64,000 bases of DNA from Microbacterium suwonense (lineage in GTDB: Bacteria; Actinomycetota; Actinomycetes; Actinomycetales; Microbacteriaceae), in assembly GCF_030296555.1 (NCBI RefSeq), contig NZ_AP027728.1:2480001-2544000 (forward strand), in the 5' to 3' direction. The stretch's first letter is position 1; each line of letters starts with the position of its first letter. This document shows, in pieces, positions 1 through 64,000 of the stretch. A program made the translations under genes and the position numbers. The notes beneath the pieces are model-generated. The model ran no database searches, was not told where the DNA came from, and was given only the letters and a program-made list of their open reading frames with translations.

Positions 1-229
1 ATCGTGATCGTGGTGACCAGTGGGCCGTTCGGGTCGATCCGGGCGCTGGGGCCGGCGGAGACACCCAGGGTGACGGCGGGGGCGTCGTCGGGCTCCTGTA
101 CGTCGTCGTCGGCGGATGCCGGGGACGCCCCGCCCAGCGCGATGGCACCGACGACGAGCACCGCGGCGAGCCGGCTCAGCAGCCGATGCGCGCGCGGACG
201 GAATCCGTCGCGGGGGAGATCGCAGTCAT
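1..229 (-). CDS. Secreted DUF6049-like protein, N-terminal part (cut by window edge, frameshifted)
   Basis: Only the N-terminus lies in the window; the gene runs off the left edge. The downstream reading frame gives a basic stretch, a hydrophobic core (LLSRLAAVLVVGAIALGG) and an ASPASA cleavage region, so the protein is exported. The mature start (DDAPAVTLGVSAGP) resembles DUF6049 proteins. That fits the neighbourhood, because in Microbacteriaceae DUF6049 and murJ are transcribed away from pcnA. The ATG at 229 is in another frame. One extra base in the G5 run at 212-216 (C5 on the coding strand) would join it to the signal peptide. The family call is an inference from a short fragment and from synteny. 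Confidence 0.55.
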
Positions 230-317
230 AGTTCGGGTCGATGAAGCCGTGATCGCGGCCGACTCGACGTCCCCGATTCTAGGCGGAGCGGTGTGAGGAA
301 CCCTGAAGGCGCGTAGA

Positions 318-2078
318 GTGACGGCCGTGCCGGACCGTGCCCACCCCCGCCCCGATCCCGTTCTCGCGCAGGTGCTCGCCGCCGACCTGGATGCCGCGGA
401 CTTCCGTTCCGACCCGCTGCGGCGGCTGTGGGGAGAGGAGGCGGACGACGCCCTGGCCCGTGGGATGCGTGAGCCGATCCTGCGCGCCATCGCCGATCGC
501 GACGACGCGCTGGCGACGCTGGGACGGCTCTGGGTGCTGGGCCTGCCGCAGCCGCGTGCTGCCGTGGAGCGGGCCGTTCCGCGCGTGGGCGTGGAGGGGC
601 TGATCGGGCTGGGGCTGATCCGTGCCGATGGTGCCGGGGGAGCGGATGGCGCCGACGTGCGGCCGCAGGCCATCATCCGCCCGCAGTCGTTCGTGGATGC
701 CGACGGCGTCGGCGAATGGTGGATCGCGAGCGACCTCGACGAGGTCGCGTTGGGCACTTCGCTGCCCACCGATCACGTGCTCGGGGTGGGAGGTGCCTCG
801 CGCACGCTCGCCGAGCTGGTGATCCCGGGCGCGGTCGACCGCGCGCTGGATGTCGGCACCGGATGCGGAATCCAGGCGCTACTGGTGTCGCGCCGCGCGC
901 GTCAGGTGATCGCGACCGACATCTCGGAGCGGGCGCTGGCCTTCGCCGAGCTGAACGCGCAGCTGAACGGCGTGCGGAACGTCGAGTTCCGGGCCGGGAG
1001 CTTGTTCGAGCCTGTGGCGGGGGAGGCCTTCGACCTGATCGTCTCCAACCCGCCGTTCGTGATCACCCCGCGCGTCACCGGCGTGCCGGAGTACGAGTAC
1101 CGCGACGGCGGGCTGGTGGGAGACGGGCTGGTCGAGCTGTTCCTGCGCTCGGCATCCGCGCATCTCGCCCCCGGCGGCGTGGCGCAGCTGCTGGGCAACT
1201 GGGAGTCGCGCGGCGGCGTGGACGGCCTGGACCGCGTGCGGTCGTGGATCGACGACGGCCTGGATGCGTGGGTGATCCAGCGCGAGCGGCTCACGCCGCT
1301 GGAGTACGCCGAGCTGTGGATCCGCGACGGCGGCACCCTGCCCCGGGATGCCGGATTCGCGCCGCTGCTGTCCGCCTGGCTCGATGATTTCGCCGCCCGG
1401 GAGGTGACCGCAATCGGGTTCGGGTACATCCTGCTGCGCCGTCCGGCATCCCTCCCGTCCGCCGTCACGCCCGCGGTCACCTCGTCGGCCGACCCGTCCG
1501 CGGTCCCGTCCGCCGCCACCTCGTCGGCCGGCACGTCCGCCGTCCCGTCCGCCGTCACCTCGTCGGCCGACCCGTCCGCGGTCCCGTCCGCCGTCCCGTC
1601 GTCGGCCGGCACGCCAGATGTCGGACCGGATGCCGGGAATCGTCCGACATCTGGCGTGTCGGCCCCCGATTCGTATCGGCCCCACGGCCGGCTGCGGCGC
1701 TTCGAGACCATCACGCAGCCCGTCGCGGACCTCGGTCGTGCCCTGGTGACGGGACTGGCCGCGCATGATGCGCTGGCCGACGGCATCCCGGAGCGCCTGG
1801 TCGTCGCATCCGATGTGACCGAGGCGCGCCACCATATGCCGGGCAGTGACGATCCCAGCGTGATCGAGCTGCGACAGGGCGGCGGATTCGCGCGAACGAT
1901 CAGCGTTGACTCCGCGCTCGCCGGGTTCGTCGGAGCCTGCGACGGCGAGCTGACCGTCGCGCAGATCGTCGCGGCGCTGGCCGACCTGTTCGAGGTGCCG
2001 CTGGCGGAGCTCTGGGACGATCTGCACCCCCGCATCCGTTCGCTGCTGCTCGACGGACTGCTGCTCCCGGCGGACTAG
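318..2078 (+). CDS. SAM-dependent methyltransferase with N-terminal DUF7059-like and C-terminal winged-helix-like domains
   Basis: A 586-residue protein with a GTG start. The central class I methyltransferase fold shows motif I (ALDVGTGCGIQA, near residue 175) and the NPPF motif (VSNPPFVITP, near 245) typical of N-methylating enzymes of the PrmC/RlmG type. The N-terminal 150 residues match the helical domain that accompanies this actinobacterial family, and a predicted helical C-terminal domain follows. Residues 387-438 form a 13-residue tandem repeat linker rich in Ser, Ala and Pro. The substrate is not known; a protein Gln or an rRNA base are both possible. The domain call is firm, the substrate is open. 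Confidence 0.8.
   Translation: MTAVPDRAHPRPDPVLAQVLAADLDAADFRSDPLRRLWGEEADDALARGMREPILRAIADRDDALATLGRLWVLGLPQPRAAVERAVPRVGVEGLIGLGLIRADGAGGADGADVRPQAIIRPQSFVDADGVGEWWIASDLDEVALGTSLPTDHVLGVGGASRTLAELVIPGAVDRALDVGTGCGIQALLVSRRARQVIATDISERALAFAELNAQLNGVRNVEFRAGSLFEPVAGEAFDLIVSNPPFVITPRVTGVPEYEYRDGGLVGDGLVELFLRSASAHLAPGGVAQLLGNWESRGGVDGLDRVRSWIDDGLDAWVIQRERLTPLEYAELWIRDGGTLPRDAGFAPLLSAWLDDFAAREVTAIGFGYILLRRPASLPSAVTPAVTSSADPSAVPSAATSSAGTSAVPSAVTSSADPSAVPSAVPSSAGTPDVGPDAGNRPTSGVSAPDSYRPHGRLRRFETITQPVADLGRALVTGLAAHDALADGIPERLVVASDVTEARHHMPGSDDPSVIELRQGGGFARTISVDSALAGFVGACDGELTVAQIVAALADLFEVPLAELWDDLHPRIRSLLLDGLLLPAD
1476..1631 (+). repeat. 39-bp tandem repeat inside the methyltransferase gene
   Basis: Four consecutive 39-bp units start at 1476, 1515, 1554 and 1593. 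Units 1 and 3 are identical and the fourth is degenerate. They stay in frame and encode 13-residue units of the type VTSSADPSAVPSA. The repeat makes a flexible linker and is a likely site of copy-number variation between strains. Confidence 0.85.
1610..1658. repeat. Perfect 16-bp inverted repeat inside a coding region
   Basis: The arm CACGCCAGATGTCGGA (1610-1625) is exactly complementary to 1643-1658, with a 17-base loop. It directly follows the tandem repeat and lies in the linker-coding part of the methyltransferase gene. A perfect 16-bp stem is unexpected in coding sequence and may be an inserted dispersed palindromic element. Confidence 0.8.
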
Positions 2079-2099
2079 TCCCCCCGTGTCCCCATTGTC

Positions 2100-2154
2100 C
2101 AGGTCGCGGAAAACGTCGCTTTCCCGGCGTTTCAGCGACATCCATTGCGACCTG
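2100..2154. terminator. Hairpin between methyltransferase and LLM oxidoreductase genes
   Basis: CAGGTCGC (2100-2107) pairs with GCGACCTG (2147-2154), with further weaker internal pairing. It lies about 20 bases after the methyltransferase stop, so it may end that transcript. No clear U tract follows. Confidence 0.4.
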
Positions 2155-2205
2155 AACGGGGGATGCGGCGGAATAGCCTGCGCGATTCATGCGTTCGCAT
2201 AGAGC

Positions 2206-3264
2206 ATGAAGGCTTTCGGATTCCTCTCTTTCGGGCACTACGCCGACGTGCCCGGGTCGGTCACGCGCACCGCCGGAGACATGCTGCGCCAGACCATCGA
2301 ACTCGCGGAGGGAGCCGACGAGATCGGCGTCAACGGCGCGTACGTGCGCGTGCACCACTGGGCGCGTCAGGCGGCCTCGCCGATCCCGCTGCTGACCGCG
2401 ATGGCCGCGCGGACCAAGCGCATCGAGGTCGGCACCGGCGTGATCGACATGCGCTACGAGAACCCACTCCAGTTCGCCGAGGAGGCTGCGGCGCTTGACC
2501 TCATCGCCGACGGGCGCCTCGCGCTCGGCGTGAGCCGTGGATCACCCGAGACAGCACTGCGCGGGTATGAGGCCTTCGGCTACGTCGACACCGAGGACAC
2601 CGAGCGCGGCAGCGTGCTCGCTCGCGAGAAGTTCGACCTGTTCCTGCGCGCGATCGGCGGTGAGCGGATCGCCCCCGGCGACCCGCGGATGGTCGGCGAG
2701 GGACAGTACCTGGCGATCGAGCCGCAGTCCCCCACCCTGCGCGATCACCTCTGGTGGGGGTCCGGGTCGCGCTCCAGCGCGGTGACCACCGGCCGGCTGG
2801 GGCTGAACCTGATGAGCTCGACGCTCGTCACCGAGGCCACCGGTCAGCCATTCCACGAGCTGCAGCGTGAGCAGATCGACGTGTTCCGTTCTTCCTACAA
2901 GGATGCCGGGCACACCGGCACGCCGCGCGTCTCGGTCAGCCGCAGCGTCTTCCCGCTCGTCTCCGACAGGGATCGCGCGTACTTCGGGCTGCGCTCCGCC
3001 GAGAACGGTGATCAGATCGGGGTGATCGACGGCTTCCGGTCCACCTTCGGCAAGACCTACGCCGCCGAGCCGGATGTGCTCATCGAGCAGCTGAAGGCCG
3101 ACGAGGCCGTGATGGCCGCCGACACTCTGATGCTCACCATCCCGAATCAGCTCGGCCCCGCGTACAACCTGCACGTGCTGCAGGCCTTCGCCGAGCACGT
3201 CGCCCCGGCGCTGGGGTGGAAGCCGAACACTGAGGGGCCAGTGCAGGGCGATCCGGTCGCCTGA
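2206..3264 (+). CDS. LLM-class flavin-dependent oxidoreductase (luciferase-like)
   Basis: A 352-residue single-domain TIM-barrel flavin monooxygenase of the bacterial luciferase family. The N-terminus (MKAFGFLSFGHYAD), the stretch from RIEVGTGVIDMRYENPLQFAEE and the DGRLALGVSRGSPE loop are characteristic FMN/F420-site segments of this family. Length is normal. Such enzymes oxidise small organic molecules with reduced flavin and O2; neither substrate nor cofactor (FMN or F420) can be told from sequence. The ATG at 2206 gives the family-typical N-terminus, though no strong ribosome site precedes it. It is a single gene facing a convergent FAD monooxygenase. Confidence 0.85.
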   Translation: MKAFGFLSFGHYADVPGSVTRTAGDMLRQTIELAEGADEIGVNGAYVRVHHWARQAASPIPLLTAMAARTKRIEVGTGVIDMRYENPLQFAEEAAALDLIADGRLALGVSRGSPETALRGYEAFGYVDTEDTERGSVLAREKFDLFLRAIGGERIAPGDPRMVGEGQYLAIEPQSPTLRDHLWWGSGSRSSAVTTGRLGLNLMSSTLVTEATGQPFHELQREQIDVFRSSYKDAGHTGTPRVSVSRSVFPLVSDRDRAYFGLRSAENGDQIGVIDGFRSTFGKTYAAEPDVLIEQLKADEAVMAADTLMLTIPNQLGPAYNLHVLQAFAEHVAPALGWKPNTEGPVQGDPVA

Positions 3265-3271
3265 CGCGTAG

Positions 3272-3298
3272 GTCTCGCAGCGCGCCCGTTTGCGAGAC
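3272..3298. terminator. Intergenic hairpin between convergent genes
   Basis: GTCTCGCA (3272-3279) is exactly complementary to TGCGAGAC (3291-3298), and is followed by a pyrimidine-rich stretch. It sits directly after the oxidoreductase stop and probably ends its transcript. Confidence 0.6.
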
Positions 3299-3336
3299 TT
3301 CCTTTCCAGCACGAGAAGCGACGCACCGCGCCCTGT

Positions 3337-3412
3337 CTCACGCCCGAAAGGAAGTCTCACGCCCGAAAGGAAGTCTCGCGCCGGAGAGGAAGTCTCGCGC
3401 CGGAGAGGAAGT
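3337..3412. repeat. Four 19-bp tandem repeats next to a terminator
   Basis: Two copies of CTCACGCCCGAAAGGAAGT (3337-3355, 3356-3374) are followed by two copies of CTCGCGCCGGAGAGGAAGT (3375-3393, 3394-3412). The unit's GAAAGGAAGTCTCGC part is the reverse complement of 3292-3306, so the repeats can pair with the upstream hairpin region. This looks like an amplified bidirectional terminator arm between convergent genes at 3264 and 3414. Confidence 0.85.
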
Positions 3413-3413
3413 C

Positions 3414-4628
3414 TCACAGAGCCTCGCGCGCCACAGCATCCGGATCAGGACGCTCGGCGACGAGCTTCACGATCGGCCCGAGGGCGGCGCGCACGCTCAG
3501 CATCCGCATCACGCTCTCACGCAGCCATGCGACGAACCGGCCGCGGCGGAACATCAGCTTCGCCAGCATCCGGGAGTTCGCCTGAGCGGACTCGACTCGC
3601 GGGCGTTCCACCCGCTCCCAGGCCTGGAGCGCCGTCGTAAGTGACGAACGGTCGGCGTGCGAGAGGATGCGGGCCAGCATCCAGGCCGATTCGATCGCCA
3701 TCCCCGCCCCGATGCCCGCAGTCGGCAGGAACCCCGCCGCCGCATCGCCGAGCAGGATGCCGCCGGGAAACACCCATCGCGGGGTGCGGGCATCGTCGAG
3801 ATGCCAGAGGTACGGATCGGGGTCGTCGGCGACGCCGTCGAGGGCGGCCGACAGGCGGGGACCCACTTCGTCGACGCGCTCGCGAACGGATGCGGCGAAT
3901 GCGGCCGGGCCGACCTGGAGCTCGGCATCCGGCCCGCCCAGGAACACGCCGAGCCGCTCCTTGACGGGGTAGACGCCCAGGAAGAATCCGTCACCCCACA
4001 GCTCTTCGCCCAGGGTGGGGTCGCCGAGTTCGTCGGTCCAGGCGACCCACCCCGACCATCCGGTGTCGACGATGTCGGGTGCCGCTGAGCCGAGCACGGT
4101 GCGCATCTGCGAGCGGATGCCGTCAGCGCCGACGACCAGGTCGAACGCGGCCTCTCCTGCGGGTGCGCCGTCGCGACCGGCGAAGCACGCGACGCCGTCC
4201 GCCACCTCGTTCACCGTGGTGCCGAACGTCACCGGGCAGCCGCCATCGGTGAGCACGTCGATCAGCGCGCCGCGGGAGATGCCGTTGTAGTCGCCGTAGA
4301 CGCTCAGCAGCTCGCTCATCGAGTCGGTGCGCAGCGGCCGTCCGCGATGCGCGCGGAAGCGGTAGCTGCGCATCGGGGTGCCGGCGTCGCGGTACTTCTG
4401 CTGCAGACCGAGGTCGATGAAGGCCTGATCGACGCTCGGCATGAGGGCGAGCATGTAGCCGGGGTGCTCCATCGCGGGCATCCGGTCGACGAGCACGGGG
4501 TGCAGTCCGTCGTGGCGCAGCAGCTGTGCGAGGGTGAGCCCGGCGATCCCGGCGCCGACGATGAGCACGCGCAGCCGGTCTTCGCGCTGGGCGTCGAGCT
4601 GGGTGGAGAGTGGTGTGTGGGTGAGCAT
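3414..4628 (-). CDS. FAD-dependent monooxygenase (PHBH/UbiH-like)
   Basis: A 404-residue group A flavoprotein monooxygenase. Visible motifs are the N-terminal dinucleotide-binding GAGIAG (about residue 25), the DG motif (GADGIRS, mid-protein) and the GD motif (LLGDAAAGFLPTAGIGAG). These enzymes hydroxylate aromatic or antibiotic substrates using NAD(P)H and O2. A good ribosome site (AGGAGG) precedes the ATG at 4628. The gene is divergent from a TetR regulator, with two matching operators between them. That suggests substrate-induced detoxification or breakdown of an unidentified compound. Confidence 0.85.
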   Translation of the reverse strand: MLTHTPLSTQLDAQREDRLRVLIVGAGIAGLTLAQLLRHDGLHPVLVDRMPAMEHPGYMLALMPSVDQAFIDLGLQQKYRDAGTPMRSYRFRAHRGRPLRTDSMSELLSVYGDYNGISRGALIDVLTDGGCPVTFGTTVNEVADGVACFAGRDGAPAGEAAFDLVVGADGIRSQMRTVLGSAAPDIVDTGWSGWVAWTDELGDPTLGEELWGDGFFLGVYPVKERLGVFLGGPDAELQVGPAAFAASVRERVDEVGPRLSAALDGVADDPDPYLWHLDDARTPRWVFPGGILLGDAAAGFLPTAGIGAGMAIESAWMLARILSHADRSSLTTALQAWERVERPRVESAQANSRMLAKLMFRRGRFVAWLRESVMRMLSVRAALGPIVKLVAERPDPDAVAREAL

Positions 4629-4639
4629 GGAGCCTCCTG

Positions 4640-4690
4640 TGGACTGCCTGGTCCACTCCCAGCGTACGCCCTATTGGACTGGCTGGTCCA
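4640..4690. promoter_or_regulatory. Paired TetR operators between monooxygenase and tetR
   Basis: Two near-identical 16-mers, TGGACTGCCTGGTCCA (4640-4655) and TGGACTGGCTGGTCCA (4675-4690), each have TGGAC/GTCCA arms and start 35 bases apart. The first covers the monooxygenase leader. The second abuts the TATGCT -10 element (4692-4697) of tetR. The tetR ATG lies only 7 bases after that -10, so its mRNA is probably leaderless. Confidence 0.75.
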
Positions 4691-4703
4691 GTATGCTCGG
4701 AGA

Positions 4704-5374
4704 ATGGCGCAGATCACCGGAGCGCACCGGAGGGCCCTCATCGAGGCGACCGTCGCGGAGTTCGCCGCCGCCGGGTACGAGGGCGCCTCGCTGAACCGCA
4801 TCATCCGCGCGGCAGGGATCAGCAAGAGCTCGTTCTACCACGCGGTCGGCTCCAAGGCCGAGCTGCTGGATGCCGTGGTCGAGAGCCTCATCGCCGACGT
4901 GCGCGCACGATGGACACCCCTGCGCCGGCCGACTTCGCGGGGGTGGGATTCTGGCCGCAGGTGGATCGGATGCTCACCGATCTCGGCGCGCTCACAGTCT
5001 CAGACCGGGCACTCGGCCTCCTGGGCAGCATCTTCTACCTGCCGGCCGCAGGAGGGGTGGATGCCCGTACAGCGCTGCTGGAGGTCGTCCGGATCTGGGT
5101 GGGAGACGTCCTGAGAGTCGGCGTCGAATCCGGCGCTGTGCGCGACGACCTTCCGACCGACCTGCTCGCCGCCGCCGTGTTCGGGATGCTGCGCGGCCTG
5201 GACGAGTGGGCACTCGGCGCCGCCCCACCTGGGCCCCGGAACGTCGACGCCGAGAGTGCGGCATCCGCGGCATCCGCCCCCGGCATCCTGCTGCGCGCCA
5301 TGCTTGAGCCGCCGGCCCGCGCTGACCTCGCCCGCGACGGCACCCACAGGCCGACAAGTCCTGTTCCGATGTGA
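4704..5374 (+). CDS. TetR-family regulator (frameshifted)
   Basis: The N-terminal part carries a TetR helix-turn-helix (GASLNRIIRAAGISKSSFYH, residues about 27-46). The frame then breaks in the C4 run at 4917-4920. One added C joins it to the downstream frame (PAPADFAGVGFW and onward), which forms a typical ligand-binding domain ending at 5374. The full product would be about 223 residues, normal for the family. It is divergent from the FAD monooxygenase with two operator copies between, so it most likely represses that gene and itself. Confidence 0.8.
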
Positions 5375-5412
5375 CGACGACCCGATCGCTTCCCGCCCCT
5401 GCTCAGCGCCCC

Positions 5413-5465
5413 CGCCCCTGCTCAGTTGCGTCGCCCAGCGGGGGCGGCGACGATGAACAGGGGCG
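5413..5465. terminator. Hairpin after tetR
   Basis: CGCCCCTG (5413-5420) pairs with CAGGGGCG (5458-5465), and inner GTCGCC (5430-5435) with GGCGAC (5446-5451). A second upstream copy of GCCCCTGCTCAG makes a short direct repeat. It probably separates the tetR and pcnA transcripts. Confidence 0.5.
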
Positions 5466-5547
5466 AGGATGCTGTGACCTCAGGGCCGAGGATGCTGCGA
5501 CCCCCGCGCGCGAATGCGACAGCATCCGCCCCGGTAACCTGGAACCC

Positions 5548-6978
5548 ATGCTCAATATGGCCGAGGGCCTGGCCCGACTCGGCGCGCTCGCCGCGAATCC
5601 CGTCGTCGCCACGCTTGCGACGGCCTTCGCCGACGTCGGATTCGAGCTGGCCGTCGTCGGAGGTCCGGTGCGCGATGCGCTGCTGGGCCGGCCGACCCAC
5701 GACCTGGACTTCACGACGAACGCCCGCCCCGACGACATCCTGCGGATCGTGACGCCGATCTCGAGCACCCAGTGGGACATCGGCCGGGCCTTCGGCACGA
5801 TCGGCGCCCGGGTGCAGGGCGAGCAGGTGGAGATCACCAGCTACCGCGCCGACAGCTACGACGGCACCACCCGCAAGCCGGTCGTCGAGTTCGGCGACAG
5901 CATCGAGGGCGACCTGCTGCGCCGCGACTTCACCGTGAACGCGATGGCGCTGCGGATCCCCGAGATCAAGCTCATCGACCCCACCGGTGGCGTCGAGGAC
6001 CTCATCGCCGGCGTGCTGCGCACCCCGATCGATCCCGCCGTCAGCTTCGGCGACGACCCGCTGCGGATGCTGCGGGCGGCCCGCTTCAGCTCCCAGCTGG
6101 AGTTCGAGATCGCCGATGACACCCGCACCGCGATCGAGCAGCTGCGTCAGACGCTGAGCATCGTCAGCCCGGAGCGCGTGCAGGGCGAGCTGATCCGGCT
6201 GATGCAGACAGACGACCCGGTGCGCGGCCTGCGTGTTCTGGTCGACACCGGACTGATCGAGCAGTTCCTCCCCGAGGTCAGCGCGTTGCGACTGGAGGTG
6301 GACGAGCACCATCACCACAAGGACGTCTACGAGCACTCCCTCACCGTCGTGCGCCAGGCGATCGACCTGGAGAAGACGCGCAACCCCGGTGCCGAGCCCG
6401 ACGTGTCGCTGCGCATCGCGGCGCTGCTGCACGACATCGGCAAGCCCCGCACCCGCAAGCTCGAGCCGGGCGGAGGGGTCACCTTCCACCACCACGACGT
6501 GGTCGGCTCGCGGATGGCGCGCAAGCGCCTGCAGGCGCTGCGCTTCGACGGCGCGACGACGGATGCCGTGGCCGACCTCATCGAGCTGCACCTGCGGTTC
6601 TTCGGCTATGCCGAGGGCGCCTGGACCGACAGTGCGGTGCGCCGCTATGTGCGGGATGCCGGTGCCCAGATCGATCGGCTGCACATCCTGGTGCGCGCCG
6701 ATGTCACCACCCGCAACAAGCGCAAGGCGGCACGGCTGGCCGCGGCGTACGACGACATCGAGCGCCGCATCGCCGAACTGCGCGAGCAGGAGGAGCTGGA
6801 CAGCATCCGTCCCGAGCTGGACGGCAACCGCATCCAGGAGGTGCTCGGCATCCCGCCGGGCCGCGAGGTCGGCGAGGCCTACCGGTTCCTGCTCGAGCTG
6901 CGCCTGGACGAGGGTGTGATCGGTACGGATGCCGCCGAGCAGCGCCTACGGGAATGGTGGGCCGCACGGGGCCGATGA
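5548..6978 (+). CDS. pcnA: CCA tRNA nucleotidyltransferase
   Basis: The product adds or repairs the CCA 3' end of tRNAs from CTP and ATP. The polymerase beta-like head domain has GGPVRDALLG (residues 38-47) and the metal-binding DLDFTT (52-57). An HD domain follows with the HHHH cluster near residue 252 and LLHDIGKP near 291. Length is 476 residues, normal for actinobacterial enzymes with the HD extension. The ATG at 5548 is chosen because upstream in-frame sequence is low-complexity and not conserved. It is a core gene that anchors synteny with the DUF6049 gene at the left edge. Confidence 0.95.
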   Translation: MLNMAEGLARLGALAANPVVATLATAFADVGFELAVVGGPVRDALLGRPTHDLDFTTNARPDDILRIVTPISSTQWDIGRAFGTIGARVQGEQVEITSYRADSYDGTTRKPVVEFGDSIEGDLLRRDFTVNAMALRIPEIKLIDPTGGVEDLIAGVLRTPIDPAVSFGDDPLRMLRAARFSSQLEFEIADDTRTAIEQLRQTLSIVSPERVQGELIRLMQTDDPVRGLRVLVDTGLIEQFLPEVSALRLEVDEHHHHKDVYEHSLTVVRQAIDLEKTRNPGAEPDVSLRIAALLHDIGKPRTRKLEPGGGVTFHHHDVVGSRMARKRLQALRFDGATTDAVADLIELHLRFFGYAEGAWTDSAVRRYVRDAGAQIDRLHILVRADVTTRNKRKAARLAAAYDDIERRIAELREQEELDSIRPELDGNRIQEVLGIPPGREVGEAYRFLLELRLDEGVIGTDAAEQRLREWWAARGR

Positions 6979-7024
6979 CCGCTCCGGCGCGTGTGTCGGT
7001 CTCGTCACGATCCTGACCGATCGG

Positions 7025-7054
7025 TTGGGTAAGACCCATGCAGGTGACTAGATT
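7025..7054 (+). promoter_or_regulatory. Orphaned promoter of the peptide ABC importer
   Basis: TTGGGT (7025-7030) and TAGATT (7049-7054) lie 18 bases apart, followed by a leader with a purine-rich site (GACAGGCAGG) ending just before the target duplication at 7104. Without the insertion sequence this leader would run straight into the ATG now at 8574. Confidence 0.6.
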
Positions 7055-7103
7055 GAATCCGACCGCGTCAAGAGGCGCGCGGATACCCGAACGATGACAG
7101 GCA

Positions 7104-7111
7104 GGTTATGT
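7104..7111. repeat. Target-site duplication, left copy
   Basis: GGTTATGT directly flanks the left inverted repeat and matches 8570-8577 exactly. Eight bases is the duplication length typical of the ISL3 family. The sequence contains the original ATG start codon of the importer's binding protein. Confidence 0.95.
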
Positions 7112-8569
7112 GGCTCTTCGGACTTTCGGTGGGGGTCATGGGGTGAGGCCGCCGGCGGCGAGGAGCATGCGGAGCCGGTAGTTGTCGCGGTTGCGGAAGC
7201 CGCGGGCGAGGCGGCGGTGCAGCTCGATGATCCCGTTCACGGCCTCAGTTCCGCCGTTCGATGATCGTCCGGTCGTGAAGTACGCCAGGAACGCGGCTCG
7301 CCAGCGGCGGAGGGTGCGGCCGAGGCGGGCGATCTCGGGGATCGGGCAGGTGTGGAACGACTCGACGACCTTCTGCGCGATCCGTCGCCCCTCGGCGAGG
7401 TCCTTCTGGTGGTAGGCGGAACGCAGTTGCTGGGCGCACTGCCACGCGACGAACACCTCGTCGTGCGCGGGGTCGGCCTCGATCGCTGCCGCGAGTCTGG
7501 TCCGCTGCTTCTCGGTGAGGTTCTCGGCGCCGGCGCGGAGGATGGTCTGGATCCCGTAGAGCGGGTCGCCCTTACGACCGCGATGCCCGAGGGTGTCCTG
7601 CTGAACCCGGCGGCGGACCTCGTCGACGGCGGCGGTGCCGAGCTTGACGACGTGGAACGCGTCCAGCACGGCCGTGGCGTCTTCGAGCTTGTCGTCGATC
7701 GCGGTCTTGTAGCCGGCGAACGGGTCAAGAGCGGCGACCTTCACGTTCCTCCGGAACGCTTCGCCGCGTTCGGCGAGCCAGGATGCGTAGGCCTTCCCGG
7801 AGCGGCCAGGCACCAGGTCAAGCAGCCTGGCCCGCGTCTTTCCGGTGCTGTCGCGGCTCAGATCGACCATCCCGGTCAGCTCCTTCGGACCGCTCTTGCG
7901 GGGGTCGACGTGATGCCAGATGTGCTCATCGACACCGAGCGTGGTGACGTTCTCGAACCGGGACTCGTCGGCCGCGAGCCGCTCCAACTCAGGCTCGACA
8001 GCGCGCCACACCGTCTTCCACGACGTGCCGAGCTGACGGGCGATACCGTGCACGGTGGCGTGCTCGCGGCGCAACTGCCCGATCGCCCAGCCGACGGCGC
8101 GCGTGGTGATCGACCCGCGCCGGGCGACCAGGCCCGGGAGTTGCTCCACGAACGTCCGCCGCGCGCATCCCACCTCATCGCACCGCCAGACCCGCTGCCG
8201 CCACACAATCCGCACCCGCGTCGTCGCGGGCACATCATGAAGCACCCGTCGGCGGCGGCCACGACCGGTCGCGACGACCCCACACGAGGGACAGCCGGTC
8301 GGTGCCGCTGGCGTCGAGACCGTCACCACCAGCAGCCCGTCGCGACGGTCGACGCGCTCGACATGGACATCAGGAAGACCCAGCAGAACGTCGCAGCGGG
8401 AACACGGATCAGTCGCAGAGCGCGCAGAAGCGCACCCCGAAGTAGGGTGAAGCACGTCGAGGTCCTCGTGAAGATCAGACAGTTAGCGCTACTGATCCTC
8501 GGGGACCTCGACCCCTACCCGCCGAACATCACCCGGCGAGCCTCACCCCCACCGGATGTCCGAAGAGCC
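7112..8569 (-). mobile_element. ISL3-family insertion sequence, 1458 bp, complete
   Basis: The terminal inverted repeats begin GGCTCTTCGGAC at both ends (7112-7135 and 8546-8569) and differ at two of 24 positions. An exact 8-bp target duplication flanks the element, so insertion is recent. It encodes one intact transposase on the minus strand. The element splits the promoter and most of the ribosome site of the downstream ABC importer from its coding region. Confidence 0.97.
7136..8455 (-). CDS. ISL3-family transposase
   Basis: A 439-residue intact transposase with GTG start. The N-terminal zinc-finger-like region holds CPSCGVV and a later CDEVGC. A helix-turn-helix segment follows (VHGIARQLGTSWKTVW). 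The DDE catalytic core begins near GVDEHIWHH, with the second Asp in VAALDPFAGYKTAI and a C-terminal Glu probably in SSNGGTEAVNGIIELHRRLARG cut short here. Order and length match ISL3 transposases. It transposes the surrounding element. Confidence 0.95.
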   Translation of the reverse strand: MLHPTSGCASARSATDPCSRCDVLLGLPDVHVERVDRRDGLLVVTVSTPAAPTGCPSCGVVATGRGRRRRVLHDVPATTRVRIVWRQRVWRCDEVGCARRTFVEQLPGLVARRGSITTRAVGWAIGQLRREHATVHGIARQLGTSWKTVWRAVEPELERLAADESRFENVTTLGVDEHIWHHVDPRKSGPKELTGMVDLSRDSTGKTRARLLDLVPGRSGKAYASWLAERGEAFRRNVKVAALDPFAGYKTAIDDKLEDATAVLDAFHVVKLGTAAVDEVRRRVQQDTLGHRGRKGDPLYGIQTILRAGAENLTEKQRTRLAAAIEADPAHDEVFVAWQCAQQLRSAYHQKDLAEGRRIAQKVVESFHTCPIPEIARLGRTLRRWRAAFLAYFTTGRSSNGGTEAVNGIIELHRRLARGFRNRDNYRLRMLLAAGGLTP

Positions 8570-8577
8570 GGTTATGT
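8570..8577. repeat. Target-site duplication, right copy
   Basis: GGTTATGT follows the right inverted repeat exactly. Its ATG (8574-8576) is in frame with the binding-protein gene and restores a usable start codon, now preceded by the end of the insertion sequence (GAAGAG within the inverted repeat) as the only possible ribosome site. Confidence 0.95.
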
Positions 8578-10208
8578 CAATGAAGATCTCCAGAGGCCGG
8601 CTCGGCCTTGCGATCGGGGCGCTCGGCGTCTCGGCTCTCGTCCTCTCCGGCTGCGCGACGAGCACCGGAGGCCAGGACGGCGACGATGGCGACGCCAAGG
8701 GCGGGGACATCATCGTCGGCACTACCGACAAGGTCACCTCACTCGACCCGGCCGGCTCTTACGACAACGGCTCGTTCGCGGTGATGAACCAGATCTACCC
8801 GTTCCTGATGAACAGCAAGTACGGCACGGCCGAGGTCTCGCCCGACATCGCCGAGTCGGCGGAGTTCACCTCGCCGACCGAGTACACGGTCAAGCTCAAG
8901 TCGGGCCTGACCTTCGCCAACGGCAACGAGCTCACCTCCAGCGACGTGAAGTTCTCGTTCGACCGTGTCGTGAAGATCGCCGACCCGAACGGTCCGTCCT
9001 CCCTGCTGGGCAACCTCGACTCGGTCGAGGCGCCCGACGACACCACGGTCGTCTTCAAGCTCAAGAACGGCAACGACCAGATCTGGCCGCTGATCCTCTC
9101 CAGCCCGGCCGGCCCCATCGTTGACGAGGACGTCTTCTCGGCCGATGCCGTGACCCCTGACGACGAGATCGTCAAGGGCGACGCCTTCGCCGGGCAGTAC
9201 ACGATCGACTCGTACAAGCTGAACGAGCTCATCTCGTACAAGCCCAACCCCGACTACAAGGGCGTGCTCGGCGCGGCCGAGAACTCCGGCGTGCAGACCA
9301 AGTACTACGCCGATGCCTCCAACCTCAAGCTCGCGATCGGCAACGGCGACATCGACGTGGCGTTCCGCAGCCTGTCGGCCACCGACGTCGAAGACCTGTC
9401 GAAGAGCGACGAGGTGCAGGTCGTCGACGGCCCCGGCGGTGAGATCCGCTACATCGTGTTCAATTTCGACACCATGCCGTTCGGTGCCAAGACCGCCGAG
9501 GCAGACCCGGCGAAGGCGCTCGCCGTCCGGCAGGCGATGGCCGACCTGATCGACCGCGCGGCCGTGGCGAAGAACGTCTACAAGGACACCTTCAGCCCGC
9601 TGTACTCCTACGTCCCCGAGGGCATGCCCGGCGCGATCACCCCGCTGAAGGACCTGTACGGCGACGGCCAGGGCGGACCGGACGCCGACAAGGCGGCCAA
9701 GACGCTGGCGGACGCCGGTGTGCAGACGCCGGTGACGCTCAACCTGCAGTACAACGGCGACCACTACGGCCCCTCGTCGGGTGACGAGTACGCCGCGTAC
9801 AAGACGCAGCTCGAGAAGGGCGGCCTGTTCACGGTCAACCTGCAGCAGACCGAGTGGGTGCAGTACTCCAAGGACCGCAGCGCCGACGTGTACCCGCTGT
9901 ACCAGCTCGGCTGGTTCCCGGATTACTCGGATGCCGACAACTACCTGTCGCCGTTCTTCCTGAAGGAGAACTTCCTCGCGAACCACTACGACAACCCGGC
10001 CGTCAACGACGCCATCGTGAAGGAGCAGACCGAGACCGACTCCGCCGCGCGGCTGGATCAGATCGGCCAGATCCAGGAGATGGTGGCCAAGGACCTGTCC
10101 ACGCTGCCCATCCTGCAGGGCAAGCAGGTCGCGATCGTCGGGAAGGACGTCAAGGGCACGACCCTGGACGCCTCGTTCAAGTTCCGCTTCGCACCGCTGA
10201 GCAAGTAA
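8574..10208 (+). CDS. Peptide/oligopeptide ABC transporter substrate-binding lipoprotein
   Basis: A 544-residue family 5 extracellular binding protein. The N-terminus has KISRGR, a hydrophobic core and a lipobox (LVLSGC, Cys27), so it is a membrane-anchored lipoprotein. Family 5 signatures include TYTVKLKSGLTFANG-like sequence near residue 100 and FNFDTMPFG near 295. It delivers a peptide or similar ligand to the permeases encoded next. The start is the ATG inside the duplicated target site; an in-frame ATG lies two codons later. Its native promoter sits on the far side of the insertion sequence, so expression may be lost or changed. Confidence 0.9.
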   Translation: MSMKISRGRLGLAIGALGVSALVLSGCATSTGGQDGDDGDAKGGDIIVGTTDKVTSLDPAGSYDNGSFAVMNQIYPFLMNSKYGTAEVSPDIAESAEFTSPTEYTVKLKSGLTFANGNELTSSDVKFSFDRVVKIADPNGPSSLLGNLDSVEAPDDTTVVFKLKNGNDQIWPLILSSPAGPIVDEDVFSADAVTPDDEIVKGDAFAGQYTIDSYKLNELISYKPNPDYKGVLGAAENSGVQTKYYADASNLKLAIGNGDIDVAFRSLSATDVEDLSKSDEVQVVDGPGGEIRYIVFNFDTMPFGAKTAEADPAKALAVRQAMADLIDRAAVAKNVYKDTFSPLYSYVPEGMPGAITPLKDLYGDGQGGPDADKAAKTLADAGVQTPVTLNLQYNGDHYGPSSGDEYAAYKTQLEKGGLFTVNLQQTEWVQYSKDRSADVYPLYQLGWFPDYSDADNYLSPFFLKENFLANHYDNPAVNDAIVKEQTETDSAARLDQIGQIQEMVAKDLSTLPILQGKQVAIVGKDVKGTTLDASFKFRFAPLSK

Positions 10209-10289
10209 CGCGGTCCGCCCCGGGGGTGCTGCCTCACCGCAGCGCCCCCGAGGCGTGCTCGCCGAAGACCGCAAGAAGAGGTACCCCGT

Positions 10290-11369
10290 ATGGCCGTCGA
10301 TGCCGGCGCTGCGCTTGTTCCCGTTCAGCCGCGAAGCCGCTCCAAGGGCGGAGGGCTGTGGCGCTACGTCCTGATCAGGCTCGTGCTGATCATCCCCACT
10401 GTCTTCATCCTGGTGACCACCGTGTTCTTCCTGATGCGGATCACCGGCGATCCGATCACCGCAGCACTCGGCGGGCGTCTTCCCGCGGATCAGCTGCAGG
10501 AGCGCATCCACGACGCGGGCTACGACCGCCCGCTGTGGGTGCAGTACCTGGAATACCTCGGCGGCGTCTTCCGAGGTGATTTCGGCACCACGATCACCGA
10601 CCGCCGCCCGGTGATCGAGATCCTGCTGCAGTACGGCTCGGCCACTCTGGAGCTGGCGATCTACGCGCTGCTGGTCGCGCTGATCATCAGCATCCCGCTC
10701 GGCCTGATCGCCGCCTACCGTCGCGACCGCTGGCACGATGCCGTGCTGCGCGTGATGGCGATCCTCGCCTACGCGACCCCCATCTTCTTCGCCGGGCTCC
10801 TGCTGAAGCTGATCTTCTCGGTGTGGCTGGGCTGGCTGCCCGTCTCGGGGCGCGGCAACACCCGAACCGAACTGCTCATGGCGGGCATCGACACCCCCAC
10901 CGGCATTTACCTGCTTGATGCGATTCGGCTCGGCAACGCCGCCGCCATCGGCGACATCCTGCAGCATGCGATCCTCCCCGCGGTCGCGCTCGGTCTGCTC
11001 ACCGCGGGGGTGTTCCTGCGGCTGATCCGCACGAACGTGATCGGCACCCTGGGGCAGCAGTTCGTGACCTCCGGGCGATCCCGGGGCGTGAGCGAGTTCC
11101 GGCTGGTGACCAAGCACGCCTACCGGCCGGCGCTGATCCCGATCATCACCGTGATGGGGATGCAGATCGCGTTGCTGCTGGCGGGCGCGGTGCTCACCGA
11201 GACCACGTTCGAGTGGAAGGGGATCGGCTTCATGCTGGCCGAGTACCTGAAGGCACGAGACTTCGTCGCCGTGCAGGGCATCGTGGTGATGATCGCCGTG
11301 GTGGTGGCGGCGACGAACTTCATCGTCGACATCGTCGCCGCGTTCATCGACCCGAGGGTGAGGTACTGA
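10290..11369 (+). CDS. ABC transporter permease, DppB/OppB type
   Basis: A 359-residue inner-membrane permease with about six hydrophobic segments. The typical DppB start (WRYVLIRLVLIIPTVFILV) and the EAA-like cytoplasmic loop near the C-terminus are present, and it ends DPRVRY as these proteins usually do. A purine-rich site (AAGAAGAGG) precedes the ATG at 10290. It forms an operon with the upstream binding protein and the next permease, one base away. It forms half of the membrane channel. Confidence 0.9.
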   Translation: MAVDAGAALVPVQPRSRSKGGGLWRYVLIRLVLIIPTVFILVTTVFFLMRITGDPITAALGGRLPADQLQERIHDAGYDRPLWVQYLEYLGGVFRGDFGTTITDRRPVIEILLQYGSATLELAIYALLVALIISIPLGLIAAYRRDRWHDAVLRVMAILAYATPIFFAGLLLKLIFSVWLGWLPVSGRGNTRTELLMAGIDTPTGIYLLDAIRLGNAAAIGDILQHAILPAVALGLLTAGVFLRLIRTNVIGTLGQQFVTSGRSRGVSEFRLVTKHAYRPALIPIITVMGMQIALLLAGAVLTETTFEWKGIGFMLAEYLKARDFVAVQGIVVMIAVVVAATNFIVDIVAAFIDPRVRY

Positions 11370-11370
11370 C

Positions 11371-12406
11371 ATGACTGGGATCCCCGACTCCTACGACGAG
11401 ATGCCCACCCCGCAGACCGCGGTGCTGGCGGCGGCGCCGCCGCGCAGGAAGCACTGGGCCGAGAAGGTGCCGGTGCTCGCGCAGCTGCGGCAGAGCGTCG
11501 GGCTTCAGCGCGGGATGCTGGTGACCGGGCTGGCCATCACGATCCTGTTCATCGTCATCGCGCTGCTCGCCCCCTGCTCGCCCCGTTCTCGTGGGCGCAG
11601 CAGCAGACCGTCGACGGCGTCTCGTTCGGCACCCAGCAAGCGCCGAACTCGATGAACGTGCTCGGCACGACCGTGTCGGGCTTCGACGTGTTCTCCCGGG
11701 TGATCTGGGGGCGCAGACGGCACTGTTGGTGATCATCGCGGCGATCGCGTGCTCGATCTTCCTGGGCATCGCCCTCGGACTGGTCTCCGGCTACTTCGGC
11801 GGATGGCTCGACCGCATCCTGGTCGTCATCGCCGACGCGATCTACGCCTTCCCCTCGCTGCTGCTGGCCATCGTCATGTCGATCGTGATCAGCCGCGGGC
11901 AGTCCACGCTGGGCGGCGGCATCATGGCCACCGCGATCGCCATCACGGTGGTGTTCGTACCGCAGTACTTCCGCGTCGTGCGATCCGAGGTGGTGCGGGT
12001 GCGGGCGGAGCCGTTCGTCGACTCCGCGAAGGTGATCGGCGTGCCGACCACGCGGATCCTGCTGCGTCACGTGCTGCGCAACTCGACGCGCTCGCTGCCG
12101 GTGATCATCACGCTGAACGCCTCCGAGGCGCTGCTGACTCTTGCCGGGCTCGGCTTCCTGGGCTTCGGCATCGAGGCGACGGCCGCGGCCGAGTGGGGTT
12201 ATGACCTGAACCGCGCCGTGCAGGACGTCACCAGCGGTATCTGGTGGACCAGCGTGTTCCCGGGCTTGGCGATCGTGCTGGTCGTGCTGGGGGTCACCCT
12301 GGTCGGCGAGAGCCTGAACGATCTGAGCGACCCGCGACTGCGCCAGCGTCGCCGAGCGGGATCCAAGCGCAGAGGCCGCACGACGAGCGCGGGAGGAGAG
12401 TCATGA
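11371..12406 (+). CDS. ABC transporter permease, DppC/OppC type (two frameshifts)
   Basis: The N-terminal segment (RGMLVTGLAITILFIVIALLAP) reads correctly to 11574, the middle lies in a second frame (LLAPFSWAQQQTVDG) and the remainder in the third (AQTALLVIIAAIACSIFLGI onward). Two added bases, one in the C5 run at 11570-11574 and one in the G5 run at 11707-11711, restore a single permease of about 345 residues. The EAA loop and GLGFLGFGIEA are present. The stop overlaps the next start (ATGA, 12403-12406), so the operon is otherwise intact. The breaks are probably sequence errors. Confidence 0.85.
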
Positions 12407-14139
12407 GCGCATCCATCGACGCGGTCGCGTCCCCGACCGAGGTGGCCGAGATCCGCGATCTGCGGGTCGTGTTCGCCACCGACGACGAGCCCGTCGAGGC
12501 GGTCAAGGGCATCTCGCTGAGCGCGCATGCCGGCGAGGTGCTCGCGATCGTCGGCGAATCCGGCTCGGGCAAGACCGTCACGGCCAACACCCTGCTCGGA
12601 CTGCTGCCCGAGACCGCGACCACCTCGGGAGCGGTGATCGTGCGCGGCCGCGACGGCGGCGAGACCGACATCGTCCACGCCAGCCACCACCACATGCGCC
12701 AGATGCGCGGCAGGGATGCCGCGATGGTGTTCCAGGAGCCCTCCACGGCGCTGAACCCGGTGTACACCGTGGGATGGCAGATCGCCGAGGGTCTGCGTGC
12801 GCACACGAAGATCTCGAAGAAGGATGCCAGGAGGCGCGCGATCGACATCATGCGCCGCGTCGGTATCCCCGACCCCGAGCAGCGTGTCGACGACTACCCG
12901 CACCAGTTCTCCGGCGGGCAGAAGCAGCGCATCGTCATCGCGATGGCCCTGGTGCTGGATGCCGGACTGATCATCGCCGATGAGCCGACCACCGCGCTGG
13001 ATGTGACCGTGCAGGCCGAGATCCTCGAGCTGCTGCGCACCTGCCGCGACGAGTTCGGTGCGACGATCGTGCTGATCACGCACAACATGGGCGTGGTCGC
13101 CGACCTGGCCGACCGTGTGGTCGTCATGTATCAGGGCGCCATCGTCGAGGAGGCCCCGGTTCGGGAGCTGTTCGCCAACCCGCGCGAGGAGTACACGCGC
13201 AAGCTGCTGGCGGCCGTGCCGCACGTGGGGCAGGGCAAGTCGGCATCCGCTCCCGACGTGTCAGCGGTCGTCACCGAGGAGGGCGCCGCGCACGCCGCGC
13301 CGGCGGTTACTGAAGGCAGCCTGATCGTCGCCACGCGCGCCGAGATCGGCTATCCCGGGCGCTTTGGACGCAACGCCGTCGTCGCGGTGAAGGGCGTGGA
13401 CTTCCACGTCGGGCCCGGCGAGGTGGTGGGCCTGGTCGGCGAGTCCGGTTCGGGCAAGACCACCATCGGCCGCGCCGTCGTGGGTCTGACCACGGTGCTC
13501 GGCGGATCGCTGACGGTGCTCGGGCAGGAGATGCGCGGTGTGAAGCCGCGCACGCTCACCCCGCTGCGCCCGCAGATCGGATTCGTGTTCCAGGACCCGG
13601 CGACCAGCTTCAACCCGCTGCTGACGATCGCCGAGTGCATCGCCGAGCCGCTGATCGTGCACGGCCGGGCTTCGAGCCTGCAGGCCGCGCGCCCGCGGGT
13701 GAACGAGCTGCTGGATGCCGTGCGGCTGCCGGTGAACTTCGGCGACCGCTACCCGCATGAGCTCTCCGGCGGTCAGCGTCAGCGGGCATCGCTGGCCAGG
13801 GCGCTGGCGCTGGACCCGAAGCTGCTGATCGCCGACGAGCCGACCAGTGCGCTGGACGTGTCGGTGCAGGCGACCGTGCTCGAGCTGTTCGTGCAGCTGC
13901 AGGCCGAGCTCGGCTTCGCCTCGCTGTTCATCAGCCACGACCTGGCCGTGATCGACGCCGTCTCGGATCGGATCATCGTGCTGCAGCAGGGCGAGATCAA
14001 GGAGCAGGGCACCACCGCCCAGGTGCTCGGCGACCCGCGCGATCAGTACACGCGCGAGCTGTTGACCGCCCTGCCGGTGCCCGACCCGGTGGCCCAGGCC
14101 GAACGCCGCGCCCAGTGGCAGGCGGTGCGCCGGCACTGA
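12403..14139 (+). CDS. Dual ABC ATPase for peptide import (DppD-DppF fusion)
   Basis: A 578-residue fusion of two ABC ATPase domains. Walker A GESGSGKT occurs at about residues 51-58 and again near 346. Signature sequences are SGGQKQR (near 170) and SGGQRQR (near 455). Walker B motifs LIIADEPTTALD and LLIADEPTSALD are both present. Each half ends with the OppD/F C-terminal extension, so both sites look active. It powers the DppB/DppC-type permeases encoded just upstream. The start overlaps the permease stop. Confidence 0.93.
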   Translation: MSASIDAVASPTEVAEIRDLRVVFATDDEPVEAVKGISLSAHAGEVLAIVGESGSGKTVTANTLLGLLPETATTSGAVIVRGRDGGETDIVHASHHHMRQMRGRDAAMVFQEPSTALNPVYTVGWQIAEGLRAHTKISKKDARRRAIDIMRRVGIPDPEQRVDDYPHQFSGGQKQRIVIAMALVLDAGLIIADEPTTALDVTVQAEILELLRTCRDEFGATIVLITHNMGVVADLADRVVVMYQGAIVEEAPVRELFANPREEYTRKLLAAVPHVGQGKSASAPDVSAVVTEEGAAHAAPAVTEGSLIVATRAEIGYPGRFGRNAVVAVKGVDFHVGPGEVVGLVGESGSGKTTIGRAVVGLTTVLGGSLTVLGQEMRGVKPRTLTPLRPQIGFVFQDPATSFNPLLTIAECIAEPLIVHGRASSLQAARPRVNELLDAVRLPVNFGDRYPHELSGGQRQRASLARALALDPKLLIADEPTSALDVSVQATVLELFVQLQAELGFASLFISHDLAVIDAVSDRIIVLQQGEIKEQGTTAQVLGDPRDQYTRELLTALPVPDPVAQAERRAQWQAVRRH

Positions 14140-14152
14140 GCCCCGCCGGTTG

Positions 14153-14221
14153 GGGAGGGGAACTCGCGGATCGGAGGAGGCTTGAGCCAGAATCGTCCTC
14201 CCGAGCGTGAGAACTCCTCCC
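14153..14221. repeat. Imperfect 26-bp inverted repeat after the ABC operon
   Basis: Positions 14153-14178 and 14196-14221 are imperfect reverse complements with GGGAGG and GGAGGA-type ends and a 17-base loop. Likely a transcription terminator for the importer operon, of the same purine-rich style as the hairpin near 3300. Confidence 0.45.
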
Positions 14222-14304
14222 GAACGGTGCGCGTGACTGGCATTCCGACGCGTGCGCATCCGATCTACACTGGGCAGACCCCGTCAGCGCCGATCGGAGG
14301 CCCC

Positions 14305-15636
14305 GTGCCGTCTCCCTGGTCCTCGCCACGCGATGCCTCCCCGGAGGTGTCGCGGCTGATCATCGAGCGTGCGCACGAAGAGCTCATGGCCGGCAACCTC
14401 GACGACCGCCGCCTGGAGCAGGTCAGGCCCGTCATCCGGGCTTCGTGGGAGCGCGCCCGACAGCAGCGCGTCGGCCCGGAGGGCCTCCCGCCGCTCGACT
14501 TCACGCGAGAGTCGCTGGAGGCGTACCGATCCGGGCATCCGCTGGCCGGCGCCATCGACCTGATCCGTACCCTGCTCCTGCCTGGCGCCCCTGACGACTC
14601 GGGTGTCGTCGTGGCCGTCGGCGACCACGCCGGTCGGCTGCTGTGGGTCGAAGGCGACCTGCGGCAGCGGATGCTGTCGGGAGAGATGGGCTTCGTGGAG
14701 GGGTCGAACTGGTCCGAGACCTCCGTCGGCACCTCCGCACCCGGAACGGCACTCGAGCTCGGGGAGTCGGTGCAGATCCACCACGCTGAGCACTACAACC
14801 GTCTCGTGCAGCCGTGGTCGTGCACGGCGGCGCCGGTGTTCGACCCCGAGACCCACCGCATCCTCGGCGTGCTCGACGTCACCGGCGGTGACGAGGTGGT
14901 GACGCCTCAGGCCCGGATGCTGGTGGATGCGACAGCCCGGGCGGTCGAGTCGCAGCTGATGGTCGCACGGCTGCGGGCTCGTGCCGAGGCGCCCCAGGCG
15001 ACGGCATCCGCCTCCCGGCATCCGACGCGAGAGCCGCTGAAACGTGCGACGCTGCAGGTGCTCGGGCGTGACCGCGCGCGGCTGGAGGTCGTCACGAACG
15101 GCTCGGAGTCGAACGTCGAGCTCAGCGCCCGGCATGCCGAGATCCTGCTCATGCTGGCCACCCACCGGCAGGGACTGTCTGCCGAGCACCTCGCCGAGCT
15201 CGTCTACGGCGAGGGGGCATCGCCCGACACGCTGCGACCCGAGATGGTGCGACTGCGGAAGGCGCTCGAACGCGTCTCGCCCGAACTCGTGCCGCAGTCC
15301 CGCCCGTACCGGCTGTCCGTCGCCATGGAGACGGATGCGCAGAACGTGCTGTCACTGCTGGATCGCGGCGCGCACCGCGTCGCCCTGTCGGCGTATCGCG
15401 GGCCCGTGCTGCCCGACTCCGATGCTCCCGGCGTGGTCGAACTGCGCGAGGGCGTGCGCGGCACGCTGCGCGAGACGATGCGCACCGAGGCGAGTGTTGA
15501 CGTGCTGCTCGCGTACGCGGACATCCCCGAGGGAGCCGAGGATGCCGAGGTGCTGCGCCTGTGCCTGGAGATGCTGCCTGCGCGCTCGCCGCGACGGAGC
15601 GGACTGGTCAGCCGGCTCGAGAAGCTCGAGAGGTGA
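14305..15636 (+). CDS. GAF-domain transcriptional regulator of the aldehyde dehydrogenase gene
   Basis: A 443-residue regulator starting at GTG 14305, chosen because CGGAGG lies six bases upstream. The N-terminal half resembles the sensor part of AcoR-type activators, with a GAF-like region ([27 protein letters not shown]). The C-terminal half has a winged-helix-like segment ([20 protein letters not shown]) and no sigma-54 AAA domain. In actinobacteria this protein type sits next to an ExaC-like aldehyde dehydrogenase and DUF779, as here, so it probably activates that pair in response to an alcohol or aldehyde. Confidence 0.75.
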
Positions 15637-15756
15637 CGAGCGCCGCGCCCGTCGCGGCTCTCGGTCTCGGCGCCCGGTCTCGGCTCTCGGTCTCGGCATC
15701 CGCTGCACTTTCCGGCATCCGCGCCATCGATCGATGCAGCGGATGCCGATTCCTGC

Positions 15757-15804
15757 CGCGGATGTGAGGATGCGCGGATGTGAGGATGCGCGGATGCCGG
15801 GATG
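15757..15804. repeat. Three 16-bp tandem repeats upstream of aldehyde dehydrogenase
   Basis: CGCGGATGTGAGGATG occurs twice in direct succession (15757-15772, 15773-15788), then as CGCGGATGCCGGGATG (15789-15804). They lie about 100 bases before the aldehyde dehydrogenase start in a 271-base gap with no gene. They are candidate binding sites for the GAF regulator encoded just upstream. The first part of the gap (15660-15715) holds several CGGTCTCGG words. Confidence 0.7.
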
Positions 15805-15907
15805 CAACCCGATGCAACCTGCCGCACTCGCTCGCAACGTCGCCGCCCGTATCTTCGTCGCACAGGTAAGCCGCGGCATCGACGCCGCGATCGTCGAAGG
15901 AGACACC

Positions 15908-17458
15908 ATGACCATTGCAGAAGAGAGCGTCTCGACCGCCTATGCGGCCCCCGGACAGCCGGGCGCGGTCGCGGAATACCGCTCCCGCTACGGCCACTAC
16001 ATCGGCGGAGAGTTCGTCGAACCCGCCGGAGGCCAGTACTTCGAGAACATCAGTCCGGTCAACGGCAAGCCGTTCACCGAGATCGCCCGCGGCACGGCCG
16101 CCGACATCGACCACGCCGTCGACGTCGCCTGGCGCGCGTTCGAGGGCTGGAAGCGCACCTCGCCCGCCGAGCGCTCGGTGATCCTCAACAGGATCGCCGA
16201 CCGCATGGAGCAGAACCTCGAGCGCATCGCCGTCGCCGAGACGTGGGAGAACGGCAAGCCCGTCCGCGAGACGCTTGCCGCCGACATCCCGCTCGCGATC
16301 GACCACTTCCGCTACTTCGCAGGCGTTCTGCGGGCTCAGGAGGGCGGCATCAGCCAGCTCGACGAGAACACCGTCGCCTACCACTTCCACGAGCCGCTCG
16401 GCGTGGTCGGCCAGATCATCCCGTGGAACTTCCCCATCCTGATGGCGGTGTGGAAGCTCGCCCCGGCGCTCGCCGCAGGAAACTGCATCGTGATGAAGCC
16501 GGCCGAGCAGACCCCGGCCTCCATCCTGTTCCTGTTCGAGATCATCGGCGATCTGCTGCCGGACGGCGTCGTGAACATCGTCAACGGCTTCGGCATCGAG
16601 GCAGGCGCGCCGCTCGCCCAGCACAAGCGCATCCGCAAGGTCGCCTTCACGGGCGAGACCACCACGGGCCGGCTGATCATGCAGTACGCCTCGCAGAACC
16701 TGATCCCGGTCACGTTGGAACTCGGGGGCAAGAGCCCGAACGTGTTCTTCGAGGATGTCGCGCGCTCGACCAGCGACCCGTTCTACGACAAGGCCCTCGA
16801 GGGTTTCACCATGTTCGCTCTGAACCAGGGCGAGGTGTGCACCTGCCCGTCGAGGGCGCTCATCCAGGCATCCATCTACGACGGCTTCATCTCCGACGGT
16901 CTCGAGCGGGTGGGTCAGGTCGTCCAGGGCAACCCGCTCGACCCGGCGACCATGATCGGCGCGCAGGCGTCGAACGACCAGCTCGAGAAGATCCTCAGCT
17001 ACATCGACATCGGCAAGCAGGGCGGCGCGCGGCTGCTCACCGGCGGGGAGCGCGTCGACCTGGGTGGTGACCTCAGCGAGGGCTACTACGTCGCGCCGAC
17101 CGTGTTCGAGGGCACGAACGACATGCGCATCTTCCAGGAGGAGATCTTCGGGCCGGTGCTGTCGGTGACCAGCTTCACCGACTTCGACGACGCGATCTCG
17201 ATCGCCAACGACACCCTGTACGGCCTGGGCGCCGGGGTGTGGAGCCGCAGCGGCGACACCGCCTACCGTGCGGGTCGTGCCATCGAGGCCGGGCGGGTGT
17301 GGACGAACACCTACCACCAGTACCCGGCGCACGCCGCATTCGGCGGATACAAGCAGTCGGGCGTGGGCCGTGAGAACCACAAGATGATGCTCGACCACTA
17401 TCAGCAGACGAAGAACCTGCTGGTGTCGTACGCGGAAGGGCCGATGGGCTTCTTCTGA
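15908..17458 (+). CDS. NAD-dependent aldehyde dehydrogenase (ExaC/AldB type)
   Basis: A 516-residue enzyme that oxidises aldehydes, probably acetaldehyde or other short ones, to acids with NAD+. The catalytic Cys311 lies in [13 protein letters not shown], a form typical of the ExaC/acetaldehyde dehydrogenase II group. The general-base Glu lies in [10 protein letters not shown] and the cofactor region is [20 protein letters not shown]. Length is normal. A ribosome site (GAAGGAGA) precedes ATG 15908. It is followed by DUF779 and preceded by the GAF regulator, the standard actinobacterial arrangement. Confidence 0.95.
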
Positions 17459-17465
17459 TCGGCCT

Positions 17466-17494
17466 CCGGGTGGGGGCACGCGGCCCCCACCCGG
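17466..17494. terminator. Perfect hairpin between aldehyde dehydrogenase and DUF779
   Basis: CCGGGTGGGGG (17466-17476) is exactly complementary to CCCCCACCCGG (17484-17494) with a 7-base loop. It sits between two genes expected to be co-transcribed, so it may act as a partial terminator or an mRNA-end stabiliser that lowers DUF779 expression. Confidence 0.65.
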
Positions 17495-17519
17495 AATCCA
17501 TGGACGAAAGGTGAGAGTC

Positions 17520-17915
17520 ATGGTCAGCATCGGCACGTACCAGCGGGTGGAGGTCACGGATGCCGCAGCATCGCTCATCCGCGCTCTGACGGCTCAGCAC
17601 GGCCCGCTCATGTTCCACCAGTCGGGAGGATGCTGCGACGGCTCCTCGCCGATGTGCTATCCGGTGGGCATGTTCATCACCGGGCCCGGCGATGTGAAGC
17701 TCGGCGATCTCGACGTGGGCCTGGACGCCCCCGTGGAGATGTTCATGTCGGAGTCGCAGTTCGAGTACTGGAAGTACACGCATCTCACCGTGGACGTCGT
17801 CCCCGGTCGCGGTGCAGGGTTCAGCGTCGAGGGCCCGACCGGGATGCGTTTCATGATTCGGTCGCGGATGCTGAATGAGGCGGAGCTGGAGCACTTCGGC
17901 CTCGGACCCTCCTGA
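17520..17915 (+). CDS. DUF779 protein, partner of aldehyde dehydrogenase
   Basis: About 131 residues, with the conserved DUF779 core (GPLMFHQSGGCCDGSSPMCY) rich in Cys, and later YWKYTHLTVDVVPGRG. Its role is unproven; the conserved Cys cluster suggests metal or thiol chemistry. It is almost always encoded next to ExaC-type aldehyde dehydrogenases. The ATG at 17520 is preferred over the in-frame GTG at 17511 because AAGGTGAG then falls at ribosome-site distance. Confidence 0.85.
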   Translation: MVSIGTYQRVEVTDAAASLIRALTAQHGPLMFHQSGGCCDGSSPMCYPVGMFITGPGDVKLGDLDVGLDAPVEMFMSESQFEYWKYTHLTVDVVPGRGAGFSVEGPTGMRFMIRSRMLNEAELEHFGLGPS

Positions 17916-17925
17916 ACGGCGCGGA

Positions 17926-18741
17926 TCAGGCGTACCCGAACTGCTTGCGGGTCAGTGCATCGAAGGCACGATCGGGCAGGAGCGTGGAGAGGGCGACCGC
18001 GATGTTCGCGCCGGGGCCGATCCGGTATCGAGTGCGGGGTCGTCGCGTGAGCGCTGCCTTCACGATCAGCGCGGCGACGGCATCCGGGCTGGAGAACTGC
18101 TTCGCCAGCGCAGGGTTCGCGAAGTACGTGCGCATCGCCGTGGCCATGGATGCGTACGGGCCGTCGGAGGAGGCGCTCGTCAGGCGCTCCATGGCCTGAT
18201 CGTGCCAGTCGGTGGCGACATAGCTCGGCTGCACCAGCGTGACGTCGATGCCGAATTGCGACACCTCGCCTCGCAGCGAGTCGGAGAGGGCCTCGAGTGC
18301 GAACTTTGAGGCGTGGTACCAGCCGCCCAGCGGCGAGGCGAACTCGCCGGCGAGCGAAGAGACGTTCACGATGCGTCCTCGCCCGGCCTCGCGCATCCCG
18401 GGCAGCACCGCCTGGATCAGCCCGACCGAGCCGAGCACGTTGACCTCGAGCTGGTGACGCGCGTCGGTCAGCGACGTCTCCTCGACGCTGCCGAACTCGC
18501 CGTAGCCGGCGCAGTTGATCAGCACATCGATGGTTCCGGCCTGCTCGACGACGGTGTCGACCGCCGCGCGGATCGATCGCTCGTCGGTGAGGTCCAGCGG
18601 GACGGGGGTCACGCCTTCCAGTTCGGAGATCGCGCTGGTGGTGCGTGCGGCGCCGAAGACGGTCGCACCGCCCTGGGCGAGCAGGGCCGCGGCGCGTGCG
18701 CCGATGCCCGAGGATGCTCCGGTGATCAGAATCGTCGTCAT
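17926..18741 (-). CDS. Short-chain dehydrogenase/reductase
   Basis: A 271-residue classical SDR. The cofactor motif TGASSGIG is at residues 7-14, the NAG-equivalent is NCAGYG, and the catalytic residues are Ser128/129 (VNVSSL), Tyr142 and Lys146 (WYHASK). Substrate cannot be told. It is divergent from a TetR regulator with a dyad operator between, so it is probably induced by its substrate or a toxic relative. Confidence 0.9.
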   Translation of the reverse strand: MTTILITGASSGIGARAAALLAQGGATVFGAARTTSAISELEGVTPVPLDLTDERSIRAAVDTVVEQAGTIDVLINCAGYGEFGSVEETSLTDARHQLEVNVLGSVGLIQAVLPGMREAGRGRIVNVSSLAGEFASPLGGWYHASKFALEALSDSLRGEVSQFGIDVTLVQPSYVATDWHDQAMERLTSASSDGPYASMATAMRTYFANPALAKQFSSPDAVAALIVKAALTRRPRTRYRIGPGANIAVALSTLLPDRAFDALTRKQFGYA

Positions 18742-18765
18742 GGGACTCCCTTATCTGTGAATGAT

Positions 18766-18794
18766 GTTCACTAATCAGTGACGATATAGTGAAC
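18766..18794. promoter_or_regulatory. TetR operator between SDR and tetR genes
   Basis: GTTCACTA (18766-18773) and TAGTGAAC (18787-18794) form an exact inverted repeat. A second small dyad CACTAATCAGTG (18769-18780) overlaps it. The site overlaps the alternative GTG start of tetR at 18789, which supports the ATG at 18798 as the true start. Confidence 0.7.
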
Positions 18795-18797
18795 GGC

Positions 18798-19448
18798 ATG
18801 CACAGTCAAGAGGATCGGGCGCTTCGGCAGCTGTGGGGTCTGGGTGCACCGGCAGCGCGGGGTCCGAAGGCCCGGTGGAGCCTGGGCGAGCTCGCCTCGG
18901 CATCCGTTGAGCTCGCCGATGAACTCGGTCTGGACGGCATCTCGCTCAGCCGGGTCGCCGAGCGCCTGGGCATGACGACCACCGGCGTGTACCGGTACGT
19001 CGGCTCCAAGGCGGAGCTGATCGAGCTGATGGTGGATGCGGCGATCGGCGATCCTCCGCCGATCCCGGGCGAGGACTGGCAGCAGCGCTGCCGGGCATGG
19101 ACCTCGCTGCTCGCGGCGCGGTATGCCGAGCATCCGTGGCTGTGCGATGTCGCGCCGACGCGCATGCCCACCCAGCCGCGGGCCTACGCATGGATCGATG
19201 CGCTCGTCGGCGCCCTCGCCGACCACGCCGGCACGGATGCGCTGCGGCTCGCACTGCTGCTGGACAGCCTGGTGCGCACCTATGCCACGCTGGAGGCCGG
19301 ACTGCGCGACGCGACCCCGGCGCCCTGGCTCGGCGAGGCCGTGGCCGCACGCTATCCACGACTGGCGACGACCGCGCAGCAGGACGTCTCGGATGCGCTG
19401 CTCGAACTCGACTTCGCCGTCGACGTCGTGCTGCGCGGCGTGCAGTAG
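18798..19448 (+). CDS. TetR/AcrR-family regulator
   Basis: A 216-residue repressor. The helix-turn-helix spans roughly residues 40-65 (GISLSRVAERLGMTTTGVYRYV), with a KAELIELMVD linker and an all-helical ligand domain. The N-terminus carries about 25 extra residues before the DNA-binding domain. It most likely controls the divergent SDR gene and itself through the GTTCACTA dyad. Confidence 0.88.
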   Translation: MHSQEDRALRQLWGLGAPAARGPKARWSLGELASASVELADELGLDGISLSRVAERLGMTTTGVYRYVGSKAELIELMVDAAIGDPPPIPGEDWQQRCRAWTSLLAARYAEHPWLCDVAPTRMPTQPRAYAWIDALVGALADHAGTDALRLALLLDSLVRTYATLEAGLRDATPAPWLGEAVAARYPRLATTAQQDVSDALLELDFAVDVVLRGVQ

Positions 19449-19478
19449 CGGGCGCCGCCCCGGACGCCGCCCCAGGCG

Positions 19479-20690
19479 TCAGCGCAGCAGGAAGCCCGCG
19501 AGTACGCCGAAGAGCTGCGGAATGAACATGAACCCCAGCAGCACGGCGACCGCGATGATCGTCACCCACGATGCGCCGCGCTTCAGCCGTCGCCCCTGCG
19601 GCGCGACGCCGGGTGGCGGGGCCAGCATGCCGGCCGGCGGCGCGAACGGCAGGGCCCCGGGTGCGGTGGATGCCGTGCCCGGCGCGGTTGCGAAACCCTG
19701 AGCGCTCGCGGGCGCAGGAACTCCAGCGGGCAGCGGCGCTGCGGGTGTCGTCCGCGTCCGCGCCTGAGCTTCGCGCAGCCGGTCGTCGCGCCAGCGCGCC
19801 CACTGATCGAACTTGGTCATGAGTGCGCCGACCGTGCCGAACAGCCACGCCCAGGTCGCGGCATCCGTCGTCGATGCCGGGCGCTGCATGTACAGGAACA
19901 TCCAGTCGTCGACGATCTCCACGTCGAGCTGCGCGGCATGGTCGATGAAGCGCGCCATGATGTCGGGGGTGAACAGGTACAGCGCGTCGGTCTCATAGCC
20001 GCGCGGGCAGTACAGGGTGAAGTACCGGTCGAAGTCCCCCTCGAGCGAGAGGCGCTGGTCGCGTGAGAACGAAGTCGGCAGGTTGGTGCCCAGCGCGTTG
20101 TTGCCCAGCGCATCGAGCACGATGTTCGGCAGCGGTACGTCGAGCTTGACCGCGACGTAGCCCCACCGGTGCGTAGTGCTGTTCTTGCCGGAGCCGGTGG
20201 TGTACCGGTAGTTGCCGAACTCCACGAACCGCGGACTGTAGCCGCGCACCAGAGATGACGCCAGCCGACTGTGGCCGCTCTGGAAGATCATGCCAGGCAG
20301 CGGGGGATCGGCTACCTGGTGCTCGTACACCATGCCGTTCGCCGCCGCGAAGCGCGAGAGGCGGAAGGCGTTGACGCGCTTACGCCGCATCGACGTGATC
20401 GCGATCGGGATGCCGGCCCCGAGGATGAGGAGGATGACGATGACAGGGAGTACGAAGGCGCCGCTCAGGTGCCCCGTCGTCGCCGCGCTCGCGAGCACGG
20501 CGAACACCCCGATCATGGGTGCGAGGACCATCACGAAGACGACCGCGACGATCACGATGGTCGCGATCGTGCGCCCCGACGTCGGATGCTGCGCACGGAC
20601 CGTCCGCCAGAATTCCCGGACGGCGGCGGAGTCGACCGGATCGGTGAGCGGCCGGGTGTCGAACGGGTACGTCTGCATCGGCCCGGTCAT
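19479..20690 (-). CDS. Membrane protein of unknown function (DUF3137-like)
   Basis: A 403-residue protein with three predicted membrane segments: two near the N-terminus (IATIVIVAVVFVMVLAPMIG and a second near residues 75-95) and one at the C-terminus (WVTIIAVAVLLGFMFIPQLF). The central soluble part (residues 120-290) contains FGNYRYTTGSG and EGDFDRYFTLYCPRGYE, resembling DUF3137-type domains. A Pro/Ala-rich linker (about 310-370) precedes the last helix. No function can be assigned. Confidence 0.6.
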   Translation of the reverse strand: MTGPMQTYPFDTRPLTDPVDSAAVREFWRTVRAQHPTSGRTIATIVIVAVVFVMVLAPMIGVFAVLASAATTGHLSGAFVLPVIVILLILGAGIPIAITSMRRKRVNAFRLSRFAAANGMVYEHQVADPPLPGMIFQSGHSRLASSLVRGYSPRFVEFGNYRYTTGSGKNSTTHRWGYVAVKLDVPLPNIVLDALGNNALGTNLPTSFSRDQRLSLEGDFDRYFTLYCPRGYETDALYLFTPDIMARFIDHAAQLDVEIVDDWMFLYMQRPASTTDAATWAWLFGTVGALMTKFDQWARWRDDRLREAQARTRTTPAAPLPAGVPAPASAQGFATAPGTASTAPGALPFAPPAGMLAPPPGVAPQGRRLKRGASWVTIIAVAVLLGFMFIPQLFGVLAGFLLR

Positions 20691-20758
20691 CGATTCACCC
20701 GTTCCGCCGGTGCGGGTTCAGCCATCGTCTCCATGGGTCAACGGTAGCCGCGGCCGCC

Positions 20759-21484
20759 TCAGAGCGGCGCGACGATGTCCTGATGGACGTCCCACTCGGT
20801 GACCTCCGTCACCGTCTGCGCCCGCTGGCCGTTCACCTCGGCGACCGAGGTCGAGGCCAGCGGGGCGTAGTCGTCGGTGATGCCGTAGGCGACCTCGACG
20901 GGCGCTCCCTGTGCCTGAATGGTTCCGGTGAGCACGAAGACGTCCTCGCCGAGGCGAGAGTCCGTGCCGGTGACGTGGAGCGTGCCCGTGATGTTCTTCA
21001 CGGCCGCCGCCGGGTCGACCAGCGAGCCTCTCATCGCGCCCTTGCTGAGGGCGACGACGAGCGGATCCTCCGATTCCGTGTCGGCGCGCTGCCACGGCGA
21101 CAACGGTGGTTTGACGTACACGTCGTCCCCGATGACGATCGCCGATCCGGCGGCGGTCGTCGTCGCGATGGCCCGCTCCGAGGGGTTGTACGCCGCCGTC
21201 GTCTCGATGCCCAGCACCGTGGTCCGGATCGCATATCCGGCAGTGGCCCTGATCGCTTCGGTGACGCAGTCGGCAAACACCTGACCATCGATGGTGGCAC
21301 CCACGCGCAGTTCAGGGCAGTCGGCGTCCGTGGACGTGGCCTCACTCGGTGCCTGCGATGGTTGCTCCTGCGGCTTCTCCGGTGAGGTGGGCTCCGTCGT
21401 CGGATGCTCGGCAGCGCCCGAGCATCCGACCAGCATCGTCATGGCGAGCAGCGTCGCCCCGAGCCTCCACGTCCTGACGTGCAC
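20759..21484 (-). CDS. Secreted lipoprotein (LppX/LprG-like fold possible)
   Basis: A 241-residue protein with GTG start. A lipobox (MLVGCSG, Cys21) is followed by a Pro/Glu/Ser-rich spacer. The soluble domain has a pattern (AIVIGDDVYVKPPLSPWQ; TGTLHVTGTDSRLGEDVFVLTG) similar to LppX/LprG-type lipid-binding lipoproteins. Identity is only suggestive. It is a single gene, divergent from the FrlB-like gene. Confidence 0.6.
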   Translation of the reverse strand: MHVRTWRLGATLLAMTMLVGCSGAAEHPTTEPTSPEKPQEQPSQAPSEATSTDADCPELRVGATIDGQVFADCVTEAIRATAGYAIRTTVLGIETTAAYNPSERAIATTTAAGSAIVIGDDVYVKPPLSPWQRADTESEDPLVVALSKGAMRGSLVDPAAAVKNITGTLHVTGTDSRLGEDVFVLTGTIQAQGAPVEVAYGITDDYAPLASTSVAEVNGQRAQTVTEVTEWDVHQDIVAPL

Positions 21485-21647
21485 AGCGCTCCCTCCCGCC
21501 GGTCGCCATGATCACGGCGCCCCTGCCAGTCTGCCGAGTCGTCGCGAAAGAGCCGATGGGGAGGATTCCCCATCGGGAGGGTCGTGCTCGGATCATTCGC
21601 CGGAGGTGCAGACGGCGGGTGCAACGGACTGAATTCCCTCGCTTCTA

Positions 21648-21695
21648 TTGACATCGTTCCCAATCTGGGCCAGGGTACAAGTGGGAACGATCCCA
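21648..21695 (+). promoter_or_regulatory. Promoter and LacI-type operator of the left catabolic arm
   Basis: TTGACATCGTTCCCAAT (21648-21664) starts with a perfect -35 hexamer. ATCGTTCCCA (21653-21662) is exactly complementary to TGGGAACGAT (21682-21691), and the second half lies inside a near-palindrome TGGGAACGATCCCA (21682-21695). The -10 element is weak and probably lies around 21674-21681. The same 17-mer occurs at 28509, so both arms are probably controlled by the LacI protein encoded at 27330-28418. Confidence 0.75.
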
Positions 21696-21739
21696 ATTTC
21701 TCCGGATCCTGTTGATCCGGCCGACAGGAAGTGACCTCG

Positions 21740-22765
21740 ATGAGCCAGCTGATCCCCGTCCCCGATGACTTCGAAGCATGCGTCCAGCATGCGGTCGACC
21801 AAGACGACAAGGCGCGCGCGCTCGTCGATCGTGCGGTTGAGCGGGGCGTGGAGCGCGTCTATCTCGTGGGATGCGGAGGATCGCATTTCGGGACGTATCC
21901 GGCTTTCGACCTGCTGGACCGCTATGCGCCGAACATCATCAGTCAGCGCATCACGAGCGCTGAGCTGACCGCGCGCGCGCCGATCGGCCTGAACGACAAG
22001 GCACTCGTCGTGGCCGCATCGCATTCCGGGAACACGCCCGAGACGGTCGCGGCCGCCGAGTTCGCCAAGTCGCGGGGCGCGGTCGTCGCCGGCATCTCCC
22101 GCCAGGGCGACAACGGGCTCTCGCGCATCGGCGACCTGCACTTCGACTACCCCGACACGATCTCGATCACCGAGCCCAAGCTGGTGCACAACGAGCAGAT
22201 CGCCGCGGCGCTGCTCGACGCGTTCGGCAACCCCGACAAGGCCAGGCAGTTGCGCGCAGGCATCCCGGCTCTGCCCGGTGCGCTGCGCGCCGTCAAGGAC
22301 GAGATCGCCGAGACCGGTGAGCGTGTGGCTGATCTGCTCTCCGCTCCGCAGGCCCCGCTGAGCTACATCGTCGGTGGCGGCCCCGCCTACGGCATGGCCA
22401 AGATGATGGCATGGTGCTACTTCCAGGAGATGAGCTGGATGAACTCCGCCGCGATCAACGCGGGGGACTTCTTCCACGGCCCGCTCGAGATGATCCTCGA
22501 GGACACCGTGCTCGTCACGCTCGTCGCCGAGGACGCCAGCCGCTCGCTGGGAGAGCGCGTCGTGCGTTTCGCCGAAGGCCAGACGCGCAACTCCGCGGCC
22601 ATCGACACCGCAGCCCTCACCCTCCCCGGAATTCCGGCCGAGTCGCGCCCCGACCTCAGCCCGGTCGCACTGATGAGCGCCGAGCGCAGAGTGCTGGATC
22701 ACGTTGCGGCACGTCGTGGACATGACACGTCGCAGCGTCGGTACATGTACAAGATCGCGTACTGA
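21740..22765 (+). CDS. frlB: SIS-domain deglycase, FrlB/FraB-like
   Basis: A 341-residue protein with two sugar-isomerase (SIS) domains: VGCGGSHFGTYPA near residue 40 and AASHSGNTPETVAAAE near 95 in the first; YIVGGGPAYGMAKMMAWCYF in the second. NAGDFFHGPLEM resembles the active-site stretch of FrlB and FraB. Those enzymes split fructosamine 6-phosphates to glucose 6-phosphate and an amino acid. The FrlD-like kinase encoded next supports this reading. The ATG at 21740 is placed by AGGAAG upstream. Substrate amine is unknown. Confidence 0.75.
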   Translation: MSQLIPVPDDFEACVQHAVDQDDKARALVDRAVERGVERVYLVGCGGSHFGTYPAFDLLDRYAPNIISQRITSAELTARAPIGLNDKALVVAASHSGNTPETVAAAEFAKSRGAVVAGISRQGDNGLSRIGDLHFDYPDTISITEPKLVHNEQIAAALLDAFGNPDKARQLRAGIPALPGALRAVKDEIAETGERVADLLSAPQAPLSYIVGGGPAYGMAKMMAWCYFQEMSWMNSAAINAGDFFHGPLEMILEDTVLVTLVAEDASRSLGERVVRFAEGQTRNSAAIDTAALTLPGIPAESRPDLSPVALMSAERRVLDHVAARRGHDTSQRRYMYKIAY

Positions 22766-22786
22766 GTCGCGAGAGCGGAACAGCGG

Positions 22787-23653
22787 ATGAGACTCCTCGG
22801 AGCCGGCGACAACGTCGCCGACAGGTACCTGCATCGAGCAATGCAGTACCCCGGCGGCAACGCCTTGAACGTCGCGGTGTTCGCCGCGAGGCTGGGTGCG
22901 CACGCCGGCTACCTCGGCGTTCTGGGCGACGACGCGGCAGGACGGCAGATCATGCGCGCCCTGCAGGCGGAGCATGTCGACACGTCACTGACGCGCGTCG
23001 CCCAGGCTCCGAACGCCAGCGCCGACGTCGAGCTGCAGGGCAACGACCGTGTCTTCCTGCGCTCGGATCGATCGACGGCGCTGTTCGAACTGGACGATGA
23101 GCAGCTGGCGGCCATGGCGGACTACGACGTCGTGCACTCCGGGTACGCCGGCACGCTGCTGCCGCGCGTGCCGGAGATCGCGGAGCACGCGAAGGTGTCG
23201 TTCGACTTCGGCAGTCGCTTCGACCTCGCAGAGGTGGAGCCGTATCTGCCGCACCTGCATCTGGCGACCTTCTCGGGTGGTCATCTGGCCGATGCCGAGG
23301 CGCAGGAGCTGGTGAAGCGCGGACTTGACGGCGGGGCCGAGCTGGTGCTCGTCACCCGTGGCGCGGAGGGCGCGTACCTCGGGTCCTCCGAGGGCGTCCG
23401 GCACCAGCACGGCGAGGCGATCGTCGCTCGCGACACGCTCGGCGCCGGCGACGCGTTCATCGCCGGCGTGCTCGTCGGCATCGGCACCGGCAGGGGCATT
23501 CGCGCGACGCTGGTGGCGGCCAGCGCCCAGGCGGCGCAGGCATGTCAGGTGGACGGCGCATTCGACTACGGCATCCCCTTCGATGCGGCCGCAGCGCGAG
23601 AGCATGCGACAAGTCGGGACAGCACACACGAGAACAGGACGGTAGAGGCATGA
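22787..23653 (+). CDS. frlD: PfkB-family sugar kinase, FrlD-like
   Basis: A 288-residue ribokinase-family kinase. The N-terminus GDNVADRYLHR followed by YPGGNALNVAVFAARLG closely recalls fructoselysine 6-kinase FrlD. The catalytic DTLGAGDAFIAG motif (anion hole and Asp base) is near residue 220. It would phosphorylate an Amadori compound at C6 with ATP to give the substrate of the FrlB-like deglycase. Its stop overlaps the hyuA start (ATGA, 23650-23653). Confidence 0.78.
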   Translation: MRLLGAGDNVADRYLHRAMQYPGGNALNVAVFAARLGAHAGYLGVLGDDAAGRQIMRALQAEHVDTSLTRVAQAPNASADVELQGNDRVFLRSDRSTALFELDDEQLAAMADYDVVHSGYAGTLLPRVPEIAEHAKVSFDFGSRFDLAEVEPYLPHLHLATFSGGHLADAEAQELVKRGLDGGAELVLVTRGAEGAYLGSSEGVRHQHGEAIVARDTLGAGDAFIAGVLVGIGTGRGIRATLVAASAQAAQACQVDGAFDYGIPFDAAAAREHATSRDSTHENRTVEA

Positions 23654-25713
23654 CGCTGCGCATCGGGGTCGACACGGGCGGAACCTTCACGGACATCTGC
23701 GCCTTCGACGAGGAGACCGCGCGCGTGCACGTGCGCAAGGTGTCGAGCACTCCGGACGACCCGGGACGAGCGATCGTGCAGGGCGTGGAGGAGATCCTCG
23801 ACCAGATCGGAGGCCGGGAGATCTCCGAGGTCGGCTACTTCGCACACGGCACCACCGTGGGGACCAACGCGCTCCTCACCGGCCGCGGCGCCGTCACAGG
23901 GCTCATCACCACACGCGGGTTCCGTGATCTGCTCGAGCTGGGTCGCGGCCGCCGCCCGAGCATGTATGACCCGCAGGCGGACAAGCCGGCCCCGCAGGTG
24001 CCGCGGCATCTGCGCAAGGAGGTCGCCGAGCGCGTGAGGCACACCGGGGCCGTCGAGACCCCGCTGGACGAGGACGACGTGCGCCGTGCTGTGCGGGAGC
24101 TGCGCGCCGAGGGCGTTCAATCCATCGCCGTCTGTCTGCTCTACAGTTACCTCAACCCCGACCACGAACGTCGCATCGGCGAGATCATCGCGGAGGAGAT
24201 GCCCGGGGTGTACGTGTCGCTCTCGAGCGACGTGCTGCCGGAGTTCCGCGAGTTCGAGCGCCTCTCCACGGTCGTGACGAACTCCTACGTAGGGCCCGTG
24301 GTGGCCAATTACCTTGCCCGCCTTCGCGCCGTGCTGGCCGACCGCGGGCTCACCGCGGTCCCGCACGTCACCCAGAGCAACGGCGGAGTGATCCCGTTCT
24401 CCACCGCCGAGTCCCTCCCCGTGCGGCTCGTGCTGTCGGGGCCGAGCACCGGAGTGGTCGGCGCCGCGCAGATCTGCTCGGCGGCGGGTTTCGACGACAT
24501 CATCACCTTCGACATGGGCGGGACGTCGTCGGACATCTCGCTGGTGCAGGACGGTCGTCCGAAGGTCACCGCGGGGATGGAGCTCGATGGTCGTCCGGTG
24601 CGCTCGCCGATGCTCGACATCCACACCGTCGGCGCCGGCGGCGGTTCGCTCGCCTGGATCGACAGCGGCGGGCACCTGCGCGTGGGACCGCAGAGCGCGG
24701 GATCCTTCCCGGGGCCCGCGTGCTACGGCAACGGCGGCGGCGCCGCCGTCACTGACGCCAACGTGGTGCTGCGGATGCTGAATCCCGAGTACCTGCTGAA
24801 CGGCCAGATGAAGATCGACCGGGAAGCCTCCCTGGCGGCCGTGCGCCTTCATGCCGAGCAGCTCGGGCTGGGCGTGGAGGAGACGGCTCTCGGCATCCTG
24901 CGGGTGGTCACCGCCAACATGGCACGCGCCATCCGCGTGGTCAGCGTTCAGCGCGGGTACGACCCGCGCGATTACGCACTGGTCCCGTTCGGCGGGGCCG
25001 GACCGCTGCACGCGTCCCGCCTCGCGCGCGAGCTGGGGATGCGGCGCATGGTCGTCCCCGAGATCCCGGGCGCCCAGTCGGCGCTGGGCCTGCTGATGAC
25101 CGACGTGAAGACCGACTTCATGCGCACGCAGATCACGCTCGTGGACGAGAGTACCGTCGCTCAGCTCGACGACGTCTTCGCCGAGCTGAGCGACCGTGCG
25201 GCCGATTGGTTCGCGGAGGAGGACATCGACACGGCGAGTCGCGAGCTGCTCCGGAGAATGGACCTGCGATACCGGGGGCAGAACTTCGAGCTCGCGATCG
25301 ATCTGCCGGAAGAGCACCGGTTCGCACAGGCGGGTGCGGCACCCATCGTGGAGCTGTTCCACGAGGCGCACGAGCGCGTGTACGGGTACCGATCGGAGGA
25401 CGTGGCGGTCGAGGTCGTGACGTTCCGCGTCGAGGCGGCGGGCGCAGCAGCCCACGTCGAGGTGCGGCGCGACGAGCTGACGGCATCCGATCCGCTCGCC
25501 GCGGTGATCGGCGTGCGCAAGGCCTGCTTCGTCCCCGCCGAGGGCTATGTCGAGACGCACGTGTACGACCGAGCGCGCCTGACGCCGGGTGACGTGATCG
25601 CCGGCCCGGCGATCATCGAGCAGATGGACACGACCACGGTGCTCCTCCCCGGCGACAGCTGCCGGGTGGACGCGTACCGCAACCTGATTATCGAGATCGG
25701 AGACGAGGAATGA
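23650..25713 (+). CDS. Hydantoinase/oxoprolinase subunit A (HyuA family)
   Basis: A 687-residue ATP-dependent amidohydrolase subunit. The N-terminal phosphate-binding loop GVDTGGTFTDICAFDE is diagnostic for HyuA/5-oxoprolinase A, and a second ATPase-fold stretch is ITFDMGGTSSDISLVQDG near residue 290. With HyuB such enzymes open lactam or hydantoin rings using ATP. Here it sits between an Amadori kinase and a second subunit gene, all with overlapping stop and start codons, so it belongs to the same pathway. Whether the substrate is 5-oxoproline, a glycated form or a hydantoin is not decided. Confidence 0.9.
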   Translation: MTLRIGVDTGGTFTDICAFDEETARVHVRKVSSTPDDPGRAIVQGVEEILDQIGGREISEVGYFAHGTTVGTNALLTGRGAVTGLITTRGFRDLLELGRGRRPSMYDPQADKPAPQVPRHLRKEVAERVRHTGAVETPLDEDDVRRAVRELRAEGVQSIAVCLLYSYLNPDHERRIGEIIAEEMPGVYVSLSSDVLPEFREFERLSTVVTNSYVGPVVANYLARLRAVLADRGLTAVPHVTQSNGGVIPFSTAESLPVRLVLSGPSTGVVGAAQICSAAGFDDIITFDMGGTSSDISLVQDGRPKVTAGMELDGRPVRSPMLDIHTVGAGGGSLAWIDSGGHLRVGPQSAGSFPGPACYGNGGGAAVTDANVVLRMLNPEYLLNGQMKIDREASLAAVRLHAEQLGLGVEETALGILRVVTANMARAIRVVSVQRGYDPRDYALVPFGGAGPLHASRLARELGMRRMVVPEIPGAQSALGLLMTDVKTDFMRTQITLVDESTVAQLDDVFAELSDRAADWFAEEDIDTASRELLRRMDLRYRGQNFELAIDLPEEHRFAQAGAAPIVELFHEAHERVYGYRSEDVAVEVVTFRVEAAGAAAHVEVRRDELTASDPLAAVIGVRKACFVPAEGYVETHVYDRARLTPGDVIAGPAIIEQMDTTTVLLPGDSCRVDAYRNLIIEIGDEE

Positions 25714-27342
25714 GCGCTGTGGAGCTGGATCCCGTATTGGTGGAAGTCGTCGGGTCGGCCCTGTCGACCATCGTCGAGGAGATGAGCGAGACCCTCGTCA
25801 AGGCCGCATACTCGCCGAACATCAAGGAGCGCCGCGACTGCACCGCCAGTCTGTTCGATGCGGACGGGCGGGCGATCGCGCAGGATGAGGGCGGCTCGCC
25901 CCTGCATCTCGGCTCGCTGATGGGCATCGTCTCCGCACTGCGGGAGCGCTACTCGATGGATCAGATCCGTCCGGGAGACGTCTTCATCGGAAACGACCCG
26001 TACACGGGCGGTGGTTCCCATCTGCCGGACATCGTCTTGGCGACGCCGATCTTCGTCGACGACGAGCTCGCCGCCTGGGCCGCCGTGCTCGCGCACCATG
26101 CCGACTTCGGCGACCGCGGGCACGCGCACATCTTCCAGGAGGCCATCCGGATTCCCCGGTGCACCTCGTGCACGAGGGGGTGCGTCAGGAAGAGCTTCTC
26201 CAGCTCATCCTGCTCAACTGCCAGGTGCCCGAAGAGCGCATCGCCGACCTGCGCGCCCAGGAGGCCGCCCTGCGGGTTGCGGTCTCACGGTTCAGCGAGC
26301 TCTGCGACCGGTACGGATCCGCCGTGGTCCGGGCGATCGGCGCGGAGCTGCTGGACTACACCGAGCGCCGGACACGCGCGGCGATCGCCGAGTTCCCCGA
26401 TGGGGAGTACTCCTTCGAGGATCGCTTCGACTGCCCGGAGCTGGATGACGAGCTGACGCTGCGCGTGCGGATCGTGGTGAAGGGCGAGGAGATGCTCTTC
26501 GACTTCGCCGGGAACCCGCCGCAGGTGCGCGCGAGCGTGAACGTGGTGTGGACCGGTCTGTACGCGGCGGTCTACTACACGATCAAGACCCTCATCGATC
26601 CCGACATCGCCCCGAACGCGGGCCTCTATCGGCCGGTGACGATCGAGGCGCCGGAGGGATCGATCATCAACTGCTCGGCGCCCGCGGCGGTCAACGGACG
26701 CAGCGAGACCTGCCAGCGCATCGTCGATCTGATCCAGGGCGCCCTGGCCCCCGCGGTGCCGGAGCGCGTCACGGGTGCGTCCAACGGTGCGAACACCGGC
26801 GTGCACTTCTCGGGACACGACAGCGAGCGCGGTCGGGACTTCGTCTACCTGGAGACGATCGGCGGCGGCAGTGGCGCCCGGTACGACAAGGACGGACTCG
26901 ACGGCGTGCAGGTGCACATGACCAATACGTCGAACCTGCCGGTGGAAAGCCTCGAGGCGGAGTACCCGCTCATGGTGGAGGCGTATGAGTTCATCGAGGA
27001 CTCCGGCGGCATCGGCGAGTTCCGCGGGGGATGGGCATCCGCCGCCGCATCCGGGTCGAGGCCGAGGACGTGCACTACTGGCTGGACACCAGTCGGCAGA
27101 AGTCCCAGCCCTGGGGGCTGTTCGGCGGTGGGCCCGGTGCGTCGGCACGCAGCGTGCTCAGCGAGGACGCCACTCCGATCGACCACGGATACACGGTGCT
27201 TCAGCCCGGCCAGTGGGCTTCCATCGAGACGGCGGGTGCGGGCGGGTACGGCGATCCCGCCATCCGTCCCGTGGACGCCGTCGAGGCCGATGTCAAGGAC
27301 GGACGTGTCTCGGAGGAGACTGCGCGGCGCTATCGGGCCTGA
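25710..27342 (+). CDS. Hydantoinase/oxoprolinase subunit B (HyuB family, two frameshifts)
   Basis: HyuB-family protein of about 544 residues when joined. Part one carries IKERRDCTASLFDADG and GDVFIGNDPYTGGGSHLPD, both typical. The frame breaks in the C4 run at 26154-26157 and again in the G5 run at 27026-27030. Adding one base to each gives continuous sequence through GNPPQVRASVNVVWTGLYAA, NGANTGVHFSGHD and GYGDPAIRP. The ATG overlaps the hyuA stop. The end overlaps the convergent lacI gene by 13 bases. Breaks are probably sequence errors. Confidence 0.85.
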
Positions 27343-28418
27343 GCCGGAGGAGCGACCGACTCGCGCGTGATCAGCTCTGGTTCGAGCAGGTGCACGACCG
27401 GCTCGGTGGCGGCGCCGCGGATGATGCCGACCAGCACCGTGGCCGCCGTGGCTCCCAGATGCTGCTGGGGCTGCTCCACGACCGAGACCGTCGGCTGGAC
27501 CATGGTGGTCCAGTCCTGGTCGTCGAAGCCGATGAACGAGAGCTGATCCGGGATGCTGACACCGCGCGCGCGGATGCCTCGATACGCACCCGAGCTGAGC
27601 ACGGCATCGGTGGCGTGCAGGGCGGTGGCACCGGTGTCGCGGGCGAGGAAGTCCTCGACGGCCCGCTGCGCATCCTGTGTGGTGTAGCCGGATCGCAGGA
27701 TCAGGTCGTCGTCGACCTCCAGGCCGGCCTCGCGGAGCGCCCGAAGGTAGCCGATGAACCGCTGTGCGGAGGGGCGCAGCGGGGATCGGACGTAGGGATC
27801 GCCGACCCGCCCGCTGAGATCGTCCAGGACGGCGCGCTCCCGCGTGACCTCCGTCAGCAGGCCGATCCTTCGGTGGCCGAGCTCGATCAGCGAGCGCACC
27901 GCGCGTTCCGTGGCGGCGACATGGTCGACGGACACCAGGGGAAGGCTCTCCAGGCCCGGCATCCGGCGGTCGAGCAGGACGATCGGGAGTTCCTCGGCCT
28001 GCAGGCGGATGATGGCGGCCGGGTCCTCCTGGAAGACCGGTGCGATCGCGATGCCGTCGACCCGCTGCTCGGCGAGCAGTTCGAGGGATCGCGCCTCGAC
28101 GTCGGCGTCGTTGTCGGTGTTGCTCACCAGGACCTCGACGCCGGCTGCACGCGCAGTGTCGGCGAGACCGCGCAGCACGGCGGAGAAGAACGGGATCGCG
28201 ACATCGGGAACCACGATGCCGATCGTGTTCGTCGCGCCGGACTTCATCGCACGGGCGAGCTGGTTCGGCCGATATCCCAGGCGGTGGGCGGCTTCGAGAA
28301 CCTTCGTGCGCATCGTCTCGCTGGTGGATCCTCGCCGTGCCAGCACTCGTGCGGCAGCCGATTTCGACACCCCCGCTTCCTGCGCGACGTCGATGATGGT
28401 CACTGCCTCGTGCACCAT
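27330..28418 (-). CDS. LacI-family regulator of the two-armed catabolic locus
   Basis: A 362-residue LacI repressor starting at ATG 28418 (GGGAGG six bases upstream). The helix-turn-helix is TIIDVAQEAGVSKSAAARVL (residues about 7-26), with the hinge-helix region PNQLARAMKSG, then a periplasmic-binding-like sensor domain. It is encoded between the two arms on the opposite strand: convergent with frlB-frlD-hyuAB and divergent from the ABC importer arm. Matching operators GGGAACG(A/T)TCCC stand before both arms, which makes it the natural regulator of both. Inducer unknown, possibly an Amadori compound. Confidence 0.88.
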   Translation of the reverse strand: MVHEAVTIIDVAQEAGVSKSAAARVLARRGSTSETMRTKVLEAAHRLGYRPNQLARAMKSGATNTIGIVVPDVAIPFFSAVLRGLADTARAAGVEVLVSNTDNDADVEARSLELLAEQRVDGIAIAPVFQEDPAAIIRLQAEELPIVLLDRRMPGLESLPLVSVDHVAATERAVRSLIELGHRRIGLLTEVTRERAVLDDLSGRVGDPYVRSPLRPSAQRFIGYLRALREAGLEVDDDLILRSGYTTQDAQRAVEDFLARDTGATALHATDAVLSSGAYRGIRARGVSIPDQLSFIGFDDQDWTTMVQPTVSVVEQPQQHLGATAATVLVGIIRGAATEPVVHLLEPELITRESVAPPAQAR

Positions 28419-28508
28419 TGGGCCTCCCTGTCCAGTCGATCGCATCGTAGCGAAGCATGGGAGCCGCTTCGGTCGAGGATCGCCTGCCGCAAATCATCTC
28501 AGATGTTG

Positions 28509-28566
28509 TTGACATCGTTCCCAATGTGCGCAAGAGTGTCTGAAGACGCACTGAGGGAACGTTCCC
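28509..28566 (+). promoter_or_regulatory. Promoter and LacI operators of the right catabolic arm
   Basis: TTGACATCGTTCCCAAT (28509-28525) repeats the left-arm promoter word exactly. A perfect 12-bp palindrome GGGAACGTTCCC (28555-28566) follows. The distance from -35 to the palindrome is 11 bases, about one helical turn, longer than the equivalent distance at the left arm. The 392-base gap 28419-28810 also holds the lacI leader and a small open reading frame. Confidence 0.75.
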
Positions 28567-28691
28567 ATTCTGTACAGGGCGTGATCTCCGCAGAGTAGCG
28601 AAAGCCCTGAAGGTCTCTGCGACAGGAGGTCGGCCTCAGCCCATTGCCGGGCGAGGATCAGATGATACGACGAGGAGGTTCAAGGAAGAAC

Positions 28692-28814
28692 ATGGACGAA
28701 GCGGCGAAGACAGCGAACGTGATGCAATTCCCGATGACGTCGCCCGCCCGCCCGACACACCGGCATCCGCTGCCGAACAGGCACCCTCTCGTATCCCAGC
28801 CCTCCGGGCATTGA
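28692..28814 (+). CDS. Possible 40-residue leader peptide gene
   Basis: An ATG at 28692 preceded by GGAGG and AAGGAAG opens a 40-codon frame (MDEAAKTANVMQF...). Its TGA (28812-28814) overlaps the TTG candidate start of the binding protein at 28811, an arrangement that fits translational coupling. The peptide is rich in His, Pro and Arg and matches nothing I recognise. It may be a leader or simply untranslated sequence. Confidence 0.35.
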   Translation: MDEAAKTANVMQFPMTSPARPTHRHPLPNRHPLVSQPSGH

Positions 28815-30432
28815 AGAAACGGTTTTCCACCATGATCGGTTTCCCTGCGCCGCACAAGAACCGCGTCTCGCGTCGAGTCACACGAGGCGCCGTGCTCGCC
28901 GTATCCGCTGCACTCACCATGACTCTGGCCCTGGCCGGCTGCTCGCCGAAGAACTCCGGCGATTCCTCCGACGGATCGTCCGGCGACGCCGGCGCCACCC
29001 TGTCGTTCGGCCTCTCCTCCGAGCCCGCCGGATTCAAGACCGGTGTCGATCAGGGCTCCGCCGCGCGCGAGATCATCACCCTGGTCCGCCGTGGACTGCT
29101 CACCTACGACGGCGAGGGGAAGGTCGTACCCGCGCTGGCCTCGGACTACACCGTCTCCGACGACGGTCTGACCTACACCTTCACGCTGCGCTCGGGCCTG
29201 AAGTTCTCCAACGGCGACAGCCTGACGTCAGCCGACGTGAAGCGCACGTTCGAGTACCTCGCCGTCGATGAGAACGGTGCCGCGGCTGCGGCCGCCTTCG
29301 CGAACATCGCGACGATCGACACCCCGGATGACGCGACGGTCGTCCTCACGCTGTCCCAGCCGCAGACCGCGTTCCCGCAGGTTCTCGCAGACCCGCTGTC
29401 CGCGATCGTGCCCGAAGATGCGGTCGACGCCGATGGCGTGCCGATCGGCGACGGCCCGTTCAAGATCGTCGACTACCGCAAGGGGTCTCCTACACGCTGG
29501 AGGCCAATCCCGACTACTTCGATGCCGACTCGGTCAAGCTCGGCGGCATCGACGTGACGTTCATGGCCGACGCGCAGACGCGGGTCAAGGCGCTCATGAG
29601 CGGACAGGTCCAGTTCATCGATTACGTGGCGGCCGCGGACTTCAAGACGCTTGAGAGCGCAAAGGGCATCACGCTCAAGACGGCTCCCGGCCTGTACGGC
29701 GCGGTGCAGTTCAACCTCACCCGCGGCGCGCTCGCCGTGCCGGAGGTGCGCCAGGCCATCGCGTACGCGATCGACCTCAAGGCCTACAGCCAGGCTGGAA
29801 CCCTCGGATACGGCGAGCCGACCGGCGGACTGCCGATCGCGCCCACCAGCCCGTACTACGACAAGGAACAGGCGGGGCACTTCGCGCTGAACGTCGACAA
29901 GGCCAAGCAGCTCCTCGCCGAAGCCGGCTACGCCGAGGGCGTCAAGCTCACGCTGCTCACCAACTCGCAGTACTTCGGGTACAGCGAGCGCGCTCAGGTT
30001 GTCAAGAGCGACCTCGAGGCCATCGGCATCACGGTCGACATCGAGAGCGGCGACTATGCGAACCAGATCGCGAAGGGCAACTCGGGAGACTACGATCTGA
30101 TGATCGGCGGACCGTCTGCGGCGCTGAACGACCCGTCGGCGATCACGGCCGCCTTCATCGGCGGTCCGACGTTCGTGCGATCGGTCGGAATCGACCAGAG
30201 CCTGTACGCCGACCTGCTTGAAGAGGGCGCCAAGACCGCGGACGGGCCCGAGCGCGAGGCGATCTACAAGGAGATCGGCGAGATCTACCTGAAGGATGTT
30301 CCGTTCGTCACCACGGGCACGGGCGTCTCGGCATACGCCTACACCGACAAGCTGAAGGGCTTCCAGATGCTCAGCGGTGCGATCGTGTACTCGTCGCTGT
30401 ACAACCTGGCAACCGCCGAGCTCTCCGAGTAG
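28811..30432 (+). CDS. Family 5 ABC substrate-binding lipoprotein of the catabolic locus (frameshifted)
   Basis: A peptide/opine-type binding protein of about 540 residues. The TTG at 28811 gives MKKRFSTMIG as a basic start; ATG 28832 is the alternative. The signal region ends in a lipobox (LALAGC). Family 5 features include GLTYTFTLRSGLKFSNGDS and later FNLTRGALAVPEVRQAIAYA. The frame breaks in the G4 run at 29482-29485; one added G joins DYRKG to VSYTLEANPDYFDAD. It would capture the ligand of this locus for the permeases that follow. Confidence 0.85.
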
Positions 30433-30475
30433 CAGTCCACGTGACGGCATCCATCACCCACCGAGGAGGTTCACG

Positions 30476-31432
30476 GTGACCCGATATGTACTCATTCGCC
30501 TCGGAATGGGTGTCGTCACAGTCTGGGGCGTCATCACCGCAGTGTTCCTCGCGCTGCACGCCGTACCCGGCGGTCCGGCGGCCGTGATGCTCCAGGGAGG
30601 CGCCGGCGGCGGGGACGTGAACCCCGCCGCCGTCGCCGCCCTCGAGCGCGAACTCGGTCTCGACCGGCCGCTGCTCGTTCAGTACGGCAGCTACTTGCTC
30701 GACATACTGCGCGGAGATCTCGGCACGTCCATCAAGTACTCCTCACCCGTCGGTGAGATCATCGCCACCCCGTTCGGCAACACCGTCGCGCTGGTCCTGA
30801 TGGCCATCGTGATCGGCTGCGTGGTCGGCATCGCGTTCGGCGCCCTCTCCGCTGTGTGGCCGGGAAGCGTCCTGGACCGGGTGCTGTCGGGATTGATCTC
30901 GGTCGCTGTCTCGACACCCGGCTTCGTCATCGCGATCTTCCTCTCGCTGTTCGTCGGGATGTCGCTCGGCTGGTTCCCCTCGCTCGGCTACACGCCCATC
31001 GAAGATGGATTCGGCGATTTCCTCTATCACGCGTTCCTCCCGAGCCTCGCGTTGTCCTTCGGCTTCCTCGCGATGATCGGCCGCGTGACGCGGACATCCG
31101 TGCTCGCCGTTCGACGCGAGGACTGGGTGCGCACAGCAAGAGGCATGGGCCTGAGCCGCCCGCGCGTCTTCCGGCGGCACGTGTTCCGCAACGCGGTCAA
31201 CCCGGTCATCACCGTGGCAGGCATCCAGCTGGGCGCCCTGCTCGGGGCGACGGTCCTCATCGAGGGCGTCTTCAACTGGCCGGGCATCGGCAGCACCCTG
31301 CTGAACGCCATCAACAGCCGCGACTATCCGCTCGTGCAGGGCATCGTCATCGTCTTCGCGTTGGTGTTCGTCGCCACGAGCCTTCTCGTCGACCTCATGT
31401 ACCGCTTCCTTGACCCCCGAGTGGAGGACTGA
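30476..31432 (+). CDS. ABC permease, DppB type, of the catabolic locus
   Basis: A 318-residue permease starting at GTG 30476, with a strong GAGGAGG site upstream. TRYVLIRLGMGVVTVWGVIT is the usual first helix; later comes the EAA-type loop (RTARGMGLSRPRVFRRHVFR) and the DPRVED end. About six membrane segments. It pairs with the next gene, five bases downstream. Confidence 0.92.
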   Translation: MTRYVLIRLGMGVVTVWGVITAVFLALHAVPGGPAAVMLQGGAGGGDVNPAAVAALERELGLDRPLLVQYGSYLLDILRGDLGTSIKYSSPVGEIIATPFGNTVALVLMAIVIGCVVGIAFGALSAVWPGSVLDRVLSGLISVAVSTPGFVIAIFLSLFVGMSLGWFPSLGYTPIEDGFGDFLYHAFLPSLALSFGFLAMIGRVTRTSVLAVRREDWVRTARGMGLSRPRVFRRHVFRNAVNPVITVAGIQLGALLGATVLIEGVFNWPGIGSTLLNAINSRDYPLVQGIVIVFALVFVATSLLVDLMYRFLDPRVED

Positions 31433-31437
31433 TCGCG

Positions 31438-32351
31438 ATGAGTGCCTTCTTCCGTGCGCTGTGGCGCAGATCGAGCCCCGGTCTCTTCATCACCAGCGCT
31501 CTGACTTTCCTGCTGATCCTCCTCATCTTCATCTATCCCCTGCTGACCGACGTCGATCCGCTTGCGCAGGACATCGACAACGCCTTCGCAGCGGTCGGCA
31601 CGCCCGGTCACCTTCTCGGCACGGACAATCTCGGGCGGGACACTCTCGTCCGCCTCGCCTACGGGCTGCGCACCGGCTGCTCGTGTGCGCGACGGGGACG
31701 GTGCTCGCAGCCCTGATCGGCACGCTCGCGGGGATTCTGGCGGCATACTTCCGTGGATTCGCGGACATGCTGCTGATGCGCATGGTCGACATCGTGCTCG
31801 CATTCCCCACGCTCGTCTTCGCGATGCTGATCGTCTCGCTCTATGGCGCAGGCAACCTCACGATCATCGTCATCTGCGCCATAGTGTTCTTCCCCAGCTT
31901 CGCCCGGCTGACGTACGGCGAGGTCCTCTCGCTGAGACGAGCGCTGTACGTCGAGTCGGCCGAGCTGTTCGGCGGCACGCGGTGGCAGATCATCAGCGGT
32001 CCGCTGCTGCGCGGGGTCGGCCCGCTCGTGCTCGCCCAGGGCTTCCTGACGCTCGCGTTCGCCGTGGGTCTGGAGTCGGGCCTGAGCTTCCTCGGCCTGG
32101 GCATCACCCCGCCGACACCGTCTCTCGGCCTGATGATCGCGAGCGGACAGCAGTACTTCCTGCAGAGCCCATGGCAGCTGCTCATTCCCAGCATCGTGCT
32201 CGTGGTCCTGCTCGTGATCTTCGGTTACGTGGCGGACTGGATCCGCGATCTGCTCGACCCTCGAGGGGTCGGCAAGGTCAAGCGCGGTCGTCGGGGCGGA
32301 GCCGCGCCGCGGGTGACGGCGGCGGAGATGATCGAGGGGGTCAGCGCATGA
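31438..32351 (+). CDS. ABC permease, DppC type, of the catabolic locus (frameshifted)
   Basis: The N-terminal part (one helix, then LLGTDNLGRDTLVRLAYGLRTG, the classic DppC sequence) reads to about 31678. The remainder continues in another frame with LLVCATGTVLAALIGTLAGI, the EAA loop (YVESAELFGGTRWQII) and GLSFLGLGITPPTPSLG. One added base near 31674-31680 restores a permease of about 304 residues. This break is the only one not inside a run of at least three, although a GG pair is present. The stop overlaps the ATPase start (32348). Confidence 0.85.
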
Positions 32352-34063
32352 GCGACCGGGAAGTGCTTCTGAAGGTCGACGACCTCGACATCGACGTGGC
32401 CGGAACGCGCATCGTGACCGGCGCCTCGTTCTCGGTGGCCCGAGGCGAGGTCGTCGCCATCGTCGGCGAGTCCGGCGCCGGCAAGTCGATGACCGCGATG
32501 TCGATTCCGCATCTGCTGCCCGCGGGGGCCGAGTGCCGCGGCTCGATCGACTTCGACGGTCATGAGCTGATCGACGCCTCCGAGAAGCGCATGCAGCGCT
32601 ACCGCGGTGCGGAGATCGCCTGTGTCTATCAGGAGCCGATGACCGCTCTGAACCCGTTGCACACGGTGGGGGACTTCCTCTCAGAGGCGATCCGCTCCCA
32701 CGCCGGGACCGCGGGGAGCGGCGCCCAGCGTGATCCTCAGGAGCTTCTGGAACTGGTCGGGCTCGGCTCGCATCCGGATCTTCTGCGCCGCTACCCGCAT
32801 CAGCTGTCCGGCGGTCAGCGCCAGCGCATCATGGCCGCCGGTGCGGTGGCCTGGAAGCCCAAGCTGCTCATCGCCGACGAGCCCACGACCGCCTTGGACG
32901 TCACCACGCAGCGCAATCTGCTGGCGATGTTCCGGAACCTGGTCGAGCAGGAGGACATGTCGATGATCTTCGTGACGCACGACATGGGCGTCGTCGCAGA
33001 CATCGCGGACTCCGTCGTGGTGATGAGGAACGGATCGGTCGTCGAGACGGGGGATGTGTTCTCGATCTTCGCCGAGCCCGAGCACGAGTACACCCGGTCA
33101 CTGCTGTCCGCCGCTCGAGCCCTGCACGGCGCCGAGATGATCAGCGCGGATGGCGACGGGGCTGCGTCGCGCGAAGCGGATGCCGCATCCGTCGACTCGC
33201 CGATCGCCGTGCCGAGGCACGGGGCGGGAGCCGCACCGGCGCTCGAGGTCCGCGACCTCACGATCGAGTACCGGAGATCCGGTCTGCGCCGGAAGGGCTC
33301 GCCAGAGGGCCGGCGTGCCGCTGTGGACGGGGCCTCCCTGCAGGTGTTCTCGGGGGAGACCCTGGGCATCGTGGGCGAGTCCGGCTCGGGCAAGTCCACC
33401 ATCGCGCGGTCGATCCTGGGGTTGACGCCGGTGACGGGCGGGACCATCTCGATCGGCGGCGTCGACATGGTCGGTCTCCGAGGACGCGCCCGCCGGCGTG
33501 CCCTCGGCAAGCTCGGGGTCGTGTTCCAGGACCCGACCTCGTCACTGGATCCGAGCCTGCCGCTGTGGAAGGTGGTGACGGAGCCGCTCTGGCGCAGTGG
33601 CATGCTGCGGGATCAGCGTGCGCTCCGTCGGCGCGCCGCAGAGCTGCTGGAGAGCGTAGACATGGACCCGGGCTGGCTACACCGTCGCCGACATGAGCTC
33701 TCCGGTGGTCAGCGTCAGCGCGTGGCGATCGCCCGAGCGATCTCGCACAGCCCGGACGTGCTTCTCGCAGACGAGCCCACCTCCGCGTTGGACGTGACGG
33801 TGCAGGTGACGGTGCTCGATCTGCTCGCGCGCCTGCAGAAGGAGCTCGACTTCGCGTGCGTCTTCATCAGTCACGATCTGTATGTGGTCTCCACGATCTC
33901 GGATCACGTGCTGGTGATGAAGGACGGGCAGATCGTGGAGGCGGGGTCCACGGCCGATGTGATCCACAACCCGACATCTGACTACACCCGCACGCTGCTG
34001 GGGGCCATCCCCGTGCCGGACCCGGTTGCGCAGAAGGCGCGTCGCGACGTCGTCACCGCGTAG
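32348..34063 (+). CDS. Dual ABC ATPase (DppD-DppF fusion) of the catabolic locus
   Basis: A 571-residue fusion of two ABC ATPase domains. Walker A is GESGAGKS near residue 40 and GESGSGKS near 345. Signatures are SGGQRQR twice. Walker B motifs are LLIADEPTTALD and VLLADEPTSALD. The linker near residues 270-300 is Ala- and Asp-rich. It drives uptake through the two permeases just upstream. It is a paralogue of the ATPase at 12403-14139 but clearly diverged. Confidence 0.93.
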   Translation: MSDREVLLKVDDLDIDVAGTRIVTGASFSVARGEVVAIVGESGAGKSMTAMSIPHLLPAGAECRGSIDFDGHELIDASEKRMQRYRGAEIACVYQEPMTALNPLHTVGDFLSEAIRSHAGTAGSGAQRDPQELLELVGLGSHPDLLRRYPHQLSGGQRQRIMAAGAVAWKPKLLIADEPTTALDVTTQRNLLAMFRNLVEQEDMSMIFVTHDMGVVADIADSVVVMRNGSVVETGDVFSIFAEPEHEYTRSLLSAARALHGAEMISADGDGAASREADAASVDSPIAVPRHGAGAAPALEVRDLTIEYRRSGLRRKGSPEGRRAAVDGASLQVFSGETLGIVGESGSGKSTIARSILGLTPVTGGTISIGGVDMVGLRGRARRRALGKLGVVFQDPTSSLDPSLPLWKVVTEPLWRSGMLRDQRALRRRAAELLESVDMDPGWLHRRRHELSGGQRQRVAIARAISHSPDVLLADEPTSALDVTVQVTVLDLLARLQKELDFACVFISHDLYVVSTISDHVLVMKDGQIVEAGSTADVIHNPTSDYTRTLLGAIPVPDPVAQKARRDVVTA

Positions 34064-34097
34064 CGGCTGCGGTCACGAGAACGGAGAGGACATCCTC

Positions 34098-35699
34098 ATG
34101 AAGAGCGAGTACGCCACCCCTGGACGCTACGGACTCAAGCCGGTCGCCACCGGCGACCGCGGGATGGTGGTCAGCTCCGAGCCGATCGCCGTCGAGGCGG
34201 GCGCGGCGGTTCTGCGGGAGGGCGGCAACGCGGTGGATGCCGTGCTCGCCGTGGCGGCGACGCAGCTGGTCACCGAGCCTCATATGACCTCGCTCACCGG
34301 TGGCATGTCGCTGGTCTACCGAGACGCGTCGACGGGTGTGGCGTCGTACCTCTCCGGCAACATCAACGCGCCCCTTGCACCGCTCGACGACTTCGTCGGC
34401 GCCGACCTCTACCGTGCTCGCGGCGTTCCCGTTCCCGGCTGGTGGCCCGCGTTCGCTGCCGCGCACGAACGCTTCGCCGCGCTGCCTCTGGCACGGCTGC
34501 TCGCGCCGGCGGTGGATGTCGCTCGCGAGGGGTTCGCTGTCTCCCCCTACCTGTTCGGCGAGATGTATCACGCACGCCAGAACCTCGGGCGCAATCCCGA
34601 GTCGCGCGAGATGTTCTTCTGCGACGGTTCGCTGATCACCACCGGGCAGAAGCTCGTGCAGCACCGGGTGGCTCGCACACTGGAGCGCCTGCGCGACGAG
34701 GGCATGGACTACTACCTGGGTGATTTCGCCGAGGCGTTCTGCGCCGCATCCGATTCCGATCACGGCGTCATCACGCGGGCGGACTTCGAGGCGTACCGGG
34801 CGGAATGGGCGGAACCGGTGCGGGGCACGTACCGGGGCTTCGAGATCATCGGCTCCGCTCCGCCGGACGACGGCGGTATGCAGATCGTGGAGGCGTTCAA
34901 CATCCTCGAGAATCTCGATCTCGGTGCCCTCGGACCGGCGAGCGAGTCGCCTGCGACGCTGTCGGCGCTCATCGCCGCTCACAACGCGGTGTACTACGCG
35001 GCCCCGCGCGAGCGGCGGTTCCGCGAGTCGGAGCGGATCATGCGGACGCTGCTGTCGAAGGAGTACGCGAAGCAGCGCTTCGACCTGCTGGACACCCTCG
35101 CCACGCCCCTCTCCGCGGCCCCGCCCACTCCCGGCACCATCCACATCTCGGTGGTCGACGCCGACCTCAACGTGGCGACCCTGACGCATTCGCACATGGC
35201 CTCGCCGTGGGTGAACGGCCTCTACGCCGAGGGGTTCCAGCTGTCCGGGGGCGGGTCGTTCTTCCAGCGGGTGATGCCGCAGCCGGGCGAGCGTGCGACG
35301 ATCTATCTCGCGCCGACCATGGTCCTGAGCGAGGGGCGGCCGGTGATCGCCGCCGGCTCGCCGTCGGTGTCGCTGGTGGCGTGTGTGATGCAGAATCTCG
35401 TCAACCTCATGGACTTCGGGATGACGATCGAGGAGAGCGTCGCCCAGCCGCGATTCGGCGCTCGACCGCATGACCCCGCCAGCGGATGGGTGCCGGGCGT
35501 GACCTTGGAATCCGGCTTCGCGGACGGGGTTCTCGACGATGTCCGGCGGTGGGCCGGTGAGAATCGCCTGTGGGCCCGCGAGATCGGCCCTTGGAACTCG
35601 ATGACCGGCAACTTCGACGGCATCACGATCGACCCGTCCACCGGGATCATGCGCTCGTGCGGCGATCCGCGCCGGATGGGGACGGCCGTCGCCGCGTGA
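34098..35699 (+). CDS. Gamma-glutamyltransferase-family Ntn-hydrolase, cytoplasmic and atypical
   Basis: A 533-residue GGT-family protein; ATG 34098 follows GGAGAGGA. Family features are GMVVSSEPIAVEAGAAVLREGGNA-like sequence at the N-terminus (REGGNAVDAVLA) and the autocleavage region GTIHISVVDADLNVATLT, in which the nucleophile Thr is kept but the usual second Thr is Ile. The oxyanion GSPGG is changed to GSPSV. No signal peptide is present, unlike most bacterial GGTs. It closes the ABC importer operon, so it may hydrolyse an imported gamma-glutamyl or amide compound inside the cell. Confidence 0.8.
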   Translation: MKSEYATPGRYGLKPVATGDRGMVVSSEPIAVEAGAAVLREGGNAVDAVLAVAATQLVTEPHMTSLTGGMSLVYRDASTGVASYLSGNINAPLAPLDDFVGADLYRARGVPVPGWWPAFAAAHERFAALPLARLLAPAVDVAREGFAVSPYLFGEMYHARQNLGRNPESREMFFCDGSLITTGQKLVQHRVARTLERLRDEGMDYYLGDFAEAFCAASDSDHGVITRADFEAYRAEWAEPVRGTYRGFEIIGSAPPDDGGMQIVEAFNILENLDLGALGPASESPATLSALIAAHNAVYYAAPRERRFRESERIMRTLLSKEYAKQRFDLLDTLATPLSAAPPTPGTIHISVVDADLNVATLTHSHMASPWVNGLYAEGFQLSGGGSFFQRVMPQPGERATIYLAPTMVLSEGRPVIAAGSPSVSLVACVMQNLVNLMDFGMTIEESVAQPRFGARPHDPASGWVPGVTLESGFADGVLDDVRRWAGENRLWAREIGPWNSMTGNFDGITIDPSTGIMRSCGDPRRMGTAVAA

Positions 35700-35740
35700 G
35701 CCGTTCACAGGTGCGGCACTGCGCACCCGCTCCCATCCGG

Positions 35741-35858
35741 TAGACTGTTGTAGTTGTCTGTCCGTCGGCTCTCTGCCGGAGGAGCGGACGACGTGCACAA
35801 CACCCTCCTGCTCCCGGGAAAGTCCCGGAAGCCGTTCTAGTCCGAAGGAGGTGGGTAA
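35741..35858 (+). promoter_or_regulatory. rpsF promoter and structured leader
   Basis: A TAGACT -10 element (35741-35746) is followed by about 110 bases of leader with complementary purine and pyrimidine stretches (GGAGGAG near 35780 with CCTCC near 35805; CCCGGGAAAGTCCCGG) and a strong AAGGAGGTGGG ribosome site. This may be an S6:S18-type autoregulatory leader. I did not identify the full motif, so that is only a suggestion. Confidence 0.45.
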
Positions 35859-36227
35859 GTGACGCACCAGTACGAGCTCATGGTCATTCTGACCCCCGAG
35901 CTGGACGAGCGCCAGGTTGCCCCCAACCTCGACAAGTTCCTGAAGGTCATCACCAACGATGGTGGCTCGATTGACAAGGTCGACATCTGGGGCAAGCGCC
36001 GTTTCGCCTATGAGATCAACAAGAAGAACGAGGGCATCTACGCCGTCGTCAACTTCACCGCGACCAGCGAGGCCACGCAGGAGCTCGACCGCCAGCTCAA
36101 GCTGAGCGAGCTCGTGTTCCGCACCAAGGTCCTGCGTGCCGAAGAGGCACAGGCCATGGTCGCCGCCGAGGCGAAGCGTGCTGCCGAGAAGGCCGCCCGC
36201 AAGCCCAAGACGGCTGTCAAGGCTTAA
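35859..36227 (+). CDS. rpsF: 30S ribosomal protein S6
   Basis: 122 residues with the typical S6 start ([15 protein letters not shown]) and [20 protein letters not shown]. It starts at GTG after AAGGAGGTGGG. It binds S18 in the 30S platform, and rpsR lies two genes downstream in the same cluster. Confidence 0.98.
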
Positions 36228-36232
36228 GCATC

Positions 36233-36724
36233 ATGGCCGGCGAAACCGTCATCACCGTGGTGGGCAACCTCACCGCAGATCCCGAGCTGCGCTACACGCA
36301 GAACGGCCTGCCGGTGGCGAACTTCACCATCGCCTCGACTCCGCGCACGTTCGACCGTCAGGCCAACGAGTGGAAGGACGGCGACGCGCTGTTCCTCCGC
36401 GCATCGGTGTGGCGCGACTTCGCCGAGCACGTGGCGGGCTCGCTGACCAAGGGCATGCGCGTCATCGCGCAGGGCCGTCTGCGTCAGCGCTCCTACCAGG
36501 ACCGCGAAGGCAACCAGCGCACCTCGATCGAGCTGGAGGTCGACGAGATCGGCCCGTCGCTGCGGTATGCGACGGCGCAGGTCACGCGGGCCGCATCGGG
36601 CGGCGGCGGACAGTCCCGTCCGCAGCAGCAGCAGGTCTCGGAAGAGCCGTGGTCGACCCCCGGTTCCTCGAGCGCTGACGCCTGGAGCACTCCGGGCAGC
36701 TTCGGCGACGACACCCCGTTCTGA
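36233..36724 (+). CDS. ssb: Single-stranded DNA-binding protein
   Basis: 163 residues. The OB-fold N-terminal 110 residues include [19 protein letters not shown] and ADFTEHV-equivalent [14 protein letters not shown] Gly/Gln/Ser-rich tail ends in the acidic tip DDTPF that recruits repair and replication proteins. It lies five bases after rpsF, the usual order. Confidence 0.97.
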
Positions 36725-36772
36725 AATTCCGGATGCCGATGGCATCCGCTCTCATCTCTTAAAGGAAAACTC

Positions 36773-37027
36773 ATGGCTGGAAAGTCGAGCGGCGACCGCC
36801 GCAAGCCGCGGAAGGGTGGCAAGCCCACCGCTCCCGCGAAGTCGATCCGCGTCGGCGTCATTGACTACAAGGACGTCTCAACGCTTCGCAAGTTCATCTC
36901 CGAGCGTGGAAAGATCCGCGCCCGTCGTATCACCGGTGTCTCCGTGCAGGAGCAGCGTCTGATCGCCAAGGCGATCAAGAACGCTCGCGAGATGGCTCTC
37001 CTGCCCTACGCCGGCGCTGGCCGCTGA
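36773..37027 (+). CDS. rpsR: 30S ribosomal protein S18
   Basis: 84 residues with [19 protein letters not shown] and [19 protein letters not shown], diagnostic for S18. No zinc-binding Cys cluster is present, so this is a Cys-free paralogue type. A clear AAAGGAAAA site precedes the ATG. Confidence 0.98.
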
Positions 37028-37038
37028 GGGGTGCTGAC

Positions 37039-37491
37039 ATGGCAAAGCTGATTCTCACGAGCGAGGTCGCCGGGCTCGGAAGCGCCGGTGACGTGATCGA
37101 GGTCAAGAACGGGTACGCCCGCAACTACCTCATTCCCCAGGGCTACGCGACCGCGTGGACCCGTGGTGGCGCCAAGCAGGTCGAATCGATCCAGGCAGCC
37201 CGCAAGGCGCGTGCGATCCACGACCTCGACGAGGCCACTGCGCTGAAGAACAAGCTCGAAGGCACCAAGGTGCGCCTGGCCGTCAAGGCCGGCGGCGAGG
37301 GTCGCCTGTTCGGCTCGGTGAAGACGGCCGACGTGGCCGACGCTGTCGCCGCCGCCGAGCTGGGCACCATCGACAAGCGCAAGGTGCACTTCGCCGCCCC
37401 GATCAAGTCGGTCGGCGAGCACGAGGCGACGGTTCGTCTGCACGACGACGTCACCGCCGTGATCACCCTGCAGGTCGTCGCCGCGAAGTAG
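37039..37491 (+). CDS. rplI: 50S ribosomal protein L9
   Basis: 150 residues with the family signature [20 protein letters not shown] at the N-terminus. The two-lobe length is normal. It ends the ribosomal cluster, just before a strong terminator. Confidence 0.98.
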
Positions 37492-37501
37492 TTCGACATC
37501 A

Positions 37502-37564
37502 CGACGGGTTCCTGAACCCGTCGAAGAACGCCCCCGTCATCTTCGGATGCCGGGGGCGTTCTTC
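37502..37564 (+). terminator. Double hairpin terminator after rplI
   Basis: CGACGGGTT pairs with AACCCGTCG (37502-37510 and 37515-37523). GAAGAACGCCCCCG (37523-37536) is exactly complementary to 37551-37564, a 14-bp stem ending in a T-rich stretch. It separates the ribosomal cluster from the ceb operon. Confidence 0.9.
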
Positions 37565-37611
37565 GTTCCGGGAACTCCGCGCTCCTTGGTGGCCTTCGCG
37601 TCGTCACATCA

Positions 37612-37715
37612 TGGGAGCGCGCCCATGACGCTCTTGACGCGAGCAGCTAACGGGCGTACGGTGGCTGAGAAATCAAGTGGGAGCGCTCCCAGTATTCTCA
37701 ATGCAAGCGCTCCCA
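37612..37715 (+). promoter_or_regulatory. Three CebR boxes and the ceb promoter
   Basis: A perfect CebR/CelR palindrome TGGGAGCGCTCCCA lies at 37678-37691. A one-mismatch copy TGGGAGCGCGCCCA is at 37612-37625 and a two-mismatch copy TGCAAGCGCTCCCA at 37702-37715. The promoter TTGACG (37634-37639) and TACGGT (37657-37662), 17 bases apart, lies between boxes 1 and 2. Box 2 covers the start region of the transcript, so repression by CebR is expected and cellobiose would relieve it. Confidence 0.9.
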
Positions 37716-37751
37716 TGACTCTCATCCCACGCACACAAGGAAGTGAATCCC

Positions 37752-39047
37752 GTGAAAGCATCGCGCAGCAGGATCGTCGCCTCTCTCGCCGGCGCCGCCG
37801 CACTGGCTCTCGTCGTCACAGGCTGCTCGTCGGGCGGAGGTGACGCCGGCGCCGACGAGAAGATCACGTTGTCGATCACGACGTTCGGCACCATGGGCGT
37901 CGACGCCGCGTACGACAAGTACATGGACGAGCACCCGAACATCACCATCGAGGCGACCAACCTCGAGGGCGGCGGTGCGGCCCGCGATGACGCCTACGCG
38001 AAGATCGCGGCGGGCACCGGCCTCAGCGACATCGTCGCGATCGAGGAAGGCTGGCTCGGCACGATCGCCGAGGTGTCGGATGCTTTCGTCGATCTGCGCG
38101 ACTACGGCATCGAGGATGTCAAGGACAGCTGGCTCGACTGGAAGTACGAGCAGGGCACCACGACCGACGGCCAGGTCATCGGCGCCGGTCTGGACATCGG
38201 TCCGCAGGGCCTCTGCTACCGCGGAGACCTCTTCGAGGCGGCCGGGCTGCCCAGCGACCGCGATGAGGTCGCCGAGTACTTCGGCGGCGAGGATGCCACC
38301 TGGGACCGCTTCTTCGAGGTGGGCGAGGAGTACGTGCAGAACACGGGCAAGGCGTTCTACCACAGCCCGCGATTCTTCTGGAACTCGTTCGTGAACCAGC
38401 AGAAGGAGGGCTACTACAAGAAGGACGGTGAGACCCTCAACATCAAGGACAACGCGGTGTTGAAGGAGCAGTTCGCAAAGATCGTCCAGGCGGAGAAGGA
38501 CGGCCTCGGTGCCGGCCTGCCCGGCTGGGACGTCGGACCCGAAGCCAAGGCGGGCGACTACGCCGTCTACATGTGCCCGAGTTGGATGCTCGGCATCGTG
38601 CAGGGCTACTACGACGAAGGCACAACCGACAGCGGGTGGGACTTCGCCAACGTGCTGCCCGGCGGTGCAGCCAACTGGGGCGGCGCGTTCCTCGGCGTGT
38701 CCGCGTCGTCCGAGCACCCGAAGGAGGCCGCTGAGCTCGCGCTCTGGCTGGCGTCGCCCGAGCAGCAGGCCAGTGCCTTCGAGAAGGCCGGGCCCTTCCC
38801 GAGCACCCCGGAGGGGCAGAAGCTCGTCGCTGACACGAAGAGCGCGTTCTTCAACGACGCCCCTGTGGGCGAGATCTTCGCAGAGCGCTCGGAGGGTGTC
38901 GTCGCCCAGGTCAAGGGTCCGGAGGACTCGAACATCCAGGACAACGTCTTCGGCCCGATCTTCGACCGGGTGAGCCAGGGCGAGGTCACGGATGCCGACA
39001 AGGCCTGGGACGAGGCCATGACGCTGCTCGACCAGCTCGTCGGCTGA
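37752..39047 (+). CDS. cebE: Cello-oligosaccharide ABC transporter binding lipoprotein
   Basis: A 431-residue family 1 sugar-binding protein. The lipobox is VVTGCSS (Cys near residue 24) after KASRSRIVASLAGAAALAL. The sequence FGTMGVDAAYDKYMDEHPNI and Trp-rich ligand region (GLGAGLPGWDVGPEAKAG; PSWMLGIVQGYY) fit CebE-like proteins. GTG 37752 is preferred over GTG 37743 because AAGGAAG then lies at proper distance. The specificity call rests on CebR boxes upstream and bglC and cebR downstream. Confidence 0.88.
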   Translation: MKASRSRIVASLAGAAALALVVTGCSSGGGDAGADEKITLSITTFGTMGVDAAYDKYMDEHPNITIEATNLEGGGAARDDAYAKIAAGTGLSDIVAIEEGWLGTIAEVSDAFVDLRDYGIEDVKDSWLDWKYEQGTTTDGQVIGAGLDIGPQGLCYRGDLFEAAGLPSDRDEVAEYFGGEDATWDRFFEVGEEYVQNTGKAFYHSPRFFWNSFVNQQKEGYYKKDGETLNIKDNAVLKEQFAKIVQAEKDGLGAGLPGWDVGPEAKAGDYAVYMCPSWMLGIVQGYYDEGTTDSGWDFANVLPGGAANWGGAFLGVSASSEHPKEAAELALWLASPEQQASAFEKAGPFPSTPEGQKLVADTKSAFFNDAPVGEIFAERSEGVVAQVKGPEDSNIQDNVFGPIFDRVSQGEVTDADKAWDEAMTLLDQLVG

Positions 39048-39120
39048 CCGACCGGGTGGCCCGGCGCACACCGTGCCGGGCCACCCGCTCCCCATCACCA
39101 TCTCGCGGATTGGCTTGACG

Positions 39121-40116
39121 ATGACCAGATCACCGGGCCGCAGGGCCCGCTCCCCGCTGACGTTCCGTCAGAAGCTCAGTCGCTTCGACTACACCTACTC
39201 GCCGTACTTCTACGTGGCGCCGTTCTTCATCCTGTTCGGCCTGATCGGCGTCTTCCCGATCGCGTACACGGTGAACGTCTCGCTGTACCAGTGGCACCTG
39301 CTCAAGGGGCAGGGCGACTTCGTCGGTCTGGAGAACTACATCTCCGTCCTCAATGACCCGTTCTTCTGGAACGCCTTCGGCAACACCATCAGCATCTTCC
39401 TGCTGTCCGCGATCCCGCAGCTGCTCGTCGCCACCCTCGTGGCGGCCCTGCTGGACCAGGCCATCCGCGGCAAGACGTTCTGGCGCATGAGCATTCTGCT
39501 GCCGTACATCGTCGCCCCGGTCGCCGTGACAGTGATCTTCATGCAGGTCTTCAACCAGTACCACGGCCCGATCGCGGGCCTGCTCGAGCTGTTCGGGGTG
39601 GATCCGATCCGCTGGGCGTTCGACGTGTTCCCCTCTCACATCGCCATCGCCAGCATGGTGAACTGGCGATGGACCGGCTACAACGCACTCCTGCTGCTCG
39701 CGGCGATGCAGGCCGTGCCGCGCGACGTGTACGAGTCGGCCACCCTCGACGGGGCGGGCAAGCTGCGCCGGTTCTGGTCGATCACGATCCCCATGATCCG
39801 GCCGACCATCATCTTCGTGGTCATCACCGCGACCATCGGCGGGCTGCAGATCTTCACGGAGCCCAAGCTGTTCGACGCACGGACCAACGGCGGCAGCGAT
39901 CGCCAGTTCCAGACGCTGGTGCTCTACCTCTACGAACTGGCATTCCCGAGGCGCGACTTCGGCAGGGCTTCGGCGACCGCCTGGATTCTGTTCATGGTCA
40001 TCGTCCTGGTCGGTCTGCTCAGCTACGCGGCGACCCGTGCCGTGCGAACCGCCGATGTGAAGAGAAGCCGCGCCGAACGGGTTTCCGCGCGTGCGAAGCA
40101 GGGAGTGTCGTCATGA
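39121..40116 (+). CDS. cebF: Cello-oligosaccharide ABC permease
   Basis: A 331-residue MalF-type permease with six membrane helices. YFYVAPFFILFGLIGVFPIA starts the first helix, and the EAA loop (VPRDVYESATLDGAGKLRRF) contacts the ATPase. The ATG overlaps a possible TTG at 39115. It pairs with CebG, with an ATGA overlap at 40113. Confidence 0.92.
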   Translation: MTRSPGRRARSPLTFRQKLSRFDYTYSPYFYVAPFFILFGLIGVFPIAYTVNVSLYQWHLLKGQGDFVGLENYISVLNDPFFWNAFGNTISIFLLSAIPQLLVATLVAALLDQAIRGKTFWRMSILLPYIVAPVAVTVIFMQVFNQYHGPIAGLLELFGVDPIRWAFDVFPSHIAIASMVNWRWTGYNALLLLAAMQAVPRDVYESATLDGAGKLRRFWSITIPMIRPTIIFVVITATIGGLQIFTEPKLFDARTNGGSDRQFQTLVLYLYELAFPRRDFGRASATAWILFMVIVLVGLLSYAATRAVRTADVKRSRAERVSARAKQGVSS

Positions 40117-41030
40117 CCGCCATCGCCACACCGCAGCAGGCATCCGACTCACCGACCGAGGACCGTCGCATCGTCGCCGAGGAGCGGCGCGCGAGGCGTC
40201 GCCGCGCATATGAGCGCCCCGGCACCCTGACCTATGCGCTGCTCGCAGCCTTCTTCGCCGGCTCGGCGTTCCCGCTGTGGTGGTCCTTCGTGATCTCCAG
40301 CCGTCAATCGTCGGACACGAACCTCGTGCCGCCCGCCGTGCTGCCGGGGCCGAACTTCCTGAGCAACGCGGTCAAGGTGTTCGACACCGTGCCGTTCATG
40401 TTGGCGCTGCTGAACAGCGTCATCATCTCGGGGGCGATCACGATCTCGGTGGTGTTCTTCTCCACCCTTGCCGGCTACGCGTTCGCAAAGCTGCGTTTTC
40501 GCGGCCGCACCGGCCTGCTGCTGACAGTGATCGCGACCATGGCGATCCCCACCCAGCTGGGGATCATCCCGATGTTCATGCTGATGGCCGAGTGGAAGTG
40601 GACCGGCACGCTGCAGGCGGTCATCGTGCCCGGCCTGGTCACTGCGTTCGGCGTGTTCTTCATGCGCCAGTACCTCGTCGACGTCATCCCGGACGAGCTG
40701 ATCGAGGCCGCGCGCATGGACGGGGCGAGCATGTGGGGCACGTTCCGGCATGTCGCGATCCCCGCAGGCCGACCGGGAATGGCGGTGCTCGCCCTGTTCA
40801 CCTTCATGGCGTCGTGGACCGACTACCTGTGGCCGATGCTGGTGCTCGGTCCGCGGAATCCGAACGTGCAGACCGCCCTGGCGGCCCTCAGCGCCGCCGG
40901 CGGGCAGAACCCTGACAACGCCATGGTGCTCGCCGGAGCCGTGCTGTCGGTCATCCCGCTTCTCATCCTCTTCTTCGTCGCGGGCAGGCAGCTCGTGGCC
41001 GGAATCATGCAGGGAGCAGTGAAAGGCTGA
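40113..41030 (+). CDS. cebG: Cello-oligosaccharide ABC permease
   Basis: A 305-residue MalG-type permease. The EAA loop [20 protein letters not shown] is present, along with about six helices. No ATPase is encoded in this cluster. By analogy with streptomycetes, the shared MsiK ATPase encoded elsewhere would power it; that is inferred. Confidence 0.92.
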
Positions 41031-41031
41031 C

Positions 41032-42486
41032 ATGACGCTCGAATCTCACGTCCTCACCCAGGGCAGTCCCGACTACCGGGATGCCGGGCTGGAGTTCCCC
41101 GCGGACTTCCTTCTCGGCGCCGCCACCGCCGCCTACCAGATCGAGGGCGCGGCGACGGCGGATGGGCGCGGGCCGTCCATCTGGGACACGTTCAGCGCCA
41201 CACCCGGCAAGATCGTCGGCGGCGATACCGGCGCGGTCGCCGATGACCACTACAACCGTCTCGAGTCCGATCTGGACCTGATGGCGGAGCTCGGCCTGGA
41301 GGCCTACCGCTTCTCCATCTCGTGGCCGCGGATCCAGCCCACGGGATCGGGACCGGCGAACGAGGCCGGGCTCGCGTTCTACCGCCGGCTCGTCGACGGG
41401 CTGGTCGCGCGCGGCATCCGTCCCATCGCCACCCTGTATCACTGGGATCTGCCGCAGACACTGGAGGACGCCGGCGGCTGGACGAACCGCGAGACGGCGC
41501 ATCGCTTCGAGGAGTACACCCGGCTCGTGGCGGGGGCGCTCGGCGACCGGGTGCCCGTCTGGACCACGCTGAACGAGCCGTGGTGCAGCGCCTTCCTCGG
41601 CTACGGCTCCGGGGCGCACGCGCCCGGACGCACCGACGGAGCCGCGGCGCTCCGTGCCCTGCACCACCTGAATCTCGCGCACGGGCTGGCGGTGCGGGTG
41701 CTCCGTGAGGTGGCGCCGCAGGCCGAGATCTCCGTCACGCTGAACTTCCACGTCCTCCGCAGCGAGGACGGTGCAGCCGACAGCTCCGCGAACGACGAGG
41801 CGGTGCGCCGCATCGACGCTCTGGCCAATCGCTCCTTCACCCAGCCCATGCTCGTCGGCGGGTACCCGGCCGATCTCCTCGAGGACACGGCATCGGTCAC
41901 CGATTGGTCGTTCGTGCTTCCCGGTGACGTCGACATCATCCGTCAGCCCCTCGACTTCCTCGGCGTCAACTACTACTCGACTGCCCGCGTGCGGATGTGG
42001 GACGGGGTGCAGCCGCGGCAGCGCGCCGACGGGCACAAGGATGTCGGAGGATCGGCGTGGCCGGGCAGCGAGGACGTGGAGTTCCTGCCGCAGGAGGGCC
42101 CCTACACCGCGATGGGCTGGAACATCGCGCCGGACGGACTCGAGGAGTTGCTGCTCGCCCTCAGCAGCGAGCACCCCGACCTGCCTCTGATGATCACGGA
42201 GAACGGCTCTGCCTTCGAGGATGAGGTCGTAGACGGGCGCGTGCATGACGAGGACCGGGTCGACTACCTGCGCCGCCATTTCACCGCCGCGCACCGGGTG
42301 CTGCAGCAGGGCGTCGACCTGCGCGGGTACCTCGTGTGGTCGCTGCTGGACAACTTCGAATGGGGGTACGGGTACAGCAAGCGCTTCGGCATCGTGCACG
42401 TGGACTACGACACCCAGAAGAGGACCGTGAAGGACAGCGGACGATGGCTGGCGAGGCTCATCGAAGGACACGTCATTCCCGAGTGA
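41032..42486 (+). CDS. bglC: GH1 beta-glucosidase
   Basis: A 484-residue intracellular glycoside hydrolase family 1 enzyme that splits imported cellobiose and short cello-oligosaccharides to glucose. The acid/base is in TLNEPWC (about residue 181) and the nucleophile in the ITENGSA motif (about residue 390). [15 protein letters not shown] is the typical N-terminal signature. No signal peptide. It starts directly after the cebG stop. Confidence 0.95.
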
Positions 42487-42576
42487 GCGGCCCTGCGGCT
42501 ATGACGTACGGTGAAGGGGCCGCATCTCGCGCGTGCGACCCCTTCGACGCGCCGGACTGACAGCAGGAGAGCAGAA

Positions 42577-43611
42577 GTGACGATCGAGACGCCCCGCGGA
42601 ACCACGCCGTGGATCCCGACGCTGGAAGAGGTCGCCGCCCTCGCGGGGGTGTCGAGCTCGACGGCTTCACGGGTGATCAACGGGTCTCCCCGGGTCACTG
42701 AGCAGACCGTCGCCAGGGTCAACGAGGCCATCGCCAAGATCGGCTATGTGCCGAATCGGGCGGGCAGGAACCTTGCCCGTCGTCGGACCCAGACCGTGGC
42801 GATGATGATCCCGGAGCGTACGGCCGACTTCTTCGCCGACCCATACTTCGCCGAGGTGATCCAGGGGGCGGCGATGCACGCGTCGTCGACCGAGTACTCG
42901 CTGACGCTGCTGATCGAGTCGGAGCAGGATCCGCACAAGACGCATCAGTTCCTGCGGCGCGGGAACGTCGACGGGGCGCTCATCCTCTCCCACCACAGCG
43001 CATCGTCCTCCTACGGAGAGCTCGCCCGAACCCTTCCCATCGTCTTCGGGGTGCATCCGCCGGGCGCGGTCGGAGACCAGATCCACGTCGTCGATGTGGA
43101 CAATGTCGCCGTCGGGGCACTCGGCACCCGGCACCTGGTGGAGCGGGGGCGGCAGCACATCGCGACCATCACCGGTCCCCTCGACACCTCAGCGGGGCGA
43201 GAGCGGATGCAGGGCTGGCGCGACACGGTCCTCGCCGCCGGACTCGAACCCGGCGGATGCGAGGAGGGCGACTACACGCCCACCGGGGGCGCCCAGGCGA
43301 TGGGCCGCCTGCTCGACGCGGAGGCGCCGTTCGACGCGGTTTTCATCGCCTCGGCGCAGATGGCGTCGGGTGCGGTGGCCGTGCTCAAAGACCGAGGAGT
43401 GCGCATCCCCGCAGACGTCGCGGTGGCCACGGCCGACAACAACGTGTTCTCGACCAGCTCCTCCCCGCAGCTGACGACCGTCGATCTGCACACCGCCGAG
43501 AAGGGCGCCACGATGATGGCGGCCGTCGTGCGGCTCATCGACGGCGCGCAGCTCGGCACCGAGATGCTCGTGCCGATCGACCTCATCGAACGCGCGTCGA
43601 CCGCGCTCTGA
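42577..43611 (+). CDS. cebR: CebR, LacI-family repressor of cellobiose use
   Basis: A 344-residue LacI repressor starting at GTG 42577 with AGGAG upstream. The helix-turn-helix is TLEEVAALAGVSSSTASRVI (residues about 14-33), then the hinge NRAGRNLARRRTQ. The sensor domain reads VAMMIPERTADFFADPYFAE. It is encoded after bglC, and perfect CebR boxes precede cebE. In streptomycetes CebR releases DNA when cellobiose or cellotriose binds. Confidence 0.9.
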   Translation: MTIETPRGTTPWIPTLEEVAALAGVSSSTASRVINGSPRVTEQTVARVNEAIAKIGYVPNRAGRNLARRRTQTVAMMIPERTADFFADPYFAEVIQGAAMHASSTEYSLTLLIESEQDPHKTHQFLRRGNVDGALILSHHSASSSYGELARTLPIVFGVHPPGAVGDQIHVVDVDNVAVGALGTRHLVERGRQHIATITGPLDTSAGRERMQGWRDTVLAAGLEPGGCEEGDYTPTGGAQAMGRLLDAEAPFDAVFIASAQMASGAVAVLKDRGVRIPADVAVATADNNVFSTSSSPQLTTVDLHTAEKGATMMAAVVRLIDGAQLGTEMLVPIDLIERASTAL

Positions 43612-43618
43612 AGGATGG

Positions 43619-43653
43619 GGCGGGTGCCTCGCGTGGGGAGCGAGACACCCGCC
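43619..43653. terminator. Hairpin terminator after cebR
   Basis: GGCGGGTG (43619-43626) pairs with CACCCGCC (43646-43653), extended by CTCGC/GCGAG inside. The rest of the gap to 43897 shows no gene I can support. Confidence 0.7.
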
Positions 43654-43897
43654 GGGGGAGTGGCGGCGTCGAGAGCCGCGCTTCTCCCGCATGGCGGTGT
43701 CGCGGAGAGGGGATCCATGACACCACCCGGGATGCCGGTGGGGCACACGGATGCTGGGGTGCACCGCGCACCCCGCTGATCCGGCATCCCACTCCGTCGG
43801 CGGCGCCAGGCCTTCCCCCGAAGGCGGGCGCAGCACCGACGGAAGTCGTCGGGGTGCGATGAGATCGCGAAGAGCTCGGTCCAGTCGCAGACCCCGG

Positions 43898-44802
43898 TCA
43901 GTCGGGGAACGACTCCGCACTGTCGGCGGGCCCGGATGGGACGTCGTCGTCCGTGGGCGCACGGGATCCGAGCAGTCCGCCGTCAGGGTCGGCTGACCCC
44001 GACGCAGACGTCACGATCATGGCGATCGAGGGGGCGGACCCGCCTGTTGCCTGCGAGGAGGTCATGGACCAGGTCTCACCGCCGGCGGCGGATTCGGGAA
44101 ACGGCGGGACGGGGGCGACATCGGCATCCGCGTCCTCAGGCTCCTGCGCCTGCTGCTCCGTCTGCGTCGTGACCGTCACAGCGACCGGCGCGGCGGTGTG
44201 CGCCGGGGTCGGTGCGGATGCTGTGCTGCGATGCAGGTGCGTCGATGCGGCGTGCACGTAGGCGGACGGATGCCGTTCCTGCCACCGGTGCGGGCTGTCG
44301 CTGTGGCGGGAGCGAGGTGCGGCGTGGTGGGCGAAGGCGTCGTGACGCATCCGGTGGCCGTCGGCGTGGTCTCCCGGGGCGCTGTTCGGGGCCTTGTTCA
44401 CCGCCGCGACGAGTGGCCGTGCCTGCGCCTTCTGCGCGACGCGCTGCGCTCGTTGCGCGACATGCTGCACGGTCTTCTGCACGCGCGGGGCGACCTGCTG
44501 CGTGGTGTGTGCGGCGTGCTGCGCAGCCTTCTGCGCTCGGTGTGTGGCGGCCTTCTGCGCGTGCTTCGCAGACTGCCGGACCTGGTGCGCGGCTCCGCGA
44601 TCCTTCTGGTGCGCGTTTCCGGCCCCCGGGGGCGTCTTGTGCGTCGGGGCGTGCGCCGACGTGGACACGTGCGCGGTCGAAAGATCGGCCGCAGAGGCGG
44701 GCCCCCGCTCAGGAGCATGCTCAGTGCCGCCCATAGGAGTACGCCGAAGCCGCCCAGCAGCCATATCGCTGCTCTCCGGCGGTCGACGGACACTGCCCCC
44801 AC
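43898..44802 (-). CDS. Secreted Ala/Gln/His-rich low-complexity protein (frameshifted)
   Basis: Joining two minus-strand frames gives a product of about 301 residues. The first frame supplies a signal peptide (RRRAAIWLLGGFGVLLWAAL) and the second starts at the cleavage region (GPASA/AD). The break is in the C5 run at 44702-44706 (G5 on the coding strand). The central part (about residues 80-150) repeats motifs such as AQKAAQHAAH and VAQRAQRVAQKAQ, likely helical. No known domain is visible. GTG 44802 is chosen for its AGGA site; ATG 44817 is possible. Function unknown. Confidence 0.6.
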
Positions 44803-45078
44803 GTGAATCCTCCCCATGGGCCGCTGCGTGACCGCGCGGCCCGATCGGTGCGACGATACCCGCTGATCCGGCTCCTGTCCACCTCGCTGGAGGTCTTCGA
44901 CAATCGGCGTGAGAAGCCCAGGATTCGGACTTGACTTTCCCCAGGTTCTGCACATGGGGCTTTGCGGACCTCAACCTTAAATCTTCGCTTGAAGTCGAAT
45001 CTCATCCACAGCATGGGGAGAGAAAAAATACCAGTTCACAGGCTATTAAAGAGCCAGAATCCCGTCCTCTCCACGGAG

Positions 45079-45144
45079 TTGTCCACAGGCGTTCTGCACA
45101 GACACTCCGGAGTTGTCCGCACGCTCTCCACAGAGTTATCCACA
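45079..45144. promoter_or_regulatory. DnaA-box cluster upstream of dnaB
   Basis: TTGTCCACA (45079-45087) is the actinobacterial DnaA-box consensus and TTATCCACA (45136-45144) the general one. Near matches are TTCTGCACA (45092-45100) and TTGTCCGCA (45113-45121), plus a TCATCCACA near 45001. The flank 44930-45060 is notably AT-rich for this genome. The gap 44803-45297 contains no gene. The boxes may couple dnaB expression to DnaA or act as DnaA-titration sites. Confidence 0.65.
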
Positions 45145-45297
45145 GGGGGTGTTGCGGGGTGGTGACCGGCCTCCTACCTTGGGGGAAGACCGGGTGTCGG
45201 ATGCTCATGATTGGCTGTGCCAGCGGGCGGATCATCGCCCCGGTCACATCGTCGATGACCCATGTCCGGGCGTCATCGGCGCGGGGAGGAGCACGGG

Positions 45298-47885
45298 TTG
45301 TCGATCGCTGATATCTCTGACGAGCGTCTGGGTGGGGCACGCGGTCCTGAGCGGACCCCGCCGCACGATCTGCTCGCCGAGCAGAGTGCGCTGGGCGGCA
45401 TGCTGCTGTCGAAGGACGCGGTCGCCGATGTGATCGAGTCGCTCAAGGGCGCCGACTTCTACGTCCCCAAGCACGAGCTCATCTTCGAGGCGATCCTCTC
45501 GCTGTACTCGCACGGCGAGCCCACCGACGTGGTCGCCGTCACCGATGAGCTCATCAAGACCGGTGAGCTGGGCCGTGCCGGCGGCGCAGATTACCTGCAC
45601 ACCCTGACCTCGATCGTTCCGACGGCCGCGAACGCGGGCTACTACGCCGGGATCGTGTCGGAGCGCGCGATCCTGCGCCGTCTCGTCGACGCCGGCACTC
45701 GGATCGTGCAGCTCGGCTACGCCGGCGAGGGCGACGCCACCGACATCGTCAACAACGCTCAGGCTGAGATCTACTCGGTCACCGGCTCCGAGACCGCCGA
45801 GGACTACGTTCCGCTGACGATCGCCGTCGACGCCGCCGTCGAGGAGATCGAGGCGGCCAATGGCCGCGACGGCACGATGACCGGCATCCCCACCGGCTTC
45901 CGCGAGCTCGACGAGCTGACGAACGGCCTGCACGGCGGCCAGATGATCGTCGTCGCCGCCAGGCCTGCTATGGGCAAGGCGCTCGCGCTGGACACCCCGT
46001 TGCCCACACCCACCGGCTGGGTGACGATGGGCGACGTGAAGGTCGGCGACGAGCTCTACGACGCCGACGGACGTCCCACTCGCGTCGTCGCTGCGACCGA
46101 GATCATGGAGGGGCGCCCCTGCTATGAGGTCGAGTTCTCGGACGGGTCCACGATCGTCGCGGATGCGCAGCACCAGTGGGTGACCGAGACCCGCGCGGCG
46201 CGGCGCGGTTCCGCGGGTGCGGAGGTCATCACGACCGAGCAGATGCTCGCGACTCTCACAGTCGGCGCGGATGAGCGCGCCAACCACTCGATCCGCACAG
46301 CGGATGTGCTGAAGGCTCCGGATGCCGACCTGCCGATCCCGCCGTACGCTCTTGGCGCCTGGCTCGGAGACGGGCACAGTGCCAGCGCGCGGCTGACGAG
46401 CGAGACCGACGAGATCCCCGCCTTCATCGAACGCGAAGGCGTGCGTGTGGAGCGCCGCGGCAACATGCTGTACGCGCTGAAGGTGGCCGAGCGGACACTG
46501 CTCGTCCGCAACTGCGAGGTCTGCGGCACGGAGTTCACGGCGCGCCATCCGCACGTCCGCACCTGTGGGCGCACCTGCGGGCCGAAGAACAAGGGTAGGC
46601 ACCCCGAACGGCTCACCTGTGTGGACTGCGGCTCACCCTACTCGGGCGAGGCTCAGCGCTGCGCGCGCTGCCACCGCGATCACGGCTCCTTCGCGGCGCT
46701 GCTGCGCAAGGCGGGCGTGCTCGGCGACAAGCATGTTCCTGCGCAGTACCTTCGGGCATCGGTGGCGCAGCGCCGCGATCTGCTCGCCGGGCTCATGGAC
46801 ACCGACGGCACCGTCGTGCGGGGGTGGGCTCATGCCAGTTCGCCGTGACCAACAAGCGCCTGGCCGACAGCGTGTACGAGCTCATCGTCAGCCTGGGCTA
46901 CAAGTGCGGTCGCACGACCAGGCGGGTGAACGGCGCGTCCGAGGCATCCTCCACCTGCTACATCCTGAACTTCTCGACCGTCGATGACGTGTTTCGGCTC
47001 GATCGCAAGCGAGTTCTTCATGCACAGGAGCGTCCGAAGAGCACTCTGAGGATCGGCCGCCGGTATGTGAAGGCCGTGCGCCCGATCGCCAGCGTCCCCG
47101 TGCGCTGCGTGCAGGTCGACAACGACGAGCACCTGTATCTGGCCGGCGAGTCGATGATCCCGACGCACAACTCGACGCTGGCTCTGGATTTCGCGCGGTC
47201 CGCGTCGATCGGCAACAACCAGCCGTCGATCTTCTTCTCCCTCGAGATGGGCAAGAGCGAGATCGCGATGCGCCTGCTCAGCGCCGAAGGCGGCATCCCG
47301 CTGCAGAACATGCGCAAGGGAACCCTCGACCCGCGGGACTGGACGACCGTCGCCGCGACGCGCGGCCGCATCAACGACGCCCCGCTGTACATCGACGACA
47401 GCCCGAACATGACCCTCGTCGAGATCCGCGCCAAGTGCCGGCGGCTCAAGCAGCGCGAAGGGCTGAAGATGGTGGTGATCGACTACCTGCAGCTGATGAC
47501 GAGCGGCAAGCGCGTCGAGTCGCGCCAGCAGGAGGTCTCGGAGTTCTCGCGTGCGCTCAAACTGCTCGCCAAGGAGTTGCAGGTGCCGGTGGTCGCGCTG
47601 TCGCAGCTGAACCGTGGCCCTGAGCAGCGGCAGGACAAGAAGCCCGCGATCAGCGACCTGCGTGAGTCCGGATCGATCGAGCAGGACGCCGACATGGTGA
47701 TCCTGCTGCACCGCGACTCGGTCTACGACAAGGACGTGCGCCCCGGCGAGGCCGACCTGATCGTCGCCAAGCACCGCAACGGCCCCACCGCGACTATCAA
47801 CGTCGCCTTCCAGGGCCACTACTCGCGCTTCGCCGACATGGCCCAGGGCGACTTCGGCGGCGGAGGTGGCGGGGACTTCCACTGA
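45298..47885 (+). CDS. dnaB: Replicative DNA helicase DnaB with intein (frameshifted inside the intein)
   Basis: The host helicase is split by an intein within its Walker A sequence (ARPAMGK before, STLALDFA after). The N-terminal domain (PHDLLAEQSALGGMLLSKDA) and C-terminal RecA fold (IFFSLEMGKSEIAMRLL, VVIDYLQLM, SQLNRGPEQR) are complete, giving about 465 residues after splicing. TTG 45298 is preferred because GGGGAGGA lies seven bases upstream; ATG 45262 is an alternative. The reading frame breaks at 46820-46824 in a G5 run inside the intein. An uncorrected frameshift would be lethal, so this is almost certainly a sequence error. Confidence 0.93.
45979..47171 (+). other. DnaB intein, class 3-like, with LAGLIDADG endonuclease and zinc-finger-like insert
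   Basis: The intein starts with Ala (ALALDTPLPTPTGW), not Cys or Ser. Block B has DAQHQW, block F has VRCVQVD and block G ends PTHN with Ser as first C-extein residue. The Trp, Cys and Thr match the WCT signature of class 3 inteins. The endonuclease motifs are LGAWLGDGHS and LLAGLMDTDG. Between them lies a Cys/His cluster (CEVCGTEF, CGRTCG, CVDCGS, CARCHRDH), likely zinc-binding. About 398 residues once the missing base is restored. Confidence 0.88.
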
Positions 47886-48045
47886 TCAGGGATATTCAGC
47901 CTGCTGCTTTCGGAGACGATCGTCATCAGCGGTAGTCAAGCACGATGCCCGTCCCGCCTCTGTGTCTGAAGAGCGGGACGGAGAGGCGTGCACCCTCGCG
48001 TTGACGCTGATCAGATGGATTGGCCGCAGCAGCGGTTTACCGGAC

Positions 48046-48743
48046 TCACCCACGCCCGTAGCTGCGCAGCCGCCGGTATCCGTCGAGCGTGAACTCGGCG
48101 CTCTGGATGTAGGCGAGATCTCGCTCCTCGCCCTCGCGCACTTGCCGCACGGCATTCGGGAGGGTGTCGAGCGACGCCCAGGGGACCGTGACGATGCCGT
48201 TCGCATCGCCGTGCAGGATGTCTCCGGTCGCGATGGTCTCGCCGTCGAGCAGCACGGTTTCGCCGACCCGCGACAGTTCGAAGTTCGCATGCGAGACGAC
48301 GGTGTAGCGCGAAAAGTAGTGGACTCCTTGGCTCGAACCTCCGCCAAGTCGCGCAGCGCGCCGTCGGTCACGAAGCCGACCGCGCCCAGACGCTGCGCGA
48401 GGGTCGCCATGATCTCCCCGGCATAGGCGACTCGGGTCGGTGTGGTGCTGGCATCCTTCATCACGATCACGACGGGACCGCTCATCGCTTCGAGCCGCTT
48501 CCACAGCTCCCAGTAGCTGTCTTGGCTCGCGGGCCTGCCGAGCGCGTTCGAAACGGTCACCGTGAGAGCACGGCCGACCATCACCCCGAGCTCGGGGAAG
48601 TCGGCGCGGATGCGCCCGCCGATATATCCCGTGCTGCGGTCGCGCAGTTCGAGCCGTTCGAGGGCGTTCGCGATCGTGGGCGAGTCGACGCCGGCGAGGA
48701 AGTCCAGCTGTGATGCGGTGAGGGCGGGCTGCAGGTTCGTCAT
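48046..48743 (-). CDS. RraA-family aldolase/dimethylmenaquinone methyltransferase-like protein (frameshifted)
   Basis: About 232 residues when joined. The first part reads through the conserved GAVGFVTDGALRD to VRAK, then breaks near 48325 (CC on the plus strand). The second continues GVHYFSRYTVVSH and GDILHGDANGIVTVP, typical of RraA-like proteins. Members include 4-hydroxy-4-methyl-2-oxoglutarate aldolases, and the metal-site Asp and the catalytic Arg are in the GALRD region. It is divergent from a transporter and hydrolase operon, so an aldolase in a carboxylate pathway is more likely than an RNase E regulator. Confidence 0.8.
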
Positions 48744-48831
48744 GACGGTGAGGCCTCCGGCGTCGTCGCAGAGCCTTCGTGAAAGCCGAAGGCGATCAAT
48801 GGTTGCTCTGATCGAGCGTCTGCTCTAGATT

Positions 48832-48850
48832 ATGCAATAGCAAATAGCAT
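48832..48850. promoter_or_regulatory. Candidate operator between the RraA-like gene and the MFS operon
   Basis: ATGCAATAGCAAATAGCAT has ATGC/GCAT ends and an AT-rich core that stands out in this genome. It lies in the 165-base divergent gap. No regulator gene is adjacent, so the binding protein is unknown. Confidence 0.4.
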
Positions 48851-48908
48851 TTCGACAAGAGCTCCCCAGCAGGCAGCCCACCAGTCAGCGATTGGACAAA
48901 GGAGTCTG

Positions 48909-50242
48909 ATGAAGATCGCAACCTCGGCCGTGCCGACGACAGGCCCACGCCCGAAACTCAACACACGCGCCGCCATGCTCGTTGCGCTCGCCGTCTTCGC
49001 TCAGGAATCGGTGTGGAACTTCTACGACGCGCAGGTTCCGGCCTCCATCGCGGAATACACGACGAGCGCTGCACTCATCGGCCTGCTCATGGGCGTGGAC
49101 AACATCCTCGGCATCGTGCTGCAGCCCTTGATGGGCCACATCTCCGACCGCACGCGATCCCGATGGGGACGGCGCGTTCCCTATCTCGTGATCGGTGCAC
49201 CCGTTGCCGCCCTCTTCTTTCTGCTTATCCCGTTCGCCGGTTCCTTTGGCGCCCTGATCGTATGCATGTTCCTGTTCGCGATCGTCGCGAACTCGTTCAA
49301 GCCTCTGACCGACGCTCTCACCCCCGACTTCCAAGCGCCGGGGCGCCGCAGCCTCGCCAACGGCATCGCGAAGATCGCGACAAGTCTCACCATCATCGTC
49401 TCCGCGCTGATCAGCCTCTTCATCGTCGATGAGAGTCTTGAGCTCGCCTTCGCCATTCCGGCCGTGCTGCTCGTGTGCGCCATGCTCATCGTCGGATTCA
49501 CGATCCGCGAGACCCGTTCTCCCGGCTATCAGCGCGCGCTCGCCGACGGGACAACCGGCCAGGCGGATCCGTGGAGCTTCCGACGCGTCGTGTCCGAGCT
49601 GTTCCGGGACCGCGACCGCAGCCGCCTCTTCCTGCTGCTGGGCATCTTCGCCACCGCCGGCACGTGGGCGGCGATGCGGGCGCAGCTGACACCGTACGCC
49701 ATGGAGGTTCTGGACGTGAGCCGCGGCGTCGCGGGATCGCTCGCGCTTCCGGGAGGCGTGGCGTTCCTGGTCGCGGCGATCCCGATCGCGCTCTTCTCCG
49801 ATCGCGCGGGAAGACGGCGGATGATCCGCATCGGTCTGACCATCATGATCATCGGATGCCTGATCGCATTCGCCATTCCGACCCTGGTCACAACGATCGC
49901 GGGAGTCATGGTGGCATCTGTCGGGTACGCCGCGTTCTCGGTCAACGCCGTCGTGCTGATGTGGAACCTCGCCCCCAGTCGCACCGTCACCGGCGCGTAC
50001 AGCGGGCTGTACGCGGTCGCCGCCGCCATCGGCGCCTCGCTGGGCCCGGCGATCGTCGGAGGGCTCGTGGATCTGACCGCCTGGTCGTTCATGTTCCTGC
50101 ACTCCAGCCTGCTCGGCGTGGTCGGATTGGCGCTGTTCTTCCTCGTCCGACGCGAGATCAGCGACGGACAGTTGGCAGAGGATGCCGAGGTGGATGCCGC
50201 AGCACCCGCAACCGCGGCATCGAGCGAGGGGAGCAGCCATGA
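48909..50242 (+). CDS. MFS transporter (frameshift at its 3' end)
   Basis: A 12-helix major facilitator of about 445 residues with DRTRSRWGRRVPYLVIG as the loop 2-3 signature, similar to SLC45/GPH-like sugar or carboxylate permeases. The reading frame fails to stop before the next gene. One added G in the run at 50228-50231 gives a natural end (SSEGEQP, stop at 50240-50242) that overlaps the next ATG (50239). It probably imports the substrate of this cluster. Confidence 0.85.
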
Positions 50243-51081
50243 CGCTCAGCAGAATCGACGACTTCCCGCCGCAGCATCCGGCCTGGGAGCTGTTGACCGG
50301 GGCGACACCGTTTCAGGCGAGCAGCATCGACCAGAGGTTCTCATTCACCACCTACATCCCGTCCGCCTACCGCCATTCGGCGGCGCCGCTGCCACTTCTC
50401 GTCGCCGTGCACGGCACGGGCCGGCGCCCGGAGGCGGTCCGCGATCGATTCGTCCGGTTCGCCGAGGAGCAGGGGGTCGTCGTCTTGGTGCCCCTGTTCC
50501 CGATCGGCATCGACGAGCCCGACGACGTCGACAACTACAAGAACCTCAGCTACGGCGGTACGCGCTTCGACGAGGTGCTGCTGGGCATGATCGCCGACGC
50601 GGCAGAGCGCTGGCGGATCGAGTGCGAGCGTTTCCTGCTGGCGGGATTCTCGGGCGGCGGCCAGTTCGCGCACCGTTTCGCGTACCTGCATCCGGAACGC
50701 CTGCGAGCTGTCTCGATCGGGGCGCCGGGGCGGGTCACGCTGCCGGATGCCGAGCCGTGGCCGCACGGAATCGGGGACGTGCACGACGTGTTCGGCAGGG
50801 ATGCCGATCTCGACGCCCTGACCCGGATCCCGCACCAGATCATCGTCGGCGGCGAGGATGATGCGCGTGAGACGCTCGCCATCGTCGCATCCGACGCTCG
50901 CGAGGCTCGGGCAGGAGTCACGCGCGTCGAGCGGGCGCACACGCTTGCCCGAGAACTCACCTCCCACGGCGTGCCCGTCGAGATGGTCGTCGTTCCCGGC
51001 GTCGCACACGACGCGGATGCCATGAGCGCGCCGGTGATTGATTTCCTGAGCCGCGCACTGGCTCAGCCCATCGCCATCTGA
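50239..51081 (+). CDS. Alpha/beta hydrolase
   Basis: A 280-residue hydrolase fold protein. The nucleophile is in LAGFSGGGQFAHRF (Ser about 138), the oxyanion region is LLVAVHGTGRRPE, and the catalytic His is likely in VPGVAHDAD near the C-terminus. It resembles feruloyl-esterase/PHB-depolymerase-like enzymes in layout. No signal peptide, so it acts on an imported ester. It is translationally coupled to the MFS gene upstream. Confidence 0.82.
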   Translation: MTLSRIDDFPPQHPAWELLTGATPFQASSIDQRFSFTTYIPSAYRHSAAPLPLLVAVHGTGRRPEAVRDRFVRFAEEQGVVVLVPLFPIGIDEPDDVDNYKNLSYGGTRFDEVLLGMIADAAERWRIECERFLLAGFSGGGQFAHRFAYLHPERLRAVSIGAPGRVTLPDAEPWPHGIGDVHDVFGRDADLDALTRIPHQIIVGGEDDARETLAIVASDAREARAGVTRVERAHTLARELTSHGVPVEMVVVPGVAHDADAMSAPVIDFLSRALAQPIAI

Positions 51082-51099
51082 AGGAAGAAGAGAACTATC

Positions 51100-52491
51100 G
51101 TGTCGACAACCACAACGGATTCCGTGAAGGTGTTCGTGCCGATCGGGATGCTGGGCGGCGGGTTCCCCGAAGCGATCGTGGAGCAGGGCATGGCGCTCAC
51201 TCCCGACGTCATCGCGGTCGATGGCGGCTCCACAGATTCCGGCCCCTATTACCTGGGTGCCGCTACGGGGAAGTCGCCGGACGGATCCATCGCCCGTGAC
51301 CTTCGGCTGCTGCTTCGTGCCGCATCCGAAGCCGGCATCCCGCTCATCGTCGGATCCTGCGGCACCAGCGGCACCGATGCCGGAGTCGACTGGGTGGCCG
51401 GCATCGCTGAACAGGTCATGGCCGAGGAGGGCATCGACCTGCGCATCGCGCGCATCTACAGCGAGCAGCGCGCCGATGATCTCAAGGAGCACCTGTCCTC
51501 GGGGCGCATCCACCCACTGGCCCCGATGGGAGAGCTGCAGCCCGAGACGCTGGACGACTGCACCCACATCGTCGGTCTGATGGGCCACGAGCCGATCGTC
51601 GAAGCGCTGCAGGCGGGAGCGCAGGTCGTGCTCGCCGGACGCGCCACCGACACTGCCGTCGCCGCTGCCGTCCCCCTCATGTGGGGGATGCCGGCGGGCC
51701 CTTCCTGGCATGCCGGGAAGATCGTGGAGTGCGGTGCCCAGGCGACCACCAACCCCCGCACCGCGGGTATCTTCGCCACGATCGATCACGAAGGGTTCAC
51801 GATCGAGCCCGTCGACCCCGACACTGCCTGCACGCCCACGTCGGTGGCCGCGCACATGGTCTACGAGAATGTCGATCCCTTCCTGCTCACAGAGCCCGAC
51901 GGCGTGCTCGACGTCCGCAACGCCGTGTACCGGTCATTGGACGGTCGACGCGTCCGCGTCGAGGGATCCGAGTTCCATCACGCGGCGCAGCACACCGTGA
52001 AGCTCGAAGGAGCGCGGATCGCCGGCTACCAGACCGTGTCGTTCGTCGGTGTTCGCGAGCCGCTGGTGCTGGCCGACCCGGAGGCATGGGCCGAGGTGCT
52101 GCGCGAGTACCTGTTCCTGCGCACCGAGCAGGCACTTGGACTCGCCCGCGATGACTTCTCCTTCGACCTGCGGCTGTACGGGCACAACGCGATCCTCGGA
52201 GAACTCGATCCGGTTTCCACTGCATCCGCCCCTCCGCGAGAGCTCGGCGTCATGCTCATCGTCAATGCCTGTGACCAGCAGACCGCCACCGCGATTGCGA
52301 AGGTCATGAACCCGTACCTGCTGCATATGCCCACGCGCGAGATGGACTATCTGCCGAGCTTCGCCTTCGCCACGTCTCCGGCCGAGATGGAGCGCGGCGC
52401 CGCCTACGAGTTTGTCCTCAACCATGTCGTCGACAGTCCTACGCCGACCGCGCTGTTCCGCATCGAGATCGGAGTCCCCGCTCATGTCTGA
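51100..52491 (+). CDS. DUF1446 (AtuA-like) protein
   Basis: A 463-residue protein with the DUF1446/AtuA N-terminal pattern (IAVDGGSTDSGPYYLG; GSCGTSGTDAGVDWVAGI) and LAGRATDTAVAAAV near residue 180. AtuA-type proteins occur in acyclic terpene and other catabolic operons, but their reaction is not established. It overlaps the DUF4387 gene by eight bases, the common pairing of these two families. Confidence 0.82.
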   Translation: MSTTTTDSVKVFVPIGMLGGGFPEAIVEQGMALTPDVIAVDGGSTDSGPYYLGAATGKSPDGSIARDLRLLLRAASEAGIPLIVGSCGTSGTDAGVDWVAGIAEQVMAEEGIDLRIARIYSEQRADDLKEHLSSGRIHPLAPMGELQPETLDDCTHIVGLMGHEPIVEALQAGAQVVLAGRATDTAVAAAVPLMWGMPAGPSWHAGKIVECGAQATTNPRTAGIFATIDHEGFTIEPVDPDTACTPTSVAAHMVYENVDPFLLTEPDGVLDVRNAVYRSLDGRRVRVEGSEFHHAAQHTVKLEGARIAGYQTVSFVGVREPLVLADPEAWAEVLREYLFLRTEQALGLARDDFSFDLRLYGHNAILGELDPVSTASAPPRELGVMLIVNACDQQTATAIAKVMNPYLLHMPTREMDYLPSFAFATSPAEMERGAAYEFVLNHVVDSPTPTALFRIEIGVPAHV

Positions 52492-52810
52492 GACCATGCC
52501 CACGCTGGCCGACGTCTGCGACGAGGTCCGATCGAAGAATGCCGGCCCGTTCTGGATCACCCTCGACCTGTTCGTGAAGGATGACGCGGCGTACGAGATC
52601 GTCGCCGATGAGTCCTTCCTCGATGAGCAGCGGGTCGGTGAGATCTACCGCGTCGATCCCGCGACGATCAGGATGTTCCGACTACCCGAGCTGAAGGTGC
52701 TGAAGATCTCGTTCCCGCGACCGGTGTCGCAGGGGTCACTGCACGACCGCGACATCCACGCTGGGCAGCATCACGTACCTTTGTCAGTGTTGCCTGTTCC
52801 CCTTCCATGA
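52484..52810 (+). CDS. DUF4387 protein, partner of DUF1446
   Basis: 108 residues. Core sequence SKNAGPFWITLDLFVKDDAAYE and RPVSQGSLHDRDIHAGQHHVPL match the DUF4387 pattern. It follows DUF1446 with overlapping codons and probably forms a complex with it. No biochemical role is known to me. Confidence 0.8.
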   Translation: MSETMPTLADVCDEVRSKNAGPFWITLDLFVKDDAAYEIVADESFLDEQRVGEIYRVDPATIRMFRLPELKVLKISFPRPVSQGSLHDRDIHAGQHHVPLSVLPVPLP

Positions 52811-52936
52811 CAGCATCGGGAGGCATGATCGAGCGGACGGCGGGGCGATCCGTGATGGCGAAGAGCGACACGATCGCGGAGAGTGCGATGGTGGAGGCGG
52901 TGTGACGGGAATGGACGGCACACAGTCGGTGCGCGT

Positions 52937-53758
52937 GTGAGGCGTCCCGCTCGCCACGACGGCTTCGACCGGCGTCTGATCGCGCCGATGATCCTCGGAT
53001 CGGTCCTCAATCCGATCAACTCGTCGATCATCGCGGTCGCTCTCGTGCCGATCGGCATCGCCTTCGGCGCCCCGGCGAGTCAGACCACGCTGCTCGTCTC
53101 GGCGCTGTACTTCGCGACGGCTATCGGACAGCCTCTCGCCGGCCGGCTCATCGACCTCTTCGGTCCGCGTGGGCTGTACCTGGCAGGTGCCGCGTTCACG
53201 ACGATCGCCGGAGCGATCGGTGCATTCGCCCCGACTCTGTCGCTGCTCATCGTCGCCCGCGTCGTGCTCGGCCTCGGAACATGTGCGGGATACCCGGCAT
53301 CCATGTCGCTGCTGCGTCGGGAGACCGAGCGCACCGCCGACTTCGGCGGCTTCCGCCCGACCGGGATGCTGACCGCCCTGTCTGTCGCAAACCAGACGGT
53401 CGCCGTGGTCGGGCCGACCCTGGGCGGGGTGCTCGTTGACGTCGGCGGCTGGCGGTCGACGTTCGCGATCAACATCCCGCTCGGGATCGCCTGCTTCGTC
53501 TGTGGGCTGCTTCTCCTGCCGCGGGAGGAGAAGCATCGGACGACGGATGCCGGCGAGCGGCCCGCGGGTTCGCTGCGCCGCCTCGACCTCCCCGGCATCC
53601 TGCTGTTCGCCGGACTGCTCGTCAGCCTCATGCTCTTCCTCATGAACTCCGAGGTCGCATCGCTCTGGCTTCTCGCGGTCGCCGCGGTCGCCGGCGCCGG
53701 ATTCGCGTTCCGTGAACGCCGCGCCGCCGACCCGTTTACTGGTAGGTCCGATTGTTGA
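52937..53758 (+). pseudogene. MFS transporter (DHA2-like), truncated at 3' end
   Basis: A drug/proton antiporter-type MFS protein from GTG 52937: RRLIAPMILGSVLNPINSSI, then about eight helices with LGLGTCAGYPASMSLLRRE. It stops at DPFTGRSDC after about 273 residues, where relatives continue for another 130-200. The sequence after 53737 is lower in GC and not MFS-like in any frame. So this is a true truncation at a junction, not one of the single-base breaks seen elsewhere. Confidence 0.75.
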
Positions 53759-53880
53759 TGAGTGCACTTTTCGCGCACGGTTTGTCGACGATATAGAGGT
53801 TCGCGCTCGGAGGGCATTGGCGGCCCCTGCCAGAGCGGGGTGGGTGAACATTCGGTGACGAAGCCGGCTTGGACTCGCGG
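53737..53880. other. Junction between chromosomal module and metal-resistance island
   Basis: From about 53737 the truncated MFS reading frame loses similarity. Up to 53880 I see no gene, no clear inverted repeat and no tRNA. The arsenic/cadmium gene block begins directly after. This is the likely left boundary of an acquired island; the exact breakpoint and any attachment site cannot be fixed from one side. Confidence 0.5.
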
Positions 53881-53891
53881 ATTGATTCGAT

Positions 53892-53902
53892 AGATGTCAA
53901 TA
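53892..53902. promoter_or_regulatory. ArsR operator candidate upstream of trxB
   Basis: AGATGTCAATA at 53892-53902 is repeated exactly at 59165-59175 before the stand-alone arsR. It overlaps the start region of trxB in an AT-rich stretch with TAGATGTCAATATAGATG. Shared sites suggest the whole ars island responds to the same arsenite-sensing repressor. Confidence 0.65.
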
Positions 53903-53909
53903 TAGATGC

Positions 53910-54884
53910 ATGTCGAATCAAGAGGTGGAACTGGTCATCGTCGGGTCAGGTCCCGCCGGATACACTGCGGCTGTCTACGCAGCACGTGCGGGTCTCGCGC
54001 CGGTCGTGATCGCCGGCTCGGTGACGGCGGGCGGTGCGTTGATGACGACGACCGAGGTGGAGAACTTCCCGGGCTTCGTCGATGGCGTGCAGGGGCCGGA
54101 GCTGATGGAGTCGATGCGGGCGCAGGCCGAGCGGTTCGGCGCGCAGATCGTCTACGACGACGCGATCCGCCTTGATCTCGACGGCGACGTGAAGACCGTT
54201 GAGACCGGTGCTGGCGAGACGTACCTGGCGCGGGCGGTGGTCCTGACGATGGGATCCGCGTATCGCAAGCTCGGCCTTCCTGAGGAGGAGCGCTTGTCCG
54301 GGCACGGAGTGTCTTGGTGCGCGACGTGCGACGGGTTCTTCTTCCGCGACAAGGAGATCTCCGTGATCGGCGGCGGGGACTCGGCGATGGAAGAGGCTCT
54401 GTTCCTCACTCGGTTCGCGTCGAAGGTGACCATAGTGCACCGCCGGGACGAGTTCCGGGCGTCGAGGATCATGGCGCAGCGCGTGCTGGAGGATCCGAAG
54501 ATCGAGGTCGCCTGGAACAGCGAGGTCGCCGCGATCCTCGGCGACGAGCAGGTCACCGGGCTCGTGCTGCGCGACACCGTCACCGGGGCCGAGCGCACGC
54601 TCGACGCGACGGGGGTGTTCGTCGCGATCGGGCACGATCCTCGCTCCGAGCTCGTCGCGGGCCAGGTAGACACCGACGCGGACGGCTACGTTCGTGTCGC
54701 GCACCCGTCCACGCGGACGAACCTGGCCGGGGTGTTCGCGGCCGGGGATCTCGTCGATCACACGTACCGGCAGGCGATCACCGCCGCGGGCACCGGCTGC
54801 GCGGCCGCGCAGGACGCCCAGCACTACCTGTCGAACCTCGCACCCGCCACCCTGCCCGAGCCCGTCCTGGAGGTCTCCGCATGA
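53910..54884 (+). CDS. trxB: Thioredoxin reductase of the ars operon
   Basis: A 324-residue FAD/NADPH thioredoxin-disulfide reductase. The FAD-binding [17 protein letters not shown] starts near residue 12, the redox-active C137-A-T-C140 is in [11 protein letters not shown], and the NADPH motif is [13 protein letters not shown]. It reduces the thioredoxin encoded next, which in turn can recycle arsenate reductase. It is an extra copy tied to the ars operon, not the housekeeping gene that sits near parB in this family. Confidence 0.93.
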
Positions 54885-55207
54885 GCACCGTCACCCCCGT
54901 CACCGACGCCACTTTCCAGGCTGAAGTGCTCGAATCCGAGCTGCCCGTCGTGGTCGATATCTGGGCGACCTGGTGCGGGCCGTGCAAGGCGATCGCCCCG
55001 ATCCTGGACCAGCTCGCCGGCGAGTACGCGGGCCGGGTGAAGATCGTGAAGCTCGACGCCGACCAGAATCCCGAGACTGTGGCCGCGGCCCGCGTGACCT
55101 CGATCCCGACCCTCGGCTTCTACCGGGACGGGGAACGCGTCGACACGCTGATCGGCGCGCACCCGAAGCCCGTCTACCTCGCGAAGATCGAGGAGCTGCT
55201 CGCATGA
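54881..55207 (+). CDS. trxA: Thioredoxin of the ars operon
   Basis: 108 residues with the WCGPC active site (Cys32, Cys35) and the cis-Pro in TSIPTLGFY. Start overlaps the trxB stop. It probably supplies electrons to ArsC. Confidence 0.95.
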
Positions 55208-56292
55208 CCGACGCTTTGACCCGTACCGCCCCGAAGAGGCTCTCCACCCTAGACAAGTGGCTGCCGCTGTGGATCGGCCTCGCCATGGTCGCGGGCCTGC
55301 TGCTCGGACGTTTCGTGCCGGCTCTTTCGGGGCTGTTGGCGAAGCTCGAGGTCGGCGGGATCTCGATCCCCATCGGCCTGGGCCTGCTGGTGATGATGTA
55401 CCCGGTCCTGGCGAAGGTCCGCTACGACAAGGTCGCCGCCGTCACCGGGGACAAGAAACTGCTGGTCTCGTCGCTGGTGCTGAACTGGCTGGCCGGCCCA
55501 GCCGTGATGTTCGCCCTGGCCTGGTTGTTCCTGCCGGACCTGCCGGAGTACCGTACGGGGCTCATCATCGTCGGGCTGGCGCGGTGCATCGCGATGGTCG
55601 TGATCTGGAACGATCTGGCCTGCGGCGACCGCGAGGCGACGGCGGTGCTCGTCGCGATCAACTCGGTCTTCCAGGTCGTGATGTTCTCGGTGCTGGGCTG
55701 GTTCTATCTCACGGTGCTGCCCGGCTGGCTGGGCCTGGACGCGCAGGGCCTGGAGGTCTCCGTCTGGCAGATCGCGCTGAACGTTCTCGTCTTCCTCGGC
55801 GTGCCGCTGGTGGCGGGCTTCGCGTCGCGATGGATCGGCGAGAAGCGCCATGGCCGCGCCTGGTACGAGGAGAAGTTCCTGCCCGCGGTCGGCCCATGGG
55901 CGCTGTACGGGCTGCTGTTCACGATCGTGCTGCTGTTCGCGCTGCAGGGCGATGCGGTGCTGGCGAAGCCCCTCGACGTGGCGCGGATCGCGCTGCCGCT
56001 GCTGGTCTACTTCGGCCTGATGTGGTTCGCGGGGCTGCTGCTCGGCAAGGGCCTCGGCCTCGGCTACGCACGGTCGACGACGCTCGCGTTCACCGCGGCG
56101 GGCAACAACTTCGAGCTAGCGATCGCGGTCGCGATCGGCACCTTCGGCGCGGCCTCCGGACAGGCCCTCGCCGGAGTCGTCGGCCCCCTGATCGAGGTGC
56201 CTGTGCTCGTGGGCCTCGTCTACGTCTCGCTCTGGGCCGCCCGGGCCTGGTTCCGCACCGACCCCTACGCCGTCGAATCGAGGACGTCATGA
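55204..56292 (+). CDS. acr3: ACR3-type arsenite efflux permease
   Basis: A 362-residue membrane protein with about ten helices. The functional Cys lies in VGLARCIAMVVIWNDLACGD and a conserved Glu in TAAGNNFELAIAVAIG. It exports As(III), driven by proton motive force. ATG overlaps the trxA stop, so trxB-trxA-acr3 are one operon. Confidence 0.95.
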   Translation: MTDALTRTAPKRLSTLDKWLPLWIGLAMVAGLLLGRFVPALSGLLAKLEVGGISIPIGLGLLVMMYPVLAKVRYDKVAAVTGDKKLLVSSLVLNWLAGPAVMFALAWLFLPDLPEYRTGLIIVGLARCIAMVVIWNDLACGDREATAVLVAINSVFQVVMFSVLGWFYLTVLPGWLGLDAQGLEVSVWQIALNVLVFLGVPLVAGFASRWIGEKRHGRAWYEEKFLPAVGPWALYGLLFTIVLLFALQGDAVLAKPLDVARIALPLLVYFGLMWFAGLLLGKGLGLGYARSTTLAFTAAGNNFELAIAVAIGTFGAASGQALAGVVGPLIEVPVLVGLVYVSLWAARAWFRTDPYAVESRTS

Positions 56293-57293
56293 CCGATACC
56301 GCCGTCATCTCCAACACGGAGGCGTGCGCGCCGTCCGCGACGCATGCCATCGGCACCGAGGCCGCGACCACCGTGGCCGGCGCGCTCAAGGCGCTCGCTG
56401 ATCCGCTGCGTCTGCGGATGCTCTCCGCGATCGCGATCGACCCTCGCGGAGAGTCCTGCGTGTGCGACCTCGCCGAGCTCGCCGAGGTGTCGCAGCCGAC
56501 GGTCTCCCACCATCTGAAGGTGCTGAAGGAGACGGGGATGCTGCTGTCCGAGCGGCGGGGTACCTGGGTGTACTACCGCATCGCGCCAGGCAAGCAGCGC
56601 GCCGTCGCGGCTCTCCTTGACGCGTTCGCTCCCGCCGCAGCCGCCATGGACGAGCCCGAAGACACCGCAGCACGGGCCGAGGCCTTGCAGCAGATGGACA
56701 CCCGCGTGACCCGCCTCGCCGAGGAACTCGCGGACGAGCTGACCGGGCTGAACCGTGATCTCGTGGTCGCGATCGTGCGCGAGTCCTACGCGGGCCTGGT
56801 GCGTTCAGCGAAGCTGACGGCGCACATGATCCCGCTGACCGAACGGTTCGCCCGGCAGCGCCTGGCCGATCTGACCAGAGATCGGGTGACAGCGGTGCCG
56901 CAGGTACTGTTCGTCTGCGTGCAGAACGCGGGCCGCTCGCAACTTGCCGCCGCGATTGTCAACCAGCTCGCCGGGGGCAAGGTCATCGCCCGCTCCGCCG
57001 GGTCGACGCCTGCGGCGGATGTGCACCCGCACTTGCGCTCTCTGCTCACCGAGATCGAAGGCGAACAGCTAGCGGGGGATGCGTTCCCGAAGCCGCTGAC
57101 CGACGACGCGGTGCGCGCCGCGGACGTGGTGGTGACGATGGGCTGCGGCGACGTCTGCCCGATCATCCCCGGGGTCCGCTACGAGGACTGGGCCGTCGGA
57201 GACCCAGCGCTGGCCTCGCCCGAGGGCGTCGCCGCGATCCGCGATGACATCGAGGGCCGCGTCCGCGAGCTCCTCGCTACTCTCACCGACTGA
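56289..57293 (+). CDS. ArsR-ArsC fusion: arsenical repressor joined to arsenate reductase
   Basis: A 334-residue fusion. Residues about 25-115 form an ArsR helix-turn-helix (LAEVSQPTVSHHLKVLKETG) with the As-binding CVCDL motif. A helical linker (about 130-205) resembles the three-helix domain often found before ArsC. The C-terminal part is a low-molecular-weight-phosphatase-type arsenate reductase with VLFVCVQNAGRSQLA and the downstream MGCGDVCP. It could sense and reduce arsenic in one polypeptide. Start overlaps the acr3 stop. Confidence 0.9.
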   Translation: MTDTAVISNTEACAPSATHAIGTEAATTVAGALKALADPLRLRMLSAIAIDPRGESCVCDLAELAEVSQPTVSHHLKVLKETGMLLSERRGTWVYYRIAPGKQRAVAALLDAFAPAAAAMDEPEDTAARAEALQQMDTRVTRLAEELADELTGLNRDLVVAIVRESYAGLVRSAKLTAHMIPLTERFARQRLADLTRDRVTAVPQVLFVCVQNAGRSQLAAAIVNQLAGGKVIARSAGSTPAADVHPHLRSLLTEIEGEQLAGDAFPKPLTDDAVRAADVVVTMGCGDVCPIIPGVRYEDWAVGDPALASPEGVAAIRDDIEGRVRELLATLTD

Positions 57294-57308
57294 CTGAAGG
57301 AAACTGCC

Positions 57309-57713
57309 ATGACTGACCAGAAGCCCTCCGTCCTTTTCGTCTGCGTCCACAACGCCGGACGCTCCCAGATGGCCGCCGGCTGGCTCCGCGAGCTCGCCGG
57401 TGACCGCGTCGAGGTCCGCTCCGCCGGATCCATGCCCGCTGACCAGATCAACCCCGTCGCCGTCGAGGCGATGCGTGAGGTGGGCATCGACATCACTGCG
57501 GAGCAGCCAAAAGTGCTCACCACCGAAGCGGTGCAAGACTCCGATGTCGTGATCACGATGGGCTGCGGCGACGCCTGCCCGTTCTTCCCGGGCAAGCGGT
57601 ATGAGGACTGGAAGCTCGACGACCCCGCCGGGCAGGGCATCGAGGCGGTTCGTCCCATCCGCGACGAGATCAAGGGCCGCGTCGAGACCCTTCTCGCCGA
57701 CCTCCTGGGCTGA
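57309..57713 (+). CDS. arsC: Arsenate reductase
   Basis: 134 residues. The catalytic Cys12 is in VLFVCVHNAGRSQM, with resolving Cys86 and Cys90 in MGCGDACP. This pattern fits the thioredoxin-coupled (or mycothiol-linked) actinobacterial ArsC. It reduces As(V) to As(III) for export by ACR3. It is a stand-alone paralogue of the ArsC half of the preceding fusion. Confidence 0.95.
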   Translation: MTDQKPSVLFVCVHNAGRSQMAAGWLRELAGDRVEVRSAGSMPADQINPVAVEAMREVGIDITAEQPKVLTTEAVQDSDVVITMGCGDACPFFPGKRYEDWKLDDPAGQGIEAVRPIRDEIKGRVETLLADLLG

Positions 57714-57730
57714 GCAGTACCGCACGTGCG

Positions 57731-57762
57731 AAGGGGCAGGAACCGTCTGGTTCCTGCCCCTT
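57731..57762. terminator. Bidirectional terminator after arsC
   Basis: AAGGGGCAGGAAC (57731-57743) is exactly complementary to GTTCCTGCCCCTT (57750-57762) with a 6-base loop. It sits between arsC and the convergent flavoprotein gene. Confidence 0.9.
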
Positions 57763-57777
57763 CCTGTTGTCCGCGAT

Positions 57778-59099
57778 TCAGCGGCCAGCTGGTGCCGTGC
57801 CGAGCTGGATGAGCTGGGGGCTCGACGCGCAGCACGACCCGGCGGAAGACTCCTGGTCGGGAGCGTCGAACAGGCCGGAGCCTCCGCACACGCCCGTGTC
57901 CGGGAGGACGAGGTCCACGCGCTCGGCGGCCTCGCGGTCCCCGGCGATCGCGGCGACGACGCTGCGCACCTGCTCGAACCCGGTCAGGGCGAGGAACGTC
58001 GGCGCACGGCCGTAGGACTTCGCGCCCACGATGTAGAAGCCCGGCTCGGGCTGCTCGAGGTCGGCTGCGCCGGTGGCCCGCACGGAGCCGCACGAGTGCA
58101 CGTTCGGATCGACCTCCGCAGCGATCTTCGACGGTGCCTGCAGGCGCATGTCGAGGTCGAGACGGATCTCGGAGAGGAAGGACAGGTCGGGGCGGAACCC
58201 GGTGGCGACGAACACCCGAGCGGCAGGTGCGAGCCGGCGGCCATCTTCTGCCACGAGCGCCGCCTGGCCGCCGTCGATGACGACCCGCTCGGAGCGGAAC
58301 CCGGTCACGAGATCGACGAGCCCGTCTTCGACGGCCTTCTTCGCCCGCTGGCCCAGCGCGCCGCGCTCGGGCAGCTCGTCGGCGCTGCCGCCGCCGAAGG
58401 TGTTGCCGACCGCGCCGCGGCGCAGCACCCAGGTGATCCGCGTCCCCGGCTCACGCTTGGCCACCCTGGACAGGACCCCGATCGTCGTCGCCGCGGAGTG
58501 CCCGTTGCCGACCACCACGACGTGCTGGCCCGCCAGGGGCTGGCGTCCTCGATCGCGGGCATGCGGTGCTCCAGGAGCCCAGCTTCGACCGCTGCCCTCT
58601 CACCGAGGGCGGGAAGACCGTCAGCGCCGGCGGGGCTGGGTGTCCGCCAGGTGCCGGAAGCGTCGATCACGGCACTCGCTTCGATCCGCTCCTCGGTGCC
58701 GTCGGCGCGCGCGACGTGGACGACGAAGGGCTGCTCGGCGCGGCCCGCGTCGACGGAGAGGTCCCGGCCCTTGCGGCCGACGCCGACCACGCGAGCTCCG
58801 TAGCGTACGCGGTCACCGAGGGCGTCGGCGAGGGGCGCGAGGTACTGATCGATCCACTGCGCGCCGGTCGGGTAGCCCTGAGTCGGGGCCGACCACCCGG
58901 TGGGCTCCAGCAGGCGTCGCGACGCGGCGTCGGTGAGCTCGGTCCACGGAGAGAACAGGCGGACGTGGCCCCACTCGGCCACCGCGGAGGCAGCCGTGTC
59001 GCCGGATTCCAGGACGATCGGGTCGAGCCCGCGCTCGAGCAGGTGAGCGGCGGCGGCCAGTCCCTGCGGACCGGCCCCGATGACGACGACAGGATTCAC
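57778..59099 (-). CDS. FAD/NAD(P)-binding oxidoreductase of the ars island (ArsO-like, frameshifted)
   Basis: About 441 residues when joined. The N-terminal FAD site is VVVIGAGPQGLAAAAHLLER. The frame breaks in the G4 run at 58536-58539 and resumes with GQHVVVVGNGHSAATTIG, the NAD(P)-binding motif. Later comes ATGFRPDLSFL. This flavoprotein monooxygenase type is common in ars clusters (ArsO), with an unproven role. The C-terminus ends in a Cys-rich stretch (CGGSG, SCCAS). GTG 59099 is chosen for its GGAGGT site; ATG 59111 is possible. Confidence 0.78.
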
Positions 59100-59164
59100 T
59101 GCGACCTCCATGCATTGACGTTCTTCGATGCGTTGACAGGAACGATCCTGTCCTTCATATCGAC

Positions 59165-59175
59165 AGATGTCAATA
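59165..59175. promoter_or_regulatory. ArsR operator candidate upstream of arsR
   Basis: AGATGTCAATA repeats the site at 53892-53902 exactly. It lies 19 bases before the arsR start in the divergent gap, within CGACAGATGTCAATACG, an imperfect dyad. Confidence 0.65.
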
Positions 59176-59194
59176 CGTCGGGCAGAATGGAGCC

Positions 59195-59536
59195 ATGAAC
59201 GCACTGCCCGCCACCATCGCCTCTTCCGCTGGGGCGTGCTGCGCCCCCGGCCAGGCGATGGACGACGGCACGGCCCACGACCTCGCGAAGGTCTTCAAGG
59301 CCCTCGGCGACCCGACGCGGGTGAAGCTGCTCTCGATGATCGTCGGCAGCAGCGCCGGCGAGATGTGCGTCTGCGACCTCACGGACCCCGTGGGCCTGTC
59401 GCAGCCGACCGTCTCGCACCACATGAAGCTGCTCGTCGAGGCGGAACTGGTCACCAGGGAGCAGCGCGGGAAGTGGGCCTACTACCGGCCTACCACCGGC
59501 ACGCTCGCCGATGCGGCGAAGGCGCTGCTGGGCTGA
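59195..59536 (+). CDS. arsR: ArsR-family arsenic repressor
   Basis: 113 residues with the winged helix (GLSQPTVSHHMKLLVEAELV) and the metal site CVCDL near residue 66. It carries further Cys in ACCAP near the N-terminus. It is divergent from the flavoprotein gene and translationally linked to the acetyltransferase that follows (TGATG overlap). Probably represses both directions until As(III) binds. Confidence 0.92.
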   Translation: MNALPATIASSAGACCAPGQAMDDGTAHDLAKVFKALGDPTRVKLLSMIVGSSAGEMCVCDLTDPVGLSQPTVSHHMKLLVEAELVTREQRGKWAYYRPTTGTLADAAKALLG

Positions 59537-60093
59537 TGGGAGCGGTCGGGCTCCGGCCGATGGTCGAGACGGACTGGCCCGCGGTCGAGAAGATCTACCG
59601 CGCCGGGATCGCGACCGGCCACGCGACGTTCGAATCCGAGCCGCCGCCCTCCTGGGACGTGTTCGCAGCGGGCAAGCAGCCCGGTCTCATGCTCGTCGCG
59701 GCGGATGGACCGACGGTCGTCGGCTGGGCGGCCGCAGGCCCCGTCTCCGCCCGCGCCGTGTACCGCGGCGTGGTCGAGCACTCCGTCTACGTCGCGCCGC
59801 AGTCGTCGGGCAGAGGCGTCGGGCGTCTCCTGCTGGAGGGGCTGATCAGCGCCGCCGAGCACACGGGCATCTGGACCATCCAGTCCTCGGTATTCCCCGA
59901 GAACACGGCCAGCCTCCGCCTCCACGAGCGAGCGGGGTTCCGCCAGGTCGGCCGGCGCGAGCGGATAGCGCTCATGGAGCACGGCCCGCTCGCAGGCCAG
60001 TGGCGCGACACCATCCTGCTCGAACGACGCGCGGACGTGACGAGTGTAGGTGCACCTGTTCATAAGCCGGGGGCCGAGCGGAGCCCTGGATAG
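59536..60093 (+). CDS. GNAT acetyltransferase (ArsN-like)
   Basis: 185 residues. GNAT fold with HSVYVAPQSSGRGVGRLLLEG (acetyl-CoA loop) and LRLHERAGFRQVGRRERIA. It belongs to the phosphinothricin/methionine-sulfoximine acetyltransferase group, and relatives in ars operons are called ArsN, some of which acetylate an organoarsenical. The C-terminus runs about 17 residues past the usual end and overlaps the antisense remnant gene. Confidence 0.85.
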   Translation: MGAVGLRPMVETDWPAVEKIYRAGIATGHATFESEPPPSWDVFAAGKQPGLMLVAADGPTVVGWAAAGPVSARAVYRGVVEHSVYVAPQSSGRGVGRLLLEGLISAAEHTGIWTIQSSVFPENTASLRLHERAGFRQVGRRERIALMEHGPLAGQWRDTILLERRADVTSVGAPVHKPGAERSPG

Positions 60094-60371
60094 TCCGTCC
60101 AATCGCCGCTGGCGAGACGCGACCATGCGGCTGCGGAGGCGGGGGTGATGCCGAGCAGGTCGGAGACGATCCGCGGGTGCATCCGACGGGTGAGATCGAT
60201 CAAGGCCGTGGTCCGGGCGCTTCCTGAGCGAAGCCCCTGTTCGCGGAGACGTCGACTGAGCGGGCCGGGTGTGAGATGGAGCCCGGGGTTCCGTGGATCA
60301 CCACGGACCTCGGATACTCGCAGGCCCCCGTCGTCGTTGTCGACGAGCAGGATCACTGGTCCGGGTTCCAA
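60060..60371 (-). pseudogene. C-terminal remnant of an actinobacterial recombinase/integrase-type protein
   Basis: 103 residues on the minus strand. ALIDLTRRMHPRIVSDLLGI followed by TPASAAAWSRLASGDWTDY resembles the C-terminal helix-turn-helix of actinobacterial tyrosine-recombinase-like mobile-element proteins. The N-terminal catalytic part is missing, and no ribosome site is seen. The identification comes from a short, weak pattern. If right, it marks an old mobile-element boundary between the arsenic and cadmium halves of the island. Confidence 0.45.
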
Positions 60372-60489
60372 CCCGACGAGATCATACTGGTAGCGCCGAC
60401 TGTTGTTGAGTTGCGTATTCAGCGGCTTCCGACTCTTCTCCCAATGAATGGTGGGGAACTGATCACCAATGATTGATCAGCGCTTGCTG

Positions 60490-60495
60490 TATAGT
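60490..60495 (+). promoter_or_regulatory. -10 element of the cmtR operon
   Basis: TATAGT ends seven bases before the cmtR ATG, so the transcript is probably leaderless. The surrounding TGATTGATCAGCG and TGTATAGTTCAGTACATG stretches are AT-rich and partly dyadic, as expected of a CmtR operator. Confidence 0.55.
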
Positions 60496-60502
60496 TCAGT
60501 AC

Positions 60503-60862
60503 ATGCTGACTATTGCTTCGCGCCTCGACGTCATGAACCGGCTCGGCCGGGCCATGGCGGACCCGACGCGCTCCCGGATCCTGATGACTCTGCTGAACGC
60601 CCCGAGCTATCCAGCCGTGCTCTCGCGCGAGCTGGAGCTGACCCGCTCGAACGTCTCGAACCACCTGACGTGCCTGCGTGACTGCGGGATCGTGGTCGCC
60701 GAGCCTGAGGGTCGCCAGACGCGCTACGAGATCGCTGACCCGCATCTTGCGGCTGCGCTCGTCGCGCTCGTGGATGTGACGCTGGCGGTCGATGAGCACG
60801 CGCCGTGTGTGGACTCGTCGTGCACGGTGCCGGGCTGCTGCGGTACAGGGGCGGACGCGTGA
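60503..60862 (+). CDS. cmtR: CmtR, Cd/Pb-sensing ArsR-family repressor
   Basis: 119 residues. LGRAMADPTRSRILMTLL and LTRSNVSNHLTCLRDCGIVV match mycobacterial CmtR closely. Both Cys of HLTCLRDC, and the C-terminal Cys in HAPCVDSSC, correspond to the known CmtR Cd/Pb ligands. Additional Cys follow (VPGCCG). The stop overlaps the GTG start of cadA (60859), so the pair is co-transcribed and autoregulated. Confidence 0.93.
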   Translation: MLTIASRLDVMNRLGRAMADPTRSRILMTLLNAPSYPAVLSRELELTRSNVSNHLTCLRDCGIVVAEPEGRQTRYEIADPHLAAALVALVDVTLAVDEHAPCVDSSCTVPGCCGTGADA

Positions 60863-62775
60863 GCGCGGCGTGTAGCTGCGAGCACGAGCCTGCCACTGCG
60901 GCGGAGGATGAGACCGAAGAGGTGGAGCGGCCCTGGTGGAGGGACCGTGGGATCATGGTGCCGGTCTTCTCCGGTGTCGCGTTCCTGGCTGGTCTGATCC
61001 TTGAATGGTCCGGGCTCGAGATCCCGGCGCTCGTACTGTTCTGGATCGGCCTGCTGCTGGGCGCGTCGACGTTCACTCCTGGCGCGATTCGGAAGCTGTT
61101 CAAGGGCAAGCTCGGGATCGGGCTGCTGATGACGATCAGCGCGATCGGCGCGGTCATCCTCGGCTATGTGGAGGAGGCCGCTGCTCTGGCGTTCTTGTAC
61201 TCGATTGCTGAGGCGCTTGAGGACAAGGCGATGGACCGTGCCCGTGGCGGCCTGCGGGCGCTGCTGAAGCTCGTGCCGGAGACGGCGACCGTGCTGCAGA
61301 GCGGCGTCTCTGCGCAGGTGCCGGCGAGGGAGTTGACGGTCGGCCAGGTCATGGTGGTCCGCCCGGGCGAACGGATCGCAACCGACGGGATCGTCCGCTC
61401 TGGCCGCTCAAGCCTGGACACCTCGGCGATCACCGGGGAGTCGATCCCCGTCGAGGTCGAGCCCGGGGACGCGGTGTCGGCCGGCGCGATTAACAGCTCC
61501 GGCGTGCTGGAGGTCGAGGCGACCGCGGCCGGTACCGATAACTCGCTTACGACGATCGTGGAGTTGGTCGAGAAAGCGCAGACGGAGAAGGGCGAGCGTG
61601 CGCGTCTCGCGGACCGGATCGCCCGCCCGCTCGTACCCGGTGTGCTGATTCTCGCAGCGCTCGTCGCGATCATTGGGTCACTGCTGGGCGACCCGGAGGT
61701 ATGGATCACTCGTGCGCTCGTCGTGCTGGTAGCGGCCTCTCCGTGCGCGCTGGCGATCTCGGTGCCGTTGACGGTCGTTGCCGCGATCGGCGCGGCGAGC
61801 AAGTTCGGCGTGATCATCAAGTCCGGCGCGGTCTTCGAGCGCTTCGGCACGGTCCGGCACGTCGCGGTCGACAAGACCGGCACCCTGACCCGTAACGAGC
61901 CCGCGGTCACCGCGGTCCTCACTGCGAACGGCATTGCCGAGGAGCAGGCGCTGGCTTGGGCGGCGGCTCTGGAGCAGCACAGCACGCATCCCCTTGCGGC
62001 GGCGATCACCGCTGCAGCCCCGGGTGTTCCCGTGGCCGCGGATGTGACCGAGCAGGCCGGGCACGGCATCGACGGCACCGTCGATGGCGCTCGTATCACG
62101 GTCGGCAGCCCCCGCTGGCTCGACGCCGGCGAGCTCGGCGACCGGGTTGCAGGGCTTGAGGAGCAGGGCATGACTGTCGTGATCGTGCACCGCGACGAGG
62201 CACCGGTCGCGGCGATCGGCGTCCGCGACGAGCTGCGTCCGGAAGTCCCCGAGGTGGTCCGCACGCTTGCGGATCAGGGCGTCGGCATGACGATGCTCAC
62301 CGGGGACAACGCCCGCACCGCTCGTGCGCTGGCTGCGCAGGCCGGGATCGCTGATGTGCGCGCGGAGCTGCGCCCTGAGGACAAGGCGACCGCGATCGGC
62401 GAGTTGTCGAAGGCGGGATCGGTCGCGATGATCGGTGACGGCATCAACGACGCCCCGGCCCTGGCGTCCGCGGACATCGGCATCGCGATGGGAGCGACCG
62501 GCTCCGATGCGGCGATCGAGTCTGCGGACGTGGCCTTCACGGGTCATGATCTGCGGCTCATCCCGCGGGCGTTCGATCACGCGCGGCGGGGCCGGCGGAT
62601 CATCAACCAGAACATCATCCTGTCCCTGCTGATCATCACCGCACTGCTCCCGCTCGCGCTCTTCGGGGTCCTGGGGCTCGCGGCTGTCGTCCTGGTCCAC
62701 GAGGTCGCGGAGGTCATCGTGATCCTCAACGGCCTGCGCGCCGCACGCACCCGCACACCACGAATGGAAAGCTGA
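60859..62775 (+). CDS. cadA: Heavy-metal P-type ATPase (Cd/Zn/Pb/Co efflux)
   Basis: A 638-residue P1B ATPase. The transmembrane metal motif is ASPCALAIS (SPC, not CPC), the phosphorylated Asp is in DKTGTLTRNE, the actuator loop is ITGESIP and the ATP site includes GDGINDAPALASADIGIAMG. The last helices carry HEVAEVIVILNGL. SPC with HE points to subgroup P1B-4. The N-terminus has CSCEHEP instead of a full metal-binding domain. GTG 60859 is used because it overlaps the cmtR stop. Confidence 0.92.
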   Translation: MSAACSCEHEPATAAEDETEEVERPWWRDRGIMVPVFSGVAFLAGLILEWSGLEIPALVLFWIGLLLGASTFTPGAIRKLFKGKLGIGLLMTISAIGAVILGYVEEAAALAFLYSIAEALEDKAMDRARGGLRALLKLVPETATVLQSGVSAQVPARELTVGQVMVVRPGERIATDGIVRSGRSSLDTSAITGESIPVEVEPGDAVSAGAINSSGVLEVEATAAGTDNSLTTIVELVEKAQTEKGERARLADRIARPLVPGVLILAALVAIIGSLLGDPEVWITRALVVLVAASPCALAISVPLTVVAAIGAASKFGVIIKSGAVFERFGTVRHVAVDKTGTLTRNEPAVTAVLTANGIAEEQALAWAAALEQHSTHPLAAAITAAAPGVPVAADVTEQAGHGIDGTVDGARITVGSPRWLDAGELGDRVAGLEEQGMTVVIVHRDEAPVAAIGVRDELRPEVPEVVRTLADQGVGMTMLTGDNARTARALAAQAGIADVRAELRPEDKATAIGELSKAGSVAMIGDGINDAPALASADIGIAMGATGSDAAIESADVAFTGHDLRLIPRAFDHARRGRRIINQNIILSLLIITALLPLALFGVLGLAAVVLVHEVAEVIVILNGLRAARTRTPRMES

Positions 62776-63382
62776 TGCTCGCAACCATCGGGTCGGCGAT
62801 CGGCCTGTTCGCGGCGACCAACATCGACGACATCGTCGTGCTCACCGTGCTGTTCCTCGCCTCCAGCCGGGGAAAGCCGCGACCGTGGCAGATCGTCGCA
62901 GGCCAGTACCTCGGGTTCATCACACTCGTCGTGATCAGCGTGATCGCCGCGCTCGGTCTCACGATCGTCCCGGACGAATGGGTCGGCTTCCTGGGTCTGA
63001 TCCCGCTCGGCATCGGCATCTGGACGCTCATTCGCGGCCTGCGCCGTAACGGCGACGACGATGATGACGACTCCAAGATCACCGCGGTCGGACTATGGGG
63101 GTCGCCGGGATCACGATCGCCAACGGGGCCGACAACATCTCCCTCTACACGCCGATCTTCCGCACCAGCTCGCCCGGCGACGTCGCGGTCATGATCGTCG
63201 TGTTCCTGATCCTCGTCGCCGTCTGGTGCGCTGCCGGGCGACTGATCGGCACCCACAAGGCCGTCACCGAAACGCTCGAACGTGTCGAGCACTGGCTCGT
63301 CCCCGTCGTGTTCATCGGCCTGGGCCTGTTCATCCTCATTGAATCCGGCGTTATCGTCCGTCTCTTCGAGGCCCTCGCATGA
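62775..63382 (+). CDS. cadD: CadD-family cadmium resistance transporter (frameshifted)
   Basis: About 203 residues when joined. TNIDDIVVLTVLFLASSRG at the N-terminus and ANGADNISLYTPIFRTSS in the second half are the two repeats typical of CadD. The frame breaks in the G5 run at 63097-63101 and one added G restores it. Five to six membrane helices are present. Start and stop overlap cadA and lspA. Confidence 0.9.
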
Positions 63383-63909
63383 CCCCGGACACGAATACCG
63401 ACGTTGAGTCGGCATCGGCGTCGGGAGAGCGTCCGCAGAGAGGACGCTGGCGGCTCACTGCCTGGGCGCTTCTGATCGCCGTGGTCGTCGTCGTGATCGA
63501 TCAGGGAACGAAAGTGTGGGCCGAGGCGACCCTGTCGGAGCACGAGCGCATCCCGCTGATCGGCGACCTGTTGGGCCTGCAGCTCGCGTACAACCCCGGC
63601 GCGGCGTTCTCCTTCGGGGAGAGCTTCACCTGGGTGTTCGCTCTCATCGCCGTCGCGGCCACGGCCACCGCGATCGTGTTCGCGTTCCGGGTCCGACGCC
63701 CCGGGTGGGCGATCGTGATCGGTGCGCTCGGCGGGGCCGCTGCTTCGCACGCCGGCGACCGGCTTTTCCGCCAACCAGGATTCGCCCGGGGGCACGTCGT
63801 CGACTTCCTCGCCTACGGCAACTGGTTCATCGGGAACCTCGCCGACATCGTGATCGTCACCGCTACGATTGCCGGAGCGCTCCTGATGCTCCGCGGCACC
63901 GAGAACTGA
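63379..63909 (+). CDS. lspA: Signal peptidase II homologue within the cadmium operon
   Basis: 176 residues with four helices. VVVVVIDQGTKVWAE, YNPGAAFSFG, the catalytic region DRLFRQPGFARGHVVDFLAY and FIGNLADIVIV are LspA signatures, with both catalytic Asp kept. LspA cleaves prolipoproteins. An extra copy beside cadA/cadD is seen in other metal-resistance elements. It starts inside the cadD stop. Confidence 0.92.
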   Translation: MTPDTNTDVESASASGERPQRGRWRLTAWALLIAVVVVVIDQGTKVWAEATLSEHERIPLIGDLLGLQLAYNPGAAFSFGESFTWVFALIAVAATATAIVFAFRVRRPGWAIVIGALGGAAASHAGDRLFRQPGFARGHVVDFLAYGNWFIGNLADIVIVTATIAGALLMLRGTEN

Positions 63910-63920
63910 GAGGGCCAACC

Positions 63921-64000
63921 ATGGAGATCACCCTGCAGTACTTCGACGGCTGCCCGAACTGGGAAGTACTCGACCGCCGGCTTGCTGAGCTGTTCGACGG
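63921..64000 (+). CDS. Thioredoxin-like protein, 5' part only
   Basis: ATG 63921 opens a frame reading MEITLQYFDGCPNWEVLDRR to the window edge. The short beta strand followed by FDGCPNW is typical of small thioredoxin-fold proteins found in mercury and other metal-resistance islands. Too short for more. Confidence 0.6.
   Translation, partial: MEITLQYFDGCPNWEVLDRRLAELFD

Follow-up and report, generated by a model that had tools for sequence, protein, structure and literature searches.

The window analyzed here, a stretch of 64,000 nucleotides from a soil bacterium, contains a two-armed cluster in which genes for a sugar-phosphate deglycase of the SIS family, a PfkB-family kinase and a HyuA-HyuB pair are followed by a LacI-family regulator on the opposite strand, and then by a family 5 ABC importer and a protein with the γ-glutamyltransferase (GGT) fold (table 1). 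This gene list had been proposed in a sequence-only reading of the same DNA, and a search with Pfam and NCBIfam profiles recovered every gene named in it. The best NCBIfam match of the fused ATPase is GsiA, with a score under the cut-off, and HyuA is the sole Hydantoinase_A gene in its own genome.

Table 1. Features of the two-armed cluster, with positions in the window.
Feature	Position	Strand	Basis
Arm 1 promoter/operator region	21648..21697	+	TTGACATCGTTCCCAAT at 21648, palindrome GGGAACGATCCCAAT at 21683
SIS-family deglycase, FrlB/FraB type	21731..22765	+	Pfam SIS 1.1e-13
PfkB-family kinase, FrlD type	22787..23653	+	Pfam PfkB 1.9e-31
HyuA, ATP-binding subunit of predicted ATP-dependent lactamase	23650..25713	+	Pfam Hydantoinase_A 1.4e-91
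HyuB, metal-dependent subunit	25710..27342	+	Pfam Hydantoinase_B, spread over two ORFs
LacI-family regulator	27330..28445	-	Pfam LacI 1.4e-11 and Peripla_BP domains
Arm 2 promoter/operator region	28509..28569	+	TTGACATCGTTCCCAAT at 28509, palindrome GGGAACGTTCCCATT at 28555
Family 5 solute-binding lipoprotein (SBP)	28832..30432	+	Pfam SBP_bac_5 in two ORFs; LAGC box by eye
ABC permease 1	30479..31432 (start estimated)	+	Pfam BPD_transp_1 2.3e-43, ORF 30377-31432
ABC permease 2	31410..32351	+	Pfam BPD_transp_1 3.7e-28
Fused two-domain ABC ATPase	32348..34063	+	Single chain with two ABC_tran stretches
GGT-fold Ntn hydrolase without γ-glutamyl-binding residues	34098..35699	+	Pfam G_glu_transpept

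Two of these genes are interrupted by changes of reading frame, HyuB running through three frames, with shifts near 26156 and 27031-27067, and the SBP through two, with a shift near 29479; all three sites lie at or beside short runs of G or C. In related loci HyuB forms one open frame (23 of 23 checked) and the SBP is open in all 12 loci possessing it. When HyuB of the Ti plasmid (NC_002377) was used as a tblastn query, it matched frames 3, 2 and 1 at 60, 55 and 35% identity, respectively. Compared with the two nearest relatives, identity is 91-94% for the first two HyuB pieces and 62-76% for those of the SBP, and no stops occur in either, which disfavors gene decay as the cause; the last HyuB piece was compared with the Ti-plasmid protein only (35%). 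Moreover, the one-contig genome has a completeness score of 96.14%, as against 99-100 for the 14 other listed one-contig genomes of the genus, and an assembly error is therefore more likely than decay.

Similar elements precede the two arms. A 15-base operator pattern (up to two mismatches) is matched four times in the window versus 0.23 expected, and a 17-base promoter element (up to three mismatches) three times versus 0.03 expected; since both patterns were derived from the window itself, independent support comes from their recurrence in relatives. A palindrome of the GGGAACGNTCCC type lies upstream of both arms in all ten loci in which LacI faces the importer arm, thereby sustaining the coupling of the arms that had been noted from sequence alone, and six extra copies (up to one mismatch) occur elsewhere in these ten loci. 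Next to the arms of the locus, no such palindrome was found in L143-L145, in the five Streptomyces-type loci scanned (L045, L047, L049 of Streptomyces albus NRRL B-1811, L054 and L055) or in the clade 2 loci L056 and L064, while in L041 it is present upstream of the SIS gene only. The conserved block is apparently co-regulated, and the LacI-family protein would be the candidate for binding these palindromes.

All 25 related loci examined carry the SIS, PfkB, HyuA and HyuB genes in this order, contiguously and on a single strand; the set comprises all 22 loci with SIS identity of at least 45% (among 80 kept), G114, G846 and the window. The longer conserved block anticipated by the sequence-only reading, extending to the importer and GGT, holds for this four-gene core; the family 5 importer and the GGT-like gene are each present in 14 of the 25 loci. 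An MFS carrier replaces the importer in 10/10 Streptomyces-type loci, a sugar-type ABC importer is found in one clade 2 locus, and a ketose 3-epimerase-like gene lies within the cassette in six loci. The cassette is rare, occurring in four of 198 genomes of the genus and two of 299 of the family (own genome counted in each). Among 396 genomes of the phylum, three HyuA proteins with 42-47% identity were retrieved beyond its own genome, none with a SIS gene nearby within the stretches read, and no GGT-like gene at 1e-80. A FAD oxidoreductase of the DAO family adjoins nine of the 25 cassettes: in eight of the ten Streptomyces-type loci its gene lies beyond LacI, and in L035, from Microbacterium sp. 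MYb66, it directly precedes SIS. For L034, L036, L043, L044 and L046 the upstream flank does not reach far enough to decide. This oxidoreductase has no role in the fructosyl-pyroglutamate scheme presented below. The window shows no match to the Ti-plasmid oxidase (1e-5) or to that of L047 (1e-10).

The SIS protein is nearer to FrlB and FraB than to other SIS families. Over about 310 residues it matches PDB entries 3eua (3.1e-43, 151.6 bits), named putative fructose-aminoacid-6-phosphate deglycase, and 9otj (2.7e-39, 138.7 bits), which we take to be FraB; three unspecifically named proteins follow at 94-134 bits and glucosamine-6-phosphate synthases at no more than 45.7 bits. Its best NCBIfam match is fructoselysine 6-phosphate deglycase, the FrlB model scoring 102.3 bits versus 53.1 for GlmS, under a curated cut-off of 430. 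Residues E233 and H249, 16 positions apart, are invariant in 26 aligned rows and align to 9otj; the catalytic Glu/His of FraB are presumably E214/H230, and the deposited variant 9otu carries Ala in place of the Glu aligned to E233. The adjoining kinase has fructoselysine 6-kinase as its best NCBIfam match (3.1e-45, 154.7 bits, under the cut-off of 247). In a tree of 54 of the 81 SIS sequences extracted, E. coli FrlB forms a very long branch of unsure placement. The PDB and NCBIfam matches thus support the assignment of both enzymes to the Amadori (FrlB/FrlD) type, as had been suggested before.

HyuA contains the phosphate 1, phosphate 2 and adenosine motifs (DTGGTFTD, DMGGT and GSFPGP) described for the α subunit of ATP-dependent lactamases (PMC8453981). 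In the first piece of HyuB, the stretches ERRD, SHLPD and HHADF could be matched by eye to Asp41, His99, Asp102 and His124 of CapB, the Asp-His-Asp-His metal site of the β subunit. HyuA is 52% identical to its Ti-plasmid homologue but only 34-36% to three proteins of fused length (1245-1333 residues) that we take to be 5-oxoprolinases (OplA), and it is encoded separately from HyuB instead of in the single fused α-β chain of OplA. Hence the pair is unlikely to be a plain 5-oxoprolinase, and the oxoprolinase label previously attached to it is not supported in the strict sense. The role of lactam opening given with that label fares better, for kinship and context make a lactamase acting on sugar-pyroglutamate likely. 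In a tree of 53 sampled rows, the HyuA clade of the cassette (24 rows) is sister to the clade holding Ti-plasmid HyuA with support of 100/99. A second HyuAB lineage is found in seven loci, in each joined to a related SIS-PfkB pair. The AU test, run on 41 rows (the 53-row set minus nine clade 1 rows and three long rows), rejects a single shared HyuA clade for both SIS groups (p-AU 3.2e-5), and with it one origin of the HyuAB link; judging from these trees, the second lineage joined its SIS-PfkB pair separately.

The product of the last gene has the GGT fold and its Thr nucleophile, but residues Arg114, Asp433, Ser462, Ser463 and Gly483 of E. coli Ggt are changed or absent in all 26 aligned members of the subfamily (that of the window and 25 of the 101 others listed with at least 40% identity). 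These residues bind the γ-glutamyl group or form the oxyanion site, and certain extremophile GGTs vary at the Arg and the Ser-Ser pair (PMC8062742). Fold searches return the GGT fold only, which is common to HpxW, cephalosporin acylase and LmbA and therefore does not name the reaction; no signal peptide was seen by eye. The lack of these binding residues speaks against a true γ-glutamyl enzyme, as read earlier from the sequence.

We consider that the cassette is a LacI-controlled regulon that converts a pyroglutamate N-linked to a sugar, most probably N-(1-deoxyfructosyl)pyroglutamate, into glucose 6-phosphate and glutamate, and assign to this reading a probability of somewhat under 60%. This compound is the lactam formed by glycated glutamine and glutamate. 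It would be imported by the lipoprotein, two permeases and fused ATPase of arm 2, phosphorylated by HyuA at the expense of ATP, and hydrolyzed by HyuB to fructosyl-glutamate, from which the PfkB kinase would form the 6-phosphate that the SIS deglycase would then split into glucose 6-phosphate and glutamate. We infer that ring opening precedes the deglycase because this enzyme needs an amine, not an amide, as leaving group. The GGT-fold protein would be an accessory hydrolase; it might perhaps deamidate the side chain of fructosyl-glutamine, bringing both forms together at fructosyl-glutamate. The chemistry originally proposed for the locus, namely lactam opening, kinase and deglycase, is largely supported by this context, save for GGT as a γ-glutamyl enzyme. 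A more ambitious reading, which we hold only tentatively and regard as unlikely, is that of an undescribed Amadori-lactam pathway in which FrlB/FrlD-type pairs acquired HyuAB on two or more occasions, the GGT-fold protein having turned into a fructosyl-glutamine amidase in one branch. Open amide and closed lactam, the alternative chemical fates of glycated glutamine, would then both enter as fructosyl-glutamate.

A doubtful alternative is that the substrate is a mannityl opine, for example agropinic acid, which HyuAB would convert to mannopinic acid and an oxidoreductase, adjoining or elsewhere, to the form used by kinase and deglycase. The closest relatives of HyuAB and SBP in the Ti-plasmid opine region favor this possibility, as do the FAD oxidoreductases beside some cassettes and four alphaproteobacterial SIS-PfkB loci with a FAD oxidase 48-49% identical to the neighbor of Ti-plasmid HyuAB. 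However, the window has no such oxidase, the oxidases flanking clade 1 cassettes either fail to match the Ti-plasmid enzyme or share just 24-36% identity with it, and kinase and deglycase require a keto sugar. Less probable is some other glycated compound containing a cyclic amide (a glycated peptide, for instance, or a cyclic dipeptide), which would enter through the peptide-type importer and be trimmed by the GGT-fold protein; family 5 importers often carry peptides and this protein does lack the γ-glutamyl-binding residues, but the importer is not conserved, and the MFS or sugar-type carriers found in its place suit a small sugar conjugate. Slightly less probable still is a 5-oxoprolinase or hydantoinase acting on free pyroglutamate or hydantoin from the pathway rather than on a sugar conjugate, a view in keeping with the Pfam names and the ready formation of 5-oxoproline from glutamine but at odds with the distance of HyuA from presumed 5-oxoprolinases relative to Ti-plasmid HyuA and with the tie of HyuAB to Amadori enzymes in all 25 loci, recruited or replaced in the second lineage.

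For fructosyl-pyroglutamate as substrate there are natural sources, since published reports place the compound in honey and one of its derivatives in broccoli, and glycated glutamine is present in decaying plants (PMC4231840). Among the matches listed in our literature search, covering titles and abstract openings, no description of bacterial breakdown of the closed lactam was found. If the proposed reading is true, a food route joins two pathways known separately, and the route could be tested with the enzymes at hand in the cassette, its candidate operator and hosts that can be cultivated. A substrate class would then be available for two subgroups: one of HyuAB, at present annotated simply as hydantoinase/oxoprolinase, and one with the GGT fold, annotated as γ-glutamyltransferase.

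Among known systems, caprolactamase CapAB, like HyuAB, consists of two separate subunits and has the ATP motifs, and CapA is the best NCBIfam match of HyuA; yet the score is 598 bits versus a cut-off of 1000, and another substrate would be expected here. The Salmonella fra system for fructose-asparagine shares a FraB-type deglycase, a FraD-type kinase and an amide hydrolase, the periplasmic asparaginase FraE, while the portions of the fra accounts consulted name no lactam-opening enzyme. FrlB-type deglycase and FrlD-type kinase are also found in the frl systems of E. coli, for fructoselysine, and B. subtilis, for α-glycated amino acids. The E. coli system holds frlC, an equivalent of which is the epimerase-like gene of six cassette relatives, but it has neither HyuAB nor the GGT-fold gene, both present here; neither is named for the B. 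subtilis operon frlBONMD-frlP in the part of its description consulted. The closest likeness is to the Ti-plasmid HyuAB region of NC_002377, which we take to be that of agropinic/mannopinic acid catabolism (genes aga) on an octopine-type plasmid, the record giving no gene names for it. Besides HyuA, this likeness extends to HyuB (55-60% over the first two pieces, 35% over the last) and to a family 5 importer with fused ATPase: the SBP pieces of the window are 34-37% identical to the Ti-plasmid SBP, and six cassette SBPs are 35-41% identical to the counterpart whose importer faces Ti-plasmid HyuA, versus 24-29% for that of the region's second importer. In contrast to the window, a FAD oxidoreductase gene adjoins HyuAB in the Ti-plasmid region, whose 30 kb stretch carries no SIS or PfkB annotation, whereas kinase and deglycase are present here. 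The agropinic acid system acts on a sugar-glutamate lactam, as proposed here, and is a close precedent; with it in view, the earlier remark that ATP-dependent lactam opening is an addition known from no described pathway should be qualified. The cassette would then link the opine catabolism of crown gall with the Amadori pathways of gut and soil.

An Amadori pathway coupled to lactam opening is well supported by the predicted genes of this locus and their relatives, its substrate being putative. The sequence-only reading had proposed this interpretation, and its Amadori-plus-lactam part finds good support in gene neighbourhood and phylogeny, in the palindromes common to both arms and in a second pairing of independent origin, whereas its 'GGT' part is not supported. 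A sugar-lactam conjugate would be imported, its lactam opened at the expense of ATP, and the product passed to the kinase and then to the deglycase, yielding glucose 6-phosphate and glutamate. FrlB-type deglycases release an amine and the lactam nitrogen is an amide, so that ring opening would be required. Excerpts of published reports place N-fructosyl-pyroglutamate in buckwheat honey (PMC12114437), a derivative of it in broccoli (PMC13205324) and deoxyfructosyl-glutamine in decaying plants (PMC4231840). A literature search, judged by titles and the beginnings of abstracts, found no Amadori deglycase joined with a HyuAB enzyme.

Pfam and NCBIfam scans recovered every part that had been named from the sequence, with the caveat of frame breaks in HyuB and the SBP (see table). 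Four-base overlaps connect PfkB with HyuA and HyuA with HyuB, and the ssb and rplI genes (36233-37491) directly adjoin the cassette, a core-gene neighbourhood.

Features of the cassette (window positions)
Feature	Position	Remarks
Common upstream element TTGACATCGTTCCCAAT	21648; 28509	arm 1; arm 2
Palindrome GGGAACGWTCCC	21683; 28555	arm 1; arm 2
SIS	21731-22765	Pfam/NCBIfam scan
PfkB	22787-23653	Pfam/NCBIfam scan
HyuA	23650-25713	Pfam/NCBIfam scan
HyuB	25710-27342	Pfam/NCBIfam scan; broken frame in this assembly
LacI	27330-28445	minus strand; Pfam/NCBIfam scan
SBP	28832-30432	Pfam/NCBIfam scan; broken frame in this assembly
Two permeases, one ATPase with two ABC stretches		Pfam/NCBIfam scan
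G_glu_transpept protein	likely start 34098	Pfam/NCBIfam scan

By tblastn with Ti-plasmid proteins, HyuB is spread over three frames and the SBP over two. The three frame changes in these two genes (26156, 27031-27067 and 29479) span about 3.3 kb, and each sits at or next to a short run of G or C, which suggests indel errors of this assembly. Related loci have an open single-frame HyuB (23/23 checked) and an open SBP (12/12 of those having one); the completeness score of this one-contig genome is 96.14%, and that of the 14 other listed one-contig genomes of the genus 99-100.

The SIS alignment was used to scan 84,980 species, each represented by a single genome, keeping the best 80 of 124 loci. 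Among these, the core SIS-PfkB-HyuA-HyuB is contiguous, ordered and on a single strand in all 22 loci with SIS identity of at least 45% (L034-L055), and in 25/25 once the related genomes G114 and G846 and the window are added. The conserved block previously suggested thus holds for the core order, but the family 5 importer and the GGT-like gene are each present in 14/25 cassettes. Seven of the remaining 58 kept loci (L056, L059, L064-L066, L069 and L070) carry SIS, PfkB and an ABC ATPase followed by HyuA and HyuB; the other 47 outside these and the four described next, several on short or cut contigs, gave no HyuA or HyuB match. Four alphaproteobacterial SIS-PfkB-ABC loci (L057, L060-L062) have in place of HyuAB a FAD oxidase (located at about 16.8-18.3 kb) with 48-49% identity to the one neighbouring the Ti-plasmid HyuAB, and may represent a variant of the pathway that acts on mannityl opines. 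HyuA of the seven loci forms a separate clade in a 53-row tree, and one clade holding HyuA of both groups was rejected (p-AU 3.2e-5, 41 rows); therefore, HyuAB either became linked on two separate occasions or underwent a single replacement. The SIS tree clusters these seven loci with others that have no HyuAB. The cassette is rare: SIS at 73% identity or more occurs in 4/198 genus and 2/299 family genomes (its own genome counted in both), and HyuA at 1e-170 in 4/396 phylum genomes, its own and three at 42-47% identity, near which no SIS was found in the stretches read.

The lactam half has the motifs DTGGTFTD, DMGGT and GxxPGP in HyuA, and the residues of the metal site are present in the first piece of HyuB; the same ATP motifs and residues are described for caprolactamase in an excerpt of PMC8453981. 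No further Hydantoinase_A gene was found in the genome at 1e-20. Plasmid relatives of HyuA (1013 records) are all below 60% identity, the top ones lying on Paracoccus plasmids (54-55%), with Ti plasmids at 51-53%. On Ti plasmid NC_002377, HyuA and HyuB, preceded by a FAD oxidoreductase, face a family 5 ABC importer, and one Paracoccus plasmid has a similar gene set. This Ti region is presumably that of agropinic acid, and Lyi, Jafri and Winans are said to have found in 1999 that AgaF and AgaG of this region act on N-mannityl-pyroglutamate by opening its lactam. The 24 rows of cassette HyuA form a clade that is sister to the clade of Ti and these plasmid proteins (100/99), a relation valid for the 53 rows sampled. 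Six cassette SBPs share 35-41% identity with the SBP of the Ti importer that faces HyuA, and 24-29% with the SBP belonging to the other importer of this region. A further family 5 ABC importer, also with a fused ATPase, lies in the window at 8832-14106 and is 24-44% identical to parts of the Ti-plasmid importer.

In all ten loci with LacI facing the importer arm (window, L137-L142, L146, L040 and L185), SIS and the SBP are each preceded by a GGGAACGNTCCC site that deviates at no more than one position; six additional copies lie elsewhere, summed over the ten. L041 has the site upstream of SIS only, and none was found by the arms in L143-L145, five Streptomyces-type (type D) loci and two scanned loci of the second HyuAB lineage. 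We infer that LacI binds this palindrome as a putative operator. One mismatch separates it from an operator-like palindrome, GGGAGCGCTCCC (37679-37690), which closely precedes a sugar-type ABC operon (start at 37743) and may mark the beginning of another LacI-type regulon.

Four architectures can be distinguished. Type A (window, L034/L138, L035/L137 and L185) has the family 5 importer followed by the GGT-like gene; type B (L036-L040 and L139) has importer and epimerase, the GGT-like gene being absent at the cassette; type C (L041-L044) has the importer without either, and no GGT match in its genomes (0/4). Type D (L045, L047-L055) combines an MFS carrier (10/10 by tblastn; Pfam on one locus) with the GGT-like gene (10/10). 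The L046 cassette ends at a contig edge, and L056, of the second lineage, has a sugar-type ABC importer. That carriers change while the core enzymes stay constant argues for a small conjugate as substrate. Relatives of the GGT-like protein at 58-84% occur in Micromonospora, Amycolatopsis, Pseudonocardia and Luteimonas (P0108, P0142, P0144 and P0163). A DAO-family FAD oxidoreductase adjoins some cassettes, which weakens a closed scheme: it lies beyond LacI in 8/10 type D loci (L045, L047-L053, at about 7-8.6 kb), and in the Microbacterium locus L035 it directly precedes SIS (8696-9766). These proteins match the Ti-plasmid one, where at all, at only 24-36%; none was found in the window.

The SIS protein matches, over about 310 residues, 3eua (3.1e-43), deposited as putative fructose-aminoacid-6-phosphate deglycase, and 9otj (2.7e-39), which we take to be FraB, as against at most 45.7 bits with glucosamine-6-phosphate synthases and 94-134 with three unspecifically named SIS proteins. 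Its E233 and H249, spaced 16 residues, are invariant across the 26 aligned rows. In G846 (L185, 17.9-18.8 kb) a second SIS-family gene (30%) adjoins the cassette in divergent orientation. Among NCBIfam models, fructoselysine 6-kinase scores highest for PfkB, with 154.7 bits against 76.8 for the next. The SIS and PfkB proteins both score below the equivalog cut-offs, so that they are related to the frl enzymes rather than established orthologues of them. The six type B loci encode a TIM-barrel epimerase between permease and ATPase, for which the best models in L040 are psicose 3-epimerase and then, weaker, FrlC, both below cut-off; it recalls the frlC of E. coli frl. The locus would unite two known kinds of pathway.
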